Program-made: the position numbers and the translations under genes
Assembly (NCBI RefSeq): GCF_037996765.1
Contig: NZ_JBBNAD010000004.1
Coordinates: 744,001-808,000, forward strand
Source: Bdellovibrio sp. GT3
Lineage (GTDB): Bacteria; Bdellovibrionota; Bdellovibrionia; Bdellovibrionales; Bdellovibrionaceae
Length of the DNA: 64,000 nt
Direction: 5' to 3'
The notes under the pieces: generated by a model
The model's database searches: none
What the model was told of the DNA's origin: nothing
The model's input: the letters and a program-made list of their open reading frames with translations, nothing else
Shown: one piece after another, positions 1 through 64,000 of the stretch
Layout of the letters: every line of letters starts with the position of its first letter
Position numbering within the stretch: position 1 is the stretch's first letter

Positions 1-499
1 TTTGGGTGGCAATCGCAAGGTGGGTGTCTTGGCTTCGCGCTCTCCGCACCGGCCGAATCCGATTGGGATGTCTGCGGTAAAAATTGAAAAAATTGATTTC
101 GATGCCAAAAGCGGTCCTGAGATTCACGTTCACGGCGTGGATTTGCTGGATGGGACTCCGGTGCTTGATATTAAGCCCTATATTCCGTACGCAGACTCGA
201 TTCCTGAGGCGAACGCAGGGTGGGCCAGTGATCCCATCGAGCGCACAGATGTGGTGTTTTCTGATGAGGCTGAGTCTGAAATCAAAAAACGCGATCCGAA
301 GAATGAAAACAATCTTCGTAATCTGATCATCAGCATTTTGGAGTTGGACCCTCGTCCAGCTTTTCAAAAACGTCAGGATCCGATTTCGGATTCCAAGAGC
401 TGGGGACAGCGCTACGGGTTTGATATTCTGGGATGTGATGTAAAGTATGAGCTTCGCGAAGGTCACTTCTATGTTCATGCAATTATGGACTTGAAATAG
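1..499 (+). CDS. trmO: tRNA (adenine37-N6)-methyltransferase TrmO, 5' partial
   Basis: C-terminal part of a TrmO (TsaA/YaeB, UPF0066) protein, which methylates N6 of threonylcarbamoyl-A37 in tRNA-Thr using S-adenosylmethionine. The family motif SRSPHRPNPIG lies about 12 residues into the visible part, followed by the conserved stretch DLLDGTPVLDIKPYIPYAD. The frame is open to the window edge, so the TTG near base 2 is not the start; the N-terminal beta-barrel begins outside. About 165 residues remain, ending with the C-terminal extension found in longer TrmO proteins. Family assignment is firm; activity is by homology. Confidence 0.93.
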   Translation, partial: LGGNRKVGVLASRSPHRPNPIGMSAVKIEKIDFDAKSGPEIHVHGVDLLDGTPVLDIKPYIPYADSIPEANAGWASDPIERTDVVFSDEAESEIKKRDPKNENNLRNLIISILELDPRPAFQKRQDPISDSKSWGQRYGFDILGCDVKYELREGHFYVHAIMDLK

Positions 500-550
500 G
501 TCCCAGGACGTCAGCAAAATAGAATTTCATCTGTAAACAAGGAGGCTCCT

Positions 551-1300
551 TTGAATTTGAAGGGCGCTATCAATTTCCGCGATCTGGGCGGTCATGTTTC
601 CGTACAAGGTCATAAACTAAAACCCGGTCAATTTTATCGTTCCGGGGCTTTGAATAAGCTGACAAACGAAGATGTGGTGTTATTGCAAACCACAATCGGA
701 CACGTCATTGACTTCCGTGATCCCTCTGAGGCCGCTCATGACAAAGATGTCTTGTGGGATGGAGTGGTGTATGAGAACTGCCCGGCAAATCCTGTAGCCT
801 ATCGCATGAGCGCGAATCTGGGTTCATTTTTCACCAAAGAACATCTGGAAAATATTCCGCCACATTACATGGAAAAACTTTATCGAACTCTGCCATTTGA
901 TAACTCAGCCTATCACCGCATGTTTGCTGTGATGGACGAGATGTCAGGCAAAGGCATGCTTCAGCACTGTGCTGTAGGCAAAGACCGCACCGGGGTTGGT
1001 ACGGCTTTGATGTTGTTGGGATTGGGTGTGGATGAGGGGCACGTCATGCAGGATTACCTGCAAACGCAGACGGGCCTGGCACCTTTCCGTAACAATCTGA
1101 TGACCCAGTTTCAGGGGATTTTGTCAGGTAAAGCCATGGAAGGATTTCAGTACATGATGGGGGCTCACGAGAGCTTCTTAAGTGCCGCTTTGGAGGAAAT
1201 GAAATCCAAGGCCGGTACCGTACAGAAATTTTTACTTAGCGAGTATGGCGTAACCGACCAGCGCCGGGCTCTGTGGCAGCAAAAGTTCTTTGAATCCTAA
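551..1300 (+). CDS. Tyrosine-protein phosphatase (DSP/PTP fold, Y_phosphatase3-like)
   Basis: 249-residue cytoplasmic protein without signal peptide. The P-loop HCAVGKDRTG holds the nucleophile Cys140 and Arg146 of the CX5R phosphatase signature. The N-terminal INFRDLGG motif (residues 7-14) is typical of the bacterial tyrosine/serine phosphatase group related to LipA/MptpB, some of which also act on phosphoinositides. The start is TTG, chosen because an AAGGAGG-type ribosome binding site lies just upstream at about 539-545. It follows trmO by about 50 bp in the same direction. The substrate cannot be told from sequence. Confidence 0.9.
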   Translation: MNLKGAINFRDLGGHVSVQGHKLKPGQFYRSGALNKLTNEDVVLLQTTIGHVIDFRDPSEAAHDKDVLWDGVVYENCPANPVAYRMSANLGSFFTKEHLENIPPHYMEKLYRTLPFDNSAYHRMFAVMDEMSGKGMLQHCAVGKDRTGVGTALMLLGLGVDEGHVMQDYLQTQTGLAPFRNNLMTQFQGILSGKAMEGFQYMMGAHESFLSAALEEMKSKAGTVQKFLLSEYGVTDQRRALWQQKFFES

Positions 1301-1361
1301 AGACCTTTGAATCATAGGCGCCGATATGGGATAACCTTGCCATTAAAAACGAGGTTTTCCC

Positions 1362-2963
1362 ATGGCGTCTTTGTCTGATTATATCGACACGGCTTTTGAT
1401 CTTAGCTATCTGAATTTTCAAAAATTTCCCACAACAGAAATCAAATCCATCGGCATTCTGGGCGGCGGGACGGCTGGTTACCTTGCGGCCTTGGCGCTTA
1501 AAAAAATGCACCCTAAAATCCAAACTTCGGTGATTGAATCCAGCAAGATTCCGGTGATTGGCGTGGGCGAAAGCACCACCACAGAAATCGTTCCCTTTTT
1601 GCATAGAACTTTGGGGATTGATCCTCAGGAATTTTTCCGGGAAGTACAGCCGACATTGAAACTGGGCATTCGCTTTGATTGGGGCTGCCCGGGGGACTAT
1701 CACTTTAACTTTAACTTCTTTGCCGGTCACCAGCAGGAAAGTCATTACTACGAGGACTCTATCAACAATGCCAACTGGGCATCGGTGTTGATGGATAATA
1801 ACAAAATCCCAGTGGTGCGTGAAAAAAGCGGGGAGATGGTGTCCTTGCTTCAAAGCATTCCATTTTCTTACCACATCGATAATAAGAACCTGATCCGCTT
1901 CCTGAACAAGACACTTAAACAGCGCCAGATTCCTATCGTGGATGCGGTGGTTGAAAAAGTTCACCTTGATGACAATGAGTTTGTGACTTCGTTGGAAACA
2001 GACGACGGGAAAAAGCTGTCTTTTGATTTGTATATTGATTGTTCGGGTTTCCGTTCACGCATTTTGGGTCAGGCTTTAAAAACCGAATTCATTCCATTCA
2101 CCTCCACTTTGCGCAACAACCGCGCGATCACTTTTGAAACGTCCCATAACAACGTGATCAAGCCCTACACTCAGTGCTCAACTATGGATAGTGGCTGGTG
2201 CTGGACAATCCCGATGAGGCACGAGAACCATCATGGCTATGTGCACTCCACAGATTATTGTGATGAAGCTACGGCCTTAAAAGAAATCGAAGCTAAATTT
2301 GGCCCGATTAAAAGTCACAAGATCGTGGAATTCCGTTCCGGCCGTCACAAGCAAGCCTGGAATAAGAACGTTTTCGGCTTGGGCAATGCCTACGCATTCG
2401 TTGAGCCATTGGAATCCACGGCAATTCAAACCGCTGTTCATAGCATTATGACTTTGTGTAAGTTGATGCCGAATAATATGCAGGACACATCCAGCATCGC
2501 AGGGATCAATCAGGAAATTGCCGCCACTTGGGATACGTTCCGTTGGTTCCTGGGAATTCATTATAAATTTAACAAACAATTGGATACGAAGTACTGGCAG
2601 GATTGCCGCGCGAATACCAATATCGGCGACGCACAGCTGGTGGTGGATCTTTTCAATCAGCGTCCTCCTTTGAGTGCCAGCAACTTCGGCACAAACTCTC
2701 CATACACAGCTTTGGAAGCTTTAGTGTTTAACAGCTACAGCTACGATACCCTGTTGTATGGCCAGAAGGTTCTGGAACGCCCTCCAGTGCGTCCTAAGAT
2801 GTCGAAGGACGAATATGTGCAACGCACTTTGTCTTACCAAGAGCTGACTAAAAAGGCCCTGACAATGCATGAGCTGTTTACTGAGGACTATTTAATTGAA
2901 GGTGGCCTGCTGGAACAGTTGTTCGAGGATCAGGATACCTGGATCGTTGAAACTGAGGCGTAA
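1362..2963 (+). CDS. Flavin-dependent tryptophan-halogenase-like protein
   Basis: 533 residues. The GxGxxG flavin-binding motif appears as GILGGGTAGY (31-40). The halogenase signature WxWxIP is intact at 279-284. Lys100 in the stretch PTLKLGIRF lines up with the catalytic lysine (Lys79) of PrnA/RebH, and Glu351 in EPLEST with the active-site glutamate. Such enzymes use FADH2, O2 and halide to halogenate tryptophan or other aromatic substrates. No flavin reductase or natural-product biosynthesis gene is adjacent, so the substrate is unknown. ATG start with a weak upstream RBS. Retention of all key residues argues for an active enzyme. Confidence 0.9.
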   Translation: MASLSDYIDTAFDLSYLNFQKFPTTEIKSIGILGGGTAGYLAALALKKMHPKIQTSVIESSKIPVIGVGESTTTEIVPFLHRTLGIDPQEFFREVQPTLKLGIRFDWGCPGDYHFNFNFFAGHQQESHYYEDSINNANWASVLMDNNKIPVVREKSGEMVSLLQSIPFSYHIDNKNLIRFLNKTLKQRQIPIVDAVVEKVHLDDNEFVTSLETDDGKKLSFDLYIDCSGFRSRILGQALKTEFIPFTSTLRNNRAITFETSHNNVIKPYTQCSTMDSGWCWTIPMRHENHHGYVHSTDYCDEATALKEIEAKFGPIKSHKIVEFRSGRHKQAWNKNVFGLGNAYAFVEPLESTAIQTAVHSIMTLCKLMPNNMQDTSSIAGINQEIAATWDTFRWFLGIHYKFNKQLDTKYWQDCRANTNIGDAQLVVDLFNQRPPLSASNFGTNSPYTALEALVFNSYSYDTLLYGQKVLERPPVRPKMSKDEYVQRTLSYQELTKKALTMHELFTEDYLIEGGLLEQLFEDQDTWIVETEA

Positions 2964-3026
2964 ATTTAAGGCGACTTTTGGGGTGGCCTGAGGTAAGGAT
3001 GCCCCATCAAAACAAAGGATTAAAAA

Positions 3027-3428
3027 ATGAAATCTGCAATCATCGCATTCACTCTTCTTTTTGCTTCCGTTTCTTTCGCTAACGAGCGCATTTTTGATTG
3101 CTCAGTGACTCAGTTGAATAACAAAGCTGAAGTTCCATCTGAATTGGATCTTAAAAGCAATCCCCAAGTGTTGTTCCGCCACGGCCTTAAACAATGGTCT
3201 TTGCAAGTGGGCAACTTGAAATTGGACACTCGTGATTTGACGGGTCCGGCTTTGTGGTTGGATGTTGATTCCACTCCATCTTCTGTTGAATACATTTTCT
3301 CTGTTGAAGGTTCCACAGAGTTCGAACTTTCCGTAAATGTAAAAGACCACTCTGCTCAGTTGTACTACTGGGGCTTGGGTGAAAAAACGGCTGTTGGCAC
3401 TTTCGCTTGCGAAGTTGTCGAGCAATAA
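3027..3428 (+). CDS. Small secreted protein of unknown function
   Basis: 133 residues with a clear Sec signal peptide (MKSAIIAFTLLFASVSFA, cleavage about residue 19). The mature part is acidic, rich in beta-forming residues, and has a Cys near each end (ERIFDCSV and TFACEVV), which may form a disulfide. An AAAGGATT element precedes the ATG. It ends before a strong bidirectional terminator. I do not recognise a family; a periplasmic or exported protein is inferred from the signal peptide only. Confidence 0.8.
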   Translation: MKSAIIAFTLLFASVSFANERIFDCSVTQLNNKAEVPSELDLKSNPQVLFRHGLKQWSLQVGNLKLDTRDLTGPALWLDVDSTPSSVEYIFSVEGSTEFELSVNVKDHSAQLYYWGLGEKTAVGTFACEVVEQ

Positions 3429-3465
3429 GGTCGCACCAAGGTACGGACACACTTTGTCCAAAGGG

Positions 3466-3499
3466 AAAAAGGCTTCTGAATTTCAGAAGCCTTTTTTTT
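3466..3499. terminator. Bidirectional intrinsic terminator
   Basis: Perfect stem GGCTTCTGA / TCAGAAGCC flanked by an A-run on the left and eight T on the right. It serves the secreted-protein gene on the plus strand and the glyoxalase II gene on the minus strand. Confidence 0.9.
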
Positions 3500-3509
3500 A
3501 TTTTCTGAT

Positions 3510-4268
3510 CTATTGCTTGTTGCGCAGATCACGAAGGTACGTGAATTGCGATACGGATTTCGCCAGCAGGAATGGATTGACGTTTAATTCAACCGCAAGC
3601 TTCAGTGGTACTGATGGCAAGTCCATTTCCCGGCGGGAAAGTAACTGGTTTTCGTACATCTCCAGCTCTTCGCTGTCGCCCGTGATGGGGGAGTTGTCGA
3701 GGTTCGATAGCATTTTGCAGAATCTTAAGTTGGCTTCCGTGTACTCGTGAGTGCAGTACACCAGGGTTTCGGAGGGAAGCTTTTTGAATCGCTGCAGACT
3801 TGTATATGCTTGATCGTAAGTACCTTCAAAGATGCGACCGCAGCCAAGTCCAAACAGAACATCTCCCGAAAAAAGCCATTTCAATTTTGGCTCCCAGTAG
3901 GCAACATGACCCAAGGTGTGTCCCGGGAGTTCCAGCACTTCAAAGTTAAACGGTCCCAGTTTCACGGATTCGCCTTCAGTGACCCAGGTGTCGGCTTTGC
4001 CAATTTGATTTTTATTTTTTGCCGGAGCAAAAATCGGAGCCGGGTGTTCGCTGACCAATGCACTCACGCCGCCAATGTGGTCGTTGTGGTGGTGGGTCAG
4101 CAGGACGCCTTTTAGTTTTAAATTATTTTCTTTCAGAAATTGCGAAGTCTTTGCGGCTTCACCGGGATCGACAACAAGGACCTCTTGATTGTCTTGATCA
4201 ATCAAACAGAAGACATAATTGTCTTCAAAGATTGGAATCAGCTCAACGCGAGGTCTGGTGCTGGTCAT
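3510..4268 (-). CDS. gloB: Hydroxyacylglutathione hydrolase (glyoxalase II)-like
   Basis: 252-residue metallo-beta-lactamase-fold hydrolase. The metal-binding motif THHHNDH spans residues 58-64; further metal ligands are suggested by LPGHTLGHVAY, FSGDVLFG and CTHEYT, the last typical of glyoxalase II rather than lactamases. It hydrolyses S-D-lactoylglutathione or a similar thioester. I chose the ATG at 4268 because GGAGGAG lies just upstream; a longer reading frame reaches 4304. It overlaps the 3' end of the RimK-like gene by 26 bp, so the two are co-transcribed and probably translationally coupled. Confidence 0.88.
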   Translation of the reverse strand: MTSTRPRVELIPIFEDNYVFCLIDQDNQEVLVVDPGEAAKTSQFLKENNLKLKGVLLTHHHNDHIGGVSALVSEHPAPIFAPAKNKNQIGKADTWVTEGESVKLGPFNFEVLELPGHTLGHVAYWEPKLKWLFSGDVLFGLGCGRIFEGTYDQAYTSLQRFKKLPSETLVYCTHEYTEANLRFCKMLSNLDNSPITGDSEELEMYENQLLSRREMDLPSVPLKLAVELNVNPFLLAKSVSQFTYLRDLRNKQ

Positions 4269-5085
4269 ATAGCTCCTCCGCAAATTGAATGATGCTGCTT
4301 GCAAGGTTCTTCTGACTATATTTTTCTATGCCTTCAAGGCCCGGACAAGGGTTGGCCTCTAAAACCAGACTGCCTTTGCGAGTTCGCAATAGATCGACAC
4401 CAGAGACCTGCAGACCCAAAAGCCGGGTTGTCTTTAAAATCAATTCAGATTCGCCGGGTAAGAGTTCGCAAGACTCTGCTGTGCCACCCAATGCGAGATT
4501 ACTGCGAAACTCCCCATGTTGGGCAGTTCGCTTCATCACCGCATGAATTTCACCACCGATGACAAAAGCTCTGACATCGGTCCCAAAAGCCTCCGGGAAA
4601 AACTCCTGAATGATTAAATGCGCATCGCCAGAGGTTGTGAAGATTTTCTGAATCTCTGATTCGTTGTGCGCTAAGTACACGCCCTCACCCTTGCTTGATT
4701 CAAGCTGCTTCACAATAACCGGGAAGGATAACGGACTGCGAATTTCATTGGGTGAAATCAGATATGTGAGGGGAGTTGCGATGCCCTCTGTGGTTAGTGA
4801 GTTGTGTGTCAGCCACTTGTTGCGAGCCACCGTGTAGTATTGAGACGGGTTGAGGGTGATGACAGAGCGACTTTGAAGGCCTTCCAGAACTTTTACAGCC
4901 TCGCTAAATTGAAAGCTGCTGATGCGGGGGATGATAATGTCTGGCTGGATTTTCAAACGCTCTAAAGGCCATTCCGGATCCCACAACAGTGGTGTGTGAC
5001 CACGGGATACGATCTCCTCGACCAAACGACGGCTGCTGTAGATTTCAAACTTTCGACTGAGCAGTAGTATTTTGAGATTTAACAT
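4243..5085 (-). CDS. RimK-type ATP-grasp ligase
   Basis: 280 residues with the RimK/glutathione-synthetase-like ATP-grasp organisation: an N-terminal pre-grasp domain (ILLLSRKFEIYSSRRLVE), the nucleotide-binding segment PVIVKQLESSKGEGVYL, and the C-terminal metal-binding VLEANPCPGLEG. RimK-type enzymes ligate amino acids, often glutamate, to a carboxylate on a protein or small molecule. Overlap with a glyoxalase II gene suggests a thiol or small-molecule role rather than ribosomal S6 modification, but that is inference. Start is ATG at 5085; the gene diverges from the BFD-domain gene at 5133. Confidence 0.85.
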   Translation of the reverse strand: MLNLKILLLSRKFEIYSSRRLVEEIVSRGHTPLLWDPEWPLERLKIQPDIIIPRISSFQFSEAVKVLEGLQSRSVITLNPSQYYTVARNKWLTHNSLTTEGIATPLTYLISPNEIRSPLSFPVIVKQLESSKGEGVYLAHNESEIQKIFTTSGDAHLIIQEFFPEAFGTDVRAFVIGGEIHAVMKRTAQHGEFRSNLALGGTAESCELLPGESELILKTTRLLGLQVSGVDLLRTRKGSLVLEANPCPGLEGIEKYSQKNLASSIIQFAEELYDQHQTSR

Positions 5086-5093
5086 AACTGGCC

Positions 5094-5122
5094 TTGGGGC
5101 AAGAGGGATCTTCCTCTAGAAT
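5094..5122 (+). promoter_or_regulatory. Probable promoter giving a leaderless transcript
   Basis: TTGGGG (5094-5099), a 17-bp spacer, and TAGAAT (5117-5122), a near-consensus -10. The ATG of the next gene begins at 5133, only 11 bp past the -10, and no Shine-Dalgarno sequence fits between them. The -35 is weak, so this is a reading of spacing rather than proof. Confidence 0.45.
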
Positions 5123-5132
5123 TGTAGCTTAT

Positions 5133-5585
5133 ATGAAGATTAAAGTCGAACTCGACGGTCGTGATTTTATTGAAGTTGAAACTGAGGGGGAGGACCCTTC
5201 AGCACCTGATAAACCATTGGGCCGAACTTTAAAAGTCTCTCATGTGGGATGTACAGAATTTATGGATATGATGAAGAAAATGCGCCGATCCTTCGGTGCG
5301 GATATTTCAAAATGGCCCGTACCAGAAGGGCAGGATCACAGCAGTTTACTTCTGCGTGAGACAGTTCTGCGCCTGCGTGGCGAGTGGCAAGCCGTTGCGC
5401 CAGACACAGAGATCTGTCATTGCCGCGGTATTTCTGCGCACACAATTGATCAGGCTATTATTGCAGGAGCCCGTACTCCTGAAGTCGTGACTCGTCAGAC
5501 CTCAGCAAGTGCTCAATGTGGCACGTGTCGACCGGAAGTTCACAAAATGATTCAGTACCGACTGAATCAGCAAAAAGCGTCGTAG
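5133..5585 (+). CDS. Protein with C-terminal BFD-type [2Fe-2S] domain
   Basis: 150 residues from the ATG at 5133; the frame stays open to a TTG at 5094 that overlaps the probable promoter. The last third is a bacterioferritin-associated-ferredoxin-like domain with Cys95-x-Cys97 and Cys129-x2-Cys132, the four-cysteine pattern that holds a [2Fe-2S] cluster. The first 90 residues are acidic, lack a domain I know, and contain one extra Cys40. Such domains pass electrons or regulate iron release. It ends 2 bp from a convergent second BFD-like gene. Confidence 0.82.
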   Translation: MKIKVELDGRDFIEVETEGEDPSAPDKPLGRTLKVSHVGCTEFMDMMKKMRRSFGADISKWPVPEGQDHSSLLLRETVLRLRGEWQAVAPDTEICHCRGISAHTIDQAIIAGARTPEVVTRQTSASAQCGTCRPEVHKMIQYRLNQQKAS

Positions 5586-5587
5586 TA

Positions 5588-5866
5588 CTACTCTTTAGTT
5601 TTTTTCTCGCTGCCTTCATCCTTCACCGAATTTTTACCCGAAAGATCTTCCTGAATTTTTTCAGGAAACTGACCGGTACTTAGATAGTGATCGAGAAGGG
5701 GCGCGAGTTTGCGGCGGCAGGAACCTCCACAGGGGCCAACGCCGGCGGTGGTGGTGTCGAAGATTTCATTCAGGGTCTTGGCACCATCCGTAATGGCTTT
5801 CTCAATGGTCGCACGGGACACATTGTTACAGCGGCAGATGATTTCGGTTTTCTTTTTTTGACCCAT
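5588..5866 (-). CDS. BFD-like [2Fe-2S] protein
   Basis: 92 residues. Cys11-x-Cys13 and Cys46-x3-Cys50 (CGGSC) form a BFD-type cluster site; the second pair has three residues between the cysteines rather than the usual two. The tail is Lys/Glu-rich and looks disordered. It resembles bacterioferritin-associated ferredoxin and the BFD domains of nitrite reductase and nitrogenase accessory proteins. Convergent with a second BFD gene; no bacterioferritin gene is in the window. ATG start at 5866. Confidence 0.82.
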   Translation of the reverse strand: MGQKKKTEIICRCNNVSRATIEKAITDGAKTLNEIFDTTTAGVGPCGGSCRRKLAPLLDHYLSTGQFPEKIQEDLSGKNSVKDEGSEKKTKE

Positions 5867-6004
5867 GAACGTATGGTACGCCTGTAGAATATGCGGCTCA
5901 ATGCATTATCAAAATGCGGCGCGTCGAGTCTGGGGCGGGGGTGCGGGTTGATAAACTCCGCGAACTCCGGTAAAAGTAATGTCCCTTTAACAGTGGAGAT
6001 AGAC

Positions 6005-6493
6005 ATGTCTGTAGGTACAAACGACAAACTTCCAATGACAGTTCGCGGAAAAGCGCTGCTAGATGCAGAGCTTAAGAAGCTATTGTTAGAGGAAAGACCC
6101 ACTATTATCGCCGCTATTGAAGAGGCCCGTGCTCAAGGGGATATCTCTGAGAACGCGGAATACGAATCCGCTAAAGAACGTCAGTCCATGATTGAAGGCC
6201 GTATTGCTGAAATCCAGGGCAAATTGGCAGGCGCTGAAGTGATCGACGTATCCACTATCAAGGCGGATCGTGTTGTATTTGGTGCACACGTAAAAGCAGT
6301 TGAAACTGAATCTGAAGAAGAAGTGAGCTACCAAATCGTGGGCGTTGATGAGGCGGACGTTAAAAAAGGCATGATCTCTGTGCTTTCTCCTCTTGCACGC
6401 GCTTTGATCGGTAAAAAAGTGGGCGACACTGTAACTGTGCAAAGCCCTAAGGGTGACAAGGAATTCGAAATCCTTCACTTCGAATACCGCTAA
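6005..6493 (+). CDS. greA: Transcription elongation factor GreA
   Basis: 162 residues, near the 158 usual for the family. The N-terminal coiled-coil carries the conserved ARAQGDISENAEYESAKERQ, whose acidic tip residues stimulate RNA polymerase transcript cleavage. The C-terminal FKBP-like domain contains YQIVGVDEAD, ISVLSPLARALIG and KKVGDTVTV. I chose the ATG at 6005 (RBS GTGGAG); an open frame extends upstream to about 5891 but has no family similarity. Confidence 0.96.
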   Translation: MSVGTNDKLPMTVRGKALLDAELKKLLLEERPTIIAAIEEARAQGDISENAEYESAKERQSMIEGRIAEIQGKLAGAEVIDVSTIKADRVVFGAHVKAVETESEEEVSYQIVGVDEADVKKGMISVLSPLARALIGKKVGDTVTVQSPKGDKEFEILHFEYR

Positions 6494-6566
6494 TCACGCC
6501 GAAGCTTTAGCGAAGGCGGAAGGCGAATTCTCTTGGCGATCTGGACCTTTCGAATAAGAATAGGTC

Positions 6567-8537
6567 ATGGATCGCCGCAATCGCTCTGATAAATATTTGA
6601 TCTCTGAACAGCCAGGAATGAAAATCTTCTTAACGGGATTGATCCTGGCTTTTTTAATTGGCTACACCACCAGTTCTTTACTTTCTCCTCAACGAATCAA
6701 AGCGCAACTGGAGAAAGCTGCAAGCCACATTCACAAAGATATAAAAGTCTCGTTCGATTCGGCGGAGCTAAGTCTTGCGAATGGCATTTTACCGCGCTTC
6801 GCAGTTTTGATTAAGCAAGTGCGTATGGAGTCTGATCAGGCGTGCTGGATGTCTCCGGTGCTGGAGATTGATGAAATGCGCCTGCCGCTTTCATTGTGGG
6901 GACTGATTACCAAAGAATCCCCGGTGAAGAAAATCAACGCAGACAACGTGGTTCTGACTTTGCGCGGAACGGTGGAGGCGTGTGAAAAAGAGAAACAAAA
7001 AGCCTCTGAAAACTATCATCGTCCCAAAGAGGAAACACCGCTGGTGAAGTTGTCGCCGGTGGAGCAAGCGCAGAAGTATCGAAACGACATCAGTGAATTG
7101 AATATTCACAGTTTCAAAATTCTTTCAGCGCAGTACCCGCAATATCCCTTTGAACTTTCCAGTTTCAAGGCCCAGGTGAAATCCTTCGAGCCTCGCGTTG
7201 TGGAAGTTCATGCGAAGACCAATTTCCTAAAGGATGACACTGTCGGGGATTATCTGTCCCACGCAAATCTATTTCTTGAATATAAGGAAATGCCCGAGCA
7301 ATCCCTGCAGGCGCATTTTTTCGGGAACTGGCGTGAGGGTCACTACAGCGTGATCACACACTACACTTTGAATGATCATATGCTGAATGTGGAAACCGAC
7401 GTGAAGCACATTCCACTCAGTCAGGTGCTGCAGGTTTTACAGAAATACGATCTGGTGGCCAAAAATCTGAATGGCAAGCAGGTGTGGGTTTCAGCCAAAG
7501 CCCGCATGCGGGGTGAGGCGGAGAAGTTAAAGTCCGCTCCCTTTGAAGTCAAAGATCTGCGTCTGGAAGGTGATCTAGGGGAGATGAGCGTCGACAGTGC
7601 CTCGTTCACCTCGGTGGATCCACTTCGTTATAAGCCCTTTCTGATTGATATCCAAAACATGCGCATCGATAAGCTGCTGGCGTTCATCAATCGTCCGCAG
7701 AAAGCAAAAATTTTCGGCAATTTGGGAACCTTTACCGGTCAGGCGGAGTTTGTGTCTGAAAAAGACATGCGTATGGTGGGTGAGCATCAGGGCTTGCAGT
7801 TTGTATTTTCAAATAAAAGCCGCCGTGAAAATCAAGTTGTGGATCGCATTGCTGGCGAAATTTCCCTTAAAGGCGACACGTGGAATATCGCGGTCAATCG
7901 TGCTGAGCCCAAGGGCGGCAGTTTCGTGGGTTCCATTAAAGTAAAAGCCGATCGTGATTTCAAGGATGTGCAGCTAAGCTCCAACATCGACGAAGTCACT
8001 TTGGACCCGGCAATTCAATCCCTGATGACCAATGGTGGGGAGATCGGTGTGCTGGGGCTGGATGCGGAAGCTCGCCTGAGTGCAGGCAAAGTTTCTTATC
8101 TTAAAGGCTCCGCACAACTGAATACCCTGGATGTTGAAGGTATGACGTTTGGTAAATCCAAAGCCAAATTCGATCTGCGCCAGGGTGAGATCGTTATGCA
8201 AGCTCAGGTGCAAAGTCTTGTTGTCGAAGAGGAAACTCCGGGGCATCAGATTTTACAAAACGTAACTCCGACCACCTGGTGGGTGGATAAAGTTTTGAAT
8301 CTCAAGGACCTGCATGGGGACTTCTATTGGAAGAACAACCAGAATTTAAAATGGCAGGGCTTTGAGGCAAAGGCTGGCAAAGACTCAAAAATTACCACCT
8401 CCGGCTCCTGGAATGAGTTTGGTGAGCTATCAGGCACCGTGCAAACCAAAGATGGCAAGTCCACTCGCAAGTATCAAATTGATGGAACTCGCGATGTGCC
8501 GACTTTCAATGAGAACTCAGGCAAGGCCACGAGATGA
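6567..8537 (+). CDS. AsmA-like membrane-anchored envelope protein
   Basis: 656 residues with one transmembrane segment (about 18-36, FLTGLILAFLIGYTTSSLL) and a long periplasmic part. The arrangement, and phrases such as KVSFDSAELSLANGILP and LNTLDVEGMTFGKSKAKFDLRQGEIVM, fit the AsmA/TamB/DUF748 class, which forms long beta-grooves that shuttle phospholipids across the periplasm. An alternative ATG lies at residue 18. The next gene overlaps it by 4 bp and encodes a GDPD, which supports a lipid-related role. Family assignment is by pattern, so moderate. Confidence 0.7.
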   Translation: MDRRNRSDKYLISEQPGMKIFLTGLILAFLIGYTTSSLLSPQRIKAQLEKAASHIHKDIKVSFDSAELSLANGILPRFAVLIKQVRMESDQACWMSPVLEIDEMRLPLSLWGLITKESPVKKINADNVVLTLRGTVEACEKEKQKASENYHRPKEETPLVKLSPVEQAQKYRNDISELNIHSFKILSAQYPQYPFELSSFKAQVKSFEPRVVEVHAKTNFLKDDTVGDYLSHANLFLEYKEMPEQSLQAHFFGNWREGHYSVITHYTLNDHMLNVETDVKHIPLSQVLQVLQKYDLVAKNLNGKQVWVSAKARMRGEAEKLKSAPFEVKDLRLEGDLGEMSVDSASFTSVDPLRYKPFLIDIQNMRIDKLLAFINRPQKAKIFGNLGTFTGQAEFVSEKDMRMVGEHQGLQFVFSNKSRRENQVVDRIAGEISLKGDTWNIAVNRAEPKGGSFVGSIKVKADRDFKDVQLSSNIDEVTLDPAIQSLMTNGGEIGVLGLDAEARLSAGKVSYLKGSAQLNTLDVEGMTFGKSKAKFDLRQGEIVMQAQVQSLVVEEETPGHQILQNVTPTTWWVDKVLNLKDLHGDFYWKNNQNLKWQGFEAKAGKDSKITTSGSWNEFGELSGTVQTKDGKSTRKYQIDGTRDVPTFNENSGKATR

Positions 8538-9316
8538 TTTATCTGGGTCTGTTAGTTTTCGCTCTGGTGGTTTTTCTTTTGATCAAACATCGGTTTTGGA
8601 AAGCAGACCCCTGGCCGGCAAACGCCATCAAGCCTCCGCCGTTTCAAGGTCACCGCGGCTATTGGCAGGCGGGCGCCCAGGAAAACACTCTGGCCGCCTT
8701 TAAGGCCGCCAAAGACCGCGGTCTTGAGATGGTTGAAATGGACGTGCGCTTAAGCAAGGACGGGCACGTCGTGGTTTTTCATGATGATGACCTAAAGCGA
8801 ATATCAGGCGATTCGCGCCGCGTGGATCAGGTCTCAGCCGCAGAGCTAGAACAAATTGCAAATATCCCGACACTTCGTGAAGTGCTGTTAAGTTCCGGCG
8901 TGCCAAAGTATTTAAACATTGAGCTTAAAACCAATAAAGCCACCGATCACCGGTTGGAAGAAAAAGTCGCCCGCGTCGTGCGCGAGACAGACTCGTTTCA
9001 CAGAATTCTATTTTCCAGTTTTAATCCCCTGGCCGTGCGTGAGTTGCATCGCCTGCTTCCGCAAGTGCCGCGGGCGTTACTTGCTACTAAAGAGCAAGAT
9101 CCGACCAATCGTTGGTATTTAAAGATGCTCTTATTCGCACCCTACATTCACGCCAGCATTCTGCATCTGGATCATCGCTATGTCTCTGTGGCGGATCTTC
9201 GCCGTTATGTAAAGCGGGGAGTGCCAGTTAGTTTTTGGACCGTGAATGAACAAGCCCGGGCCGAAGAGTTGCTCGCCAACGGCGCCCAAAGCATTATCTC
9301 GGATTGCCTGAGGTAA
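8534..9316 (+). CDS. Glycerophosphodiester phosphodiesterase
   Basis: 260 residues with an N-terminal transmembrane anchor (about 2-18) and a GDPD TIM barrel. Active-site features: GHRGYWQAGAQENTLAAF near residue 40, then VEMDVRLSKDGHVVVFHDDDL with the metal-binding Glu and Asp and the second catalytic His. It hydrolyses glycerophosphodiesters from phospholipid turnover to glycerol-3-phosphate and alcohol. ATGA overlap with the AsmA-like gene makes an operon. The stop codon lies inside the first of two copies of an 11-mer that opens the downstream repeat. Confidence 0.92.
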   Translation: MIYLGLLVFALVVFLLIKHRFWKADPWPANAIKPPPFQGHRGYWQAGAQENTLAAFKAAKDRGLEMVEMDVRLSKDGHVVVFHDDDLKRISGDSRRVDQVSAAELEQIANIPTLREVLLSSGVPKYLNIELKTNKATDHRLEEKVARVVRETDSFHRILFSSFNPLAVRELHRLLPQVPRALLATKEQDPTNRWYLKMLLFAPYIHASILHLDHRYVSVADLRRYVKRGVPVSFWTVNEQARAEELLANGAQSIISDCLR

Positions 9317-9321
9317 CTGCG

Positions 9322-9377
9322 CCTGAGGTAACAGGGTTCCCTTTTCGTACTGCGATGCGGAACCGATATCGGTTCCG
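9322..9377. repeat. Dispersed palindromic repeat, copy A
   Basis: 56-bp element: CCTGAGGTAAC, a TTCCCTTTTCGTACTGCGAT core, then the palindrome CGGAACCGATATCGGTTCCG. It is nearly identical to copy B at 9907-9960 in the same orientation, and partial copies occur near 18777 and 19588. The opening 11-mer also occurs at 9307-9317, across the stop codon of the GDPD gene. Confidence 0.85.
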
Positions 9378-9398
9378 TTGCGGGTGTGAAAATTTCAG

Positions 9399-9869
9399 TT
9401 ATTTGATTGTCTCTGGAAAGATCTTTTCGAATTCTTCAAAAACAATGGGCATTGATTCTTCAAAGTTGAGATCGAGAGTTTCAAATTGTCTTTTATAATA
9501 TTCAGCATGAACCCTCCGCCAATAATCAAGGGTTCGATCTCCTTCCCCTTCGCGATAGGCCTGAGATTCGGTGATTTCATTAAAGGGAATAATGGAAACT
9601 CTGGTTGTTTTGACAATACAAACAGCCTCACCATTGCCGTCGACAACCAGAAAAATACCGCCGACTTCAGGCAATTGAGTACCTGTTTTTTCAAATGCCC
9701 AAAGGGCCGGAACCGTTGCGCGCTTGATGCCTTGGTTCACTAATGCAGACAGTTCGGTTGCTTCCATCTTGTTGTCAGAAAATGAGTCGGCGACAATCTC
9801 GGGGATCGGAATTCCCGATGCCACATGATAGTCTCGCCACATTTTTATGACCGAATTTGAATGCACCAT
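9399..9869 (-). CDS. ASCH-domain protein
   Basis: 156 residues from the ATG at 9869; the open frame continues to 9995 only by reading through repeat copy B, so the longer version is unlikely. The core (WAFEKTGTQLPEVGG, VVDGNGEAVCIVKTTRV, PFNEITESQAYREGEGD, DYWRRVHAEYYK) matches ASCH proteins of the YhfF type, a PUA-related fold proposed to bind RNA or modified nucleosides. It lies between two direct repeat copies, with GNAT genes upstream on the same strand. The RBS is weak. Confidence 0.75.
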   Translation of the reverse strand: MVHSNSVIKMWRDYHVASGIPIPEIVADSFSDNKMEATELSALVNQGIKRATVPALWAFEKTGTQLPEVGGIFLVVDGNGEAVCIVKTTRVSIIPFNEITESQAYREGEGDRTLDYWRRVHAEYYKRQFETLDLNFEESMPIVFEEFEKIFPETIK

Positions 9870-9906
9870 AAGTTTTTCTATTTCAAATTGGCAGAGATGT
9901 CCATAC

Positions 9907-9960
9907 CCTGAGGTAACAGTTCCTTTTTCGTACTGCGATGCGGAACCGATATCGGTTCCG
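9907..9960. repeat. Dispersed palindromic repeat, copy B
   Basis: 54-bp near-identical direct copy of the element at 9322-9377, differing by a short indel near the TTCC tract and a base in the T-run. It ends in the same CGGAACCGATATCGGTTCCG palindrome. Copies A and B bracket the ASCH gene. Confidence 0.85.
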
Positions 9961-10005
9961 CATGATGTCAGGCGGGGAGTTTGCGTAACTCTCAAAGGCT
10001 TTTAT

Positions 10006-10467
10006 TCAGAGCGGAAGTTCAAGAGTATACTGTCTGCGTTCGGGATTGAAATCCGTTTCCCTGAATCCCAGCGAAGCATAAAGTTTCCGCGCAATAGCGT
10101 TGTCATGATAAACGCACAGTCTCATTTTATCGACGGGCCGTTGTTTCATAAGCTCAATTCCGCTGACCAAGGTCTTACGCCCAAGTCCCTTGGATCTAAA
10201 CTCAGCTTCAATGAAGAAGTCATAGATGAAAGCTTCTTGTTTCTTTGGTTGAATCTGAATCCAAATAAAACCGACAGGTGAGTCCTCAGAATGAATCACG
10301 TACCAGAGATCATTTTCGGAAGGGCGATTTGGTGGGTCACCGAATTTCGCTCTTAAATCCTCGATGCTTTGTCCTGACAACTTGGCAGTATCGTTCAAGA
10401 ACTTCTCGAATGAAAACTTGCTGTAGTGGTTCAATTGATCTGCTGTCATGGGTTCAAGGCGAATCAT
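10006..10467 (-). CDS. GNAT-family N-acetyltransferase
   Basis: 153 residues. The acetyl-CoA binding motif A is visible as FFIEAEFRSKGLGRKTLVSG, with the RxxGxG/A pattern, and motif B as LYASLGFRETDF. The N-terminal half (LEPMTADQLNHYSKFSFEKFL) is typical of small stand-alone GNATs. The substrate is not predictable. Followed upstream on the same strand by two more GNAT genes. Confidence 0.88.
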   Translation of the reverse strand: MIRLEPMTADQLNHYSKFSFEKFLNDTAKLSGQSIEDLRAKFGDPPNRPSENDLWYVIHSEDSPVGFIWIQIQPKKQEAFIYDFFIEAEFRSKGLGRKTLVSGIELMKQRPVDKMRLCVYHDNAIARKLYASLGFRETDFNPERRQYTLELPL

Positions 10468-10483
10468 GGGGTAAAGCTATCCA

Positions 10484-10999
10484 TTAAAGCGTGATCCAAT
10501 ATCGGCGGATCATTTCATTATCTTCATCGTTCCAAACTCTATCTTCAAGTTTGCCACCGAATCGCTCGATAACCTTCCATGATGGAGTGTTTGAATCTGA
10601 GCAGGTAACCATAATCGATTGAAGCCCCAATGATTTGCAGTAGTCCAACGCCTGTCGGGCCATATCAGTTGCATAACCTTTATTTCGAAATTTCTCGGCA
10701 ACTGAGTAGCCTATGTGACCGCCGCGATGGCGAAGACGTTCATTAAGTTCGTGGCGAACACTGACTCGTCCGATGATTTTCCCGTCCATAAACCCATAAA
10801 GCATGGTATGCGGAACTCGGTCGGGTGCTATATCAATACCCGCTTTTTCTTTTTTTAGAATTTCAAGCATTTGTGAGAAGCTCATTCCGTCTCGCCAAGC
10901 AAATGTATACCAGCTAAGCTCGTCAACTTTCCACTCTTTCATTCCTTCGAAAAAAGCTTTCTCATCCAACATAGTCAGTTGTCTTAGTTCAACCGTCAT
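10484..10999 (-). CDS. GNAT-family N-acetyltransferase (RimJ-like)
   Basis: 171 residues. HIGYSVAEKFRNKGYATDMA carries the (R/Q)xxGxG/A loop of GNAT motif A, and NTPSWKVIERFGGKLED is the typical motif B of RimJ-like acetyltransferases. It ends 16 bp before the GNAT gene at 10467 begins, so they may be co-transcribed. Substrate unknown. Confidence 0.88.
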   Translation of the reverse strand: MTVELRQLTMLDEKAFFEGMKEWKVDELSWYTFAWRDGMSFSQMLEILKKEKAGIDIAPDRVPHTMLYGFMDGKIIGRVSVRHELNERLRHRGGHIGYSVAEKFRNKGYATDMARQALDYCKSLGLQSIMVTCSDSNTPSWKVIERFGGKLEDRVWNDEDNEMIRRYWITL

Positions 11000-11050
11000 G
11001 ATTTTTAGTCAGTGCTTTCTGATGCTATGATTGTCCAAGTTATAAGGGGT

Positions 11051-11494
11051 TTATTCAGGCAAAAGACTCATCGAAAAATGCGTTTCGGATTCGCCATCAA
11101 TTTTAAACCCCAAGGCTTCATATAAACATTTTGCGCGGGTATTAATTTTAAAGACTCCAAGCTTTAGCGGAACACCCTTAGCACCATATTTTACAATAAG
11201 ATCCTTGATGATCGCCGATCCTAGTTTACGATTTTGGAACTCTGGAAGGATCAAAATGTTAACGATAAAAAGAGTGCCATTTTCCTCATTTAGCTGCAGG
11301 TAGCCTACTAATTGATTAAAAGCTCGAAGCAATTGAATCTGTCCGGATTCAAAATCTTCCTTGAAAAATGCGTCCTGCCTTGTCTCTTCCCAACCCCATA
11401 TTTTTTCGACATGCGGTTTTAAAGTAATGTGATGTACATTCTTCAGAAATTCATAGTCAGTGAGATTTGGTTTAACGATTTCATACAAAGACAT
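11051..11494 (-). CDS. GNAT-family N-acetyltransferase
   Basis: 147 residues. VNILILPEFQNRKLGSAIIKDLI is motif A with QNRKLG in the pyrophosphate-binding loop, and CLYEALGFKIDGE is motif B. Third of three consecutive GNAT genes on this strand; the three share little sequence, so they are not a recent tandem duplication. Substrate unknown. Confidence 0.87.
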   Translation of the reverse strand: MSLYEIVKPNLTDYEFLKNVHHITLKPHVEKIWGWEETRQDAFFKEDFESGQIQLLRAFNQLVGYLQLNEENGTLFIVNILILPEFQNRKLGSAIIKDLIVKYGAKGVPLKLGVFKINTRAKCLYEALGFKIDGESETHFSMSLLPE

Positions 11495-11656
11495 AATTTA
11501 AGTTTATCCATAAGACGGAGGGTGGTCATTAAACAAATAGTTCAAAGTCATTCAGTGGCTAAAAACTCAGAGTCAAGGTGGTCAAAGGCGTTAGCAGAGC
11601 ATTCACTCCGTCGCGCTGCCGCACCCGTAGCGGGTGTGGAAATGAGGTTCGTGCAA

Positions 11657-11694
11657 TAAAAAAAGCCTTCTGGGATTCCCAAGAAGGCTTTTTG
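11657..11694 (-). terminator. Intrinsic terminator after the tatA pair
   Basis: AAGCCTTCT-GGGA stem pairing with TCCC-AGAAGGCTT, with a T-run on the minus strand (A-run at about 11657-11664). It ends the minus-strand tatA-like transcript. A GC-rich hairpin around CACCCG-TAG-CGGGTG lies just beyond at about 11624-11638. Confidence 0.85.
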
Positions 11695-11718
11695 AAAAAC
11701 TAAATTTGCAGCTAACAA

Positions 11719-11964
11719 TTAAGAGTTGTGTGGCTCTTTGTTAGTTTGTGTTTGGTTCACTTGCTGACCTTGTTGCTGTTGGTGAGACACTTGTTGCGCC
11801 TCTTTAACATCTTTTACGTCAGCGTCGATTTCGTTCAAACCTTTTTTGAAGCCACGGATTGCTTGACCCAAAGATTGACCCAATTGAGGCAATTTGCTTG
11901 GACCAAAGAAGATCAAGAAAACAAGAGCGATTAATAGTAAGTGTGTAAGACTCAATGAACCCAT
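11719..11964 (-). CDS. tatA: Sec-independent translocase TatA/E-like protein (copy 2)
   Basis: 81 residues from the ATG at 11964, preceded by GGGAGAATAAA; an extra in-frame ATG at 11979 adds five residues. It has the TatA layout: one N-terminal transmembrane helix (LTHLLLIALVFLIFF), the FGPSKLPQLGQSLG hinge, an amphipathic helix (AIRGFKKGLNEI), then an unusual Gln-rich tail. It multimerises to form the Tat pore for folded proteins. Close paralogue of the gene directly upstream. Confidence 0.93.
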   Translation of the reverse strand: MGSLSLTHLLLIALVFLIFFGPSKLPQLGQSLGQAIRGFKKGLNEIDADVKDVKEAQQVSHQQQQGQQVNQTQTNKEPHNS

Positions 11965-11982
11965 TTTATTCTCCCGCAACTC

Positions 11983-12237
11983 TTATGAGTTGTGTGTTTC
12001 TTTCTGGCTTTGTGTTTGATTAACAGATTGATTTTGTGATTGCTGATTTTGATGTTGCACTTGTTGGTGCGTATCTTTGATGTCTTTTGGATCCACATCA
12101 ATTTCGTTCAAACCTTGTTTGAAACCACGGATCGCTTTACCCAGGGAAGAACCCAATTGCGGAAGACGGCTTGGACCAAAAAATACCAAGAAGATCAAAG
12201 CCAATAATAGTAGATGTGTAACGCTGAACTCACCCAT
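11983..12237 (-). CDS. tatA: Sec-independent translocase TatA/E-like protein (copy 1)
   Basis: 84 residues: transmembrane helix (VTHLLLLALIFLVFF), FGPSRLPQLGSSLG hinge, amphipathic helix AIRGFKQGLNEID, and a Gln/Asn-rich tail ending ETHNS (the second copy ends EPHNS). The RBS GGGAGGAG is strong. Tandem with the gene at 11964, with 18 bp between them. No tatC or tatB is in the window. Confidence 0.93.
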   Translation of the reverse strand: MGEFSVTHLLLLALIFLVFFGPSRLPQLGSSLGKAIRGFKQGLNEIDVDPKDIKDTHQQVQHQNQQSQNQSVNQTQSQKETHNS

Positions 12238-12315
12238 GAAAACTCCTCCCAGAGCTTTATTAAAGTCTACACGTTTTAGACCGCTCAGGGAGGAAAATCA
12301 ATACAAGACTGGGGC

Positions 12316-12804
12316 TTATTGGGCTGTAGTCTCGCTAATTTCGTTCTGGTCCATCAAGTCGCTTTCAACACCTAGCGGCACGTCGTTGGCTGGCTTCAGG
12401 GCTACCACTGGCTCCTCAGAAACCGGAGTGATAACTGGAGTCGCCTCAGATTGAGTCACAGTCTTCGTAGGAAGCTGTTTTGCGACTGTAGAAGGGGCTT
12501 TTGGTGTGTTTGCAGTGTTATTCGCATTCACATTTGCTGGGCTGCCTTTTTTAAGGGCCTTCAACTTCTTATCGTACTTGGCTTTCACTGCAGCCAGGTC
12601 TTTTTGGTAGGCTTCACGGATCGCATTTACTTGGGCCGTGTTGTATTCATTCATGCAACCAGCATATGTGGAAGCCGCAATTTCCTTCGCTTTAGAGCGA
12701 CACATAAGTTCGCCGGATGCAGGCACCTGGCTGGAATTCGCTGCCGCTGCAAACGTGTTATTGGCAAAAAGAATGGTGAAAACAAAAGACAAAACCGTTT
12801 TCAT
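12316..12804 (-). CDS. Secreted protein of unknown function
   Basis: 162 residues from the ATG at 12804, chosen because GGGAGAC precedes it and a Sec signal peptide (MKTVLSFVFTILFANNTFA) then starts at residue 1. The mature part has two cysteines (LMCRSK, AGCMNE), a charged helical stretch likely to be a coiled coil (AIREAYQKDLAAVKAKYDKK), and a long Ala/Thr/Pro/Val-rich tail that looks disordered. No family recognised. Confidence 0.75.
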   Translation of the reverse strand: MKTVLSFVFTILFANNTFAAAANSSQVPASGELMCRSKAKEIAASTYAGCMNEYNTAQVNAIREAYQKDLAAVKAKYDKKLKALKKGSPANVNANNTANTPKAPSTVAKQLPTKTVTQSEATPVITPVSEEPVVALKPANDVPLGVESDLMDQNEISETTAQ

Positions 12805-12940
12805 AAAGTCTCCCATGGAAAATCTGGAATTTCCTATTCCAAGTTCCATGCCTGGGGGAAAAGCCCCAGATTTGAGGAGGGGGCGGTGGTCGGGTGTTTT
12901 TTTCAGGGGTGAACAGCAAATTGGCAGTCGTTAGTAGGGC

Positions 12941-12972
12941 AAAAAAAAGCCCCCGAAGTCGGAGGCTTTTGA
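12941..12972 (-). terminator. Intrinsic terminator after oppC
   Basis: AGCC(C)CCG-AAGT-CGG(A)GGCT hairpin just outside the oppC stop codon, with an eight-T run on the minus strand (A-run 12941-12948). Confidence 0.85.
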
Positions 12973-12974
12973 AA

Positions 12975-14171
12975 TTAACGACGAACGGAATTTGGATCGA
13001 GAGCGTCTTGCAGGCCGTCCCCCAAGTAGTTGAAACTGATCGTGGTCATCAGGATCAGAATACCCGGCAGGATTGCTAGGAACGGAGCTTGGTAAATCAG
13101 CTCTTGAGCGTTGTTTAGCATATTACCCCAGCTTGGTGTTGGCGGCATGATACCTAAGCCCAAGAAAGACAACGCGGCTTCAAACAAGATGGATTCGCCC
13201 ACACCTAAAGTGATGGATACCAGAATCGGTGCGATCACGTTCGGGAACATGTGGCGCACGATGATTGTGCTGTCTTTGGCGCCGATGGTTCTTGCAGCCA
13301 AAATGAATTCACGCTCGCGCAGGGAAAGAATATTTCCGCGCACCAGGCGGGCTACAGTCATCCATGAGAAGATACAAAGAATGATCACCATTTTGAATAC
13401 AGACTCATTCTGAGTACTGACGATGGCGTTTAAAACCGGCAACTTTGTAAAGTCGATGGCTGCCATTACGATCAGGACCGGAATTGTGGGCAAGCTCAAT
13501 AGTGAGTCTGTCACACGCATCAGAACCGTATCAATCCAGCCGCCGTAGTAACCAGCGATACTGCCGATCAAAAGGCCGATAAAAGCAGAGGCGATAGCCA
13601 CCAGAACACCAACACCCATGGAAACACGAGTGCCATAAACCAGACGGATGAATACATCGCGGCCCAATTCATCGGTGCCGAACAAGTGGAAGGTGTCAAA
13701 GCTGCTGAAAGTTTTCAAAAGCTCTTTGGTTTCCGGGATGTCCAGGGACTTAAAGACTCCGATGGCTTCAGGAATTTCCTTGGCACCAACTTCATAGATA
13801 GAATCGATTTCTGGAACAGTGACCAGACCTTTTTCAACCAGGGCTTTTTGGATTTTATCAGCCGCTTCAGGATTCGCATTGATGAATTTCTCGATTTCAG
13901 TTTCGCGTATATCGGGTCCTGCTTGAGTGGATGTGAACGGTGCTACATAGCGATTCGCCACATTTTGCGCGTTCGGATCCAAACCTGTGATGGATTCAAT
14001 TTGATTTGCAAAGATCGCAATCAACATAAAGAAAATAATAACAACGGCTCCAGCCACAGCCAGGCGGTGGCCTTTAAATTGGCGCCAGACCATTTTCCAC
14101 ATCGGCATGGCTTTGTCGATTTCGGCGCGGTCCTTGTCTGTTAATGTTGAGGCTACATTCACTTTATTCAT
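12975..14171 (-). CDS. oppC: Peptide ABC transporter permease (OppC/DppC type) with large insert
   Basis: 398 residues from the ATG at 14171 (AGGAAG RBS); a second ATG lies at 14192. First transmembrane segment AVAGAVVIIFFMLIAIFA, then the family motif FGTDELGRDVFIRLVYGTR, and the EAA loop EREFILAARTIGAKDSTIIVRHM that contacts the ATPase. OppC proteins are usually near 300 residues; the extra length is a roughly 100-residue periplasmic insert between TM1 and the FGTDELGRD motif, rich in Glu, Lys and Ile. Last gene of the sohB-oppABC series. Confidence 0.9.
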   Translation of the reverse strand: MNKVNVASTLTDKDRAEIDKAMPMWKMVWRQFKGHRLAVAGAVVIIFFMLIAIFANQIESITGLDPNAQNVANRYVAPFTSTQAGPDIRETEIEKFINANPEAADKIQKALVEKGLVTVPEIDSIYEVGAKEIPEAIGVFKSLDIPETKELLKTFSSFDTFHLFGTDELGRDVFIRLVYGTRVSMGVGVLVAIASAFIGLLIGSIAGYYGGWIDTVLMRVTDSLLSLPTIPVLIVMAAIDFTKLPVLNAIVSTQNESVFKMVIILCIFSWMTVARLVRGNILSLREREFILAARTIGAKDSTIIVRHMFPNVIAPILVSITLGVGESILFEAALSFLGLGIMPPTPSWGNMLNNAQELIYQAPFLAILPGILILMTTISFNYLGDGLQDALDPNSVRR

Positions 14172-14200
14172 AGTTAGTTCACTTCCTGACATCTTCAGAC

Positions 14201-15172
14201 CTACTTGTAAGCGATACGCGGATCAGCGAAGCCGTACATAATGTCAGCCACTAAGTTCATCAATAAAACCATGCTCACTGAGATCACGAAGGAAATCATC
14301 GCAACGTTGTAGTCGTTACCGATGATGGAGTCGTAAACCAATTTACCAACGCCTTGGTACGCAAACACTGTTTCAGTCAGCAATGCGCCCGAGAATAAAG
14401 TTGAAATACTCAAAGCCAGGATGGTGATCAACGGAATCAAAGCATTGCGGAAAGCATGTTTCCAGATAACTGTTTTGTTGCTAAGGCCCTTGGCGCGCGC
14501 GGTGCGAATAAAATCATTGCGCATGGCTTCGGTCATTGCCGAGCGAGTGAAGCGCGAGAAACGACCAATTTGTTGAATGGACAAAGAAAGCACCGGAAGT
14601 ACCAGGTACTTCGCACGGTCCATCACCTCGGCCCAGAAGCCCATATTTTCAACACCAATGGTTTGAGTGCCGCCGGCAGGGAAGATTGGGAATTTAACCG
14701 CGAAAATAATAATCAAAACGATCGCAAGCCAGAATGAGGGAATGGAAATCCCCGCGAAAGAAAACAAATTCATAAAGTAATCTGTTTTGGAGTTTGGTTT
14801 CAAAGCTGAAACCACACCCAGTGGAACCGCGATCAAAATAGACAAAGTCAAAGACGCTGCCGACAGGATGAAGGTGTTCCACAAACGGGGACCCATCAAT
14901 TCCTGAACCGGCACGCGGTAAGTACGGCTGTAACCCAAGTCACCAGTCACAACGGATGCCATCCAGTTGCCGTAACGTTTGTAGATCGGTTGATCCAAAC
15001 CATACAAAGACTTCAGACGGGCTACGTCCTCAGCTGTGATTTTGGGATTGGAGGCCACCATCATGTCCACCGGATCGCCGGGCATTAGGCTCATAAGTAC
15101 AAAAACCACGTAGGATAGAACAGCTATCACAGCGAGTGTTTGCAAAATGCGACGAGTGATAAAAGTAGTCAT
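14201..15172 (-). CDS. oppB: Peptide ABC transporter permease (OppB/DppB type)
   Basis: 323 residues. N-terminal FITRRILQTLAVIAVLSYVVF, the family motif LMPGDPVDMMVA, and the EAA loop RNDFIRTARAKGLSNKTVIWKHAFRNALIP that couples to the ATPase. Six membrane segments are expected. 29 bp separate it from oppC; oppA ends 23 bp upstream. Cognate OppD/OppF ATPases are not in the window, so the transporter must use ATPases encoded elsewhere. Confidence 0.93.
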   Translation of the reverse strand: MTTFITRRILQTLAVIAVLSYVVFVLMSLMPGDPVDMMVASNPKITAEDVARLKSLYGLDQPIYKRYGNWMASVVTGDLGYSRTYRVPVQELMGPRLWNTFILSAASLTLSILIAVPLGVVSALKPNSKTDYFMNLFSFAGISIPSFWLAIVLIIIFAVKFPIFPAGGTQTIGVENMGFWAEVMDRAKYLVLPVLSLSIQQIGRFSRFTRSAMTEAMRNDFIRTARAKGLSNKTVIWKHAFRNALIPLITILALSISTLFSGALLTETVFAYQGVGKLVYDSIIGNDYNVAMISFVISVSMVLLMNLVADIMYGFADPRIAYK

Positions 15173-15195
15173 GGGTAGCCTCTCTTAAATACGAA

Positions 15196-16884
15196 TTACA
15201 AAGACCAATCTTCGATATAGTTAGTTTCGTAGAATTGGTGGCCGGACATTTTATAGTTCTTAAGGTTCTTAGGAACGATGGAAATGTCAGAGCGGTAGTA
15301 CAACGGAAGTACAGGAACATCTGTCGTGTATTGTTTCAAAATATCATGAACCAAAGCCGTGCGTTTTTTCGCATCAAACTCCAGGTCCAAAGAATCCAGA
15401 TCTTTATCAACCTGTGGATTTACCCAACCCATGTAGTTTTGACCAGACCAGCCGTTTTTATCAGAAGGAATAGCTTTTGAAGAAAGAGTGGAGCGCGGGG
15501 AGTTTTCCGGAGAAGAAACCCAGGCAAACAACGCCAAACCTTCAAACTTACGCTTCGACATAGTGTCACCGAAGAACACGCGTGCTGGTTGATTTTTAAC
15601 CAGAACTTCAATGCCGTTTTGTTTCCATTGGTTTTGCAGGTAAACCTGAACCAACTCACGAGTTTTGTTGCCCGCAGTCGTTTGGAACGTCAAAGAAAGG
15701 CGTTTGCCATCTTTGGAGCGGAAGCCATCAGCACCCATTTTCCAGCCAGCTTCATCCAACAATTTACCAGCAGTACGTTTAGAGTACGGGTACAAAGTCA
15801 CAACTTTTGGATCTTTGGTGAACCAAGGATCTTTAGGGGAGATATTGTGAACAGCTACTTCTTGGCGTCCTTCGAACAAAGCTTTTACCAAGTCGTCACG
15901 GTTGATGGAGTTCAAAAGAGCTTTACGAACGCGAACGTCCTTCAAGATTGGATTGTCCAGGTTCAAATCGATGTGTTCATACGTTACAGAAGGAACGAAG
16001 GTCACAGCGAAAGGAAGGCTTTCTGCTTTTACTTTCTTTTCGAAAGCCAGTGCCTGGTCGAAGTCCATACCCAGTACTGAAACCATGTCGATCGTGCCAG
16101 AACGAAGATTTGCTTCCATTGTTCCAGTTGAAGCGATCAATTTCACGATCACTTTTTGAATCACAGGTTTTTTGCCATAGAAATGTGGATTCGGTGCAAA
16201 TGCCACGTGAGAACCCAATTTTACTTCCGTGATCACATAAGGACCGCTGTAAAGACCTGGGTTGGTTGGGTTACGAACGTAGTTAGAGTTCTTTTCGTAA
16301 CCTTCTTTGGCTTTGCTGTGCTTTTCATACACTGGAAGTTCCAAGTGCGCTGGCACCGGGAAGAACTGAGCCAGTTGGTAGAAGCTCCAGATGGCTTTGT
16401 CGTATTTGAAAGTACATTTTTTTGGATTTTTTGGATCAACGTCGATTTTCTCAACCTGTGTCCATTGTTCTTTTTCGCCCACCGCTACGTTCGGGGAGGT
16501 TGCGATTTTTTGAGAAGCGATGAAGTCAGCACAGATAACTGGTTTGCCGTCGCCCCATTTAGCGCCGTCGATGATTTCCCAGTTAGCGACGATTTTCTTT
16601 TTGCCGCCTTCTTCGATGATTTTAGCAGTGCCTTTTTCAAGGGAAGGGATTTCCTTCGCCAATTGTGGAACCCATTTTCCATCCGGAGTCAGGTTCACCA
16701 AGGAGCGACCCACCATGCGGTACATGTAAGCAGAAGCAGACATGGACATGATGATCGGGTTCATGGTTTCAAATTCCTGAGAAATACCGATTTTAAGTTC
16801 GGCATTTGAAGGTGCTGCTACAGCTTGGGCGCTCAAACCCAACGCAGCTCCCAGCAACAATCCTTTTGCAAGTTTATTCAACAT
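15196..16884 (-). CDS. oppA: Peptide ABC transporter substrate-binding protein (SBP family 5)
   Basis: 562 residues. Sec signal peptide MLNKLAKGLLLGAALGLSAQAVA with no lipobox, so a soluble periplasmic binding protein. SBP_bac_5 features include LKIGISQEFETMNPI near the mature N-terminus, VRKALLNSINRDDLVKALFEG and YTTDVPVLPLYYR. It delivers oligopeptides to OppBC, a fitting role in a predator living on prey protein. RBS AAGGAG precedes the ATG. First of the three transporter genes, following sohB by 43 bp. Confidence 0.92.
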   Translation of the reverse strand: MLNKLAKGLLLGAALGLSAQAVAAPSNAELKIGISQEFETMNPIIMSMSASAYMYRMVGRSLVNLTPDGKWVPQLAKEIPSLEKGTAKIIEEGGKKKIVANWEIIDGAKWGDGKPVICADFIASQKIATSPNVAVGEKEQWTQVEKIDVDPKNPKKCTFKYDKAIWSFYQLAQFFPVPAHLELPVYEKHSKAKEGYEKNSNYVRNPTNPGLYSGPYVITEVKLGSHVAFAPNPHFYGKKPVIQKVIVKLIASTGTMEANLRSGTIDMVSVLGMDFDQALAFEKKVKAESLPFAVTFVPSVTYEHIDLNLDNPILKDVRVRKALLNSINRDDLVKALFEGRQEVAVHNISPKDPWFTKDPKVVTLYPYSKRTAGKLLDEAGWKMGADGFRSKDGKRLSLTFQTTAGNKTRELVQVYLQNQWKQNGIEVLVKNQPARVFFGDTMSKRKFEGLALFAWVSSPENSPRSTLSSKAIPSDKNGWSGQNYMGWVNPQVDKDLDSLDLEFDAKKRTALVHDILKQYTTDVPVLPLYYRSDISIVPKNLKNYKMSGHQFYETNYIEDWSL

Positions 16885-16927
16885 TCATTTCTCCTTGTTG
16901 ATTTCTAAAACCGAGGGGCCGCAAACC

Positions 16928-17947
16928 TTAAAGGAAGCGGCGAGTTTCCAATTCTTCAACGATCGACAGAGCGCCTTTTTTCATCGCTTTGCCCAAAACA
17001 CCTGTCAGCTTGTCGCTGATGGATTGTTTTTGTTCAAACTTCACTTTGATCACCTGGTGTTTATCAGCCAAGGTCATCAAATAATCATCGCTGGTACGAA
17101 TTTCATCCACCAGACCTTTAGTGATTGCCTGTTCGCCGTACCAGTATTCACCAGTGGCAACTTCTTCCAGATTCAAGTTAGGGCGGAATTTGGATACGAA
17201 GCCTTTAAACAGAACGTGAGTGTCTTCAAGCTGTTGTTTGAATTTCTCTTCACCTTTTGGCGTGATTTCGCCCAAAAGACTGACCGTGCGTTTGTATTCG
17301 CCGGCCGTGTATTCTTTAAAGTCCACGTCGTGCTTTTTTAGAACGCGGTGAAGATTTGGAATTTGCGCCACAACCCCGATGGAGCCCACGATCGCAAATG
17401 GAGCGCACAAAATCTTGTTGGCTGTCACAGACATCAGGTAGCCACCGCTGGCAGCGACTTTGTCGACGCAGACTGTAAGAGGAATGTTTTTTTCACGGAC
17501 GCGCAACAGTTGGGATGCTGCCAGGCCGTAACCATGAACCACGCCGCCCGGGCTTTCCACGCGAACCACAACTTCATCTTGTGGAGTTGCGATGGTTAGA
17601 ATCGCAGTGATCTCTTCACGCAGGTTTTCAACTGCTGAAGCTTTCACGTCGCCTTCAAAGTCCACCACGAAGATCTTTTTCTCGTGTCCTTGCGCCTTTG
17701 AATCGTGAGCTTTACGTTCTTCTTTAAGTTTTTTCTTTAGCTCTTTGCGTTCTGCTTTAGAAACGGTGTGAGCTTTAAGGAGATTGCGGAAACCCTTGTA
17801 TTTCTTATGTAAAAGCTCCACTTCAACTTCTGTTTTGTGGCCTGCTTTAGCTGCGAGGATGGCGATGACAATGATGACCGCCAAAATAGCAAAGAGGATA
17901 AGAAAGGTCTGTGCTGCGAAGATTCCGATGCTCTGCATTGCGTCCAT
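16928..17947 (-). CDS. sohB: Inner-membrane S49 peptidase SohB
   Basis: 339 residues from the ATG at 17947 (AAGGAGTCACA RBS); two upstream codons are possible but unneeded. One N-terminal transmembrane helix, then a Lys-rich cytoplasmic segment (KAERKELKKKLKEERK), then the S49 fold: FVVDFEGDVKAS, ESPGG, the catalytic Ser167 in VAASGGYLMS and a candidate general base Lys219 in AGEYKRTVS. This is the two-domain SohB layout, not SppA. Upstream of oppABC, linking proteolysis and peptide handling. Confidence 0.9.
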   Translation of the reverse strand: MDAMQSIGIFAAQTFLILFAILAVIIVIAILAAKAGHKTEVEVELLHKKYKGFRNLLKAHTVSKAERKELKKKLKEERKAHDSKAQGHEKKIFVVDFEGDVKASAVENLREEITAILTIATPQDEVVVRVESPGGVVHGYGLAASQLLRVREKNIPLTVCVDKVAASGGYLMSVTANKILCAPFAIVGSIGVVAQIPNLHRVLKKHDVDFKEYTAGEYKRTVSLLGEITPKGEEKFKQQLEDTHVLFKGFVSKFRPNLNLEEVATGEYWYGEQAITKGLVDEIRTSDDYLMTLADKHQVIKVKFEQKQSISDKLTGVLGKAMKKGALSIVEELETRRFL

Positions 17948-18056
17948 TGTGACTCCTTGATGCAAGGGCTTACGTTATTAAGTATTCAGACAAAGGTCGA
18001 GCATCTTTTTTTGTTTGCTCAAAAAAAAGGAAGCATCCTGATAGACTGGGTCAAGA

Positions 18057-18773
18057 ATGAATCCTCCTCGTAGTCTTCTCATTATTTTGTCCCTCACTTT
18101 ATCTGCGACTCTTGCGCATGCCTTGGATGCTGAAGAGACTCGTTTGCGTGGTTTTGCTGAGCATCAAAAACGCCAGTCGCGCTTCGAGGAAGCTCGTCAG
18201 GGTTCCAAGCTTTCCTATCAGGAAGAAGAAGAGCAGTGGTTGATCGAGAAGGATCGCGAGCGCGAAGCCTATATTCGCAATAAACCTAAAGCGATAACGA
18301 TGGATGAGAACTCTCCCGAATACCGAGCGTGGGAGCGCGAGAGAAAATCCGAAGAGCAGGCCTACAATCAGGCTCGCAACGAATACAGCGCGAAAATGCA
18401 CAAACAGGAAAAGTTGGATCGTGAAGCCAAGGGGCTGCCAACACTGGCGCAAGAGTTGGGTTTGGATGAGGAGCGTCCGCGTTTTGATTTCGCAAAGCGT
18501 AATTTTGGAACGAAGAGTGCTTCATCTGGCTCCGGATCGGGGCGAGGTTCCAGTTTTGGTGGGGGAGGTTCTTCATTTCCGCCGCCGCCAACATTTGACG
18601 ACTTCAGTGATGGCTACGTTCCGGCTCCAAACATTCAACCCGAAGACTTCGGCGACGTGCCGCCACCACCTCCGCCACCGATGGTGCCAGATTTCGATGG
18701 CAACTTCAGCAACGGTAGCGAGTTCATTCCACCACCGCCGCCACCTCCGGGAAATTTCGACGGGGATTTCTAA
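18057..18773 (+). CDS. Secreted proline-rich protein of unknown function
   Basis: 238 residues with a signal peptide (SLLIILSLTLSATLAHA). Residues about 23-150 are highly charged, Glu/Arg/Lys-rich and helical, likely coiled coil. Then follow a Gly/Ser-rich linker and a C-terminal region with three polyproline tracts (PPPP, seven and seven prolines) spaced by Phe/Asp-rich segments. Proline runs of this length normally need elongation factor P. No homologous family recognised. Confidence 0.75.
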   Translation: MNPPRSLLIILSLTLSATLAHALDAEETRLRGFAEHQKRQSRFEEARQGSKLSYQEEEEQWLIEKDREREAYIRNKPKAITMDENSPEYRAWERERKSEEQAYNQARNEYSAKMHKQEKLDREAKGLPTLAQELGLDEERPRFDFAKRNFGTKSASSGSGSGRGSSFGGGGSSFPPPPTFDDFSDGYVPAPNIQPEDFGDVPPPPPPPMVPDFDGNFSNGSEFIPPPPPPPGNFDGDF

Positions 18774-18776
18774 GGA

Positions 18777-18809
18777 CAACAGTTCCCTTTTTGTACTGCA
18801 GCGCAGTTA
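18777..18809. repeat. Partial copy C of the dispersed repeat
   Basis: ACAGTTCCCTTTTTGTACTG matches the core of copies A and B, but the GGAACC palindrome is missing. It overlaps the 3' end of the VC0807-like gene. The other half of the element appears 0.8 kb away as copy D. Confidence 0.65.
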
Positions 18810-19520
18810 GGAGTTCATAAGTTCTTCGGTGGTAAGACCGGAGTGCTTTTTAACTCCGTTCATTAAATACCAAAAGATACCCATCAGGAAAATCATCGAA
18901 GGCACCATGATGATCGCCATCGACCATGTGGTCATCTTGGCGATTTGCTCATTCAGGATCACTGATTGTGCATCGGCGGTCAGTGTGGTGTCGATATCCA
19001 GGAAGATGGATCTAGCCAGGACAAAGTTAAGAACGGCACTTAAAGCGAACGATAATGAAAGCAACATGGTGGATTTTCTCATGTGCTCGTGGAACTCGGC
19101 TTTCTTGCCGTGCTCGGCCAGTTTTTGCTCAAGCAAATCAACTTTCATCACATTCGGATTCAAGAAAAGACTTTCGATGAATGGCTTTTTGGTAAACGCC
19201 GAACCAAATACGAAAATACCTACCAAGGCAGGAAAGGCAGCTTCTTTAACTGCAAACCAGAATCCATGAATGCCGACAAATGCCAGTCCGCCGGTTAAGC
19301 CCACATTCAGAAGACCCAAAATAGAAAACGCATTCACTTTGCGGCGTTTGATCAGATCATAGATTCCGTAAATAAGCGGGAAGGCCAAAGCCAAAATCAG
19401 AGCGTAGCCCGGTCCGATATGCTTCGTAAGTTTGTTTAAAATCAAAACCGGCAACAGGATATTAAAAATCAGGTTCAGCCAGCTGTTTTCAGGTTTTGTT
19501 TGTGCTTTGGTGTCAGTCAT
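18807..19520 (-). CDS. VC0807-family-like multi-pass membrane protein
   Basis: 237 residues from the ATG at 19520; the frame stays open to 19700 but through repeat copy D. Five to six hydrophobic segments are visible, including LIFNILLPVLILNKL, GYALILALAFPLIYGIYDLIKRR, FSILGLLNVGLTGGLAFVG, and two near the C-terminus. The pattern PLIYGIYDLIKRRKVNAFSILGLLNV recalls the VC0807 family of unknown function, from memory. Function unknown. Flanked by two half-copies of the dispersed repeat. Confidence 0.65.
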   Translation of the reverse strand: MTDTKAQTKPENSWLNLIFNILLPVLILNKLTKHIGPGYALILALAFPLIYGIYDLIKRRKVNAFSILGLLNVGLTGGLAFVGIHGFWFAVKEAAFPALVGIFVFGSAFTKKPFIESLFLNPNVMKVDLLEQKLAEHGKKAEFHEHMRKSTMLLSLSFALSAVLNFVLARSIFLDIDTTLTADAQSVILNEQIAKMTTWSMAIIMVPSMIFLMGIFWYLMNGVKKHSGLTTEELMNS

Positions 19521-19585
19521 CGGGAACCATCTTTGTCGGCTTCGCAGCAAAATGCAAGCACAGGCGCCTGGCGCTTTTTTGATAC

Positions 19586-19615
19586 ACACTGCGAAACCGA
19601 TGTCGGTTCCGCAGT
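19586..19615. repeat. Partial copy D of the dispersed repeat
   Basis: ACTGCGAAACCGATGTCGGTTCCGCAGT region: the palindromic half of the repeat with two changes relative to CGGAACCGATATCGGTTCCG. Lies between the ahpF stop and the VC0807-like gene. Confidence 0.65.
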
Positions 19616-19632
19616 GCGACAGTATCTTTTGG

Positions 19633-21204
19633 TTAAGCGTGGTCGTACATGCGATCTTCGAAAGCCGCCAAGGCAGCTTTCGCGCCTTCGCCCATGGCAA
19701 TCACGATCTGCTTGTACGGAGTGGTCGTCACGTCGCCGGCAGCGTAAATGCCTTTCACGTTCGTGCGGCACTTTTCATCGGTGATGATTTCGCCAAACTT
19801 TGTCAGCTCCACGGTGCCTTTTAGGAATTGGCTATTGGGAACCAGACCGATTTGTACAAACACACCATCCAGATCCAGTTTTTCCAATTTGTTAGAGGTG
19901 CGATCTGTGTATTCCAGTTGATGAACCTTCGCGCCATCGCCGACAACTTTTTCAGTTTTAGCTCCTGTGATGACAGAAACGTTGGCTAGGGATTTTAGCT
20001 TATCAACCAAGATGCGATCCGCTTTTAGTTCGTTATTGTATTCAATCACAACCACTTCGCGAACGATGCCGGCAAGGTCAATGGCCGCTTCAACGCCAGA
20101 GTTTCCTCCGCCGATAACCGCAACTTTTTTACCTTTATAGAATGGACCATCACAGTGCGGGCAGTAAGCCACACCGCGACCCATGTATTCCTTTTCGCCT
20201 TCAACACCCAGTTCGCGCCATTTCGCACCAGTGGTCACGATGATGGAGTCCGCGACAAGATGCTCGCCACTTTCAAGCTCGATCGTTTTGATCTTGCCCT
20301 CAGTTTTGATGGATTTCACACGGCGATTTTCAAGTACGCGTACCGGGTAGCTGGAAACGTGTTGATTTAACTGCGCCGCCAGTTGAGGGCCTTCAGTGTA
20401 AGTCACGCCGATCAGGTTTTCGATACCTTTGGTTTCTTGAACCTGGCCACCGATTTTTTCAGTGATCATCGCAGTGCTAAGGCCTTTGCGAACGGAATAG
20501 ATCGCAGCAGAAGCCCCTGCAGGACCACCGCCAATAACCAATACGTCGAAGTGACCCAGGTTTTTGTTCACAGGTTCGGAAGGTTCAGTGGAGGCGTTTG
20601 CATCCACACCGAATGTTTTTTCAAGCTTTTCAATTAAATCCAAAACCGAGATGCGACCGGAGTGGAACATCTTGCCGTTGCCAGCCAAACTTGGAACACC
20701 TTGGATGCCCAGTTTTTGAACTTCGTCCTGCACATAGCCACCATCGATCACTTCGTGCTTCATGTTTCCATGAGCCAATGTGATCAAATTCAGCGCCTGA
20801 ACAACCTCAGGGCAGTTTTCGCAAGTCAAAGACATGAACGTTTGCACGGTGATGCCTTTGTTCAAACGGCGAACGCGATCCACCAGCAAGCTATCAAGCA
20901 GTTTGCCTTTGCCATCGGTATTCAGGATGGCCAGGATCAGTGAAGTGAATTCATGACCGCCGGGAATACCTTTAAAAGAGATGCCCGTCGGCTTGCCTTG
21001 GTAAGCGATGTAAAATGACGGAACCGGGGAGTTGTTACCGGATTCTTTAACTGTGATGTTTGCAGAAGTCTCGGCCACGTCATTCAACATTTCAAGAAGG
21101 TCTTTGTGATCGTCATGAGTGCTGTTGTCGATGATGAGTTCAACTGGATTTTCAAGTTTGCCAAAAACTGAAACAAGTTGTTCGCGGAGTGAAGAGTCTA
21201 ACAT
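19633..21204 (-). CDS. ahpF: Alkyl hydroperoxide reductase subunit F
   Basis: 523 residues from the ATG at 21204 (GGAGGCACTT RBS), almost the length of E. coli AhpF. N-terminal double thioredoxin fold with the CENC redox pair in LTCENCPEVVQ, then FAD-binding GGGPAGASAAIY, the CPHC active-site pair in AYCPHCDGPFY, NAD(P)H-binding VIGGGNSGVEAAIDLAG and the final GIYAAGDVTTTPYKQIVIA. It passes electrons from NADH to AhpC. A 136-bp gap holding a stable hairpin separates it from ahpC. Confidence 0.96.
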   Translation of the reverse strand: MLDSSLREQLVSVFGKLENPVELIIDNSTHDDHKDLLEMLNDVAETSANITVKESGNNSPVPSFYIAYQGKPTGISFKGIPGGHEFTSLILAILNTDGKGKLLDSLLVDRVRRLNKGITVQTFMSLTCENCPEVVQALNLITLAHGNMKHEVIDGGYVQDEVQKLGIQGVPSLAGNGKMFHSGRISVLDLIEKLEKTFGVDANASTEPSEPVNKNLGHFDVLVIGGGPAGASAAIYSVRKGLSTAMITEKIGGQVQETKGIENLIGVTYTEGPQLAAQLNQHVSSYPVRVLENRRVKSIKTEGKIKTIELESGEHLVADSIIVTTGAKWRELGVEGEKEYMGRGVAYCPHCDGPFYKGKKVAVIGGGNSGVEAAIDLAGIVREVVVIEYNNELKADRILVDKLKSLANVSVITGAKTEKVVGDGAKVHQLEYTDRTSNKLEKLDLDGVFVQIGLVPNSQFLKGTVELTKFGEIITDEKCRTNVKGIYAAGDVTTTPYKQIVIAMGEGAKAALAAFEDRMYDHA

Positions 21205-21286
21205 AAGTGCCTCCTTATAAAAAAACGACTTTAAAGCTGCCATCCAGAAGCTGAATAGTACCTTTAAAATCGCCACATGGAGAGCT

Positions 21287-21313
21287 GGTGCGGAGGAGAG
21301 AGTCCGCCGCACC
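21287..21313 (-). promoter_or_regulatory. Intercistronic hairpin between ahpC and ahpF
   Basis: GGTGCGGA and TCCGCCGCACC arms form a strong stem in the 136-bp gap. There is no long T-tract, so it is more likely an mRNA-stability or attenuation element that sets the ahpC:ahpF ratio than a full terminator. Role inferred. Confidence 0.5.
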
Positions 21314-21340
21314 AACCGTCAAAAACGTTCAGGTTAAAAC

Positions 21341-21907
21341 TTAGATTTTACCAACTAGATCCAAGCCAGGTTTCAAAGTAGATTTACCTGGAGTCCATTT
21401 AGCTGGGCAAACTTCGCCTGGGTTCGCAGCGATGTATTGAGCCGCTTGAGTTTTGCGGAACAATTCATCAGCATTACGGCCGATGCCGTTGTCTTGAACT
21501 TCAGCCAAAACGATTTTACCTTGTGGGTTGATCAAGAAAGTACCACGGTAAGCAAGACCAGCTTCTTCAATGTGAACACCGAAAGCGCGAGTCAAAGTAC
21601 CAGTTGGGTCAGCCAACATTGGGTATTTGATTTTTTTGATAGTTTCAGAAGTATCGTGCCAAGCTTTGTGTGTGAAGTGAGTGTCTGTAGAAACACCGTA
21701 TACTTCTACGCCCAATTTTTGGAAATCAGCATATTTATCAGCCATGTCACCCAATTCAGTAGGGCATACGAATGTGAAGTCAGCTGGGTAGAAGAAGAAG
21801 ATAGCCCATTTACCTTTAAGGTCAGCTTGAGAAACAGTTTTGAAACCGTTGTTGTGGTAAGCTTCTACTTTAAAGTCAGGCACTTGTGTGTTGATCAATG
21901 TTTGCAT
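21341..21907 (-). CDS. ahpC: Alkyl hydroperoxide reductase subunit C (2-Cys peroxiredoxin)
   Basis: 188 residues. Peroxidatic Cys48 in FTFVCPTELGD, resolving Cys167 in GEVCPAKW, and the GGLG-like and YF regions partly replaced: AYRGTFLINPQGK is standard. Reduces H2O2 and organic peroxides with AhpF as reductant. GAGGAG RBS upstream. Divergent from oxyR across a 164-bp region with an OxyR-like operator. Confidence 0.97.
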   Translation of the reverse strand: MQTLINTQVPDFKVEAYHNNGFKTVSQADLKGKWAIFFFYPADFTFVCPTELGDMADKYADFQKLGVEVYGVSTDTHFTHKAWHDTSETIKKIKYPMLADPTGTLTRAFGVHIEEAGLAYRGTFLINPQGKIVLAEVQDNGIGRNADELFRKTQAAQYIAANPGEVCPAKWTPGKSTLKPGLDLVGKI

Positions 21908-22004
21908 TTATTCTCCTCAGAATAATGGTGTGTTAATAGGGAATCCCCTGGGGGATCAATCCTTGGTACTTGGTTAGACTAGAAGATCTGAGAAGATTAG
22001 TAAA

Positions 22005-22040
22005 ATAGATTATAAATATACCTTGATAGATTTTCTCTAT
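22005..22040. promoter_or_regulatory. OxyR-type tandem operator between ahpC and oxyR
   Basis: Two tandem dyads: ATAG-N7-ATAT (22005-22019) and ATAG-N7-CTAT (22026-22040). The second matches the OxyR half-site pattern ATAG-N7-CTAT exactly and the first has one mismatch; repeat starts are 21 bp apart, about two helical turns (E. coli sites are 22 bp apart). Its position fits autoregulation of oxyR and peroxide induction of ahpCF. Confidence 0.75.
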
Positions 22041-22071
22041 TGACCTAGAATCCTTATAAGACAAGGGGTTT

Positions 22072-23034
22072 ATGGTGAAATTAAAGGTGAACTTTTCTTT
22101 GACGCAGCTCGAATATGTTATGGCTGTCCATAAGTATGGACACTTCGCCAAGGCCGCAGAAGCCTGTTTTGTAACCCAGCCCACTCTGAGTATGCAGATT
22201 CAGAAGCTCGAGGACGAGCTGGGTGTTGTTATTTTTGATCGTACCAAGAAACCCATCTTGCTGACGGATGCTGGTAAAAAGCTGATTTCTCAAATGCAGA
22301 CGGTTCTGTTTGAAGCGCGCAAAATTGAATCAATTCTTTTGGAAGGAACCAAAGGGTCCCGCAAGGGGATTTTAACTGTGGGAGTGATTCCAACGGTGGC
22401 GCCTTATCTATTGCCGCGTCTTTTGCCGGTGTGTGTGGAGACTTTGCCGGATCTGGAGTTGAATATCAAAGAAATGCAAACGGATCATATCATCGAAGCG
22501 CTTAACAAAGACGAAATCGATGTGGGTGTGCTTGCGACTCCGACAGAGGTGGCGACGATGTTCGAGTATCCACTGTACTACGAACCGTTCTATGTTCTGT
22601 GTGATAAGAATCATGATTATGCCCAGCAAAAGAAAGTCAAATATCAATCCCTGGCTATGGATGACATCTGGCTTTTGGAAGAGGGCCATTGTCTGCGCAA
22701 TCAGGTTTTGGATTTGTGTTCAGTGAAAAAGAAAAAAGGCATCGAGCGCAAATACAAATTTGAAAGTGGCTCTTTGGAAACACTTAAAAATCTTGTGGAT
22801 CTGTATGGCGGCTACACGCTACTGCCGCAACTTGCAACTCACACCATAGGCGAGCGCAGCCAGGTCGTGCAATTTGAGCGTCCGATTCCCGCACGCGAAA
22901 TCGGCCTCGTCTGCCGCCGCGAACATTACAAATCCGAACTAGTAGAAGCTCTCGGCGAAGCCATCGTGAAAGCCATCCCCGAAGAACTACGCAAAATAAA
23001 ACAAAAAGACCTCGACGTCCTCCCTATCACCTAA
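22072..23034 (+). CDS. oxyR: Hydrogen-peroxide-sensing LysR regulator OxyR
   Basis: 320 residues. N-terminal winged HTH (FSLTQLEYVMAVHKYGHFAKAAEACFVTQ), then the LysR effector domain. The redox pair is present as Cys207 in LLEEGHCLRNQ and Cys216, nine residues apart as in E. coli OxyR (Cys199/Cys208), and the surrounding sequence matches too. Oxidation forms a disulfide and activates transcription. Start ATG at 22072; an alternative start just downstream cannot be excluded. Divergent from ahpCF, its probable target. Confidence 0.95.
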   Translation: MVKLKVNFSLTQLEYVMAVHKYGHFAKAAEACFVTQPTLSMQIQKLEDELGVVIFDRTKKPILLTDAGKKLISQMQTVLFEARKIESILLEGTKGSRKGILTVGVIPTVAPYLLPRLLPVCVETLPDLELNIKEMQTDHIIEALNKDEIDVGVLATPTEVATMFEYPLYYEPFYVLCDKNHDYAQQKKVKYQSLAMDDIWLLEEGHCLRNQVLDLCSVKKKKGIERKYKFESGSLETLKNLVDLYGGYTLLPQLATHTIGERSQVVQFERPIPAREIGLVCRREHYKSELVEALGEAIVKAIPEELRKIKQKDLDVLPIT

Positions 23035-23141
23035 ACGCACCGCTCCGTCCAAAAGGCGCCAGCCGGTTTTTGGGAAGTTGCTATTTTAGAGTTGTTCACT
23101 GAACATGATTTGGTTGAGCTAATTAAACCAAGGAGTCTTCG

Positions 23142-23495
23142 GTGAAAGCATTCGGATTGATGGTAGGGATCTTATTTGCAACTTCAACTTCTTTTGCAGC
23201 GGCGGCGTATCGTTGTCAGATTACGAAAAGTGATTTGGGCACGGCAGAGACCGTGACCCTGATTGAGGATTGCAAAGATGGTCTGACCATGAAGATCACG
23301 GGGGCCGGCGAGACTCTGGTTTCAAAAGAAGTGAAGTACGATTGGCGCCATTCTGATGAGAATGTGAAGCTGTTTAAATCTGCGGATCGCAAAACGCTAG
23401 TATACGTGCAAAAGCATAACGTGGGTCTCACGGCCGAAGTTCATGATGTTAACTATATGATTAGAACAAACTACTGCCAGCAGATCGCTTGGTAG
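23142..23495 (+). CDS. Small secreted protein of unknown function
   Basis: 117 residues. Signal peptide MKAFGLMVGILFATSTSFAAAA; three cysteines in the mature part (YRCQIT, EDCKDG, NYCQQ). RBS CAAGGAG precedes the start, which is read as GTG at 23142. Followed by a good terminator. Similar in size and style to the secreted protein at 3027, but not obviously homologous. Confidence 0.78.
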   Translation: MKAFGLMVGILFATSTSFAAAAYRCQITKSDLGTAETVTLIEDCKDGLTMKITGAGETLVSKEVKYDWRHSDENVKLFKSADRKTLVYVQKHNVGLTAEVHDVNYMIRTNYCQQIAW

Positions 23496-23540
23496 ATCGC
23501 AATTCGTCTAAAGTTTAAACAATCAAGTAAGCATTGCATG

Positions 23541-23569
23541 GACCTCAGGGGGAACTCTGAGGTTTTTTT
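23541..23569 (+). terminator. Intrinsic terminator
   Basis: ACCTCAG / CTGAGGT stem with an eight-base loop followed by TTTTTTT, ending the small secreted-protein transcript. Confidence 0.88.
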
Positions 23570-23625
23570 ACACTGTGGTATAAGGTAGACGGTTTGTTTT
23601 TCTAACTTACTGTCGGAGTGGCCTT

Positions 23626-24225
23626 ATGAATACAGTGAAATCGGTTCTTTCGGTGATGATTTTGTCCCTTGCTGTTGTCGGTTGTGATTCCAATTCCAAC
23701 AATGGTGGCAACGCGGCTCCTTATCCACAACCGGGTGTGATCGGGCCTTACGATCAAGGTCAAATGCCTCCAGAGGGACAGTACGGTCAACCAGGCCAGC
23801 CTCAAATCAATCAACTGACAATCCAGCCGGGTAAATACCAGGCGACAATTCGTTGTGAGAACCAAGTCTCTCAAAAACAGATGCAGGATGTGACAATCGA
23901 GATCAGCTTCAAACGTGACGGCACTTACGTGCAGGATATCAGTAGCAATGACTATCGTTGCAGACAGAATTGCCTGATGGTTGCAGAAGGCAGTTACAGT
24001 TCTAATTCTGGTGCAGTTACATTGAATCAGACGAGTTTGATCAATGAGTATGGCAACATGTTGCAAGGTGCGCGTAACAACAATTTGCGTATCGAATCTG
24101 TGGTTCAAAATCCAAAATCCAGAAAAAACCCGGATGTTGTACTAAGAGATGGTGGCACTGATAACGTGTGTGCAGGTCCATTCAAAATGTTCCTTAAAAA
24201 GCAAACTGCGCGTTCCCGTCGCTAG
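23626..24225 (+). CDS. Lipoprotein of unknown function
   Basis: 199 residues. Signal peptide with lipobox AVVGC (Cys21, followed by DSNSNN), so outer- or inner-membrane lipoprotein. A Gly/Pro/Gln-rich linker (about 30-65) leads to a domain with CENQVSQKQMQDVTIEISFKR and paired cysteines (YRCRQNC). RBS GGAG at 23614. Family not recognised. It precedes an 854-residue secreted protein by 169 bp. Confidence 0.8.
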   Translation: MNTVKSVLSVMILSLAVVGCDSNSNNGGNAAPYPQPGVIGPYDQGQMPPEGQYGQPGQPQINQLTIQPGKYQATIRCENQVSQKQMQDVTIEISFKRDGTYVQDISSNDYRCRQNCLMVAEGSYSSNSGAVTLNQTSLINEYGNMLQGARNNNLRIESVVQNPKSRKNPDVVLRDGGTDNVCAGPFKMFLKKQTARSRR

Positions 24226-24240
24226 TTTCTCTGCTGTTCC

Positions 24241-24263
24241 GGCGTGTTCCCCCTGAACACGCC
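24241..24263. promoter_or_regulatory. Perfect 9-bp hairpin downstream of the lipoprotein gene
   Basis: GGCGTGTTC and GAACACGCC separated by five bases. There is no T-tract, so it is not a canonical intrinsic terminator; it could protect the mRNA 3' end or act as a weak terminator. Confidence 0.45.
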
Positions 24264-24363
24264 AAGGGCCTATTACGGTCAGGGTGTCTATTCCCTTTAC
24301 AGGTAAAATCTATAGGGGCCAAATTAACATATTTTAGGACTGGGCCAAGCCTTGCAACTGCAT

Positions 24364-24381
24364 CGTTAGAATAATCTAACG
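24364..24381 (+). promoter_or_regulatory. Short hairpin just upstream of an RBS
   Basis: CGTTAGA-ATAA-TCTAACG, a perfect 7-bp stem ending one base before TGGAG, the RBS of the gene at 24395. It may be a 5'UTR stability hairpin or an operator dyad. Confidence 0.45.
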
Positions 24382-24394
24382 TGGAGTTTACCTT

Positions 24395-26959
24395 ATGAAA
24401 ACGGTAGCATCGGTGCTATTGATTTTGAGCTTTAGTCCCGCACTTTTTGCCCAAGAGGGCGGAATTGCCTCTGCCTATTCCTTTGGTGGAGCATGTGCCT
24501 CCCAAGGGGTGTGGACCCAGTCGGCTCTTTCAGCCACGCAAAATCTGCGTAAAGTGACTCTGCAATTAAAAGACGATCCAAACTGTAAAGCCTTGGGCAA
24601 CTCTGTTCAATCAGCGATTACCAGCCTGGAGAATGCTGTTCAAGGGGCTTCCGACACTCCGGCGAGAGTCAGTCGCTTGTCGCAATTACCTCAGGAAATC
24701 AATGCTCTTCGCACTTTTCTAAACAGTGCTCCCGATATGAAGCAACAAATTCTGCGCACGATGATGGATAAGTCCATCGAGAGCGCCACCCTGGGAGCGC
24801 AAGTGGGTCAAAGTCAGTCGAATATGGCGGTGAGTGATGTCTCCCAAAGTATTGGTGATTTTGGATCGCGTTTACAACGTAGCACTCAGACAGGTCTGTC
24901 CATGTTGAATCAGGTTGTGGATTCAATTCCACAATTGGATCAATGTTTAACTGGTGACAACCAGATGGTTATGGGAAACCTGATCAGCTCCGCGGTGAAA
25001 ATCGCTTCGTCTTTTGCTTCATCCGGTCAGGATATGACGGGCAGTCAAATCGCCACGACAGTGTCTAAATTGACAAATCTGACTCGTGAAAGAAAGTACA
25101 CAGCAGTTCTAAGAAAATTGAATCAGCAGGAGTTCATGTCCTCCATGGCCTGCTTGATGGAAGTGACAAGTGAGTCCTACTGTCAGGCTCGCGATGGTAT
25201 GAGACTTTTTCAAAAAGGCATGAACGATCTTAAAACTCAAAAGAGCGGTAAGTTGGATGCTGACTCCGGCAATCCTTTTGTGGGCTACTATGTTTTGAAT
25301 ACGCATGTTCCGAATATCACCAAGTGGTTGCAAAAAATCCAGATCGGTGTGGATCCAAAACTTCCAACGGATGCGACTTTCCAAAATAAAATTCAGCAGG
25401 AAGTTGTGGACTTCTATAAGGGTGTAAAAACCTTGCTGGGGGATTTTAACTCCAGCGTTGCGACAATCCGTACTCTTCCAAATTTGCAAGCCAAGCAAAA
25501 TGCGGTGTTGAAGCTGTTGATGCAAACGACCAGCTCCATGGTCGGTAATCAGGGCTTTGGGCGCAATGAAGACGTCATGAACTTCTTCCTGATGAGTACG
25601 AACTCCATGAAGATTCCTTTTGCTTTGTTGGGGATTCCTGTTCCAGATCAGGTTTCCGGTAAAGCGATGCCAATCATGTCCTATGACGAGTGGTTGCGCG
25701 CCAATATGGAAAGCATTCCCAGTTTCAATGACCCTGTGGCTTTGACGGAAACTATCGGTCAAAACATGCAGGAGATCATTCGCACGGCAAATATCTCTGC
25801 AATTGAGTACTTCAATCGTTGGTATATCGTTGATAAGGCGGCGTTGGTGAATGAATCCACGATCGATATCAACTACACCGTTCAAGACAGTTTGAAGGCG
25901 ATCAATCAGTATTTGGAAGCACAAAAAGGTCGTATCGCACAATATAACAGCAATGTGAATGTGGTTCCAACCATCCTGGATACACAGATGCGTATTCAAA
26001 AGGTTTTGAAAGCTTATGAAAATCTGGAGAATATCGGCCGCGGTGCCCTTATTGATACGAAGAATGTGACGGCATCCCAGGAAAGTCTGCAGGCGACGGC
26101 GGATGCCTACGAGAAATTGGTAACTACAGTTTACGAGCAGTTCAACGTGATGTTGTCACGCTCGGGATTCCTTGCGAATCGTATGGTGAACTTTGTGTAC
26201 CAGGACTACATCATGCTTCTAAAAAACAAGGTGGACTTCACGCCTTACCAGGAAGACCTTTTCTCTGCATCAGGTATGGCGATGCTGGATAAGATGCTGG
26301 CGATGTACAACGGGAATCCTTCCAATATTCAAACCGATTTGAATATGGCTCTAAGAATCAACAAAGGAAACTTGGAGGCCCTGGATGGCTTGATTAAAGA
26401 CAATGTCATTGGAACGATCTCCAATTTGAAGCAAATTGAAAATGGCGAGAAGGTCGGTTTGATGTCTCGTGTGGACCGCATGTTGGGCGATAGCTCTGAA
26501 GACTGGGTTTCAACGGCTAAAGATAAAAATCCGACGGTCAGAAAAGTGCTAAAATTCCTGCATAAGTATTCATTGACGAATTTGATTGGCGGATACTTCT
26601 ACGGTAGCAAGCATTCGGATCGTTATGGCAGCGAGTTGGATCCAACAACGGCTCCACAAAGTGAATTCGACGATGCGGAAAATGTGCGTGCTCAGTTGTG
26701 TATTCAGGCACTGGCTTTCAACAACCAAAACGGTCTTAGCAACTTGTGCCGTGGTGTTGTATTGAAATCGCCACTACCTTCAACGATGAAGGGCATGAAT
26801 GTCGCTTACGATCAAAAACTGAATTCTTACTTGAATGACAAATCAATGAACGTGCAGAAGCAGCAGTCGTTCAATCACTCGGAACGCATCTGTGCTTTCC
26901 GCGATTTCAATATCCGCAATATGGCGGTGTTCATGTCCTTGAACCAAGGTCAGAAATAA
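24395..26959 (+). CDS. Large secreted protein of unknown function
   Basis: 854 residues with a Sec signal peptide (MKTVASVLLILSFSPALFA). Mostly helical by composition, rich in Gln, Asn and Ser, with paired cysteines near the N-terminus (GACASQG, PNCKALG) and several later (DQCLTG, MACLME, SYCQAR, QLCIQA, NLCRGV, RICAFR). No catalytic motif or known domain recognised. The signal peptide and the many likely disulfides point to the periplasm or outside. A terminator follows the stop codon. Confidence 0.8.
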   Translation: MKTVASVLLILSFSPALFAQEGGIASAYSFGGACASQGVWTQSALSATQNLRKVTLQLKDDPNCKALGNSVQSAITSLENAVQGASDTPARVSRLSQLPQEINALRTFLNSAPDMKQQILRTMMDKSIESATLGAQVGQSQSNMAVSDVSQSIGDFGSRLQRSTQTGLSMLNQVVDSIPQLDQCLTGDNQMVMGNLISSAVKIASSFASSGQDMTGSQIATTVSKLTNLTRERKYTAVLRKLNQQEFMSSMACLMEVTSESYCQARDGMRLFQKGMNDLKTQKSGKLDADSGNPFVGYYVLNTHVPNITKWLQKIQIGVDPKLPTDATFQNKIQQEVVDFYKGVKTLLGDFNSSVATIRTLPNLQAKQNAVLKLLMQTTSSMVGNQGFGRNEDVMNFFLMSTNSMKIPFALLGIPVPDQVSGKAMPIMSYDEWLRANMESIPSFNDPVALTETIGQNMQEIIRTANISAIEYFNRWYIVDKAALVNESTIDINYTVQDSLKAINQYLEAQKGRIAQYNSNVNVVPTILDTQMRIQKVLKAYENLENIGRGALIDTKNVTASQESLQATADAYEKLVTTVYEQFNVMLSRSGFLANRMVNFVYQDYIMLLKNKVDFTPYQEDLFSASGMAMLDKMLAMYNGNPSNIQTDLNMALRINKGNLEALDGLIKDNVIGTISNLKQIENGEKVGLMSRVDRMLGDSSEDWVSTAKDKNPTVRKVLKFLHKYSLTNLIGGYFYGSKHSDRYGSELDPTTAPQSEFDDAENVRAQLCIQALAFNNQNGLSNLCRGVVLKSPLPSTMKGMNVAYDQKLNSYLNDKSMNVQKQQSFNHSERICAFRDFNIRNMAVFMSLNQGQK

Positions 26960-26990
26960 AAAAAAGCCCAGGAGAGATCCTGGGCATTTT
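26957..26990. terminator. Bidirectional intrinsic terminator
   Basis: GCCCAGGA-GAGA-TCCTGGGC hairpin, with an A-run on the left and CATTTT on the right. It ends the 854-residue gene on the plus strand and the GST gene on the minus strand. Confidence 0.88.
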
Positions 26991-27021
26991 GCATTTTAAA
27001 GCAGAACTATTTAAAGACTAT

Positions 27022-27630
27022 TTAAAGACGAATGCCTTCAGCCGCCACAGCTTCTTTCACTGCGGGGCGCTCGGCCATTGTCGTCATGAACTTCTGTAGG
27101 GAGGCGTGTTGAGTCATGTCAACGCCAACCAAGCCAGTCCAGCGCAGAACATTGTAAGCGTAGGCATCTGCCACAGAGAAATTCTCACCAAGAATATACG
27201 GATTGGCATCCAAGTGTTGATTCAAAACCGCAAGACGCAAACCAAGCTTCGCTTTGATTTGTTCTTTGGTTTCTTCGTTCATAACAGCTCCACCAAACAA
27301 GGAGCCCAGGCCTTTATGGATTTCAGTGGCAATAAAGTTCAACCACTCCATGGCTTTGTAGCGTTCCATCGTGCCGAATTTTGGAAGAAGGTTTTTGTCT
27401 GGTGCCTGGTCTGCGATCCATTGCAAGATGACCGCACCTTCAGTCATCAAGTGACCGTTGGGCAGTTGTAGAGCGGGGATGTAACCCTTGGGATTGATTT
27501 TTTTGTAGTCGCCACCAGCGTATTCTTTGGCTTTAAGGTCCACTTTAACCAGTTCGAAATTCAAACCGGCTTCGCGAAGTGCAATTTGAGATGCAAGGGC
27601 GCAGGCGCCTGGGGAGTAAAATAGATTCAT
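27022..27630 (-). CDS. gstA: Glutathione S-transferase, beta class
   Basis: 202 residues. N-terminal thioredoxin fold MNLFYSPGACALASQIALRE with Cys10, the beta-class catalytic cysteine, and the cis-Pro region GYIPALQLPNGHLMTEGAVI; the C-terminal helical domain includes FSVADAYAYNVLRW. It conjugates or reduces glutathione substrates. Monocistronic by context. Start ATG at 27630. Confidence 0.93.
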   Translation of the reverse strand: MNLFYSPGACALASQIALREAGLNFELVKVDLKAKEYAGGDYKKINPKGYIPALQLPNGHLMTEGAVILQWIADQAPDKNLLPKFGTMERYKAMEWLNFIATEIHKGLGSLFGGAVMNEETKEQIKAKLGLRLAVLNQHLDANPYILGENFSVADAYAYNVLRWTGLVGVDMTQHASLQKFMTTMAERPAVKEAVAAEGIRL

Positions 27631-27696
27631 ATTGAAAATTCCTTTGTTGAGGGACGCCGCTATAATGTAACAATGTTAGGTACTATAGTAAAGAGC

Positions 27697-27960
27697 CTAG
27701 GACCAATAATAGTAAGCGACGCCGCACAACAAGGCGCCGACGACATAGGTATAAAGAGTGCTGCTCACAAAAAGCGGATAAAGCATCAAACCGACACCCA
27801 CCCAGATGTTCGGTGAGTGGGATTCGCGACGTCCTTTGCGAAATAAATAGATTCCAATGATTCCAAAAATCGTCCCGCCGATGAGGGCGGCAACGCTATA
27901 GTCAAAACCAAGGGATTGCATCAATTCTAAAGGTGAAGGCGGCTGTGAGAATTCATCCAT
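27697..27960 (-). CDS. Small inner-membrane protein of unknown function
   Basis: 87 residues with three hydrophobic stretches: YSVAALIGGTIFGIIGIYLF, IWVGVGLMLYPLFVSSTLYTY and VVGALLCGVAYYYW. A short basic loop (RKGRRESHS) sits after the first. No conserved motif recognised; no close operon partner. Confidence 0.7.
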   Translation of the reverse strand: MDEFSQPPSPLELMQSLGFDYSVAALIGGTIFGIIGIYLFRKGRRESHSPNIWVGVGLMLYPLFVSSTLYTYVVGALLCGVAYYYWS

Positions 27961-28004
27961 ACGTGGATATTATCACAGCAGCCTCCCGGTTTCGGCAAGA
28001 GAGA

Positions 28005-28847
28005 TTAGTTGTGCTTGGAGCAGCCTGTGTCCCAATAGGCCTGAAGGCTGCATTGGGTTAAGCCATTTTTTGGATTTGGGGTGCAGTTGAGTCCAAAGAC
28101 CGGGTAAATCAATTTATCACGTTCCAATACTGAGTGTCTCGCGATACCAATTTCTTCCAGAGTTTCGATCACTCGTTCAAAGGATTGCTCTGATAGTTTG
28201 GGAGTGAAGTTACAAAAGAAAAAATCAAAACCCTGGAGGTTTATTCCAGTGCGACATTCAAAGTCACCCATGCTGACGGGTTTGGTGAGTTTTGTTCTGG
28301 CAGGTTTTTCCAAAATCGCGTTAATCAAAGTGTCGGACTGTTGGGGGGGCAAAGTGCGCTTTTCTTTGCAGGCCGGGCGGTACCCCAGGTCCCAATTAAT
28401 GCCGATGTACGCCAAATTCATAAGTTGCTGGGAAATCTTATATTGAGTGTCGGCCACTCGGGCCAGACCCAGAATCTCATGCAGGACGAGTTGATGTTTC
28501 TGTTGTTTTGACTGTCGGTCCCAGGACTCACCATAAAATTCAATTCGATTCACGTCCGGATAGTTGATTGCATCCACCAGCGAACCGTCTAAATGAAGCT
28601 GTTTGTCGGAAACAACGATTGTTGTTTTCTTAAATAGTTCGACCACTGGTTTTACGACGAAAATCTTACCCGTGGAAAGTGGGATTTCTTTGCGAAAATT
28701 AAGGCGATCCAGAATTTGCACGCCGATATCAAAGAATTCGGATGCCTGGGAGTTGCCACCGTTGCGCGTGCCGAAGGAATCGTCGCCACCGGCCATGGTT
28801 TGCAAGGGCAACAGATACAAAAACAGAATCAGAAGCAGGTTTTTCAT
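28005..28847 (-). CDS. Secreted protein paired with a TIGR02147 regulator
   Basis: 280 residues. Signal peptide MKNLLLILFLYLLPLQTMA. The centre carries HQLVLHEILGLARVADTQY; an LHExLGL motif with two histidines could bind a metal, but this is not a full zinc-protease signature. Four or more cysteines in the C-terminal half (YRPACKEK, DFECRTG, FFFCNF, GLNCTP, TQCSL, TGCSK). Its start overlaps the stop of the upstream regulator gene by 4 bp, so the two are co-transcribed. Function unknown. Confidence 0.78.
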   Translation of the reverse strand: MKNLLLILFLYLLPLQTMAGGDDSFGTRNGGNSQASEFFDIGVQILDRLNFRKEIPLSTGKIFVVKPVVELFKKTTIVVSDKQLHLDGSLVDAINYPDVNRIEFYGESWDRQSKQQKHQLVLHEILGLARVADTQYKISQQLMNLAYIGINWDLGYRPACKEKRTLPPQQSDTLINAILEKPARTKLTKPVSMGDFECRTGINLQGFDFFFCNFTPKLSEQSFERVIETLEEIGIARHSVLERDKLIYPVFGLNCTPNPKNGLTQCSLQAYWDTGCSKHN

Positions 28848-29644
28848 TTTAGGTCCTCAGTCAGACGGAACAATTGGATGCCCATATGATAGACGTGTTT
28901 TTTCTCCGGGCGGGTTGCGGCAAGACGAATGATTTTTTGAAAGCACTCTTCCATGATCTCTGCGGCCTTGGGCAGATCCTGCTCATCAAAAGCTAAAGTT
29001 TCAGAACCCACAAATTTTTCCAGTGCGGTTTGTGTCTCCAACGATTTAATGGCTTTGTTGATCATTTGGCTGTGGAATTTGCGTAGGGCTTCGTGCTTGG
29101 GCACATCAGCGACTATTTGGGGAGTGCCGCATTTTGGATTTCCGTTTTCATCATTAATCAGCAGTCCCAGTCTGAATAATCTATCGACGGCCTCAGTAGC
29201 TTGCGTTGTGGTGATGCCCAATCTTTTTGCGATGGTTTCAGGTGTGATCTCCGGCGTCGTCGTCTTGGTCATCTTCATGATGGCCACATGGTACCAGTCA
29301 GAAATAAGATTGAAGATATCCATATCAATCTTTTGCGGTTTTTCCGAAGGAGCAAGGGAGAAAATTGTTTCCAAAAGTTCTGTGCGGGCATCATCGGACT
29401 TTACAGAGTCTAATTGTACCAACGCCATGAAGTAGTCGGTTTTCTTTTTGTTGAATTTAAGCCCTTTGGCGATTTCCAGCGCACGTTTTCCGGAAAGATT
29501 TCTTTTTCCGTTCAAAATGGACGAGAGCATAGCTGAGGAAAGGTTTAACTGCTTTGCCATGGCACGCATCGAGTATTGGTCGTTGTCCTTGATGCGCGCG
29601 TCAAGTTCCTGTTTTATGAGCTGTCTATAAGTGATAGTAACCAT
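28844..29644 (-). CDS. TIGR02147-family regulator (DUF4423)
   Basis: 266 residues. N-terminal HTH_3-like segment (SMRAMAKQLNLSSAMLSSILNGKRNLSGKRALEIAKGL), then the TIGR02147/DUF4423 body with DWYHVAIMKM and a central winged-helix part (TPETIAKRLGITTTQATEAVDRLFRLGLLI). The family is concentrated in Fibrobacter and bdellovibrios. Overlap with a secreted-protein gene suggests local regulation of, or by, that partner. Start ATG at 29644. Confidence 0.85.
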   Translation of the reverse strand: MVTITYRQLIKQELDARIKDNDQYSMRAMAKQLNLSSAMLSSILNGKRNLSGKRALEIAKGLKFNKKKTDYFMALVQLDSVKSDDARTELLETIFSLAPSEKPQKIDMDIFNLISDWYHVAIMKMTKTTTPEITPETIAKRLGITTTQATEAVDRLFRLGLLINDENGNPKCGTPQIVADVPKHEALRKFHSQMINKAIKSLETQTALEKFVGSETLAFDEQDLPKAAEIMEECFQKIIRLAATRPEKKHVYHMGIQLFRLTEDLK

Positions 29645-29813
29645 GCCCAGTGCATAACAAAGGCAGTTTAAAGATTCATCTCAAAAGCGAAATGAACTTA
29701 TAGTAATGCGAGGCGCCTTTCTGCTCACAGATGTAAACGAAGTTCTAATACCTGAAATTTAAATTGTTTGCTAAAAGCCCCCTTTACGAGGGATTTTTTT
29801 TAGAGGAGTGGTT

Positions 29814-30632
29814 ATGCCGGAATTGCCAGAGGTTGAGGTTGTTCGCCAAGGACTTGAAAAGATCCTGAGCAAACAACCAACACTTGAAAAGATTGAACTG
29901 AAGCGTCCTGATTTGCGTGATCCTATTCCTTTGAAGCAATTGAAGACTCTAGTAGGTCAGAAAATTAAGAAGGTTGAGCGTCGTGCGAAGTATCTTTTGT
30001 TGTGGACCGACAAGGGCGGAATGCTTTCGCACTTGGGGATGACCGGTACCTGGCGCGTGGCCCCATCAGGGGATGAGCGGCTGCATGATCATATATATCT
30101 TCATTTTTCCGGTGGCTTGCGCTTGGCCTACCGCGACCCGCGTCGTTTCGGAATTTTTGACTTTGTGCCGGCGCACGATGTTGCTGCGCATCCAAGGTTG
30201 CGTGTTTTGGGACCCGAACCCCTGAGTTCTGAATTTTCAGGCGAATCGTTGTGGCAAAGTTTGCGCAACAAGGAAGTCGCGTTGAAGGTTGCGATCATGG
30301 ACCAGAAAGTTGTCGTAGGGGTGGGGAACATCTACGCCAGCGAGGCACTTTTTGCGGCAAAAATTAAGCCTTCTTTGTCGGCAAAAAAACTCTCTCTTGA
30401 GAGAGCAAAATTGCTAGTTAAGGAGATCCGTAGAATCCTTGCTGACAGCATCGCAAAAGGTGGTTCTTCCATTAGTGATTTTGCTCAAACTTCAGGCGAA
30501 AGTGGTTACTTTCAAAATACCTTCAAAGTCTATGATCGGGCGGGTTTGCCCTGTGTTGTTTGCAAACAACAGATCAAGTCCAAGGTTATGGGTGGACGAA
30601 ATACTTTTTGGTGCAGCCACTGCCAGAAATAA
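29814..30632 (+). CDS. mutM: Formamidopyrimidine-DNA glycosylase MutM/Fpg
   Basis: 272 residues from the ATG at 29814, which gives the required mature N-terminus PELPEVE: the proline after Met is the catalytic nucleophile and Glu3 the acid. An ATG two codons upstream would block the chemistry. Conserved LLSHLGMTGTWR, the helix-two-turn-helix region SLSAKKLSLERAKLLVKEIRRIL and a C-terminal zinc finger (CVVC-x16-CSHC). Removes 8-oxoguanine from DNA. RBS GAGGAG. Confidence 0.97.
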   Translation: MPELPEVEVVRQGLEKILSKQPTLEKIELKRPDLRDPIPLKQLKTLVGQKIKKVERRAKYLLLWTDKGGMLSHLGMTGTWRVAPSGDERLHDHIYLHFSGGLRLAYRDPRRFGIFDFVPAHDVAAHPRLRVLGPEPLSSEFSGESLWQSLRNKEVALKVAIMDQKVVVGVGNIYASEALFAAKIKPSLSAKKLSLERAKLLVKEIRRILADSIAKGGSSISDFAQTSGESGYFQNTFKVYDRAGLPCVVCKQQIKSKVMGGRNTFWCSHCQK

Positions 30633-30756
30633 TTTTTAAAATTTCGTTGCTAAGCCATAATAATTTTGTGTAACTTAGCCCTTAGTCGAGATTAACAAAA
30701 AAATCAGATAAGCCAATTACGGTGAGTCTGGAATTTATTTACGAAGGGACACAACA

Positions 30757-30972
30757 ATGAAAGCTATCGTTATCGCAGCTTTGCTAGCACTTTCTTTCAC
30801 AACTGGTTTCACTTGCTCTAAAAACCAACCAGCTGAAACTACAACTACTGAAGCAGCTCCAGCTACTGAAGCTACTCCAGCTGAAGGCACTGCAGTTCCA
30901 GCAGCTGACGCTACTGCTACTCCAGCAGCAACTGAAGCAGCTCCAGCAGCTCCAGCGGGCGAAACTAAGTAA
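30757..30972 (+). CDS. Small Ala/Thr/Pro-rich secreted protein
   Basis: 71 residues. Signal-peptide-like start (MKAIVIAALLALSFTTGFTC) with a Cys at 20; the preceding GFT is not a classic lipobox, so lipidation is uncertain. The rest is a low-complexity run of Ala, Thr, Pro and Glu (ATEATPAEGTAVPAADATAT) with no aromatic residues. RBS AAGGG and a strong terminator frame it, so it is likely a real short gene. Role unknown; an abundant surface spacer is possible. Confidence 0.7.
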   Translation: MKAIVIAALLALSFTTGFTCSKNQPAETTTTEAAPATEATPAEGTAVPAADATATPAATEAAPAAPAGETK

Positions 30973-30995
30973 TTAGTTTTTCTCTAGTTGAGAAC

Positions 30996-31027
30996 GAAAA
31001 AGCCAACCTTGCGGTTGGCTTTTTTTT
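30996..31027 (+). terminator. Intrinsic terminator
   Basis: AGCCAACC-TTGC-GGTTGGCT stem followed by TTTTTTT. Confidence 0.92.
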
Positions 31028-31034
31028 GCCTTGT

Positions 31035-31157
31035 GGGCTGATGAAAAAGGCCCATCTCCTTCGTTGTCGGGTGCGGTCCTCGCTCCGACGTGCCTGGGGC
31101 ACGCCTGCGCTGCGGTTCGCCCCCTCCGCCTCGGATCTGGACCTTTTTGATCAGCCC
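31035..31157. repeat. 123-bp GC-rich imperfect palindrome
   Basis: Outer 20-bp arms (31035-31054 and 31138-31157) are 18/20 complementary and the apex CGTGCC-TGG-GGCACG (31089-31103) has exactly the same centre, at 31096. The middle pairs partly, with many G-T pairs. The GC content is well above the surroundings. Read as an intergenic palindromic element or a structured RNA rather than a gene. Confidence 0.75.
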
Positions 31158-31471
31158 TCGTGTTTGTCTGTTTTTTGGCTGGCCCTTTGGGCGCCGCTTT
31201 CTTCTGGCTGGCGGTCGCCTTTGGCGACTTCGCGCCGCTGTGGGTGCGGGTTTGGGGGCTTTTGCCATTGCCTGCGGCGGGCGAACTAGTGGGGGTATCG
31301 GTCAGAATTTGCCGAGGGAATCTCTTGAGAGTTGGTTGTAATTAGAGTTGGGGCTCTGGTTTTGACAGTACTTAAGCCCGCGTATTTGTTAGGAATTATT
31401 CGAAGTTCTCTTGCTTGCCCTCGGATTTAGGAGTGTAATTAATGGGGTAAGCAATAATAAGGAGAATCATC
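31158..31471. other. Gene-free stretch with GC-rich hairpins upstream of fadE
   Basis: Together with the preceding palindrome this is about 440 bp without a credible gene. GC-rich up to about 31290, with the hairpin GTCGCC-TTT-GGCGAC at 31214-31228 and the direct repeat GCGCCGCT nearby. Short open frames here have biased, arginine/proline- or tryptophan-rich composition and no RBS. After 31300 the base composition returns to normal and should hold the fadE promoter. Confidence 0.6.
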
Positions 31472-33928
31472 GTGGATTCAATCAACTCGTTGTATGGGTA
31501 TTTCTTAGAGTGTTGCACTTGGGCTTGGGTTTTGGGCTCGATTGTGGCGCTTTTGTTTGTTGGCTTCTTTGGAAGTCCTTTGATCGTGTGGACGATCGTT
31601 TTGGCGGCTATCATGGTGGGCTTTGCGGCTCCGATGTGGCTTTGGATCGTGTTCGCTGTTGTGGCAGTGATCTTTAACGTTCCGCCGATTCGTACAGCAC
31701 TTGTTACTTCAGGTGTGTTTGCGATCTTTAAAAAGTTCCAGTTTTTGCCAAAAATTTCTGACACCGAGAAAGCCGCTCTGGATGCGGGTGTGGTGTGGGT
31801 GGAGAAAGATCTTTTCTCTGGTAAACCAAACTTCCAAAACTTGATGAATGAGCCTTACCCGGATTTGACGGCTGAGGAAAAAGCGTTCATGAACGGTCCG
31901 GTTGAAGCTCTTTGTAAAATGATCGACCACTGGGAGATCTACAAAACCAAAGATATTCCTCAACCAATTTGGGACTATATCAAAAAAGAAAAATTCTTGG
32001 GGATGATCGTACCTAAAGAGTACGGTGGTCTTGGATTCTCGGCGCTGTGTCACTCTGAAGTGATTATGAAGCTGTCATCACGTTCTATCGCGGTTGCGAT
32101 TCAAGTGATGGTTCCAAACTCATTGGGTCCTGCAGAGCTTTTGGCTCACTACGGTACTGATGCTCAGAAAAATCACTGGTTGCCTCGTTTGGCTGAAGGT
32201 AAGGAAATCCCTTGCTTCGGTTTGACAGAGCCAAATGCAGGTTCTGATGCGGGCGCGATTGTTTCCACTGGTGTGCTTTTCAAAGACACTGATGGCAAAA
32301 TCAAAATCAAATTGAACTGGAACAAGCGTTGGATCACGCTGGCTGCGATCTCTTCTGTGATCGGTCTTGCGTTCCGTTTGCGTGACCCGGAAAATCTTTT
32401 GGGTAAAGGTGAGGACCTGGGCATCACTTGTGCTTTGATCCCTTCCAATACACCAGGCGTGGTTCTTGGTAAACGTCATGATCCTCTAAATACTCCGTTC
32501 TACAACTGTCCTACACACGGTAAAGACGTGGTGGTTGACGCTGAAGACGCTATCGTTGGTGGTCTTGCTAACGCTGGTAAAGGTTGGATGATGTTGATGG
32601 AGTGCTTGGCTGCAGGCCGTGGTATCTCTCTTCCAGCTCAGGCAACAGGCGGAACGAAATTGGCGGCTCGCGTGACTTCTGCACATGCAGTGGTTCGTCG
32701 TCAGTTCGGTGTTTCCATCGGTAAATTCGAAGGTGTTGAAGAGCCTTTGGCACGTATTGGTGCTGCGGCTTACACACTTGAAGCGATGAGAAAGTACTGC
32801 TTGGGTGCTCTTGATAAAGGTATCAAACCAGGCGTTATCACAGCGATGCAAAAATACTATACGACTGAAATGGGTCGTAAAGTGATCATCGACGCGATGG
32901 ACATCATGGGCGGTGCGGGTATCTCCATGGGACCTCGCAACGTACTTGCTGAAATCTATATCGCAACTCCAATCGGTATCACGGTTGAAGGTGCAAACAT
33001 CATGACTCGTACGTTGATCGTATTCGGTCAAGGTGCTCTTCGTGCGCATCCGTTCGCGTATGCTGAAGTAAAAGCTTACGAGGCTAATGACCTTAAAGGA
33101 TTCGACCGTGCATTCTTCGGTCATATCGGTCACATCGTTCGTAACACGTGCCGCGCGATCTTGTTGTCATGCTCTCGCGGTTACCTTGCTTCCACTCCGG
33201 ATTGTCATCCAGAGATGAAAGTATACTTCCGTCGTATGTCCTGGACTTCCGCTACTTTCGCATTGCTATCTGATGTGGCAATGGGCGTATTGGGTGGTTC
33301 TTTGAAAATGAAGGAAAAAATCACAGGTCGTTTCGCGGATATCCTGGCTCATATGTATATCGCAACTGCGATCCTTCGCCGTTTCGAAGCAGAAGGTCGT
33401 CGCGAAGAAGACTTGGCATTTGCTCACTACAACTTGAAAATGTGCATGGTTGAAATCCAAAAAGGTTTCGACGGTATCTTTGACAACTTGAAGATCCCAG
33501 GTCTTCGTTGGTTCTTCAAAGGTTGGATCGGTGCTTGGTCTCGTATCAATTCCATCGGTTCCCAGGCTTCTGACGGTTGGACTCACGCTATCGCTGCTGA
33601 AATGATGAAAGAAGGCGGTATTCGTGATCGTTTGACGGATGGTATCTACCTTCCAAAAGAACGTGATCAAGCCATCGGTCGTTTGGATTACGCATTCACA
33701 GTTTCTTTGCGTGCTGAAGCAGCTGAGAAGAAAATCAAAAAAGCGATCCGTGACGGCGTTCTTCCTAAGAAGAAAGCAAACATGCTGATTGACGACGCTT
33801 TGGCGAAAAACGTGATCAATGCTGAAGAAGCTGGCTTGATGAAAGAAGCTGATGCTGTACGCTACGACGCGATCCTGGTGGATGAGTTCACTGAAGAGCA
33901 ATACCATGCTAACAAAGTGATCCGCTAG
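31472..33928 (+). CDS. fadE: FadE-type acyl-CoA dehydrogenase
   Basis: 818 residues, the same size class as E. coli FadE. An N-terminal membrane region (about 13-77; VALLFVGFFGSPLIVW, WLWIVFAVVAVIF) is followed by the acyl-CoA dehydrogenase core with KEYGGLGFS, CFGLTEPNAGSDAG and DIMGGAGISMGPRNVLAE. It catalyses the first step of beta-oxidation with FAD. Start is GTG at 31472, with AAGGAG eight bases upstream. Codon use is strongly GGT/CGT/CTT-biased, as in highly expressed genes. Prey lipids are a likely fuel. Confidence 0.95.
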   Translation: MDSINSLYGYFLECCTWAWVLGSIVALLFVGFFGSPLIVWTIVLAAIMVGFAAPMWLWIVFAVVAVIFNVPPIRTALVTSGVFAIFKKFQFLPKISDTEKAALDAGVVWVEKDLFSGKPNFQNLMNEPYPDLTAEEKAFMNGPVEALCKMIDHWEIYKTKDIPQPIWDYIKKEKFLGMIVPKEYGGLGFSALCHSEVIMKLSSRSIAVAIQVMVPNSLGPAELLAHYGTDAQKNHWLPRLAEGKEIPCFGLTEPNAGSDAGAIVSTGVLFKDTDGKIKIKLNWNKRWITLAAISSVIGLAFRLRDPENLLGKGEDLGITCALIPSNTPGVVLGKRHDPLNTPFYNCPTHGKDVVVDAEDAIVGGLANAGKGWMMLMECLAAGRGISLPAQATGGTKLAARVTSAHAVVRRQFGVSIGKFEGVEEPLARIGAAAYTLEAMRKYCLGALDKGIKPGVITAMQKYYTTEMGRKVIIDAMDIMGGAGISMGPRNVLAEIYIATPIGITVEGANIMTRTLIVFGQGALRAHPFAYAEVKAYEANDLKGFDRAFFGHIGHIVRNTCRAILLSCSRGYLASTPDCHPEMKVYFRRMSWTSATFALLSDVAMGVLGGSLKMKEKITGRFADILAHMYIATAILRRFEAEGRREEDLAFAHYNLKMCMVEIQKGFDGIFDNLKIPGLRWFFKGWIGAWSRINSIGSQASDGWTHAIAAEMMKEGGIRDRLTDGIYLPKERDQAIGRLDYAFTVSLRAEAAEKKIKKAIRDGVLPKKKANMLIDDALAKNVINAEEAGLMKEADAVRYDAILVDEFTEEQYHANKVIR

Positions 33929-33951
33929 TTACCAAGATAACTGAAAAAACG

Positions 33952-33984
33952 AAAAACCCCGGTCTATAAAACCGGGGTTTTTTA
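33952..33984. terminator. Bidirectional intrinsic terminator after fadE
   Basis: AAAACCCCGGT-CTATAAA-ACCGGGGTTTT hairpin with A-run before and T-run after; serves fadE and the convergent secreted-protein gene. Confidence 0.92.
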
Positions 33985-34002
33985 TTTAGAGAGAGTGGGA
34001 TC

Positions 34003-34509
34003 TTAGCGTGCTGCTTTTTTAGACGTCTCTTTTACGTCGATGGACGCATTGATTTGGCCGTCGCAGAAGTCGTAGCCGCAAGCTTCGCGCATTTTGTGGT
34101 CTTGAACATAAAGTTCAGTTGCGTCGATGGTTTTAGTAACTTTCAGCATGCCACCTTCGTCTCTGTAAGTTACATAGCTGATTTCAAAAATTCCTGGAGC
34201 AACACGTTTAGCTTCCAGGTTGTGGAAAACATCATCAGCTACAAGGAAAGAGGCTGAAAGGTTGCCCATCTCGGCGTTGCTATTATAGGTAAGATAAACT
34301 GTGCTGCTTGGGCTTATGTCAGTGCTCATGCCAAGATCAGTTACAACAACAGTCACTTTTCTGCGTACGCTGTCTTTTCTGGTGTCAGCAAGGCGGATTG
34401 CCTGGTCAACGAAGTCAGGGGTGATTTTGTCTTCAGTAGGTGCAAGAGGTGCGGCGTGAGAAGTAGTGGCTGCGGACAAAGCGATTAGGAACATAACGAT
34501 CTTTTTCAT
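34003..34509 (-). CDS. Secreted protein of unknown function
   Basis: 168 residues. Signal peptide MKKIVMFLIALSAATTSHA; mature part contains beta-rich segments (KVTVVVTDLGMSTDIS, FEISYVTYRDEGGMLKVTKTI) and one cysteine pair (REACGYDFC). RBS AAGGAG. No family recognised. Confidence 0.78.
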   Translation of the reverse strand: MKKIVMFLIALSAATTSHAAPLAPTEDKITPDFVDQAIRLADTRKDSVRRKVTVVVTDLGMSTDISPSSTVYLTYNSNAEMGNLSASFLVADDVFHNLEAKRVAPGIFEISYVTYRDEGGMLKVTKTIDATELYVQDHKMREACGYDFCDGQINASIDVKETSKKAAR

Positions 34510-34585
34510 TTGAAACTCCTTAAGTTAAAACAGTGTTCTTGATATGGGCCAGTTTGTAGCAAAGTATTTTTCAGAATGAAATAGG

Positions 34586-34606
34586 GTGGTGACCAGTGGG
34601 CACCAC
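34586..34606. promoter_or_regulatory. Inverted repeat in a 265-bp divergent intergenic region
   Basis: GTGGTG and CACCAC arms in about 21 bp between two divergent secreted-protein genes (34509 and 34775). It could be an operator for either gene. Weak evidence. Confidence 0.35.
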
Positions 34607-34774
34607 TAAGCAATTAACTGTGACGGAATTTTAAGAAACGCTGATTGGTGACCGATTTAATTCGAATTGGACTGAGTTTACACACTGGAAAAACTTCATG
34701 AATGATTGTTGGCAAGGGCACTGGAGTGCGCCCCGAAAGCTCATTAGGATTGTATCTTTATCGGAGGTGCTAGG

Positions 34775-35311
34775 ATGGTGGATTTGGCGAAGGTACTTAT
34801 GATGGTTTGTATTTTATTTGTGGCGGGGCAGGTAAAAGCAGATCTGCAGGTTACGGCAAATACCAACGTTTGGGCTGTGCCGTCGACCTCGAAAAGCTGC
34901 AAAGCATGGAAGCAGAATAAGGAAGAGAACGACGTTCCATCCAAGTACATCAACCTCGGTAATCTTAGTTTTCTATGGTCAGACAGTGATCTGGATTTGC
35001 AAATCAAAGAAATCAGGGTGTCCTTGCGGGATCCAGTTTTGAACGGTGGAGAGTATCTTTGCCGGGTTTCAGGAGAGGATCTGAAATTCCTGGGGGAGGG
35101 TGATTGGATGACTGTCAGAAAAGCCGCCAGTCATCAGTACACTTATGTCGCAACAGACTGCCCGATGTTGTGTGGTGGTATTCAATTCCAAAAAGACGTG
35201 GCGGCAACGATCAACGGAAAGATCGAAGTCATTGGTGACGTTGAAAAGGATGGAAGATTGGAAGAGCGCGTTTACGGTCTCACCATCTCTGTCGATAATC
35301 TGGAGTTTTAG
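34775..35311 (+). CDS. Secreted protein of unknown function
   Basis: 178 residues. Signal peptide-like N-terminus (MVDLAKVLMMVCILFVAGQVKA). Cysteines SKSCKAW, YLCRVSG and CPMLCGG. The beta-rich sequence (LSFLWSDSDLDLQIKEIRVSL) suggests a beta-sandwich. RBS CGGAGGTG. Its 3' end overlaps the convergent membrane-protein gene by 4 bp. No family recognised. Confidence 0.75.
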   Translation: MVDLAKVLMMVCILFVAGQVKADLQVTANTNVWAVPSTSKSCKAWKQNKEENDVPSKYINLGNLSFLWSDSDLDLQIKEIRVSLRDPVLNGGEYLCRVSGEDLKFLGEGDWMTVRKAASHQYTYVATDCPMLCGGIQFQKDVAATINGKIEVIGDVEKDGRLEERVYGLTISVDNLEF

Positions 35312-36129
35312 CGGTGCACCGGCATGATGTTGAAACCTTTTGGGCGTAACGACCAGCAAACATGCCAGATGATTCCAATGGCAATATAGTGCGGATCATA
35401 AACATAAGACAAAAAGCTTAAAACCTGTGGGTTTTGGTAATACCAAACTCCGACAACCTGAATGGGCACCCAGAAAGCGGCAATCTCCAGCGCGGCTCGT
35501 TGGGGTCCCTTGCTTGAGTTTCTGACGGTGTATTCGTACCAGTCGAAAAAATGCACCAATGCAGTATATGTGATCAGCGCACTGGCCCGGGTTTTAAACT
35601 CTCCCATGAAAAGTAAAACCGTCAGCAGGGTCAGAAAAAGCAAATGCTTTTGAAAGCGGCTGATTCCAATCTTGTGAAGTGCCAGAGCGCTTAATAGTGC
35701 CAATGTGGCGCAGCCCAAAAATAAGTATCCCCACAATCCAAAGTCGGCCAAATGCAGGGCTAAAAGTGCCAGGGGTAAAACCAAAATTTCCGGCAGACGC
35801 TTCAGTGAATAGGGTGTGTTTTCAAAAAAGAGTTCATCCAGGGCAAAGTGAATCACAAACAATATTTGGGAGACGGTGGCGACGATCAACTGGGTCCTTG
35901 TGCCTGCGGGGCCAAGCAATAACAAAAGTGCCAGAAGTCCAAGTAGGGCCATTGCTACAAACAGTGGCTTGCGGTTGGACTGTGCACGTTTGTAGAAACC
36001 GTGAATGCCGTGCGCGACAATAAGCGGACCGCCAATCGCTGAGAACATCACATTGGGCGGCAGCAGAAAAACAGCTGCCAGGGCCAAGAGGCGTGTTAGA
36101 AAAAATATCCAAGTATTCTCGAGTTTCAT
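35308..36129 (-). CDS. Multi-pass membrane protein of unknown function
   Basis: 273 residues with about eight hydrophobic segments (FFLTRLLALAAVFLLPPNVMF, LFVAMALLGLLALLLLLGP, GYLFLGCATLALLSALAL and others) and conserved-looking His/Asp residues in loops (YTALVHFFDWYEY, GIIWHVCWSLRPKG). The protein resembles carotenoid- or desaturase-related membrane proteins only in general layout; I cannot assign it. Start ATG at 36129 with a weak RBS. Confidence 0.65.
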   Translation of the reverse strand: MKLENTWIFFLTRLLALAAVFLLPPNVMFSAIGGPLIVAHGIHGFYKRAQSNRKPLFVAMALLGLLALLLLLGPAGTRTQLIVATVSQILFVIHFALDELFFENTPYSLKRLPEILVLPLALLALHLADFGLWGYLFLGCATLALLSALALHKIGISRFQKHLLFLTLLTVLLFMGEFKTRASALITYTALVHFFDWYEYTVRNSSKGPQRAALEIAAFWVPIQVVGVWYYQNPQVLSFLSYVYDPHYIAIGIIWHVCWSLRPKGFNIMPVHR

Positions 36130-36317
36130 TCAATCATTCTGTGTTGCTCTATCGTTGCAGTCATTGCTGTTGTTGATTTCGCAAATTTAAAACGTGGTTG
36201 TCTTTAAAATTGAAAAATGAACGCAGCCAAGAACAACGCACAGCAGGGTTGTGTTTCCCAGCATAAATGGAAACAATCTAACTTCAAAAGAAATTTTAAA
36301 GCGATAGGTTATTCGGT

Positions 36318-37364
36318 ATGTTTTGGATTTTAATACCTTTGCTCTTTAAGAGCCTTTTTGTATTGGCGCAACCCACCTACAATACGGGAGCCTTCTGGCG
36401 CGCCATCGATACGGCGAACCCCACTTGCACAATTTCATCAGCACTTTCTGGTTGGCGCAGTTTTTCAGCGGAGACCATTAACTTCAACTGTACCGATGAT
36501 TATCGTGTTGCCAAAGCCGAGTGTCGCCTTAATGGAGGCGCTTGGGCTAATTGCACATCTTTGACTTCTTATACTTCTCCGACCTTGGCGAATGATACAA
36601 CCTACACCTTTGAAGTGCGAGCTACAGATTATTTCGGCAAACTGTCGTCAGTGGGGGCAGGGCAAACTCGTACCTGGTCCGTGGATTTAGGAACGCCATC
36701 AGTCAGTATTACCAGTTGGACGGGAACCAATACGGGATCATCCCGGGTTTACTTTTCAGGCACCGACAATGAAAGCGGCGTCGCGAGCTATCAATGTTCC
36801 ATTGATACGGGCACAGCATCTTGGGCGGCATGTTCTGGTTCTTACCTTGAGGCCACTGGTAGCGCCGGTGTGACATATTATTTTCGCGTGATCGTCACTG
36901 ATAACGTAGGTCGGGTCAGTGGACAAGTGACCACCAGTTGGCGCAATGGCAATTGGGGTGGCTGGAGTGGCTGTTCGGTTTCCTGTGGCGGGGGATCCAT
37001 GACTCGCGCTTGTAACAATCCTTCTCCGTCAGGAAGTCCTCCGGGGATGGGCTGTAGTGGTATTTCCTCGCAGGCATGCAATACCCATTCTTGTTGTACG
37101 GCTGCCAATAACACTTCGAACATGTGTCCTGGAAATTACTATACGCTGCAAGCTTACAACAACTCGAACCCTTCTTGCCCAACGCCTTATACGCAGCCAG
37201 CAGACGGCACCGGTGCTGCAAAAGTTGATTCAGATCCGGCAGTACCAGCGGGTGGAGTTGTTTCTTGTGCCAGCGGTTCCATATCTCGCTCCAATTTGCA
37301 GTCTTCTGAGGTCTGTGCTAAAGAGTGCACAACTTGGTATACTGCAACGTGCAGATGTAATTAG
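36318..37364 (+). CDS. Secreted protein with Ig-like repeats and a thrombospondin type-1 repeat
   Basis: 348 residues. Signal peptide MFWILIPLLFKSLFVLA. Two related beta-sandwich-type segments (about 33-122 and 126-208: CTISSALSGWRSF..., VSITSWTGTNTGSS...). Then a thrombospondin type-1 repeat at 213-259: WGGWSGCSVSCGGG, Arg230, and six cysteines (219, 223, 232, 246, 254, 259) in canonical spacing. A Cys-rich tail follows. TSRs in animals and apicomplexan parasites act in adhesion. First gene of a plus-strand series; next gene starts 8 bp on. Confidence 0.85.
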   Translation: MFWILIPLLFKSLFVLAQPTYNTGAFWRAIDTANPTCTISSALSGWRSFSAETINFNCTDDYRVAKAECRLNGGAWANCTSLTSYTSPTLANDTTYTFEVRATDYFGKLSSVGAGQTRTWSVDLGTPSVSITSWTGTNTGSSRVYFSGTDNESGVASYQCSIDTGTASWAACSGSYLEATGSAGVTYYFRVIVTDNVGRVSGQVTTSWRNGNWGGWSGCSVSCGGGSMTRACNNPSPSGSPPGMGCSGISSQACNTHSCCTAANNTSNMCPGNYYTLQAYNNSNPSCPTPYTQPADGTGAAKVDSDPAVPAGGVVSCASGSISRSNLQSSEVCAKECTTWYTATCRCN

Positions 37365-37371
37365 GTGGATT

Positions 37372-37983
37372 ATGTACGAAGCGGTAGAGGTTACCTTCAG
37401 TTATGCTGGAAATCGCGATTACCTGGATATCACCCAGATTACGGGTGTGATTTGGGATGCGCTTTTTCAGAAATATCAGATTCAAAAAATTCAACAGGTG
37501 CACTTTAAACTTGTCAGTCCGTTGTTTCGGCAAGGGCGTTTGGAGGAGATTGATCCCTTGTTAGCGCCGAAAGATGCTGCTGTGACTTTACGTTTTATCG
37601 ACGATGAAAATAGACAACGGCATTTTGTCGTCTATGCAGATCGCACACCGATTGTCGCGCGTTTTCCTGAGGAATTCAATGAGGACGACCATTTTCAAAT
37701 TTCCAAGGATTCTGTCAGATACAACGGCGGATACCACCATTCCAATCGATTGGTATATTTAATTACCAAAATGTGTCGTGCCCATGTTGTTCGCTATCTG
37801 CAAGCAGTCAGGCCTCAGGCCGTGCAGTTTTTTATTCCCACATACGATTTAAAAAAAGATCCCGTTGAAGAATTCATTTTTGAAATTCGCCCCAATGGAA
37901 GACCACGCAATGGATTCCAGCGCTATAATTTTACTCGCGACGGACAGGACTACGGCTATGGATACGCGAGGTTCCAGACGTGA
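37372..37983 (+). CDS. Conserved-looking protein of unknown function
   Basis: 203 residues from the ATG at 37372, which has AGGTGG upstream; the frame is open further upstream inside the previous gene. No signal peptide. Soluble, rich in aromatic residues and Arg, with the tail RPRNGFQRYNFTRDGQDYGYGYARF. No family recognised. Overlaps the next gene by 4 bp. Confidence 0.7.
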   Translation: MYEAVEVTFSYAGNRDYLDITQITGVIWDALFQKYQIQKIQQVHFKLVSPLFRQGRLEEIDPLLAPKDAAVTLRFIDDENRQRHFVVYADRTPIVARFPEEFNEDDHFQISKDSVRYNGGYHHSNRLVYLITKMCRAHVVRYLQAVRPQAVQFFIPTYDLKKDPVEEFIFEIRPNGRPRNGFQRYNFTRDGQDYGYGYARFQT

Positions 37984-38426
37984 TCAGGTCTCAGGGACGT
38001 GTCATCTTTTGGCTTTTACTGATAGCAGGTCTTTGGCGAATTGCCTTGCAGTTTGTTTTGCCCCAAGTGGAATCCAGGCGGGTGGCAGTGGGGCCGTTTG
38101 CCCATGCATTTATTGGTGATGGTCATTTTCAGAAAATTCACTGTGAGGTACAAACACCCCGCGGAATGGAAGTCGTGTCCTTGGAAGAACTCAACAATAA
38201 TCGTTCCCTGTTGTTGAGTGAAATTACCATGCGGAGCTATTGGGCCGCGGTCGAGGGATTTATTTTACCTCCTGAGCGACAGCGTATCCTTAAGAAAATG
38301 TTTTGCGATGAAAACATCGCGTCTCGACTAAAGTTACCGGAAGGAATTCAAAAAGTTTCCCTGTGGAAGGAAGCCCGCAGTCTATTTCCAGAAAGGTTAG
38401 AGCAAATTGAAATACAGTGCCTCTAA
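37980..38426 (+). CDS. Membrane-anchored protein of unknown function
   Basis: 148 residues from a GTG at 37980 (GTGA overlap with the preceding stop). One N-terminal membrane segment, VIFWLLLIAGLWRIALQFVL, then an extracytoplasmic part with three cysteines. No known domain. Its 3' end overlaps the next gene by 20 bp, so the block is translated as a unit. Confidence 0.65.
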   Translation: MIRSQGRVIFWLLLIAGLWRIALQFVLPQVESRRVAVGPFAHAFIGDGHFQKIHCEVQTPRGMEVVSLEELNNNRSLLLSEITMRSYWAAVEGFILPPERQRILKKMFCDENIASRLKLPEGIQKVSLWKEARSLFPERLEQIEIQCL

Positions 38427-39159
38427 TATCTTTCTAACCGGGAAGTGTTTTTTAAGTTTTGCGCTGCTATGGGATTTTAGCAGGGTGTTGGCGGATCATG
38501 CCAACTGGGTGCTATGGAACCACCCAACTGTGTCTTTGCTTTGTGCAATGATGGTAGTCTTGGGCAGTGTCGCATTCTTATCGGAATCGCAGCGAAGAGT
38601 GATGGGGCTTCTTTGTTTTCTGGGCTTTATAGTTTTTTATTTTCTAAATCCGGCGTCGATCTCTGTGGCGACGGGAATGGTGGGCTGGTTACTACTTTGG
38701 ATCGTCGCTCAACCCCTAAATGCCAAGTGGGATGATTCTTCATGGAAGTTTCACCCGTGGTCTCAAGAGATTCTTTGGATTGTGATGGGTATCACCTACG
38801 CTGATGGCGGAGTGGCAAAACTGCTTCAACCACTATGGTACCAGGGACAGGCATTAGAGACGATTGCCCAAGTGGGACCTTCTATGGTGCCGGGGTTTGG
38901 CAGAAAGATTTTGGCGGAAAGCAGTCTGGTCGCAAAAGTGGCGACTTGGTCTGCGATAGCTGTGCAGTGTGGGGCGGTTTTGCCTATTTTTTGGAAACGA
39001 AGTCGGGTTTTTTTCTGGTGGGCGCTAACATTGATGCATCTATCAATTGCCGGGCTGTTTGTGTTGCAAGTGTTACCGGTTTACATGCTGGCCTGCCAGG
39101 CGTTGATGTTTGATTATAAATTTCTTCCTGAATTGAAAGCAAAGAGAGTTTTGGCGTGA
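38407..39159 (+). CDS. HTTM-like multi-pass membrane protein
   Basis: 250 residues from a TTG at 38407 (AGGTTAG upstream). Six or so hydrophobic segments. The stretch YADGGVAKLLQPLWYQGQAL resembles the W..G.A region of HTTM proteins (vitamin K-dependent gamma-carboxylase-like), and a later segment (WWALTLMHLSIAGLFVLQV) carries a membrane histidine. The match is by eye and weak; DoxX-like proteins are an alternative. GTGA overlap with the next gene. Confidence 0.55.
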   Translation: MKYSASNIFLTGKCFLSFALLWDFSRVLADHANWVLWNHPTVSLLCAMMVVLGSVAFLSESQRRVMGLLCFLGFIVFYFLNPASISVATGMVGWLLLWIVAQPLNAKWDDSSWKFHPWSQEILWIVMGITYADGGVAKLLQPLWYQGQALETIAQVGPSMVPGFGRKILAESSLVAKVATWSAIAVQCGAVLPIFWKRSRVFFWWALTLMHLSIAGLFVLQVLPVYMLACQALMFDYKFLPELKAKRVLA

Positions 39160-40637
39160 AAAGTATAATTTTGGTTTTATCGAGCGTTTTGCTATTGAGC
39201 TCTTGTTCCTGGTTTCACAGAACCAAGATGATTTCAATTGGTATTGCGAACCTTCCTGAAACGCTGGACCCGGTTCAATATAGCATTAATCCTGAAGCCA
39301 GTATTGTCAGACTATTGCATCGGGCGCTTTTCACCTTCGCAATGGATCCCAAAACCGGGGAGTATCGTATTGAATCTGCTGTCGCGGAGCTGCCGGTGAT
39401 TCAGGGGAAAAAGATTTCAATCAAAGTTAAGGATGGCGCAAAATTTAATTTCCTGTCCGGTGATCAAAAAATCGTCAGGGATATTGATTCCGAAGATATT
39501 GCTGCAACAATTTTGCGGGTTGCCGACCCTGATTCGCATTCTGTTGTGAACCAGGACTTGGACGGCATTGTGGGGCTTCAGGAATGGAAAAAGCTTTCTC
39601 CGGAAAATCGTCGTACTAAATATCCAACAGGTATTTCTTTTCCGGATAAAAAGACTGTGCAAGTGGAATTAAGAAATCCAAATCCATTTTGGCATCAGAA
39701 TCTGGTGAAAACACAATTTCTGATTCTTCCTAAAGAGGCTTATCAAAATAAAGAATTCACCTCCTGGCAAAAAGGCACAGGGGAATTTCACATCCTCACT
39801 CAGGATGCAATATCTTTGACGATTGTGAAAGATGGCCAAAATTTGAAGCTTTTGTTTATGGGTAAGTTGTCTAATTCTCAGCAGCTTTTTGATGCCGATA
39901 AAATCAGTGTCTTGTTTGTTCCTGATGGTGTTCGTCTGGGGGATTTCAAGTTTTCCGTTTTCACCAAAGAACTTGAACGGCAGAAGGGTGTATTGCTGGT
40001 CGGTCCCGCTTTAAACCTGGGATACTTAAGACTGTCTTCACAATGGATGAAGAAAAATCCTGATGGTAAACTGCGCGTTTCACAGGGCTTGCGTCGTGAT
40101 GAGATTGTCAGTGCATTACTTCCGATGACCGGAAAACCGATGCTGGAAATCGTACCCGGAATCACCGCACCTTCCGCTGCTGAAAAGACGGTTACAAATG
40201 GTAAGCCATTGAACCTGCGCTTGGGCTTGCCGGATATTAGTGAATCACGGTCGTTTGCTGATGCCATCACGGGGCAGTTGTCGCGTCACGGAATCACTGT
40301 GCAAACTCAGTTTTTGCAACCTGAGATTATGGAAAAGGAATTTTCACTTGGACGGTTTGATTTGATTTCCCAGTATTGGGTGATGGATGCACCGGACTGG
40401 ACGGGCTTTATGAATTTCCTGGCTGACGGATCGACAGGTGTGACTACCAAGTGGAATCAAGCCGTTTCCAAGGGGTCTTTGCCAGAAGCTTTGCAATCCA
40501 TGAATAGTTCTCTGCAAACAAACTCGGGATGGATCCCCTTGGTTTCTTCAGGCCGCATGGTGATTCACAAAAAAAATATTCAGGGGCTCCGCTTTGATGG
40601 GTTGTTTGTGGACTTCAGTCAGGCACGAATTGAATAG
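39156..40637 (+). CDS. Substrate-binding-like lipoprotein (SBP_bac_5)
   Basis: 493 residues from a GTG at 39156. Signal peptide with lipobox LLSSC (Cys17). SBP family 5 features: MISIGIANLPETLDPVQYSINP, IVRLLHRALFTF, a body of typical length, and FDLISQYWVMDAPDWTGFMNFL near the C-terminus. Unlike oppA at 15196 there are no permease or ATPase genes beside it. It may act in an envelope process rather than uptake. The next gene starts directly after the stop. Confidence 0.8.
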   Translation: MKSIILVLSSVLLLSSCSWFHRTKMISIGIANLPETLDPVQYSINPEASIVRLLHRALFTFAMDPKTGEYRIESAVAELPVIQGKKISIKVKDGAKFNFLSGDQKIVRDIDSEDIAATILRVADPDSHSVVNQDLDGIVGLQEWKKLSPENRRTKYPTGISFPDKKTVQVELRNPNPFWHQNLVKTQFLILPKEAYQNKEFTSWQKGTGEFHILTQDAISLTIVKDGQNLKLLFMGKLSNSQQLFDADKISVLFVPDGVRLGDFKFSVFTKELERQKGVLLVGPALNLGYLRLSSQWMKKNPDGKLRVSQGLRRDEIVSALLPMTGKPMLEIVPGITAPSAAEKTVTNGKPLNLRLGLPDISESRSFADAITGQLSRHGITVQTQFLQPEIMEKEFSLGRFDLISQYWVMDAPDWTGFMNFLADGSTGVTTKWNQAVSKGSLPEALQSMNSSLQTNSGWIPLVSSGRMVIHKKNIQGLRFDGLFVDFSQARIE

Positions 40638-41576
40638 ATGATGAAGTGGATCTTAAGTATTCTTATTCTGATTTTCTTGGTGGTCGCTGGCGACCAGGTA
40701 TTGTTGCGTTGGTTGAAACAGGAAAGCCTGGATAAAGCCATCGTCGACTATCAGAATCTTTTGCTGGATTCTGAAAAGTCAGATGTTTCAGGAGTTATTT
40801 ATAAAAGACAAATGATTCTGGCCAAGAATGGCCTGACCAATCAGTTTCGGGAAAACTCTTCGAAAGAACCGGGCGAATACCGGATTTTATTTATGGGTGG
40901 TTGGCCCGTTTTGGGGTTGGGACTAAAACCCTGGGAGGGCTTGGCAGAAAGTTCGGCTTTCACATTAAACCAGTCCTTGTCGCAAGTTTCTTCAAAGTAT
41001 CCACTTAAAAAGATAACGATCTTAAGTGTTGCTCGTGGAGGCGTTTCTTTACAGGCACAGGTTGCAGCCTTTGAAAAGCTGCAAGGCGATTTTCAGTTTG
41101 ATCAAGTGGTGTTTGTGCTGTCACCGGACCTGTTGATTAAACAAAATATCCCCCAGCAAAAAATCGAATTAAATCAGACCAGCGGTCTTCTGATGACTTG
41201 GCAATTGATGAACCTGAATCGCCAACAGATTTTAGTCCCCATACAAACCACGGCCGAGTTATTTACCGATCAAAACATAAAAGTTTTACGCGATACCTTG
41301 GCGCAGTTTAAGGGCGAAATCGGGCCACGACTTCAAGTGGATTCTGTGGTGCTGATCGCGCCCATATTCGGAGTAACAGCGAGTTTGGAAGATGCCATGC
41401 AAAGGGCCTTCGTTCGCAGTGCTGATGAGGCAGGCTATCTGACCGGGGCATTGTCGCTAAAAGGCGTTGTAACCCCAAGCTATGATAAAAATATTTTACT
41501 ACCGACGATTTCAGCATCACACACTTTTGCTGAGCAAATTAAAAACTACATCATTCGAAGAGGGATTCGTCAGTGA
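40638..41576 (+). CDS. SGNH-hydrolase-like protein with degenerate active site
   Basis: 312 residues. N-terminal membrane anchor (WILSILILIFLVVAGDQVLL). The layout fits membrane-anchored SGNH-fold acetyltransferases of the AlgX/AlgJ/DltD kind: block I position RILFMGGWPVLGLGLKPWEG (GDS replaced by GGW), block II ILSVARGGVSLQAQVAAFEK, and QVVFVLSPDLL. The missing Ser suggests loss of the usual chemistry. Assignment by pattern only. Overlaps the next gene by 4 bp. Confidence 0.5.
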   Translation: MMKWILSILILIFLVVAGDQVLLRWLKQESLDKAIVDYQNLLLDSEKSDVSGVIYKRQMILAKNGLTNQFRENSSKEPGEYRILFMGGWPVLGLGLKPWEGLAESSAFTLNQSLSQVSSKYPLKKITILSVARGGVSLQAQVAAFEKLQGDFQFDQVVFVLSPDLLIKQNIPQQKIELNQTSGLLMTWQLMNLNRQQILVPIQTTAELFTDQNIKVLRDTLAQFKGEIGPRLQVDSVVLIAPIFGVTASLEDAMQRAFVRSADEAGYLTGALSLKGVVTPSYDKNILLPTISASHTFAEQIKNYIIRRGIRQ

Positions 41577-42172
41577 ATAAGTTTAAAGAGTATATTCCAA
41601 AAAAGCAGTGGATGATGGGGTTGATTTTTTTGGGCGGAATGCCGAATCAGCCGCAGTCGCATTTTTCTTCAAGTCCCATGGCGGCGTTAAGTATTCCGGG
41701 GCCTTTGACGGCGCAACCGGTTTTCTCCAGCAAGACTGCGGAAATTTACCTGTCACGAATGAATCTTGCGCAAAAGCTGTTTTCCGTAGCTTCCGCCGTT
41801 CCTTCAGGGGTGGATGCTGAAATCACACCGTCCCTATATCGCTGCATGACTCAGCAGACGCGGGAATTGGGTATGATGATCGAACTTGATCCCAAAAAGC
41901 TTTTACCACGTAGAATCTTTATGACCTTTGTGGAAACCTTTGACGAGGCCGGTGCTGCGAACTGCATCTCGATGACCAATCGAATTGATAAAAATGCCAT
42001 TCAGTTTTTGGTTTGCTTTGATCACTCCCGCATGAACAGCTGTCGTGCATTGACTGTGGAAGACTTCAAAAAAGAACTTAAAAATGTTGAGACCCAGACT
42101 GCGGAACGTGAAAGCGCCCATGGCGAATTTGTGAAAGCCATGGATACGCTGCTAAATAAGGTTTCAAACTGA
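41573..42172 (+). CDS. Protein of unknown function
   Basis: 199 residues with a weakly hydrophobic N-terminus (WMMGLIFLGGM) that could be an export signal. Contains four cysteines (LYRCMTQ, ANCISM, LVCFDH, NSCRAL), which points to export. No known family. The 3' end overlaps a convergent small membrane-protein gene by 9 bp; its start overlaps the upstream gene by 4 bp. Confidence 0.6.
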   Translation: MNKFKEYIPKKQWMMGLIFLGGMPNQPQSHFSSSPMAALSIPGPLTAQPVFSSKTAEIYLSRMNLAQKLFSVASAVPSGVDAEITPSLYRCMTQQTRELGMMIELDPKKLLPRRIFMTFVETFDEAGAANCISMTNRIDKNAIQFLVCFDHSRMNSCRALTVEDFKKELKNVETQTAERESAHGEFVKAMDTLLNKVSN

Positions 42173-42550
42173 TTTATTTTTTCTGTGAATCAGGTAAAGG
42201 CAGATCAGATTGAAGACCGTGATTAAAATCGGAATCGGAAAGAACGCACCAGCGTCTTTGTACATGCGAAGGGCAATATAGGAGTCATTCAGTCCGGTCC
42301 ATAATAAAAGGACCAAAAGCTGCCACCAGATTTTGCGGGTGGAATTTTGCGAAGCGGCCTGACAAAGAAAATACCAGGCGCCAGCAAACCCGATGAGGGT
42401 TGAGACATTCAGATGAACGGAGAAAAGCACTCGGTAAGGGAGCGGCTGAGGTAGATAGACGGCTCCCAGATAGATCGCAGAGAAAAAGGGTCCTAAGGCA
42501 GAGTACCCCATCCAGGAATAAAGTCTTTTCGCAGTCAGAGTGTTTTTCAT
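42164..42550 (-). CDS. Small membrane protein of unknown function
   Basis: 128 residues with four hydrophobic segments (LGPFFSAIYLGAVYL, VHLNVSTLIGFAGAWYFL, IWWQLLVLLLWTGL, IPILITVFNLICLYLIH). It is the only minus-strand gene inside a plus-strand series, overlapping one neighbour and diverging from the other across 37 bp. Function not recognised. Confidence 0.6.
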   Translation of the reverse strand: MKNTLTAKRLYSWMGYSALGPFFSAIYLGAVYLPQPLPYRVLFSVHLNVSTLIGFAGAWYFLCQAASQNSTRKIWWQLLVLLLWTGLNDSYIALRMYKDAGAFFPIPILITVFNLICLYLIHRKNKSV

Positions 42551-42587
42551 TGTTTTAGTTTAGAGAGAATCAGAAGAAAGTGCAAAA

Positions 42588-44324
42588 ATGAATTTTAAAT
42601 GGAAAGAAAGTTTGAAGGGACCACTGATCGCCATTGCCATTTTGGGGGTGGGTTTCTTTTTATTTAAGCACAGACTGACGATCCAAACTGCCAATGCCCG
42701 GGATGACGTTCCTTTAAAGGCCCTTGATAACTCCTGGGCCCAAGGGTGGCATCCGCAAAAAGCCCAAGTTGATTGGAAGGTAAAGCACGTTGCTGCCTAC
42801 TTAAGCTCTGGCGGAACTTCCGTCGCCGTTGCCGACGTGAATGGGGATGGTTACCTGGATCTTCATTTTACGGATCCGGGCGGGGATCCGGCGGGTAAGC
42901 TGTATCTAAACAATCAAGGTAAAGGGTTTACCTTGAATAACGAACGCATTCATTTATTACCGGAAAAGTCCGTGATCAACAGATCTGCATTGTTGGATTT
43001 GGATGATGACGGTCATTTGGATTTGTTTTTACTGGGATTCTGCCCACGTATTGCCTGGGGTGAATCCAATGAAGGCTTTAAAGAATCTGAAACTCAACCA
43101 TTGGGATGCGGTACATTTGGAACTGGCTTTAATTTAGCGGATCTGGATGGCGACGGGCAGTTGGAAATTCTAATTGCCCCTTATGTGGATTTGGATTTCT
43201 TTGGTGATCTGCAAGACACTAATGTCATGCCCACAAACTTCAGTCATGCGATGAATGGAACAAAGCCTTCGGTGTTTCGCCGATCTGGACGTTCTTTTCA
43301 GCGCATTGAGACTCCGATACAACATCGGGGATGGGCGCATTCCGTGGCCGTATGGAAAATGCCAGACTCCAAAGACACCCTTCTTTGGTTTGCCAACGAC
43401 TACGGGATCGATAGAACTTATTTTGTCGGTCCTCAAGGAGTGATGAAGGAAGTTTCTGATTCTATGATCACCGATGCTTTCAGTCGCAACGGCATGAATT
43501 CAGAAATCGTGGATATGGATGGGAATGGGCGTCCTTCTGTTTATGTCAGTCAAATTTATCTGGGGGCGCAAAAGCTTGCGGGCAATATGTTTTGGCGCTG
43601 GTCCGGGGGCCACGAATTCGTAAATAAAGCATCCGAGATGGGAATTCATCGTTGTGGCTGGTCTTGGGGCGCAAAATTTTTTGATTTGGAAAATGATGGG
43701 GATCTGGACCTGTTTGTCGGGAATGGTTTCTTTGCCGGAGAAGTCCCAGGTAAATCCTACTGGTATTTTTTAAACGTGATGGATGCAGCTGATAAGCACG
43801 TATTGAGTGATGCCCTTCGCTGGCCCGCGATCGGCGGTGGTGCACTTTCCGGAGAAGAAAGAGCCTGTCTTTTCGTTAAAGACCATGGTCAGTATAAAAA
43901 CCGCAGTCAGGACGTGAAAGACTTAGCCGACTTTACCGCCAATGAGCGCGGTGTCGCCCTGGTGGATCTGGATAATTCCGGCAGACAAGCCTTAGCAACA
44001 ATCAGTTGGGAGCAAGGCCCCCGCATCTATCGCTGGGAAGGTGCCTTCGGATCCTGGATAGGCTTTGATCTTCATCAAGCCGCCCCCAACAGAGACGCCT
44101 GGGGAGCGTCAGTCATTTTGAAACTGGCTGATGGCAGAACCTTGGGACGACAAAAACAGCCCTTAAATGCTTACGCTGCCCAATCGGACGCGCGCTTGCA
44201 CTTTGGTTTAGGAGCAGGTGAGTTCCCTGAAGGGGTAACAGCTTTGATAACCTGGCCGGATGGAACTCAAATGGAACTTAAAAACCTTAAAGTGGGTGAA
44301 TATCATTCGGTGGTGAAGCCATGA
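42588..44324 (+). CDS. FG-GAP/ASPIC-UnbV (CRTAC1-like) exported protein
   Basis: 578 residues. N-terminal membrane anchor/signal (GPLIAIAILGVGFFLFK). Calcium-loop repeats of FG-GAP/VCBS type recur: VADVNGDGYLDLHF, LLDLDDDGHLDLFLLG, LADLDGDGQLEILI, FFDLENDGDLDLFVG, LVDLDNSGRQAL. The C-terminus matches the ASPIC/UnbV domain (AWGASVILKLADGRT, HFGLGAGEFPEGVTALITWPDGT). This is the architecture of cartilage acidic protein-like CRTAC1. Likely a calcium-bound beta-propeller at the surface. ATGA overlap with the RnfD-like gene. Confidence 0.85.
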   Translation: MNFKWKESLKGPLIAIAILGVGFFLFKHRLTIQTANARDDVPLKALDNSWAQGWHPQKAQVDWKVKHVAAYLSSGGTSVAVADVNGDGYLDLHFTDPGGDPAGKLYLNNQGKGFTLNNERIHLLPEKSVINRSALLDLDDDGHLDLFLLGFCPRIAWGESNEGFKESETQPLGCGTFGTGFNLADLDGDGQLEILIAPYVDLDFFGDLQDTNVMPTNFSHAMNGTKPSVFRRSGRSFQRIETPIQHRGWAHSVAVWKMPDSKDTLLWFANDYGIDRTYFVGPQGVMKEVSDSMITDAFSRNGMNSEIVDMDGNGRPSVYVSQIYLGAQKLAGNMFWRWSGGHEFVNKASEMGIHRCGWSWGAKFFDLENDGDLDLFVGNGFFAGEVPGKSYWYFLNVMDAADKHVLSDALRWPAIGGGALSGEERACLFVKDHGQYKNRSQDVKDLADFTANERGVALVDLDNSGRQALATISWEQGPRIYRWEGAFGSWIGFDLHQAAPNRDAWGASVILKLADGRTLGRQKQPLNAYAAQSDARLHFGLGAGEFPEGVTALITWPDGTQMELKNLKVGEYHSVVKP

Positions 44325-45112
44325 AATGGTTTAATCTAAAAGACCCGCGTCTTCCTATTTTGATTTTTCTTCTAAGCTTTGTTGTCTATGCTTTGCAATC
44401 TCCAGGGTTTGTCAGAACGCCGTGGCAGTTTGTGGGATCCTTGGTGACTTCTTTGGCTGTTGATTATGCATTGATTCGCTTTTACAAGAAGGCGAACTTC
44501 TTTCCCTTAAGCGGATTGATATCTTCATTGGGTTTCTTTTTACTTTTGGACAGTCCCTACGTGTGGCCATATATCGTTGGTGCCGCCTTGATGAATATCT
44601 CCAAACATTTTTTTACCGCTTATGGCCGCCATATTTTTAATCCGAATAATTTCGGTCTGGTTGTGATGGTGTTTTGTTTCCCAATGGCTGCGACCACGAC
44701 GGCGGGTCGCTGGGGTGGGGGGACAGAGCTTGCGTTCATACTCATAGCTTTGGGTTTTTTTGCCGCCTATCGCGCGCAGCGCTGGGTGTTGTCAGTGACG
44801 TATATCTCGGTATTTTTTCTAGGCGCTTTACTGCGGGCTCATCTGCTAAAATTAAGTCTGGCACCACTTCTGGCTCCCATGACCGGCGCGGCGTTTATTT
44901 TGATTTCTTTCTATATGATGACGGACCCTGCGACCTCGCCAAAAAGCAAGAAAATGCAGGTTCTACAGGGAGTGTTTATTGCTTCTCTGGATACTTATCT
45001 GCGCATGCAGCAGTTTAAATACGCACCTTTTGTGACGGTGTTTGTGGCTTGTGCTCTGTATTCAAGTCTGCGCTTTTTAGATCAACCAAGACGGGAACTT
45101 GCAAAGCCGTGA
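44321..45112 (+). CDS. RnfD/NqrB-like membrane protein
   Basis: 263 residues with eight or so membrane segments. Family-like motifs: AYGRHIFNPNNFGL (close to the HIFNPSNF region of NqrB/RnfD) and ISFYMMTDPATSP near the C-terminal end. I do not see a clear flavinylation S/T-G-A-T motif. No other Rnf subunit is nearby, so electron transfer through a full Rnf complex is unlikely. Such stand-alone proteins often sit next to CRTAC1-like genes, as here (from memory). GTGA overlap with the desaturase gene. Confidence 0.72.
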   Translation: MKWFNLKDPRLPILIFLLSFVVYALQSPGFVRTPWQFVGSLVTSLAVDYALIRFYKKANFFPLSGLISSLGFFLLLDSPYVWPYIVGAALMNISKHFFTAYGRHIFNPNNFGLVVMVFCFPMAATTTAGRWGGGTELAFILIALGFFAAYRAQRWVLSVTYISVFFLGALLRAHLLKLSLAPLLAPMTGAAFILISFYMMTDPATSPKSKKMQVLQGVFIASLDTYLRMQQFKYAPFVTVFVACALYSSLRFLDQPRRELAKP

Positions 45113-45849
45113 AGAAGATCATCGTCCGCTTTCTTCATCCGGCTGTGTTTTTAGTTCTATTATCGATGGGAAAAATCGAAATAGAACTTTGGCCGTGGAC
45201 TTTGCTGGCATTTTTCTTGTTCTATGTAGTGGGTCTTGAAATAGGAATGCATCGCTACTATTCCCATCGAAGTTTTGAAATGGCGCCTTGGAAGCTCGCT
45301 GTGATTACTGTTTTAGCTTTGGGCGCAGGGACGGGAAGTCCCATGGTTTGGGCGGGCCGCCATCGCAAGCACCATGATAAGTCGGATACTTCCGAAGATC
45401 CCCATTCCCCCGAGCATCTTGGGTTTTTCAGAGTTCTGACCTTGACGGTCTTTGGAACTAAAATTGAAGGTCGTTACGTTCGGGACTTTGTTAAGGATTC
45501 CCGCCAGCAGTTCCTGCATCGCTATTACACGGAGATCTTGGTTGTATCCGTGGTGTTGTGGGCGATTCTGGCCCCGGTCAGTTGTGCCATGCTGTACTGT
45601 CTGCCGGTAGAGCTGGCACGTCTTGCATCGGGTGCCATCAATGCGTTTGCCCACTCGCCTAAGTGGGGATCGGTGTTTTATGATCGCAGCGATCGCAGTC
45701 GCAACTTAAGTGGAGCGATAGGAAATGCCTTCGGAATCGGGCTGCATCACAATCATCACGAAAGACCCCAAAGTTATCGTCAGAATCATCGTGAAGGTGA
45801 GTACGATCTGAGTGGCTGGATTATCGAAAGATTTTTAAAATCCAAATAG
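45109..45849 (+). CDS. Acyl-CoA/fatty-acid desaturase (type 1)
   Basis: 246 residues from a GTG at 45109. All three histidine boxes are present: HRYYSH (48-53), HRKHH (85-89) and HHNHHE (213-218), plus NAFAHSP, so the di-iron site is intact. Four membrane segments are expected. It introduces a cis double bond in a fatty acyl chain using O2. The last gene of the plus-strand series; its stop overlaps the convergent MBOAT-like gene by 15 bp. Company with envelope genes suggests a dedicated lipid substrate. Confidence 0.9.
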   Translation: MKKIIVRFLHPAVFLVLLSMGKIEIELWPWTLLAFFLFYVVGLEIGMHRYYSHRSFEMAPWKLAVITVLALGAGTGSPMVWAGRHRKHHDKSDTSEDPHSPEHLGFFRVLTLTVFGTKIEGRYVRDFVKDSRQQFLHRYYTEILVVSVVLWAILAPVSCAMLYCLPVELARLASGAINAFAHSPKWGSVFYDRSDRSRNLSGAIGNAFGIGLHHNHHERPQSYRQNHREGEYDLSGWIIERFLKSK

Positions 45850-47127
45850 ATAAGCAAAATATTCCAGCGGAGACGCTGTGGCGCCGGTGTTGTGCAGGGT
45901 CAAAAATCCATACATCAACACGGGAGTTAAAAACAAACTTGCCACGAATATTCTTAAAATCCCCAAAATTCGGGGCACGGAATTTTTCTTGGATGGTCTA
46001 AGGAAAAGCATCGTCAAAGAGAAAGAAACCACCAGGCATAGGTAGACAGAGCGATTTGCCACAACATGGTAAAGACTTGTTCCCGGAATGGTCACATCAC
46101 GATTGATGATATACATCAGCCCAAACAACGGCACACTGAAAGAGATGGCGCAGGCGGTTCGCAGCTTACGATGTTTGATGAAGGAAAAACTTTTGATCAA
46201 AGGTCGATAAAGCAGAATTAAAATCAACCGATTTAAGTAATGCATGATTTTGGACCAGCTTTCGGCAAGCTTTGCATCTGTAAATACCATGGCCCCTAAA
46301 GGCAGATGATATCCACTTAACCGGGCAAAGCCCACGGCCGTATTGGCGATTCCTGCGGTCTTAATAAACATCCAATAAAGTTTTGCGATCAATGAAGCCC
46401 AGCGCATGGGAACGGACATTTCGGCATGAATAAATTCAGTCATTTTAATTGGAAACTTCATGATGGGAAGATGTTCTGTCATGTCGGCAATCCAAAGACA
46501 CAGAATGCCACTGGCCAAGATCAATAATGACTTTCGGGTGGTGCTGTCATTTTCAGGAAGGTCCGAGTAGACCGAATTCAGCTCCTGCGATCCGGCTCCG
46601 ATGGGAAGGCCTCCGAATAGTTTTACATTCCAGGCTGGACTGGAAAGAACACTTTCGGTGAAAATATTTTTTGTGGCAGGAAATATCGATATCCATAAAA
46701 AAGGCCAAAGCAACCATTGCAGATTCACAGCGATGGGGATGGCATTGTTACGGAACAAATAGATGACTGATTCAAATAGCGCAAAGATAAATAGAACGCG
46801 CCATAGAGGTTGGCGAATTATTTGTCTTGCCACCCATAAGATGGCCGTCGCGATAAGCAGGGAAGCCGCATAATACCCAATGGTAAAAACCGTTTCAAAC
46901 TGGGCAGGGGTTTGCATTAAAGCGGCGGGGGCCGCAAGGTAAAAACAAGAATGCCCAAAGGAGGCAATCAGCAAACTTGCGAATTGTTTTTCCCGCCAGA
47001 AGAAATAAGAAAAAATCGGAATTAAAATCCACGGTGAACTAAGGGCCGAGCCGGGCCATTTGATGAATATGATAATCCACAGGCTAAGTGTAATTAGAAA
47101 GAATAAAATTCGGCGGCCAAGGCTCAT
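45835..47127 (-). CDS. Divergent MBOAT-like multi-pass membrane protein
   Basis: 430 residues with ten or more membrane segments. The central stretch GFARLSGYHLPLGAMVFTDAKLAESWSKIMHYLNRLILILLYRPL (about 266-310) parallels the MBOAT core, where a GxARLLGF...P motif precedes a FW-x-x-WH segment; here WSKIMH has its His at 296. Overall the family similarity is weak. MBOATs with an SGNH partner O-acetylate polysaccharides or peptidoglycan. Last gene of the minus-strand fibre series, 7 bp after the fibre gene. Confidence 0.5.
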   Translation of the reverse strand: MSLGRRILFFLITLSLWIIIFIKWPGSALSSPWILIPIFSYFFWREKQFASLLIASFGHSCFYLAAPAALMQTPAQFETVFTIGYYAASLLIATAILWVARQIIRQPLWRVLFIFALFESVIYLFRNNAIPIAVNLQWLLWPFLWISIFPATKNIFTESVLSSPAWNVKLFGGLPIGAGSQELNSVYSDLPENDSTTRKSLLILASGILCLWIADMTEHLPIMKFPIKMTEFIHAEMSVPMRWASLIAKLYWMFIKTAGIANTAVGFARLSGYHLPLGAMVFTDAKLAESWSKIMHYLNRLILILLYRPLIKSFSFIKHRKLRTACAISFSVPLFGLMYIINRDVTIPGTSLYHVVANRSVYLCLVVSFSLTMLFLRPSKKNSVPRILGILRIFVASLFLTPVLMYGFLTLHNTGATASPLEYFAYLFGF

Positions 47128-47134
47128 GCCTTAA

Positions 47135-49012
47135 TTAGTAACCCGTTATCCAGGTCACGTAAACTTTATTTCCTGCGCGCAGCAGGGTGAAAACAGTTTC
47201 GCCATTTGTGTTTTGCAATGTCGGTACGAACTTAAAGTCACCAGCAGCCAATGCCGTCGGTGAGGCTTGGGAGAAACTGCACATTGCTGGAGTGGTGCCA
47301 CGCACTATTAAAGTATAAGAACCACCGTCATACATATTGGAAAAGCTGAAGCTTCCACAGTTGGCCGTGGTGTACTGCAGATTTCCATTGTTCCAGTCAA
47401 TCGTGGTTGCAGCACCCGCATTGTAAACCTTGGATAGGACTTGTCCTTGCACTTCGATGGTAGCGTTAGTGGTCGAAGTTGTGTTGGCGATCATTCGGTC
47501 TGCGACCACGTTGCCTGTAGCTGTGATGTTGCCAGAAGCAGTAACGTTACCGCCACTGACGGCCAATTGATTGGTTCCAACAGTTAAACCATTTGCCGGC
47601 AAATTCAAAGTCCCAGTCATGGTGTCACCAGCTTTATTTACTGGCGTATAACCCAAACCTGTTGTCACGTCAGAGCTTGAAAGGTTGACGTTACCTACCA
47701 CGCGACCTTTGCTGTCGACAGTTACTTTTGCATAGGAACCAGCAGTCACTGTGTCAGGAAGACTGACCACGCCGGCCGCGACGGAAAGGCCCGCGCCGAC
47801 TTGCAATACACCTTGCACTGTTGTTGATCCCACCGGGAAATCCGTGCAGGCAAAAGCGTCGGTAGTCGAAGACCAAGATAGATACTGATTCGCAAGGCAG
47901 CTTGTCGTGGGCCATGGGCTGAGTGCTGTGTTATTTATTAGATCCGTATAGCGAAGCTTCGTAATTTCCCAGGTCGTGGTTGAGTTATTCCAACGCAAAC
48001 CCTGGCCTGTGATAGTGCCGGAGCCAATGGCGATATTCGGAGTGTTGTAAGTTCCGTACTTCACCAGAGGAGAGATTGCAGTCAATCCCACCATAACATT
48101 GTCTGATAGAACAGAATCCAGAATACGACCGCCCGAATCCAACTGCACCAGATTTCCCGGAGCAGTACCAGCATCCAGTGTCGCCGAGTTGCCCAACCCT
48201 AAGTTGTCGCGGGCATCTGCGGGGCTTGCGATATCCGAAAGATTGCTGTTTGGATCCAGCGGGATCAAAGTAAATGCTTCCCAGGAAGCTCCAGTCCAAC
48301 GGTATGTTTGGTTCGCGCTGAGTGTTGGCAGCGGTGCTTCGTTCAATTGATTTGGCTTTTCGTAGCGATCATAGGTGCCGGCTAGCAAATGCAGGAACTT
48401 ATTGTAATCATCACTATCCATTTCATTGGTGGTCACATCAGGAGAAAAACGCAAAAGCTGTCGGGGCTCGTAACCGCCGACTTGCATGGATTCAACGGTG
48501 TAAGGAACATAAGACAGGTTTTGATATTCAAGGGTCTGCACACCCATACCGTCGTTGAAGGAAATAACTAGCCTACGATTTCCACCAGGTGTTGGAGTGA
48601 ATGTTTTTGAAGAAATGATGGATACATGTGTGACCGGGTCGATCTCCTCACAAAATGGAAATGGCCCCAGGACTGCCGGGCGATTGGAGAAAATTTCTGA
48701 AAACGCCACGCCACCGTCGATGCCGGGATCTGATCTAACACCAGAGCCGATATCGATGTTGAACACACCCTTGGAGTTGACCATGTTCAGAGTGTGCATC
48801 TCTTCGTAAAGCAGACAGTTTTCAATACCGGAGGAACGAATTTGCACTTTCAACATTACGCTGGGTGAATTCACGGGCTTGCCATCAGGTCGGATGATGC
48901 GACCCTGATAGCTCATGCTGTTTACTCCAGCAAATGCTGAAGGAGTTCCTGCGATCAACGCAGAAAATAAAAGTGCAAGCCTCCAAAGAAAGTTCATGAC
49001 TCGAGCTTTCAT
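47135..49012 (-). CDS. Fibre-like adhesin (mosaic adhesive trimer-like)
   Basis: 625 residues. Signal peptide (FLWRLALLFSALIAGTPSAFA), then an N-terminal domain with SYQGRIIRPDGKPVNSPSVM, then phage tail-fibre-style sequence: DNLGLGNSATLDAGT, GDTMTGTLNLPANGL, GNITATGNVVADRM. A C-terminal domain of about 80 residues ends in NKVYVTWITGY. This resembles the fibre-like mosaic adhesive trimer (MAT) proteins reported in Bdellovibrio, likely homotrimeric and used in prey recognition. ATG at 49012; overlaps the upstream lipoprotein gene by 4 bp. Confidence 0.75.
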   Translation of the reverse strand: MKARVMNFLWRLALLFSALIAGTPSAFAGVNSMSYQGRIIRPDGKPVNSPSVMLKVQIRSSGIENCLLYEEMHTLNMVNSKGVFNIDIGSGVRSDPGIDGGVAFSEIFSNRPAVLGPFPFCEEIDPVTHVSIISSKTFTPTPGGNRRLVISFNDGMGVQTLEYQNLSYVPYTVESMQVGGYEPRQLLRFSPDVTTNEMDSDDYNKFLHLLAGTYDRYEKPNQLNEAPLPTLSANQTYRWTGASWEAFTLIPLDPNSNLSDIASPADARDNLGLGNSATLDAGTAPGNLVQLDSGGRILDSVLSDNVMVGLTAISPLVKYGTYNTPNIAIGSGTITGQGLRWNNSTTTWEITKLRYTDLINNTALSPWPTTSCLANQYLSWSSTTDAFACTDFPVGSTTVQGVLQVGAGLSVAAGVVSLPDTVTAGSYAKVTVDSKGRVVGNVNLSSSDVTTGLGYTPVNKAGDTMTGTLNLPANGLTVGTNQLAVSGGNVTASGNITATGNVVADRMIANTTSTTNATIEVQGQVLSKVYNAGAATTIDWNNGNLQYTTANCGSFSFSNMYDGGSYTLIVRGTTPAMCSFSQASPTALAAGDFKFVPTLQNTNGETVFTLLRAGNKVYVTWITGY

Positions 49013-49344
49013 GGTGTCGCCGCCGGCAAAGAGTGGGAGGTGTGGAAATCCAATACGAACTGATCTTCAAATAAAGTTCCTTGAAAGCTGGTCATGACCG
49101 TATAGCCGGAAACTGTACGTGTTGCGATACGATCGTTAAGCATGCTGATGGAAACCTGACCGGTGTATCCGTCTTCTGTAATGACATTTTGATTGCTTAA
49201 AGGGGTCATGCCCAAGGCTGTTGGGAAGCGACTGTTGTCACCACGAATAGTCACGTCCATTGAGCATCCTGTCAGTGTGGATGCCAAAAGAAGTGCTATG
49301 AAAAGTGTCTCAAACAAAGACGTTCCAGTTGTTTCCATTTTCAT
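49009..49344 (-). CDS. Small lipoprotein, partner of the fibre gene
   Basis: 111 residues. The lipobox TLTGC (Cys27) follows a hydrophobic stretch (LFIALLLASTL), so it is a lipoprotein anchored in the envelope. The mature part (MDVTIRGDNSRFPTALGM...) has no recognised domain. Its stop overlaps the fibre gene start, which suggests co-expression and perhaps a role in anchoring the fibre (inference). Confidence 0.7.
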   Translation of the reverse strand: MKMETTGTSLFETLFIALLLASTLTGCSMDVTIRGDNSRFPTALGMTPLSNQNVITEDGYTGQVSISMLNDRIATRTVSGYTVMTSFQGTLFEDQFVLDFHTSHSLPAATP

Positions 49345-49423
49345 ATTAACTAAATCGGAATAAAGTTACGGGACCTTAAGTTCTGGCCTCCTTTTTGGAA
49401 ACACCAAATGGAATAATGACGAT

Positions 49424-49846
49424 ATGAGTGGTTACAAAAGCAAAATTATCATCGCAATTTGTATTTCAATTTCAATCGCGACCATGGTCTATCTGATTTC
49501 GAAGAACTATCATTTGTTCGTTTCAGAGGTTGTGAGTCCCTCTCAGGGACCCTCTTGGAACTGGTGTCCCTTGGATGTTGTTGAAATCAGAAATTTAGAG
49601 GAAGGATCCTTGACCGCGGAGCCGAAGGATCTTGCTTTGCTGTGTGATGTGGTGATGGACGAAGAATCAACGGGCCAGCTTGTCGGGATGAAATTTAAGC
49701 CTCTCTTAATGGCTCGGGGTAAGTCCGCATCCAGCAGTATATTGGAAGCGGCTGAGGATAAAGATCACTTCCGTGTTGATGGTCAGGTCTTCAAGTCGCG
49801 TCGATTGCAGGCAGTTTTGGTCAGAACAAATTTTAAAAAGCCATAA
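49424..49846 (+). CDS. Membrane-anchored protein of unknown function
   Basis: 140 residues, one N-terminal membrane segment (IIIAICISISIATMVYLI), remainder extracytoplasmic with two cysteines (WNWCPLD, LLCDVV). No domain recognised. Its 3' end overlaps the convergent beta-barrel-like gene by 14 bp. Confidence 0.65.
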   Translation: MSGYKSKIIIAICISISIATMVYLISKNYHLFVSEVVSPSQGPSWNWCPLDVVEIRNLEEGSLTAEPKDLALLCDVVMDEESTGQLVGMKFKPLLMARGKSASSSILEAAEDKDHFRVDGQVFKSRRLQAVLVRTNFKKP

Positions 49847-50486
49847 TTCCCACAATGAAGGACAGACTGTAGGCAGCGCTATGTCCGTCCACATTGCGAT
49901 CTGAAATTATCACGGGAACCTCGCCGGCCATGCCGATTTCAGTTTGCTGTTTAAGTTCATGATAGGCGAAGGTGATTTCCGTAAACCACACCTGTCCTTT
50001 GGTGGTCATATGTAAAGTGCCCAATGCGCCTCCCACCAGCGGGCCGTCCCATTGAATGCGATCCACATTGCCATTGTCGACTTTGCTATGATCGCCATTT
50101 AAAAACATCACTGTCGGTGCGCGACCAATGAACAAGCGACCGTAAGGCTGACCCAGTTGATATTGCGTCAAACTTGGCAGTGGGGTGCGCACGCCAACAG
50201 TGAAAAGGGTGTCCCACAGCAGGTGATTGCCCACTCGGTTGAAGCCGACGGCGGACCCAATTTCAATTGCCCAATTTTCATTCAAAAAATATGTGACGTC
50301 GGTCTTAAAACTCAGACCTAATCCGCCATCATAGGTACCTTCCTGATCAGTGAAGAGGGAGGAGTTTGCACCAATGCCCGCAAATAAATGCATGCCTTCC
50401 GTCCAATTGTAAGGAAAGAATTCTTGCGCCTGCGTGCTTAGGCTGGTCAGAAGTATGATTACAGTCACAAGGAGTGTTTTCTTCAT
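49833..50486 (-). CDS. Probable outer-membrane beta-barrel protein
   Basis: 217 residues from the ATG at 50486; a GTG at 50501 is possible. Signal peptide MKKTLLVTVIILLTSLSTQA, then alternating aromatic/polar strands typical of small porin-like barrels (LFAGIGANSSLF, GGLGLSFKTDVTYFLNENWAIEIGSAVGFN) ending in VGIMAF, an aromatic C-terminal residue used for BAM insertion. Next to the DUF3943-like gene and probably co-transcribed. Confidence 0.7.
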   Translation of the reverse strand: MKKTLLVTVIILLTSLSTQAQEFFPYNWTEGMHLFAGIGANSSLFTDQEGTYDGGLGLSFKTDVTYFLNENWAIEIGSAVGFNRVGNHLLWDTLFTVGVRTPLPSLTQYQLGQPYGRLFIGRAPTVMFLNGDHSKVDNGNVDRIQWDGPLVGGALGTLHMTTKGQVWFTEITFAYHELKQQTEIGMAGEVPVIISDRNVDGHSAAYSLSFIVGIMAF

Positions 50487-50488
50487 AA

Positions 50489-51244
50489 TCAAAACCCCCA
50501 CGAAACCATCATGCCGACACTGTCGTTGTTGATCAGTGGCATGGAGGTCATCTTGCTATCGTGGCTTTTCAATAATTCAAAAGGATTCAGAATATAACCG
50601 ACGACGTGAGCCACGCGGGATTCTCTTTCCAAAAAGTAGCGACTGGCGCGCTCAGCTCCCATGCCCAGCAGTGTTCCGTATATAGGGGTTTGATACATAT
50701 CCTGAAAGCTGGGGCGCTCGGTGAAGCTTTCAATTGCAAACTCAAAGGCCAAAGAGGAGAGAACGGTCCATTGAAAGGCTTCGACCTCGGTGTATCCCCG
50801 GGAGCGGTAAAACAAGTAGTAGTAATTTCCAGAGAGGGCGTGTTTTACGATGTTGTAGTCAAAGCTGTCTTTATCAAAATCCGGGCGCAGGGGATAACTT
50901 AGGAAGTTATCCCAGGAACCGTGTTCCTTGATGGTTTCGTGTTGGGTCAGAAGGTAAACGGTCCATTGGGCTCCATACATCATTCCAAAATTGATGGCGA
51001 GTTCACTGGCAGATCTTTGCGGAGGTGGGGGATATAGCTTTTGCTGAAGCTGTCTGAGTTCTTCCACCTCAGTGGCAATTTGGCTTTCAAGTTCCTTTTG
51101 CCGGGCTTTTAGTTCTTCAAGCTCCTGAAGGTGCTGCGGAAGTTGTGATGCGACCAAAGGTGCCTGGGGCACCTGCGCCACGGCGATGGGCTGCGTGCTT
51201 AATGTGATTGTGAGTATAATTAGTGAAATTCCAAGTAAGTTCAT
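50489..51244 (-). CDS. Secreted DUF3943-like protein with coiled coil
   Basis: 251 residues. Signal peptide (LLGISLIILTITLSTQPIAVA); coiled coil at about 40-70 (LQELEELKARQKELESQIATEVEELRQLQQ). The middle (HALSGNYYYLFYRSRGYTEVEAFQWTVLSSLAFEFAIESFTERPSFQDMYQTPIYGTLLGMGAERASRYF) follows the DUF3943 pattern; the family is of unknown function and probably sits in the outer membrane. It leads into the barrel gene, 2 bp apart. Confidence 0.7.
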   Translation of the reverse strand: MNLLGISLIILTITLSTQPIAVAQVPQAPLVASQLPQHLQELEELKARQKELESQIATEVEELRQLQQKLYPPPPQRSASELAINFGMMYGAQWTVYLLTQHETIKEHGSWDNFLSYPLRPDFDKDSFDYNIVKHALSGNYYYLFYRSRGYTEVEAFQWTVLSSLAFEFAIESFTERPSFQDMYQTPIYGTLLGMGAERASRYFLERESRVAHVVGYILNPFELLKSHDSKMTSMPLINNDSVGMMVSWGF

Positions 51245-51346
51245 AAGTCAGATACTTTCTGTATCTAACTTATCGCCTGTTTTTGATTGTATTATGAGGG
51301 GACACTAAGGGAAATCATTGTTCCATTTAAGCAACAATGATCCTGC

Positions 51347-52372
51347 TTAAATTCTGCGGCGGGATTTCGAAGCCAATAGCTTCTTAACGAAGCCGTCATC
51401 GTCTTCGTCGAAAATATCCCCGATGATTTCTTCGAAGATATTTTCCATCGTCACTAGACCTACGATATTGGCACGCTCATAGATGATGGCCATATGGGAT
51501 TTTTGCTGCTGCATTTGCATTAGAATGCGGAACAGCGGCTCGAAGGCCTTGAATTTCAAGACGGGACGGATCAGTGTCTGCCAATTCACGTTCTTGTATT
51601 TAAGGGCCGTGAAAAATTCCTTGGAGTTGATCAGGCCCACGATCTCGCCGTCTTGCATGACCGGAATACGTGTGTGTCCAGAGTTGACGATGATCGTCTC
51701 AACGTCTTCGATGGCATCATCTTTACGAACAAAGACCACCTCTTCCCAGGGAACCATAATGTCCCGGGCCAGCATCTTGTCTGCGCTGACCAGGTTCATC
51801 ACGTATTGTTTGGTGTGATGGGGGAGGTCTTCAATTTCAATTTCCTGATCAGTGGTGCTGTGGGTGTGAGAGTGCCCAAATATTTTCAAAATCCAGTGTG
51901 TGGATTTTTCCAGCACATAGACAAATGGCGAAAGAAACTTTTCACTCGCCGACAATCCACGTGCACTCCATAAAGCAATGCCTAGTGAGTTTCGCAGCGC
52001 TAGGGTCTTTGGAACCAGCTCTCCGATGACCACGCTTAAATAAGTGATTGGCAAGACTACCGAAGCAATGGCAAGGGCGTCAGCGGTGTTCGGAGATACT
52101 TTGAACAAATCGATGTAAATCGGCGAAAGAGCTTCCTCGGCTCCAGCACCACCCACTGCGGCCGCGATGGCGCCTACGACCGTGATACCGATTTGAATGA
52201 CGGACAGGGTGCGCTCGGGATTCGCTTTAAGTTTTAAAAGGATTCTTGCGCGACCGTCTTTACTGGCAATCTTTTGCAGCTGCACTTTTCGTACAGTTAC
52301 AAAAGCCATTTCGGCTCCAGACAGCAACATGTTCACAAATAGACAAAGAAGTACGACTATCAACTCAGCCAT
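51347..52372 (-). CDS. CNNM/CorC-type (hemolysin-family) CBS protein
   Basis: 341 residues. N-terminal DUF21/CNNM membrane domain (about 1-135) with GITVVGAIAAAVGGAGAEEAL and VIGELVPKTLALRN, followed by two CBS domains (about 200-325; DIMVPWEEVVFVRKDDAIEDV, HMAIIYERANIVGLVTMENIFEEIIGDIFDE). Family members act in Mg/Co efflux or Na/Mg exchange and bind ATP-Mg through the CBS pair. The C-terminal CorC/HlyC domain is missing. ATG at 52372. Confidence 0.92.
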   Translation of the reverse strand: MAELIVVLLCLFVNMLLSGAEMAFVTVRKVQLQKIASKDGRARILLKLKANPERTLSVIQIGITVVGAIAAAVGGAGAEEALSPIYIDLFKVSPNTADALAIASVVLPITYLSVVIGELVPKTLALRNSLGIALWSARGLSASEKFLSPFVYVLEKSTHWILKIFGHSHTHSTTDQEIEIEDLPHHTKQYVMNLVSADKMLARDIMVPWEEVVFVRKDDAIEDVETIIVNSGHTRIPVMQDGEIVGLINSKEFFTALKYKNVNWQTLIRPVLKFKAFEPLFRILMQMQQQKSHMAIIYERANIVGLVTMENIFEEIIGDIFDEDDDGFVKKLLASKSRRRI

Positions 52373-52454
52373 TTAGACCTTCAAGGTTAAAGATCAAAAC
52401 GGTATTCATCAGGGGCATGGGTAAGGGATCAGGATTCATAGATGTTGAATCTAC

Positions 52455-52490
52455 CAAAAAACGAACCCGATTCAAAGATTAAACCGGGTT
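52455..52490 (-). terminator. Intrinsic terminator after the response regulator gene
   Basis: AACCCG and CGGGTT arms with a 15-base loop, then CGTTTTTT in minus-strand reading. Moderate strength. Confidence 0.65.
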
Positions 52491-52512
52491 TAGATTGTTG
52501 GATTTCTGTTAG

Positions 52513-52950
52513 TTAAATAGATCGGAGTATGAAGTTGAACGAGCGCATCATGGAACTGAACGCCTGACGCTTATTTATGAAGCCCAGATAAGAAAAGTTT
52601 CTAACTAATGGTAAGTCCAACTCTTCCTCGCTGTGCCCAGTGTAAATAACTACCGGGATCGTCTTTTTGATTTTGTTAACTTTCTTTTCAGTTAACAAGC
52701 GGTCCATCAATAAAAGAGTGTCGCGTCCACCCATTTGCGGCATTTGCCAATCCAAAACCACAAGGTCATAGGGTTTGCTTGCAAGCAGAGGGATGGCATC
52801 CTGTCCGTCAAACGCCATTGTGACGTCGCATTTGTAGTGATCCAAAATATGGGACATCAGCTTTACGGAATCCAGGCTGTCATCGATCACAAGCACGCGG
52901 GGAATGCGTTGTTTTTCTAAAGCTGTTGAAGAAGTGGTATCTAACACCAT
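52513..52950 (-). CDS. Single-domain response regulator (CheY-like)
   Basis: 145 residues: receiver domain only. Phosphoacceptor Asp67 in DLVVLDWQMP, acidic pocket Asp23/Asp24, conserved Thr104 (VVIYTGH) and Lys127 (GFINKRQ). No output domain; it must signal by protein contact. An 18-residue unstructured N-terminus precedes the fold. ATG at 52950 with GGAGATC upstream. No adjacent kinase gene. Confidence 0.92.
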   Translation of the reverse strand: MVLDTTSSTALEKQRIPRVLVIDDSLDSVKLMSHILDHYKCDVTMAFDGQDAIPLLASKPYDLVVLDWQMPQMGGRDTLLLMDRLLTEKKVNKIKKTIPVVIYTGHSEEELDLPLVRNFSYLGFINKRQAFSSMMRSFNFILRSI

Positions 52951-53046
52951 AAAAGATCTCCTGTATAAGTCTTACTTTCTCCATTTGAACCGAAGTAAAA
53001 CTGAGAATCTTCTAAAAGAAGGTGTCTGACGGGATCTTAATAAAAC

Positions 53047-53085
53047 GGCTGTCGAAATACAGAGAGAGCTCTGGTTTCGACAGCC
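53047..53085 (-). terminator. Nested hairpin terminator after rny
   Basis: GGCTGTCGAAA and TTTCGACAGCC form an 11-bp perfect stem and an inner CAGAG/CTCTG stem adds to it. A GTTTTATT tail follows on the minus strand. Probable terminator of the RNase Y transcript. Confidence 0.7.
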
Positions 53086-53121
53086 TTAAGGCTTAAGAAG
53101 CGAGTTTGAAATGCTGAGTTA

Positions 53122-54705
53122 TTACGCAAGTTCTTTGCGAGTTTGCTCGGAAACCACAGTTTCGCGAACCACCACCACTTTGATTTGTCCTGGGTAATTA
53201 CACTCTTCCTCGATGCGAGCTGCAATTTTTTTAGACAAATCCAGTGCGTGCAAATCGTCAATTTTTTTACCGTTCACAAGGACGCGACATTCGCGTCCGC
53301 CACTGAGTACAAAACAATCTGTCACACCAGGGAAGCTGCGAGCAATATCCTGAAGCTCAGAAACTTTTTGGTTGTAAGACTCAATGGTTGAGCGACGTGC
53401 CCCTGGGCGTGCGCCAGAAACAGCATCGGCGGCGATAACCAGAAAGGCATGATCGGTGGATGGTTGTTCGTCAAAGTGATGGGCCTTAACCGCATGAACA
53501 ATGTCCGGGGCTTCGCCACGGGCCGCGATAAAGTCAGCGCCGATCACGGCATGTCCACCTTCTTGAACGTGGTCCATGGATTTACCGATATCGTGAAGCA
53601 TGCCCACGCGGCGCGCTTTTTTGATGTCAATACCAAGTTCCGCAGCCATAAGGCCGGCAAGCCAACCCACTTCTCCGCAGTGGAAGTATTGGTTTTGCGT
53701 GAAGGAATAGCGATAGCGCAAAGATCCCATCATCTGGCGGATTTCCGCATTCAGACCTTCAAGCTTAAGCTCTTTAGCCAAAGAGTCGCCATCATGTTTG
53801 ATGTTTTTGAAAAGTTCTTTCTTCTGGTTCTCAGCAATTTTTTTGATGAAATCCGGAGTGATGCTTTTCTTTTCTTTAAAGATTCTTTCAAGCGTTCTAC
53901 GAGTCAGTTCACGGCGAACAGGATCGAAGCCGGCAACGCCGACCATTTCCATGCCTTCTTCCACGATAATGTCGCAACCGCAGCTGTCCTGGACGGCTTT
54001 GATGTTGGCGCCCGCAGGATCCACAAAAAGTTTGCGAACGTGGGCGTCAGGGAAGTTCACAGCGCCAATGCCGCGCTCTGCGCAGTAGGGACGGGCAAAG
54101 CGATCAATGACCAGTGCCAGAACTTTCTTGGCGCGGGTTTCAGCGTGTTCTTTCGCGTCTTCCTCGTGCTCTTGAGCCATGCGAGCGGCGCGACGAACAG
54201 CCTCCTCTTCCATGGAGGTCTTCAGTTGATTTTTGAAGTCCTCTGCAGAGGTTCCAAGTTTCGCAGTCAGTTTCTGAACAAATTCCTGGTTCAGCACTTT
54301 TTGCGAGTCTTTGATTTTTCCAAGTTCAGCTTCCTGACCGCGCAGGACTTGCTCCTGTGCCTTTACGTCAGTTTCGCGCTCTTGCAATTTCTTTTTTTCT
54401 TCCTGAACGATGGAATCCGCTTTGGCTTTCTTTTCGTTTGCGACCTCTTGCAAATCTTCAATGCGACCTTCGGACTTGAGCATGTCAGGTTCCACTTTGG
54501 TCCACATTTCCATTTCGATTTCCTGAATGCGCTCTTTTTGCTCAAGCTCTTTCAGCTCGATCGTTTCCTTCGCTTCATCGACGATTTCCTGGGCTTCTTC
54601 ACGAGCCAGACGAAGCGTGCGTGCAACATTCAGTTTGTGCAAGGCCCAACCCAAAACACCACCGGCGATAATTCCAACGAGGGCTGTAGCAATCAATGCA
54701 GTCAT
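53122..54705 (-). CDS. rny: Ribonuclease Y
   Basis: 527 residues from the ATG at 54705 (TTAGGAG RBS), the usual family length; the frame stays open well upstream but without homology. N-terminal transmembrane anchor TALIATALVGIIAGGVLGW, a long coiled coil (about 30-200), KH domain (AVQDSCGCDIIVEEGMEMVGVAGFDPVRRE) and an HD domain with MLHDIGKSMDH and VKAHHFDE for metal-dependent endonucleolytic mRNA cleavage. Initiates mRNA turnover at the membrane. Confidence 0.96.
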   Translation of the reverse strand: MTALIATALVGIIAGGVLGWALHKLNVARTLRLAREEAQEIVDEAKETIELKELEQKERIQEIEMEMWTKVEPDMLKSEGRIEDLQEVANEKKAKADSIVQEEKKKLQERETDVKAQEQVLRGQEAELGKIKDSQKVLNQEFVQKLTAKLGTSAEDFKNQLKTSMEEEAVRRAARMAQEHEEDAKEHAETRAKKVLALVIDRFARPYCAERGIGAVNFPDAHVRKLFVDPAGANIKAVQDSCGCDIIVEEGMEMVGVAGFDPVRRELTRRTLERIFKEKKSITPDFIKKIAENQKKELFKNIKHDGDSLAKELKLEGLNAEIRQMMGSLRYRYSFTQNQYFHCGEVGWLAGLMAAELGIDIKKARRVGMLHDIGKSMDHVQEGGHAVIGADFIAARGEAPDIVHAVKAHHFDEQPSTDHAFLVIAADAVSGARPGARRSTIESYNQKVSELQDIARSFPGVTDCFVLSGGRECRVLVNGKKIDDLHALDLSKKIAARIEEECNYPGQIKVVVVRETVVSEQTRKELA

Positions 54706-54814
54706 AAATACTCCTAACCCTCTAAGTTTACTGTTCAATGTAAAATAACGCAAATTTTCATAGGGTTTACTTCGTGTGTTATTCGATCTAGACTGACGCG
54801 CAGGGAGGCAAATT

Positions 54815-55288
54815 ATGGGGCAAATGGAGACGAAAACACGTTGGACGGGTGGTCTGGGATTTGAGGCCGAGTCACGTGGATTGAAATTCATGATGGATTC
54901 ACGGGCTGAGGCTGGTGGACAAAATCTGGGTCCGACTCCCAAAGAGGCTCTGTTGGCGTCAATTTGTGCATGCTCGGGCATGGATGTGGTTTCAATTCTG
55001 AAAAAAATGCGTCTGGATCTGCAATCCTGTGATGTCGACGCGCAAACCGAGACCACAGACTCTCATCCGGCGATTTTTACACTGGTTCGTGCGCAATATA
55101 TGATCAAAGGCTCCAACATCAAACCAGAGCAGGTCATCAAGGCCGTTAATTTGTCCATGACCAAGTATTGTGGTGTGACGGCCATGGTTTGTCCGACCTC
55201 GCCGGTGCAATATGAAATCTTTTTGAATGGCGAAAAGATCCACGATGGCAAAGCTGACTTCACTGAGGCGCTAAAGGAAAATAAATAA
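54815..55288 (+). CDS. OsmC-family peroxiredoxin-like protein
   Basis: 157 residues. OsmC/Ohr fold with two cysteines placed like the reactive pair: Cys51/Cys53 in LLASICACSGMDV and Cys119 in TKYCGVTAMV. Family members reduce organic hydroperoxides. RBS GGGAGG. It overlaps the next gene by one base (TAATG), so co-translated with the release-factor-like gene. Confidence 0.9.
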   Translation: MGQMETKTRWTGGLGFEAESRGLKFMMDSRAEAGGQNLGPTPKEALLASICACSGMDVVSILKKMRLDLQSCDVDAQTETTDSHPAIFTLVRAQYMIKGSNIKPEQVIKAVNLSMTKYCGVTAMVCPTSPVQYEIFLNGEKIHDGKADFTEALKENK

Positions 55289-55695
55289 TGCTTATTGATG
55301 TCGCGCAATTTTACCATGAATTTGACTTCACCTATGCGCGCTCGCGCGGGCCGGGTGGTCAGAATGTCAATCGCACCAATTCGGCGGCGATTTTGCGGTG
55401 GAATTTGCGCGATACCCAAGTGTTACCCGATAACATCAAGGAAAGATTGTTGGCAAAGCTTGCGACTCAGCTGACCGATGACGGTGATATTCTGATTCGC
55501 AGTGAGGAATTTCGCGATCAGGATCAGAATCGCTCCGCTTGTCTTAAAAAGTTGCAGGCTTTGTTGCAAAAGGCGTTGTTCGTTCCTAAAAAACGCATTG
55601 CCACCAAGCCCTCGCGCAGTTCTGTTCGCAAAAGGCTGGATTCAAAGAAGCGAAATTCAGAAGTCAAAGCGGGACGCAAAAAGGTATCGACCTAG
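55288..55695 (+). CDS. arfB: Ribosome-rescue peptidyl-tRNA hydrolase ArfB (YaeJ)-like
   Basis: 135 residues. The catalytic GGQ motif lies in ARSRGPGGQNVNRTNSAAILRW (about residues 18-40) and a basic C-terminal tail (KRIATKPSRSSVRKRLDSKKRNSEVKAGRKK) matches the ArfB extension that enters the mRNA channel of stalled ribosomes. It lacks codon-recognition domains of full release factors. Overlaps the OsmC gene. Confidence 0.92.
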   Translation: MLIDVAQFYHEFDFTYARSRGPGGQNVNRTNSAAILRWNLRDTQVLPDNIKERLLAKLATQLTDDGDILIRSEEFRDQDQNRSACLKKLQALLQKALFVPKKRIATKPSRSSVRKRLDSKKRNSEVKAGRKKVST

Positions 55696-55725
55696 AAACT
55701 GTGCAGCTCAGCACGGTCCTTTTTG

Positions 55726-55753
55726 TTGACCTATTTTAAAAACCGCCGATAAT
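55726..55753 (+). promoter_or_regulatory. Promoter with start-codon-proximal -10
   Basis: TTGACC (55726-55731), a 16-bp spacer, and GATAAT (55748-55753). The ATG at 55763 is nine bases past the -10, so the transcript would have almost no leader. Good hexamers, unlike most promoters in this window. Confidence 0.6.
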
Positions 55754-55762
55754 TTGTCTTAT

Positions 55763-56152
55763 ATGGCAGCAGTAAGCAGAATTCTTAAAAGTCTTATTTT
55801 TATTATAGTTATCGTTGGTGTCCTTTGGATTCTGATGGCGAACTACAGTGTTATTTTCTCCAAGACCGTCAATGGCGAAGTTTTGAACGTTGAACGCGTT
55901 GAGCTTCCAGTGGCATTGATCGCCCGTTCCGGTGGTGAATTGAATGAAAAAGTTTTTTCGTTCGCTATCAGTATTAAGGACACCAAAACCGGGGAGATCT
56001 TTGCAGCGACGTCTGAAGATCGCCAATGGGCGATTGTTCAAACGGGTCAATGCGCAGAGGCGGTTTATCTTCCGTATCCACCTTGGGAGCTAAAGAAGCG
56101 CGGCACTTATTTTGGTGCTCGCCTGGTTCGTTTGTCGGAATGTCCAAAATAG
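55763..56152 (+). CDS. Membrane-anchored protein of unknown function
   Basis: 129 residues from the ATG at 55763. One N-terminal membrane segment (SLIFIIVIVGVLWILMANYSVIF), then an extracytoplasmic domain with VFSFAISIKDTKTGEIFAATSEDRQWAIVQTGQC. Two cysteines. No family recognised. No ribosome binding site is visible; a promoter lies immediately upstream, so translation may be leaderless. It is 15 bp from the TauE-like gene. Confidence 0.68.
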   Translation: MAAVSRILKSLIFIIVIVGVLWILMANYSVIFSKTVNGEVLNVERVELPVALIARSGGELNEKVFSFAISIKDTKTGEIFAATSEDRQWAIVQTGQCAEAVYLPYPPWELKKRGTYFGARLVRLSECPK

Positions 56153-56167
56153 ATATTTAGGATCTTT

Positions 56168-56980
56168 ATGCATGAAATACTTCTTCTCGTAACTGCCATC
56201 GGAGCCGGGTTCTTAGGGGCTCTGCTGGGTTTGGGGGGAGGTATTATCATCGTGCCTGTTCTCACCCTTGTTTATCACATCGATATTCGCTACGCGATTG
56301 CCGCGAGTCTGATTTCCATCGTGGCAACCTCCTCGGGGGCCGCTGCCAGCTATTTGAAAGATTCACTGACCAATTTACGTTTGGCAGTTTTTTTGGAAAT
56401 CGGCACGGTCAGCGGTGCGATTGTCGGCTTTTTGATTTCGTCTTATATCAAAGCACAGTTTTTGTTTTTGTTGTTTGGTACTTTCCTGTTGTTCTCGGCA
56501 CTCATGATGCTTAGAAAGCGCCATGAGCATTACTCGGCAAAAAATCATCCTTGGGCTGACAGTCTGAAACTGGATGGTGGATTTCCGGAAGGGAATGAAT
56601 GGAGAACCTACAAAGTTGAGATGGTGCCCTTGGGCTTATTTGCCATGTTTGGTGCAGGTGTCTTGTCAGCATTGCTGGGAATCGGCAGTGGAATCTTTAA
56701 GGTATTGGCCATGGATGGAGCGATGAAGCTTCCGATTAAGGTTTCCTCTGCGACTTCCAATTTTATGATCGGTGTTACAGCGGCGGCCAGTGCGGGGGCG
56801 TTTTTATTAAAAGGGGATGTGCGCCCCGAGATCGCAGCACCCGTAGCTGTGGGGATTATCATAGGCTCCATGGCCGGTGCTAAAGCCATGGTTCGAATGC
56901 CTGCGGCGATCATTCGTAAAATCTTCGTGGTCGTCTTGTCGATCGTTTCTGTGCAAATGATTATGAAAGGGTTGAAGTGA
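56168..56980 (+). CDS. TauE/SafE-family anion exporter
   Basis: 270 residues, eight membrane segments. The two inverted family repeats are visible: FLGALLGLGGGIIIVPVLTL near the N-terminus and GVLSALLGIGSGIFKVLAMD in the second half. The family exports sulfite, sulfoacetate or related anions. A DUF1634 gene overlaps its 3' end, a common pair. Substrate not predictable. Confidence 0.9.
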   Translation: MHEILLLVTAIGAGFLGALLGLGGGIIIVPVLTLVYHIDIRYAIAASLISIVATSSGAAASYLKDSLTNLRLAVFLEIGTVSGAIVGFLISSYIKAQFLFLLFGTFLLFSALMMLRKRHEHYSAKNHPWADSLKLDGGFPEGNEWRTYKVEMVPLGLFAMFGAGVLSALLGIGSGIFKVLAMDGAMKLPIKVSSATSNFMIGVTAAASAGAFLLKGDVRPEIAAPVAVGIIIGSMAGAKAMVRMPAAIIRKIFVVVLSIVSVQMIMKGLK

Positions 56981-57366
56981 TGCAAGCTCAGTCACAACAA
57001 GATCAAATCCTTCATGATCTGGAATTAAGAATCAGCAAAATGCTTCGCAGTGGTGTCTATGTTTCCGGTATGCTTATGACCGTTGGTTGGTTGTGGGGCT
57101 GGTTTAAAAACGGCGACACCTTGGGGAGTTTTACAAAGTATGAATCGCGCTCGCTGTATGAAACTCTGAACTGGGCGGTGATCACTCATGATCAGCCGCT
57201 GATTATTGGTTTCGCAGGCCTGGCGGTTTTGGTGTCGTTGCCGATTATTCGCGTTTTTCTGACGGGTGTTCTTTTCATCAAACAAAAGGATTACATACTG
57301 GCGGTGATGGCATTTGCTGTGTTCGTCTGTTTGATTGCTTCGTTCTTTCTGGGGATTGAGCTTTAA
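56980..57366 (+). CDS. DUF1634 membrane protein, partner of TauE
   Basis: 128 residues from the ATG at 56980 (a GTG at 56977 is also possible). Three membrane segments; the start SQQDQILHDLELRISKMLRSGVYVSG and IIRVFLTGVLFIKQKDYILAV match the DUF1634 family. The TGATG overlap with the TauE gene indicates coupled translation. Probable accessory subunit of the exporter (inferred from conserved adjacency). Confidence 0.88.
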   Translation: MQAQSQQDQILHDLELRISKMLRSGVYVSGMLMTVGWLWGWFKNGDTLGSFTKYESRSLYETLNWAVITHDQPLIIGFAGLAVLVSLPIIRVFLTGVLFIKQKDYILAVMAFAVFVCLIASFFLGIEL

Positions 57367-57375
57367 AAACAGGAA

Positions 57376-57422
57376 ACCCCCGGTTGCGAAAGTTCTTCCT
57401 TTGGTGAACTTGAATCGGGGGT
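57376..57422. promoter_or_regulatory. Nested hairpin in a 228-bp intergenic region
   Basis: Outer arms ACCCCCGGTT/AATCGGGGGT pair with one G-T, and inner AAGTTC/GAACTT continues the stem. The total is 47 nt without a T-tract. It could be a mRNA 3' stabiliser for the TauE transcript or the start of a small RNA. Confidence 0.5.
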
Positions 57423-57594
57423 CTATGGGATCAGCCGGTCGAATAAGCTGTTCAGAGGGAATGAGAACTTGGGATCAGTGGCTTATTCAAAAGGGCTGTC
57501 CGTCTAAGGATATTGCACACCCATTCTGCCAAAATGTCAAAATAGTCGGGAGTCAGTTAAAAGTGCTGGCCCTTCTCTGGGCTCGGGTCTTAAG

Positions 57595-58086
57595 ATGAAA
57601 GGCATGAATACTAAAATCTTCAAATTCAATGCCTTCCTTGCAGCTTACGGTCTTTTCAAAATTCCTTTGTTGGTTTTCATCGGCCCCAAAGTTGTCGAGA
57701 TGACTGATAAAAAATTCGTGATCAAAATTCCCTTGGGCTATCGCACGAAAAATCATCTGAACTCAATGTACTTTGGTGCGTTGGGTGTGGGTGCGGAGCT
57801 TTCTATCGCGGCTCCGGCAGTTCAGGTGATTGCCGAGAGTAAGCAAAAGATTGATTTTATTTTCAAAGACTTCACCGCTCAATACGGCAAACGTGCTGAT
57901 GGTGATGTGCATTTTATCTGTGACGAAGTGGAAGCGGTTACTTCCTTGATTGAAGAGGCAAAAACCAATCCAGATCGCATCGAAAGAAAAATGAAAGGCT
58001 ACGCGATTGTTCCAAGCAAAAGCCAAGAGCCGGTTATGACTTATGAACTGACGTTGTCCGTACGCAATCGTTCATTAAAATCATAG
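57595..58086 (+). CDS. DUF4442 hotdog-fold protein
   Basis: 163 residues. KIPLGYRTKNHLNSMYFGALGVGAELSIAA is the hotdog-fold DUF4442 signature, related to PaaI thioesterases. Probably an acyl-CoA thioesterase or acyl-binding protein. No signal peptide. Start ATG at 57595; an in-frame ATG three codons later is an alternative. Confidence 0.82.
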   Translation: MKGMNTKIFKFNAFLAAYGLFKIPLLVFIGPKVVEMTDKKFVIKIPLGYRTKNHLNSMYFGALGVGAELSIAAPAVQVIAESKQKIDFIFKDFTAQYGKRADGDVHFICDEVEAVTSLIEEAKTNPDRIERKMKGYAIVPSKSQEPVMTYELTLSVRNRSLKS

Positions 58087-58106
58087 TTTTAGCCTTCAAC
58101 AACTCC

Positions 58107-58134
58107 GACCAGTTAGCGGTTTAGGCAGCTGGTC
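58107..58134. terminator. Possible convergent terminator
   Basis: GACCAG and CTGGTC arms, 16-base loop, between convergent genes (DUF4442 and HNH). No T-tract, so low confidence. Confidence 0.3.
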
Positions 58135-58158
58135 AGGATTCAGATTTACTTATTCCTT

Positions 58159-59133
58159 CTATGTAGTGGCTTTGTAGGCATTGTGCACTCTGCAGAGAGT
58201 TTGAATGTTGCCGAAATCACTTCCTCCACCTTTGCTGAAGGCGTGAACATGGTCAAACTGCAGTTGAAATCTTGAATGGCATCTTTTTCCATCGGGATGA
58301 ATATGTTCACATTGACCCTGTGACCGATGTAAAATCGCGCGCTTTACGTAGCGAGAGATGTAGCGAGAATTCTTGATGGCGAAGCTCTGCGTCGAAGATT
58401 TGCAGTGACGATCGTTGCGTGCAAAGGAGATCTTTGAAGATCGGTCTTTGCTGGTTAGATTGTTCTTGATTAGATCTTTCTTAATTGGGGTGTGAATTCC
58501 CTTTCTCTTCTCAATTTTTTCAGTGGCTGCATCTAAAGCCAGGTGCAGAAGATCATTGTAATTGGGCGAGATGTTTTCGTGAGAAATCAAAGCTTTTAGT
58601 TTTTCAAATTTAGCCAACACAGATTTTTCAACCGTAACCTGTAGCTGCGCATGGTCTTTATCCAGATATTGAATCTTATCAGTCGGTAACTCCTGAATAG
58701 GATTTATTTCAGCCAGGATCTGCTTTGCCTCTTGAGTGGTTTTACTTTTTATGGAATTTAAATACTGAGTTTTCTGCTCAATGGAAACGCTTTCTCCAGT
58801 AGCTTTTTCCTGTTTGCGAATTGAACTTTGCACCAGAGTTAAATTTGTCACGTTCACTTCGCCAGAGCATAAGGCTTCAGCTGCCTCGGGGATTGTTGAA
58901 ATAATCTTCAAAGCGGAAATACGAGAGTATGCAGTTGCCTCACTATATTTAAAGCGTTTAACCAAACACTCAAATAAACTAACAAAGCCCATTTGAATAT
59001 AAAGCTTCCGCTCCTGGATCTCCTGTAAATGCCAAATAAGACATTCAGCCAATTCGCGCTCCCGGCGCACCAAAAAATCAACACGTTCGATAAGTTGATG
59101 GTCGGTCATTGATTTTACATTGGTAGAGTTCAT
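58159..59133 (-). CDS. HNH endonuclease, DUF222-like, bdellovibrio type
   Basis: 324 residues from the ATG at 59133, chosen for its GGAGAC RBS. The helical N-terminal region (FLVRRERELAECLIWHLQEIQERKLYIQMGFVSLFEC) is characteristic of the DUF222/HNH proteins common in bdellovibrios; a basic middle follows. C-terminal HNH nuclease: CEHIHPDGKRC, LQFDHVHAFSKGG and NIQTLCRVHN, with Cys residues that could hold zinc. Nucleic-acid cleavage is the expected activity. The RBS sits in a hairpin. Confidence 0.82.
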   Translation of the reverse strand: MNSTNVKSMTDHQLIERVDFLVRRERELAECLIWHLQEIQERKLYIQMGFVSLFECLVKRFKYSEATAYSRISALKIISTIPEAAEALCSGEVNVTNLTLVQSSIRKQEKATGESVSIEQKTQYLNSIKSKTTQEAKQILAEINPIQELPTDKIQYLDKDHAQLQVTVEKSVLAKFEKLKALISHENISPNYNDLLHLALDAATEKIEKRKGIHTPIKKDLIKNNLTSKDRSSKISFARNDRHCKSSTQSFAIKNSRYISRYVKRAILHRSQGQCEHIHPDGKRCHSRFQLQFDHVHAFSKGGGSDFGNIQTLCRVHNAYKATT

Positions 59134-59138
59134 GAGCG

Positions 59139-59157
59139 GTCTCCTTTTTTGGGAGAC
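59139..59157 (-). promoter_or_regulatory. Hairpin sequestering the RBS of the HNH gene
   Basis: On the minus strand GTCTCC-CAAAAAA-GGAGAC: the 3' arm is the Shine-Dalgarno, five bases before the ATG at 59133. Six base pairs with a 7-base loop. It could repress translation until melted. Seen directly; the regulatory role is inferred. Confidence 0.55.
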
Positions 59158-59234
59158 AATAACATGGGTTTTTGTGTGTTGATTTTTCGCTCGAGAATTC
59201 CAATTAAGAGCAAGTAAATTGAAAGGAAGGGGCG

Positions 59235-59270
59235 GCCTCACGAGAGTGATTTAAGAGTTTCTGGTGAGGC
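59235..59270. other. Inverted repeat in the gene-free region upstream of the HNH gene
   Basis: GCCTCAC and GTGAGGC with a 22-base spacer, followed by TTTT. It lies in the approximately 300 bp (59134-59431) between the HNH gene and the NPD gene end. It could be a weak terminator or an operator. The rest of this stretch holds no credible gene. Confidence 0.35.
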
Positions 59271-59431
59271 TTTTGTGTGTCTGTAGGTGGGATGGTAAAC
59301 AGTTGCAAAGGCCGATCACAATCGAAAGAAGTCGCTCGAAATACCCGTCAAATTATTTCTCATTACATTTGAAACAGCAACGCAAAGCTTCGCGATCAAG
59401 AGTGATCAATCAGGCAATCAGCCACCCACCC

Positions 59432-60430
59432 TTACTCAACGCCCAAGTGATTCAATTTCTTAACGCTAGTTTCGTATTCTGAAATCAGTTTCGCATAGAT
59501 CTCTCGCACAGTCAGAATTTCATCGACCAAGCCCACGGATTGACCTGCAGTCCACACGGTTTTCCAGGTAGGCTTCACCGCAGCTTCTTCCAGAGATTTC
59601 ATGCCCATCAGATGAATCAATGGCACCATGTACTTCTTGGTAAGTTTGTGGTCTTTCAAAACTTTCATCGCCCAAGGTAAGTCCGTACCCAATTTTTGCA
59701 CATAGGGAGTGTTGATCACGGCGGCAGGTGTGCCCGACACGCGCGTGGTCATCACGATGTCTTCCGGTGTTGATTGGACGATGGCGTCTTTGTAGGTTTG
59801 ATCGACATTGGCTTCTTTGGAAGCGATAAAGCGAGTTCCCACGCTGACACCGTCTGCGCCCAAGGCCAGGCAAGCTGCGATCATGGAGCCATGGGAAATA
59901 CCACCAGCTGCAACAATCGGAATCTGCAGGCGGGTTTTCAGCCAAGGAATCAAAACCAACGGAGAGATGGGGCCCGCATGTCCACCGGCACCAGCGCCGA
60001 CACCAATCACGCCATCGGCTCCCAGGTCTTCGCACTTCAGCGCGTGTTCAAGGTTTGTGACGTCACAGAAAACCTTAGCACCGTTTTTGTGCGCCTCTTC
60101 GATGACCTTTTTTGGGCTTCCCAAAGAGGTGATGAACAGATTTACGCCGTGATCAAGAGCGATCTTCAAATCATCATTTTGGCGGGTGTTGGATTTGTTC
60201 ACGATGATATTGATGCCGATCGGCCTCTTGGTTTTTTCGCGCATTTCCTTCAGTGCCGCCGCGTAGTTTTCCAAAGGGCGGTAGTTCAGGGCCGGAAATG
60301 TACCGATGCCGCCGGCTTCGCTGGCTTGCGAGACGATGTCAGCGTTGCTGACCAAAAACATGGGGGCTGCGATAATCGGGTAGTCGATGCCCATCATTTC
60401 AGTGAATGGTGTTTTGATCTGTTTAAGCAT
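59432..60430 (-). CDS. Nitronate monooxygenase / FabK-like flavoenzyme (NPD family)
   Basis: 332 residues from the ATG at 60430. FMN-binding TIM barrel: IDYPIIAAPMFLVS near the N-terminus, ADGVIGVGAGAGGHAG, IPIVAAGGI, and GVSVGTRFIAS. Members oxidise nitronates or reduce enoyl-ACP (FabK) or cleave related substrates; which of these cannot be told here. Starts 8 bp inside the end of the upstream CLC gene, so co-translated. Confidence 0.88.
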   Translation of the reverse strand: MLKQIKTPFTEMMGIDYPIIAAPMFLVSNADIVSQASEAGGIGTFPALNYRPLENYAAALKEMREKTKRPIGINIIVNKSNTRQNDDLKIALDHGVNLFITSLGSPKKVIEEAHKNGAKVFCDVTNLEHALKCEDLGADGVIGVGAGAGGHAGPISPLVLIPWLKTRLQIPIVAAGGISHGSMIAACLALGADGVSVGTRFIASKEANVDQTYKDAIVQSTPEDIVMTTRVSGTPAAVINTPYVQKLGTDLPWAMKVLKDHKLTKKYMVPLIHLMGMKSLEEAAVKPTWKTVWTAGQSVGLVDEILTVREIYAKLISEYETSVKKLNHLGVE

Positions 60431-61616
60431 GTGGTGTGACCTCGGTGTGATGAGAGTGATATATCCCTTTAGATCCTGAAGAAAGAAAGCTGACAACGCA
60501 AGCAATGGCGCAAAAAACTGCGCCTTGGGTGCCAAAGAGTTCCATAGCCATGATCGTGCACGCCAGCGGAGTCAGGGCGGCGCCGGCAAAAACCGCCACG
60601 AATCCCATTCCGCTAAGCAGTGACAGAGGCAGAGGAAGTATCCAGGCAAGAGCATTTCCCAGTGTGGCGCCTATAAAAAACAAAGGCGTGACTTCTCCGC
60701 CCTTAAAGCCCGATCCGAGTGTGACGACGGTAAAAAGTATTTTTAAAGCGAAATCATAGGGGGCCACGTGTTTTTGAAAGGCTTCAACAATCACGGGAAT
60801 TCCAAGTCCCAGGTAGCGGTCTGTTTGCATGAGTGTCGCCAGAACGATTATCAGGATGCCGCCGACAAAAGTGCGAACCAGCGGATTGGATATTCCATTT
60901 TTAAAAAGTCGAACCATGTGATGCAGGCTTTTTGTGAAAAAGCGTGCGCACAAGCCAAAAGCAATTCCGGCTAAAATGGCATAACCGATATTCATCATTG
61001 TCAGGGGCGCCACTTCAGAAACTTTGTAAACAGTGTGGTGGATGCCCCACAGAGAGCAGATTCGGTCCGCGATGATTGCGGAAGCGAAGCAGGGCAGAAT
61101 CCCGCGGTAACGTACTTTTCGCAAAGACAGCACTTCAAGTCCGAAGACGGCACCGGCCAGGGGTGTTCCAAAAACCGAGGCAAAGCCCGCGGAGATCCCG
61201 GCCATGAGCAGTAGCTTTCTTTCAGAGTTATCAAACTTTAGAAAGTGATTCAGTTGGTCCGAGATCGAAGCACCCATCTGTACCGCTGTACCCTCGCGAC
61301 CGGCAGAGCCTCCAAAGAGGTGAGTGACCAGGGTTCCGAACAAGACCAGCGGCGCCATTCTAAGGGGTACGACCTGCTTGGGATTGTGAATTTCATCAAG
61401 TATCAGATTGTTGCCAGCTTCGGTGCCTTTGCCATGGCGATGGTAAAGCCAGGCAATAAGCATCCCTGCGACGGGCAGCAGAAACAAAAGCCAAGGGTGA
61501 TCAATTCGAGTTTGAGTTACAAGATCCAGGGCGGCCAAGAAGGCTGCGGTAGCTGATCCTGCCAGCAGACCGACAATGAGGGAGATGGCGGACCATCGCA
61601 GTGTGAATCTGAGCAA
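60423..61616 (-). CDS. CLC-family channel/transporter with fluoride-type motifs
   Basis: 397 residues from a TTG at 61616, the only start with a usable RBS. About ten membrane segments. Signature motifs: GNNLI (68-72) in place of GSGIP, GREGT (106-110) with the gating Glu108, and GSGFKGGEVTPLF. In the CLC-F subfamily, fluoride/proton antiporters, the GSGIP serine is replaced by Asn or Met and GREGP becomes GREGT/V, so fluoride efflux is the best guess. It overlaps the NPD gene by 8 bp. Its RBS lies within a hairpin also able to serve as terminator. Confidence 0.82.
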   Translation of the reverse strand: MLRFTLRWSAISLIVGLLAGSATAAFLAALDLVTQTRIDHPWLLFLLPVAGMLIAWLYHRHGKGTEAGNNLILDEIHNPKQVVPLRMAPLVLFGTLVTHLFGGSAGREGTAVQMGASISDQLNHFLKFDNSERKLLLMAGISAGFASVFGTPLAGAVFGLEVLSLRKVRYRGILPCFASAIIADRICSLWGIHHTVYKVSEVAPLTMMNIGYAILAGIAFGLCARFFTKSLHHMVRLFKNGISNPLVRTFVGGILIIVLATLMQTDRYLGLGIPVIVEAFQKHVAPYDFALKILFTVVTLGSGFKGGEVTPLFFIGATLGNALAWILPLPLSLLSGMGFVAVFAGAALTPLACTIMAMELFGTQGAVFCAIACVVSFLSSGSKGIYHSHHTEVTPHA

Positions 61617-61620
61617 AAAA

Positions 61621-61657
61621 AATCCTCCTCGATACCAATCAGCATACGAGGAGGATT
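61621..61657 (-). promoter_or_regulatory. Hairpin overlapping a terminator and the clc RBS
   Basis: Perfect 11-bp stem AATCCTCCTCG/CGAGGAGGATT with a 15-base loop. On the minus strand it is followed by TTTTTTT, so it reads as an intrinsic terminator of the tetR transcript. The 3' arm contains GGAGGA, the Shine-Dalgarno for the TTG of the clc gene, six bases away. Termination and RBS occlusion are therefore the same structure. Confidence 0.75.
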
Positions 61658-61685
61658 GTGAAGGGCAAGAACTTTTTCTTCCCTA

Positions 61686-62312
61686 TTATGGTTTCAAATA
61701 ACGACTGATCAAAGTGTAAACTTCTTTTTTGATCTCGGTTTCTCTTTCAGGTGCTTGTGAGCCCAAAAGACTTAGCTGTAGGATATTGTTGAAACTGCTC
61801 ACGATGAACAGGGCGATCATTTCGCGATCACGGCCTGGAATTTGAGGCAGATGTTTCAATACCGCTTTTTGATAGTGTTCAAAGAACACACGGCGAGTTT
61901 CCCAGTAATCCAGCATGCCCTGAACGCCTTGCAAAGCTGTTCTCAGCGGACGATTGTCGTGAAAGCGCGTGAATCCAATATCAATAAAAGCGTGGATTTT
62001 TGAATCCAGATCCGTCGACGTCAGTTTGGCAAGATCCTCTTCAATAATAACCAGGTCTTTTTGCAGAAGATCATCGATCACTGCCGCGACAATGGCTTCC
62101 TTGTTCGCAAAAAACTGATAAAGAGAACCAATACTCACACCGGCCATCTCTGCAATCTTATCGGTTGTGATTGCATGATAGGGTTCTTGCACCAACAGTC
62201 TGGCGCAGGATTCAACAATACTTGCCACAGTTTCTTTCGAGCGTTTTTGCACCGGAATTTTCAGCATATATTTTTTGTCCGGATTGTTGTGGCTGATAGG
62301 ACTTGCACCCAT
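61686..62312 (-). CDS. TetR/AcrR-family transcriptional regulator
   Basis: 208 residues. N-terminal HTH (TTDKIAEMAGVSIGSLYQFFANKEAIVAAV, about 48-77); the C-terminal ligand domain is variable and unmatched. RBS AAGGAGG. It is upstream of clc and NPD on the same strand and may control them (inference); an independent target cannot be ruled out. Confidence 0.93.
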   Translation of the reverse strand: MGASPISHNNPDKKYMLKIPVQKRSKETVASIVESCARLLVQEPYHAITTDKIAEMAGVSIGSLYQFFANKEAIVAAVIDDLLQKDLVIIEEDLAKLTSTDLDSKIHAFIDIGFTRFHDNRPLRTALQGVQGMLDYWETRRVFFEHYQKAVLKHLPQIPGRDREMIALFIVSSFNNILQLSLLGSQAPERETEIKKEVYTLISRYLKP

Positions 62313-62806
62313 GTTTTCCTCCTTGTTGAGGTTTATTAATTAATCTCAGGTTCATATTCGGTCATGACCCTCGGATATTCAATACCAGTTGGTTAAGTAT
62401 TAATAAGCGATACCTAGGATTTACTCCGGGGTACATGTGAGAAATTTTTCCGAACCATTGTCTTACTCTGATACTAGACCTAAAAGCTTCTTGTTTATTA
62501 CTTGGTCGCAATAAAACCATCCAAAAACGATCTTTTTACGAGTTTTTCACGGAAAATTTGGCCAATTTATTCACGAATTCCATGAGTTTCCATGGGATTA
62601 ATTTAGGAGCCTTCTTACATTTCTGTAATCAAGAGTGTTTGATGCATTCACGAGCATCGTGAGAACACGCGTGTTCACCATGCTGAGTCATTAGGCAAAT
62701 GGCCTAGCGGCTCACATTTACAAAATTCAAGAAAATATGATCGGCGTCATCCTAGGTATTAGAGAGTTGGTAGGATAATATAAGCAGTTCAGGAGGAGGT
62801 CTTTCC
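62313..62806. promoter_or_regulatory. Divergent regulatory region of tetR and luxR-type genes
   Basis: 494 bp without a credible gene. It holds the palindrome GAACACGCGTGTTC at 62663-62676 (GTGA/TCAC flanks make an 18-bp dyad with one inserted base) and GATAAT/TATAAG -10 candidates near 62773. The dyad is a likely operator. Confidence 0.55.
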
Positions 62807-63298
62807 ATGAACGGGAAATTAAAACTCAGCGTCTGTGTTCGTGATCACCAAAATCAGGTTTTGGAGCAAAACGAAAATTCCAAAGAAACTTGTGGCGATA
62901 GAGTTGGCAGTGTTTGCCACAACTCCACGTGTTCGGATTTGTGCAAGCAAGTTACGGAAATGGCGCCGCTTCAGGACGGTATGAGTGTTTTTAAAAACCA
63001 GAATATCGACGATCATTATGTTGATGTGATGATGGTTAAAAACGGACAGAACGTAACTACAGTCCTGCATCAACTGACTGATGATAATACGAAAGCAGTC
63101 AAACATGCTGAATATCTGGTGGGACGCGGACTGACTCCCAGTGAAGTGCGCATCATTCAAATGGTGGCGAGCGGTCAGACCAATCAGGAGATTGCAAAGC
63201 AGCTGTTTATCTCCAAAGCGACTCTTAAGACTCATCTCAACAATGCCTACAAGAAATTACCTGCAGGCATGCGTCCTCAATCAGGTCGTGTCAGCTAA
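62807..63298 (+). CDS. LuxR-type transcriptional regulator with Cys-rich N-terminus
   Basis: 163 residues. C-terminal LuxR-type HTH (about 106-150: LTPSEVRIIQMVASGQTNQEIAKQLFISKATLKTHLNNAYKKL). The N-terminal part is not a receiver domain; it looks like a degenerate PAS-type sensor with clustered cysteines (CGDRVGSVCHNSTCSDLC), plausible as a redox, metal or Fe-S sensor. Strong RBS AGGAGG. The nearby dyad at 62663-62676 is a candidate operator. Confidence 0.85.
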   Translation: MNGKLKLSVCVRDHQNQVLEQNENSKETCGDRVGSVCHNSTCSDLCKQVTEMAPLQDGMSVFKNQNIDDHYVDVMMVKNGQNVTTVLHQLTDDNTKAVKHAEYLVGRGLTPSEVRIIQMVASGQTNQEIAKQLFISKATLKTHLNNAYKKLPAGMRPQSGRVS

Positions 63299-64000
63299 GG
63301 TGCTGGCGTGTCGGTAAAACGATCCTCAGGGTGATCGTAGAAGTGTCTGGTGATGACATACACCGGGCACTCGGCCTTGCGGATCACGTTTCTGGTAAAG
63401 CTTCCCAATAGGGCAGAACTCATCGGCCCACTCTGCGCTTCCATCACAATCATTCCGGAATTTAACTGGGAGACGGCTTCAAGGATCGCCTCGTCAACAG
63501 ACTTATAAGAGCTGTCGATTTGATATTGGGCTGTGACGCCCTCTTTCTGTGCCCAGGTGATCCAGTGGTGAGCTCTTTGCGATTGATACTCCACCTGTTG
63601 CTCGACGATTTGTTCCAGCGTCAGCATCTTGCCCTTGAAATTATAAATCTTAGGGCGAGTGTCCATCTCGAAAAGACTCTCGATGGGGCGGGCAATACAG
63701 TGAAACAAAGTCACTTCGGCGTTCAGCATTTTTGCCAGATTAAGGACGTGGCGGAAATTCTCTTTTGAGTGATCTCCAAATTCAGTTGGAAACAAAATAC
63801 TTGAAACTGGTTTGCCAGTCGCGTGGGTTCCGACCACCATCACCGGGACGGCGGATTCCAGGAGCAGGCTTTCGGCAAAACTTCCCAGTAAGAATCTTTG
63901 AAAGCCCTGGCGGCCGTGATTGCCGACAACAATCATCTCGGCGTGGATTCGTTCTGCAAAATGAGTCAGGGTTTCGGCGGCTCCGGCATGGGACTGGGAG
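63295..64000 (-). CDS. Tandem universal stress protein, 5' partial
   Basis: Frame is open from 63295 to the window edge, so the start lies outside; the ATG at 63936 is internal. End of a first USP domain with the ATP-binding GNHGRQGFQRFLLGSFAES pattern (G-x2-G-x9-G-S), then a second USP domain beginning SSILFPTEFGDHSKEN and ending SGPMSSALLGSFTRNVIRKAECPVYVI. Tandem USPs act in stress survival. The end overlaps the convergent LuxR-type gene by 4 bp. Confidence 0.92.
   Translation of the reverse strand, partial: SQSHAGAAETLTHFAERIHAEMIVVGNHGRQGFQRFLLGSFAESLLLESAVPVMVVGTHATGKPVSSILFPTEFGDHSKENFRHVLNLAKMLNAEVTLFHCIARPIESLFEMDTRPKIYNFKGKMLTLEQIVEQQVEYQSQRAHHWITWAQKEGVTAQYQIDSSYKSVDEAILEAVSQLNSGMIVMEAQSGPMSSALLGSFTRNVIRKAECPVYVITRHFYDHPEDRFTDTPAP

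Follow-up and report, generated by a model that had tools for sequence, protein, structure and literature searches.

A compact thrombospondin type-1 repeat in a probably exported Ig-like protein of Bdellovibrio sp. GT3

The thrombospondin type-1 repeat (TSR) is the textbook adhesion module of animals and of malaria-type (apicomplexan) parasites, and Bdellovibrio is noted for members that prey on other bacteria. The open reading frame at 36318-37364 of the stretch of Bdellovibrio sp. GT3 DNA analysed here (64,000 nucleotides, hereafter the window) brings the two together, and it raises the question of whether its product carries a genuine TSR and what such a module might do in this organism. 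Within the open-access full text of PMC, the scope of our literature search (subscription literature lying outside it), no relevant paper linked thrombospondin repeats with Bdellovibrio.

The gene, its product and the identity of the repeat

The open reading frame begins with the ATG at 36318, ends with the stop codon at 37362-37364 of the forward strand and encodes 348 amino acids, its position being the one given in a preliminary description of this DNA, and inspection of the reading frame found no in-frame start between the preceding stop and that ATG. It is a real gene, since its only plausible start is followed by a signal peptide, another genome of its genus (G022) encodes a full-length relative of 46% identity, and the next gene begins after a gap of 7 nt. 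Two antisense open reading frames, 36878-37123 and 36916-37221, were rejected as genes, being mechanical and devoid of any support. The GC content of the gene is 0.505 and that of its TSR 0.567, against 0.467 for the window; this shift is mild and may stem from the Gly/Cys/Ser/Pro-rich sequence, and we therefore set aside the idea of a recent foreign gene. Phage origin was likewise rejected, as the protein has no PHROG match.

The hydrophobic N-terminus (MFWILIPLLFKSLFVLAQ, 36318-36371) with its Ala-x cleavage-like site reads as a probable Sec signal peptide, which makes export through Sec probable; no lipobox was found in this N-terminus upon reading the sequence. There follow two FnIII/Ig-like beta-sandwiches, at residues ~35-122 (36420-36683) and ~123-209 (36684-36944), both modelled by AF2 with pLDDT of about 95 and both having FnIII tandems as their nearest structures, while the first also gave a weak Pfam Big_7 match (0.003). 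The TSR had been described as following beta-sandwich repeats, and the AF2 model together with the fold matches agrees with this placement. Behind the TSR (residues 212-259, 36951-37094) lies a Cys-rich C-terminal region of 89 residues (260-348, 37095-37361) with eight cysteines, for which AF2 gave no confident model. It is present in 3/144 genomes of the class, always after a TSR and always in one genus. The Ig-like domains, in turn, are related to the repeats of very large proteins found throughout the class. In the source genome itself, a 2146-aa open frame contains repeats related to them (contig 3, 41755-43593) and probably encodes a giant surface protein.

Residues 213-259 hold the motif W213xxW216SxC219SxxC223GGG, R230 and cysteines at 219, 223, 232, 246, 254 and 259, a combination that is, as a sequence pattern, well beyond chance. 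Against a curated Pfam cut-off of 21.6 bits for TSP_1 (PF00090), a 60-aa segment scored 26.7 bits (E=6e-6) and the protein scored 25.7 bits in a whole-genome scan, whereas the whole 348-aa protein searched alone fell just under the cut-off at 21.0 bits (E=4e-4); its G022 relative scored 23.2 bits. A phmmer search of PDB with the full protein returned thrombospondin-1 at 2.1e-9, followed by properdin and ADAMTS13, and a profile built from 42 prokaryotic TSRs, all of them TSP_1-matching, recovered thrombospondin-1 at 2e-42. A fold search with the full-length model gave FnIII-type domains, and the TSR was examined with a separate domain model, which has three strands and a mean pLDDT of 76. With that model, Foldseek found thrombospondin-1 as the best match (E 6.7e-4) and VIA found semaphorin-5A (Z 4.6, rmsd 2.8 A over 56 residues), both with only TSR-bearing chains among the matches listed; the scores are modest, as expected of a 60-residue domain. 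These sequence and model comparisons firmly identify residues 212-259 as a genuine TSR and a member of TSP_1. The claim of a TSR in a bacterial secreted protein thus stands on Pfam, PDB sequence and predicted-fold comparisons, the HMMER search and the comparison of predicted domain structure with known TSRs both having been proposed as checks in the preliminary description.

A compact form of the repeat

The same description had called the spacing of this TSR canonical, which holds for the WxxW motif, the Arg and the order of the six cysteines, but not for the internal gaps or the number of tryptophans. Its cysteine gaps are 3-8-13-7-4 versus 3-10-11-9-4 in the thrombospondin-1 (TSP-1) repeat, and its strands B and C each have two residues fewer than those of TSP-1. 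In the alignment, the strand before the first cysteine carries two Trp in WxxW register rather than three, one Trp step fewer, and W213, W216 and R230 are kept in the sequence as a reduced Trp-Arg ladder. We compared 66 prokaryotic TSRs whose cysteines are complete: of the 16 with 8 as their C2-C3 gap, 14 have 7 as their C4-C5 gap, and in all 47 where the former gap is 10 the latter is at least 9. Half of the TSRs with 8/7 gaps (7/14) come from one contig, the pattern occurring on seven contigs overall: two of the same genus, one of G189 (same phylum), one each of Yanofsky- and Moranbacteria, and two unclassified bins. These lengths are most simply explained if the Trp-Arg ladder has lost one layer and the paired strands B and C have become shorter in concert, as the TSR fold predicts. 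What is new here rests on the compact strand lengths and the Ig-Ig-TSR-Cys-rich architecture, as the TSR itself belongs to TSP_1.

The repeat contains a single Arg, and Lys, Asp and Glu are all absent from it. Heparin-binding TSRs usually have a polybasic binding groove, and with a single Arg and no Lys a glycosaminoglycan/heparin-type mode of binding is accordingly disfavoured. As for modification, its CSVSCGGG matches the consensus for O-fucosylation and its WGGW that for C-mannosylation. No Dpy19 C-mannosyltransferase was detected in the source genome, and O-FucT gave zero matches anywhere, control genomes included, in a search that lacked a positive control. Full-length Dpy19 homologues (up to 303 bits) are encoded by G109 (L077) and G112 (L076), and a partial one by G111 (L078); none of these three genomes has a TSP_1 match, and a link between TSRs and Dpy19 was rejected, as the two genomes with full-length Dpy19 are without one. 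The window repeat is a natural compact TSR that appears to fold with an incomplete Trp/Arg ladder, in a genome where no C-mannosyltransferase was detected.

Carriers, neighbours and a proposed function

The G022 genome is the sole other genome among the 144 of the class to encode a full-length relative, and the protein is therefore not a core predation factor. The TSR itself has a wider distribution. TSP_1 was matched in 24/144 genomes of the class and in 40/369 of the phylum, about a tenth, compared with 0/14 well-known control genomes, while a scan of the collection for TSRs added Patescibacteria, Omnitrophota, Myxococcales, Bacilli and a Woesearchaeote. The earlier statement that TSRs are mainly eukaryotic consequently understates the prokaryotes, given the 40 phylum genomes and several other phyla, and the sequence matches indicate that the module is sparse but established among them. 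Surveying Bdellovibrionota for homologues and their neighbourhoods, as had been suggested, further revealed that gene context around the relatives differs.

The TSR carriers of the phylum are diverse and mostly exported, comprising prepilins, lipoproteins with a MIDAS motif, fibre-like proteins, Ig-like stalks and others. Ig-like repeats followed by a TSR, for example, recur in the G022 relative and in G073 (L035). Prepilin-type N-termini with C-terminal TSRs occur in L063 (6944-8731 -, 9560-11041 +, 12430-14034 -), L064 (6497-8122), L065, L093 and L101, i.e., in Bdellovibrionia as well as in Omnitrophota (L101) and Bacilli (L093); N_methyl was matched in L064, and four further proteins were recognised by motif. 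From their sequences, these are candidate pilus-tip adhesins. Fibre-like proteins with one or three TSRs at their end are encoded at L069 (3370-4167, -), which has a tail-fibre PHROG match at 7.5e-8, and at L117 (4907-5791, +), where the match is marginal only. About ten class genomes encode TSR lipoproteins with a MIDAS motif (L072:6759-8633, L012, L017, L018, L020, L021, L022, L023, L028 and L073). In these lipoproteins, one to four TSRs are followed by a conserved domain with a DxSxS MIDAS-like motif, which in the form DDSxSM is invariant in eight aligned; a VWA domain was matched by neither Pfam nor PDB sequence search, so that its assignment is based solely on the MIDAS motif.

The TSRs of the phylum sit where binding tips are expected, i.e., behind prepilin N-termini, on MIDAS lipoproteins and at fibre ends, and their presence on several kinds of surface protein suggests that the module is probably a recognition or attachment tip. 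The preliminary description had inferred a role in prey or surface attachment, which these recurrent surface architectures make plausible. On the model of these carriers, and of the proteins through which Bdellovibrio is known to interact with prey, we propose a role in recognition or attachment for the window protein as well, namely that of a secreted stalk presenting the TSR and a Cys-rich tip to a surface or to prey, a reading that we regard as evenly poised between right and wrong. Following its presumed export through Sec, the two FnIII/Ig-like domains would form a short rod outside the cytoplasm, as predicted by their models, and this rod would bear a disulfide-bonded compact TSR, a domain assigned by homology whose cysteines would be expected to pair 1-5, 2-6 and 3-4, together with the Cys-rich C-terminus as its business end. 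The rod would hold the TSR and the C-terminal tip off the membrane, where they might bind a ligand exposed by prey, by a substratum or by the envelope of the cell itself. Contact of the TSR with a neutral glycan or a protein through its exposed Trp/Ser/Gly faces seems more plausible than through a polybasic groove, binding of the latter kind being unlikely for a domain of such composition.

The surroundings of the gene argue in part against attachment. On the forward strand it is followed by six co-directional genes, encoding a 203-aa protein (37372-37983) found within the class only in the source genome, a 148-aa protein with an N-terminal membrane segment (37980-38426), an HTTM-like membrane protein (38407-39159; 21.3 bits, below the cut-off of 27.7), a solute-binding lipoprotein-like protein of the SBP_bac_5 family (39156-40637; 7.6e-10), a membrane-anchored protein of 312 aa (40638-41576) and a 199-aa protein that completes the series (41573-42172). 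After the first gap of 7 nt, all of them overlap by 4-20 nt or abut, so the TSR gene does head a long overlapping series, as originally described. Farther downstream of this operon, 42588-45849 (+) encodes an FG-GAP/ASPIC-UnbV protein, an NQR2/RnfD-like protein and a fatty-acid desaturase.

The series looks like one of envelope and transport genes, not an adhesion system, and since neither an anchor nor an outer-membrane export route is visible in its sequence, the protein may stay periplasmic. The main rival explanation is accordingly that it is a periplasmic or envelope component acting with its operon, in which the TSR mediates assembly with partners (the HTTM-like membrane protein, the solute-binding lipoprotein and two or three membrane proteins) rather than attachment to other cells. 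The tight spacing of the seven co-directional genes agrees with such a role, as does an SBP_bac_5 lipoprotein encoded two genes away from the G022 relative and weakly similar to that of the window. However, SBP_bac_5 is a common family whose presence near both relatives may be due to chance, the 203-aa neighbour is confined, within the class, to the source genome and the context in G023 is different, all of which leads us to consider this explanation rather unlikely. The downstream operon was not found around the G022 or G023 relatives, and with the 203-aa neighbour being unique to the source genome we rejected gene context as a guide to function. At L061:8506-16803, the G022 relative adjoins an AMP-ligase/ketoacyl-synthase cluster, and a membrane protein of the same locus (10176-11642) is weakly similar to the product of 45835-47127 of the window.

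The context in G023 raises another explanation, in which the protein assists a chimeric fibre system and, once secreted, caps tail-fibre-like (MAT-like) adhesins, chaperones them or serves as their tip subunit. In that genome (L062), a fibre-like gene (8070-8840) is overlapped at its end by a gene for a TSR and the C-terminal domain (8809-10227), in G018 (L068) a TSR lipoprotein gene lies beside a fibre-like gene, and the window contains a related fibre-like gene at 47135-49012 (-). The latter is about 10 kb from the TSR gene and on the opposite strand, however, and the 18 kb surrounding the G022 relative showed no fibre-like gene; such fibres are also numerous in Bdellovibrio, and adjacency may therefore be fortuitous. 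We consider an accessory role of this kind improbable. The window fibre-like gene, which is related to those beside TSR genes in G018 and G023, is itself adjacent to a small lipoprotein-like gene (49009-49344, -).

Finally, the sparse distribution of the protein and its unique Cys-rich C-terminus would both be compatible with a rapidly turning-over secreted protein of non-adhesive function, such as a toxin, an inhibitor or a self-recognition factor, for which the TSR serves as a stable disulfide scaffold. Yet neither the neighbours nor the family matches pointed to toxins or immunity proteins, apart from a sub-threshold Imm65 match in a neighbouring gene (15.3 bits versus a cut-off of 25), and this explanation appears more doubtful still. 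A stalk presenting the TSR for recognition or attachment remains our preferred reading of the window protein. More broadly, Bdellovibrionota, predatory and related, could use TSRs as exchangeable tips on prepilins, MIDAS lipoproteins, fibres and Ig-like stalks, with the TSR of the window being a compact version from which one Trp-Arg layer has been removed, although we offer this generalization tentatively and consider it less probable than not.

Comparison with known systems

The closest known counterparts of the window TSR are TSR2/TSR3 of human thrombospondin-1 (PDB 1LSL, 3R6B and 7YYK), with which it shares WxxWSxCSxxCGxG, the fold, 43-45% identity in structural alignment and six cysteines in the same order with equal first and last gaps. 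It differs from them in its strands B/C, each shorter by two residues, in having two Trp and one Arg in place of a longer ladder and in being nearly uncharged, and also in that no enzyme for fucosylation or C-mannosylation was found in the source genome (the fucosylation search being the one without a positive control). The TSRs of Patescibacteria, Omnitrophota, Myxococcales and Bacilli (L087-L103) likewise match TSP_1, several with the compact 8/7 cysteine spacing, but their carriers are other than the window protein and include prepilin-type and multi-TSR proteins.

Within Bdellovibrio, two kinds of prey-interaction protein invite comparison. With the MAT chimeric fibres (PMC10769870), the window protein would share secretion and an interchangeable C-terminal binding module, yet it lacks both fibre repeats and a match to tail-fibre families. 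The MIDAS adhesin Bd0875, a surface lipoprotein involved in prey interaction (PMC11003981), resembles the window protein in that both are exported proteins of this genus with a candidate module for adhesion, whereas the window protein has neither a MIDAS domain nor a lipobox.

The apicomplexan adhesins TRAP and MIC2 resemble the window protein in having an extracellular TSR of similar predicted fold in a group that invades other cells, and differ from it in possessing a VWA domain, a transmembrane anchor and a motor-binding tail. The combination of a MIDAS motif with TSRs belongs to other genomes of the class, in lipoproteins whose layout resembles the VWA and TSR arrangement of TRAP/MIC2 (their VWA not being matched in Pfam/PDB). 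Should TSRs indeed be exchangeable tips in this phylum, they would be a bacterial counterpart of the TSR/VWA adhesins with which apicomplexan parasites invade, and their repeated occurrence on exported surface-type proteins of a predator-containing phylum suggests a testable attachment toolkit.

Follow-up and report, generated by a model that had tools for sequence, protein, structure and literature searches.

In the genome of Bdellovibrio sp. GT3, the gene for a putative fibre of the mosaic adhesive trimer (MAT) family overlaps the gene for a small lipoprotein, and the family to which this lipoprotein belongs is paired with MATs in related genomes far beyond chance. We propose, with a probability of roughly 60%, that the lipoprotein is the dedicated partner and the outer-membrane anchor of the MAT prey-binding fibre. 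Predatory Bdellovibrio bacteria have numerous fibres on their surface with which they presumably hold on to prey; the lipoprotein is a testable candidate for the part that fixes such a fibre to the cell. In what follows, the window is the whole stretch of 64,000 nucleotides that was analysed.

The lipoprotein and fibre genes

On its minus strand, the window contains three adjacent open reading frames (ORFs), namely, those for a lipoprotein of 111 amino acids (stop included; 49009..49344), a fibre of 625 amino acids (47135..49012) and a polytopic membrane protein of 430 amino acids (45835..47127), all of which are real and lie where the initial annotation had placed them. Also as annotated, the lipoprotein and fibre genes overlap, with the ATGA at 49009..49012 (minus strand) serving in common as the stop of the former and the start of the latter, and the third ORF starts 7 bp downstream of the fibre stop codon. 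The ATGA overlap suggests translational coupling of the lipoprotein and fibre genes, and, because the neighbour at 49424 is on the opposite strand, the lipoprotein gene is the first in the unit. This neighbour (49424-49846, plus strand) is a 140-amino acid ORF with a hydrophobic N-terminus and no Pfam match, divergent from the lipoprotein gene across approximately 80 bp.

The 625-amino acid protein, in which a fibre like the Bdellovibrio MATs had been suspected, is recognizable as a member of the MAT family: it matches the NCBIfam profile NF053851 (Bdello_MAT_N) with 101.2 bits, against a cut-off of 60, and in the scan of its own genome the same domain, which is of the divergent type, scores 104 bits. 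The matching N-terminal domain (residues 21-185; 48458..48952, minus strand) is presumed to be proximal to the cell, and a hydrophobic start, MNFLWRLALLFSALIAGTPSAFA, located ahead of residue 29, is by inspection a signal peptide. The phage fibre-type repeats 'SNLSDIASPADARDNLGLG' match a solved phage fibre weakly (E 0.019), and so does the protein a PHROG tail fibre (E 0.0018); there is no match in Pfam and none to the S74 domain. The C-terminal tip region (approximately residues 518-625; 47138..47461, minus strand) is common to another MAT of the same genome (at G000:C1), with 36% identity over residues 400-625 and 30% in the alignment of the two N-domains, a C-terminal likeness that indicates exchange of tips, as Caulton et al. 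2024 (PMC10769870) also describe for MATs. Among solved structures, no relative of the tip is found at an E-value of 1, and the lone phage fibre match falls outside it. The source genome has six MATs, and NF053851 is present in all 24 genomes of the genus Bdellovibrio. In having an N-domain above the cut-off, a signal peptide, fibre-type repeats and an exchangeable tip, the window fibre resembles the MATs of Bdellovibrio bacteriovorus as described in the text of PMC10769870; it differs in that its tip has no solved relative and its N-domain is of the divergent type.

The 111-amino acid protein has a predicted signal peptide and a lipobox, LTGC-S (residues 24-28), whose cysteine, Cys27 in this protein, is invariant across 18 aligned sequences. 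The serine at position +2 of the lipobox fits outer-membrane sorting under the E. coli rule. Apart from the lipobox, most of the conserved columns belong to a C-terminal two-strand repeat (SNQNVITEDGYTGQVSISM...TVSGYTVMTSFQGTLF; 49066..49197, minus strand), which is seen in two alignments and in the profile links between lipoprotein classes. No family in Pfam, PHROG or NCBIfam matches the protein above the cut-off. The YgdI/YgdR lipoproteins (NF033216) also are small and have a signal peptide but reach only 12 bits, against a cut-off of 42, and carry other C-terminal repeats.

Association of the lipoprotein family with MATs

The lipoprotein sequence alone found matches in 13 of 59 genomes, with a MAT ORF directly downstream at 12 of the 17 foreign loci, and the family profile built from the 18 aligned sequences matched 67 of 118 related genomes. 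Within 80 regions taken by lipoprotein hit alone, weaker hits and hits to long ORFs being mostly left out, there are 81 family genes. Forty-two of these precede a MAT of the same strand by no more than 400 nt, a fraction somewhat biased by the profile having been made mostly from MAT-adjacent copies; 12 come after canonical MATs; and 27 are alone within the stretch examined, so that the family may have other roles as well. By simple arithmetic, with approximately 20 MATs among what we take to be some 3,500 genes, the chance of adjacency is below 1%. The window lipoprotein gene, which overlaps that of a divergent-type MAT directly downstream, is arranged like those 42. At L103 and L107 (genomes G020 and G007, both of the genus), a second, stand-alone lipoprotein of the QLTGFVSGSS type has no MAT within approximately 7 kb.

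We found no lipoprotein-MAT gene fusions, which would have been direct evidence of contact, in 10 regions chosen for their long-ORF hits, nine of which (all except L302, from the source genome) contain a local hit of the lipoprotein profile. In seven of the nine, only the signal-peptide end or the N-terminal part of the profile is matched, by large proteins without a MAT domain, and the two others, L305 and L306, are adjoining, separate lipoprotein and MAT ORFs. At L305, L306 and L152, all from other relatives, the C-terminal lipoprotein motif ends larger ORFs (204-467 amino acids) directly upstream of MATs.

When the pairing is counted from the MAT side, under one criterion in eight genomes, a small lipoprotein gene is found directly upstream of 31 of the 43 divergent MATs versus 1 of the 44 canonical ones (Fisher p 1e-12), and a form of the criterion with a narrower search window gives 26/43 versus 1/44. 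The eight are an HD100-like genome, the source genome and six further genomes, the last contributing every one of their 33 divergent MATs and 27 of their 86 canonical ones; the boundary between the two types, 195 bits, was set after the scores had been seen, with the HD100 split unchanged from 181 to 216 bits. The lone canonical positive, L178, is false, the protein being polytopic, one of the 31 divergent positives (L266) is the end of the preceding MAT, and one divergent negative (L267) has a lipoprotein by eye. The HD100-like genome, with 21 MATs, the same as the published count (PMC10769870), has a lipoprotein gene upstream of six of its seven divergent MATs (109-181 bits) versus none of its 14 canonical MATs (at least 216 bits), three canonical MATs with large or polytopic upstream ORFs in a looser listing having been set aside by eye. 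The lipoprotein genes of the six pairs range from 56 nt upstream of the MAT to a 5-nt overlap with it, and by tip match or size the pairs include Bd2740, Bd2734, Bd2439 and Bd3182. Two MATs of this genome match PDB 8OKS and 8OKW, the entries for Bd2740 and Bd2734, and these B. bacteriovorus fibres (627 and 843 amino acids, identified from their size and their tip matches in PDB) are preceded by lipoprotein genes just as the window MAT is.

The contrast between divergent and canonical MATs is strong and yet not absolute, because a few canonical MATs, at L162, L163 and L164, are directly preceded by a lipoprotein of the canonical type; L162 (genome G007) belongs to the canonical MATs outside the 27 taken for the count of 1/44. 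On the other side, 12 of the 43 divergent MATs have no lipoprotein by the automatic criterion, including all four genes of the Bd2872 type, and two further class-1 MATs of one MAG (L234, L236) are without a lipoprotein as well. Each of the four Bd2872-type MATs (L188, L238, L245 and L250) follows, at a distance of approximately 200 nt, a gene for a conserved Cys-rich protein of 216-287 amino acids, possibly a different partner.

Ten profile comparisons among five classes of mature lipoproteins make most of the classes recognizable as one family. Four comparisons reach 90-98%: class 1, which includes the window lipoprotein, is linked to the canonical type (98%), to class 2, the Bd2439 type (96%), and to class 4, the Bd2740 type (92%), and the canonical type is linked to class 2 (90%). 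The remaining comparisons, six in all, are weak, above all those with class 3 (the Bd3182 type, approximately 190 amino acids), and four are at or below 2.3%; class 3 reaches 33% with class 2 on the C-terminal 38 residues and 67% with class 4, the latter on its own first 14 residues. What the classes have in common is a pair of strands at the C-terminus, both of the G-Y-x-V-x-S type.

Of the 24 genomes of the genus, 20 have the highly conserved canonical lipoprotein (at least 136 bits), each in exactly one copy; in the HD100-like genome, its gene lies at G006:C1:3191082-3191366. These are 20 of the 21 genomes that have canonical MATs, and G004, G008 and G016, which have no canonical MATs, are without a strong canonical lipoprotein; the exception is G017 (L227), whose complete genome contains many canonical MATs but lacks a strong canonical lipoprotein. 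The genes for the 20 canonical lipoproteins come after canonical MATs in 12 cases, directly before one in three and alone in the stretch examined in five.

Across 59 pairs from 28 genomes, the distances between lipoproteins correlate with the distances between the N-domains of their MATs (Spearman rho 0.594), and when lipoproteins were permuted within genomes, the maximum was 0.41, so that none of 1000 trials reached the observed value. The correlation exceeds that in the within-genome permutations, and hence the pairs travel as units. At the level of sequence comparison, then, the lipoprotein family is tied to the divergent MATs, and the partners diverge together. Such paired divergence would fit co-adaptation without requiring it, given that tight linkage alone can yield the same pattern.

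A candidate anchor for the fibre

We infer the following mechanism. After export, the lipoprotein would most likely receive its lipid at Cys27 and be sorted to the outer membrane, where its C-terminal beta repeats would bind to the conserved N-domain of the MAT, perhaps, by a strand added to the beta sandwich of that domain. The trimeric fibre would thereby be fixed to the surface of the predator with its variable tip pointing outward. Divergent-type MATs would mostly bring their own lipoprotein gene; the canonical MATs, most of which have no lipoprotein gene directly before them, may share the one conserved single-copy lipoprotein in trans, as suggested by its occurrence among the genomes, uncorrected for their kinship. 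The initial annotation had already given the fibre an anchor of its own, a proposal that is much better supported now that a MAT-linked lipoprotein family is seen across the order and that would probably involve direct binding of the two proteins.

A hint of how the two proteins might interact comes from a structure model of a single fused chain, which consists of the mature lipoprotein of L233, its stop codon read as glycine, the MAT signal peptide and the MAT N-domain. This chain was modelled with an alignment of eight further MAT N-domain rows, without relatives of the lipoprotein, because, in joint alignments, the rows of the lipoprotein were wrongly aligned with the MAT domain. The model overall has a pLDDT of 58 and a pTM of 0.60, with mostly 70-90 in the MAT N-domain; within the lipoprotein, residues 31-50 (around YTTKGYEVQSSVSYY) reach a pLDDT of 64, versus 20-44 elsewhere in the lipoprotein and the linker. 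In structural alignments, all 50 rows listed start at residues 8-40, that is, inside the lipoprotein part (residues 1-76), and most of these at residues 36-40, where the second modelled lipoprotein strand starts; the best Z score, 7.9, can, according to the tool, reflect a common arrangement. Foldseek found no match to the model at E 0.001 or better among PDB entries and viral models. The model, a weak one, seems to place a conserved strand of the lipoprotein in the beta sandwich of the MAT N-domain and thus hints at strand complementation without establishing it.

Complementation of one subunit by a strand donated from another protein is known from chaperone-usher pili. In the fused model, similarly, a strand of one protein appears to complete the beta sandwich of another; unlike in those pili, the strand would come from an outer-membrane protein with a lipid anchor and would be received by the base of a trimeric fibre of the phage-like kind. 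A specific form of the anchor proposal, in which the N-sandwich of the MATs is incomplete and lipoproteins lend it a strand, each divergent MAT having its cognate lipoprotein and all canonical ones, which number 14 in the HD100-like genome, a single shared lipoprotein, is a tentative extension that may well be wrong.

Conceivably, the lipoprotein could act in secretion or assembly, as a pilot or chaperone that assists passage through the outer membrane or periplasmic folding of the N-domain and is absent from the finished fibre. The pairing and the paired divergence are equally expected for such a factor and for an anchor, and the lending of a strand, if the fused model is right, suits a chaperone just as well; the fibre would nevertheless still need an anchor, for which a lipid-modified partner on the cell-proximal domain is the simplest solution, and we consider a purely assisting role unlikely. 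The lipoprotein might also have a function of its own, at the surface or in regulation, and travel with MATs as part of a mobile adhesion module without binding the fibre. This would account for the 27 of 81 family genes without a MAT nearby in the stretch examined, and linkage alone gives paired divergence, but it sits poorly with pairing that depends strictly on the class of the MAT (31/43 versus 1/44) and recurs in several classes of MAT N-domains, and with the conservation of the C-terminal repeats of the lipoprotein, so that we regard it as quite improbable.

The lipoprotein family is the best candidate known to us for the surface element that binds the MAT N-domain, which Caulton et al. 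2024 (PMC10769870) left unidentified. The words 'lipoprotein' and 'operon' are not mentioned in the main text of that paper, and no lipoprotein partner of MATs is named in the literature searched, which includes PMC11003981, PMC12546842, PMC10792529 and PMC12034629 and leaves supplements and most subscription journals out of its scope. Single MAT deletions have, according to the same text of Caulton et al. 2024 (PMC10769870), mild or no effects, which are ascribed to redundancy. Should the canonical MATs indeed share one lipoprotein, deletion of its gene should remove many fibres simultaneously, and so would test the role of the fibres in a manner beyond the reach of single-MAT deletions; one gene would then control the display of most of the prey-recognition fibres.

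The downstream membrane protein

The initial annotation viewed the 430-amino acid protein as MBOAT-like and as an enzyme that modifies the fibre, neither of which held up as proposed. The protein has no match in Pfam (including PF03062, at an E-value of 1), PHROGs, NCBIfam or PDB sequences and no relatives in the genome-contig search, and among 368 genomes of the phylum its gene is found only in the source genome; four weak foreign matches were rejected as short, stop-laden or, by eye, from another transporter family (L224). In a comparison with a profile of 29 MBOATs from the source genome and its relatives, HHalign aligned residues 237-339 collinearly with the MBOAT signature region, at a sub-threshold probability of 21-29% and a score of 34-35, versus maxima of 24.4 among 100 block shuffles and 26.8 among 32 polytopic controls. 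The conserved histidines of MBOATs lie in the FW-x-x-WH and GLWH motifs. In the best alignment, both histidines of the profile fall on other residues, a methionine and Tyr339. Thus, the protein shares with MBOATs (PF03062, with a member at G000:C6 in the source genome) the polytopic architecture and the collinear segment but differs from them as an orphan with no Pfam match and with both profile histidines replaced, and may be a decayed MBOAT relative, judging from its sequence. AlphaFold2 modelled it alone, from the single sequence, with a pLDDT of 46.7.

A unit consisting of the fibre, its anchor and a fibre-modifying MBOAT enzyme would be favoured by the 7-bp spacing and the common orientation of the genes and by an HHalign score above all shuffle and control maxima. 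Against it stand, in addition to the low HHalign probability and the replaced histidines, the presence of the gene in one of the 368 genomes and the lack of a polytopic protein as the next one after the MAT in all 35 other direct-pair rows whose sequence extends past the MAT (one locus being present in two rows). Given the single-genome occurrence and the 0/35 rows, we reject an MBOAT enzyme as a conserved component, and we consider the three-part unit extremely improbable. The 430-amino acid gene is an orphan and a local passenger, and the conserved arrangement, to which we ascribe the anchoring of the fibre, would comprise the lipoprotein and the MAT. Convergent with the 430-amino acid gene, and slightly overlapping its end, is a plus-strand run of three genes (42588-45849) that encode, according to Pfam, an FG-GAP/ASPIC-UnbV protein, an NQR2/RnfD-like membrane protein and a fatty-acid desaturase.
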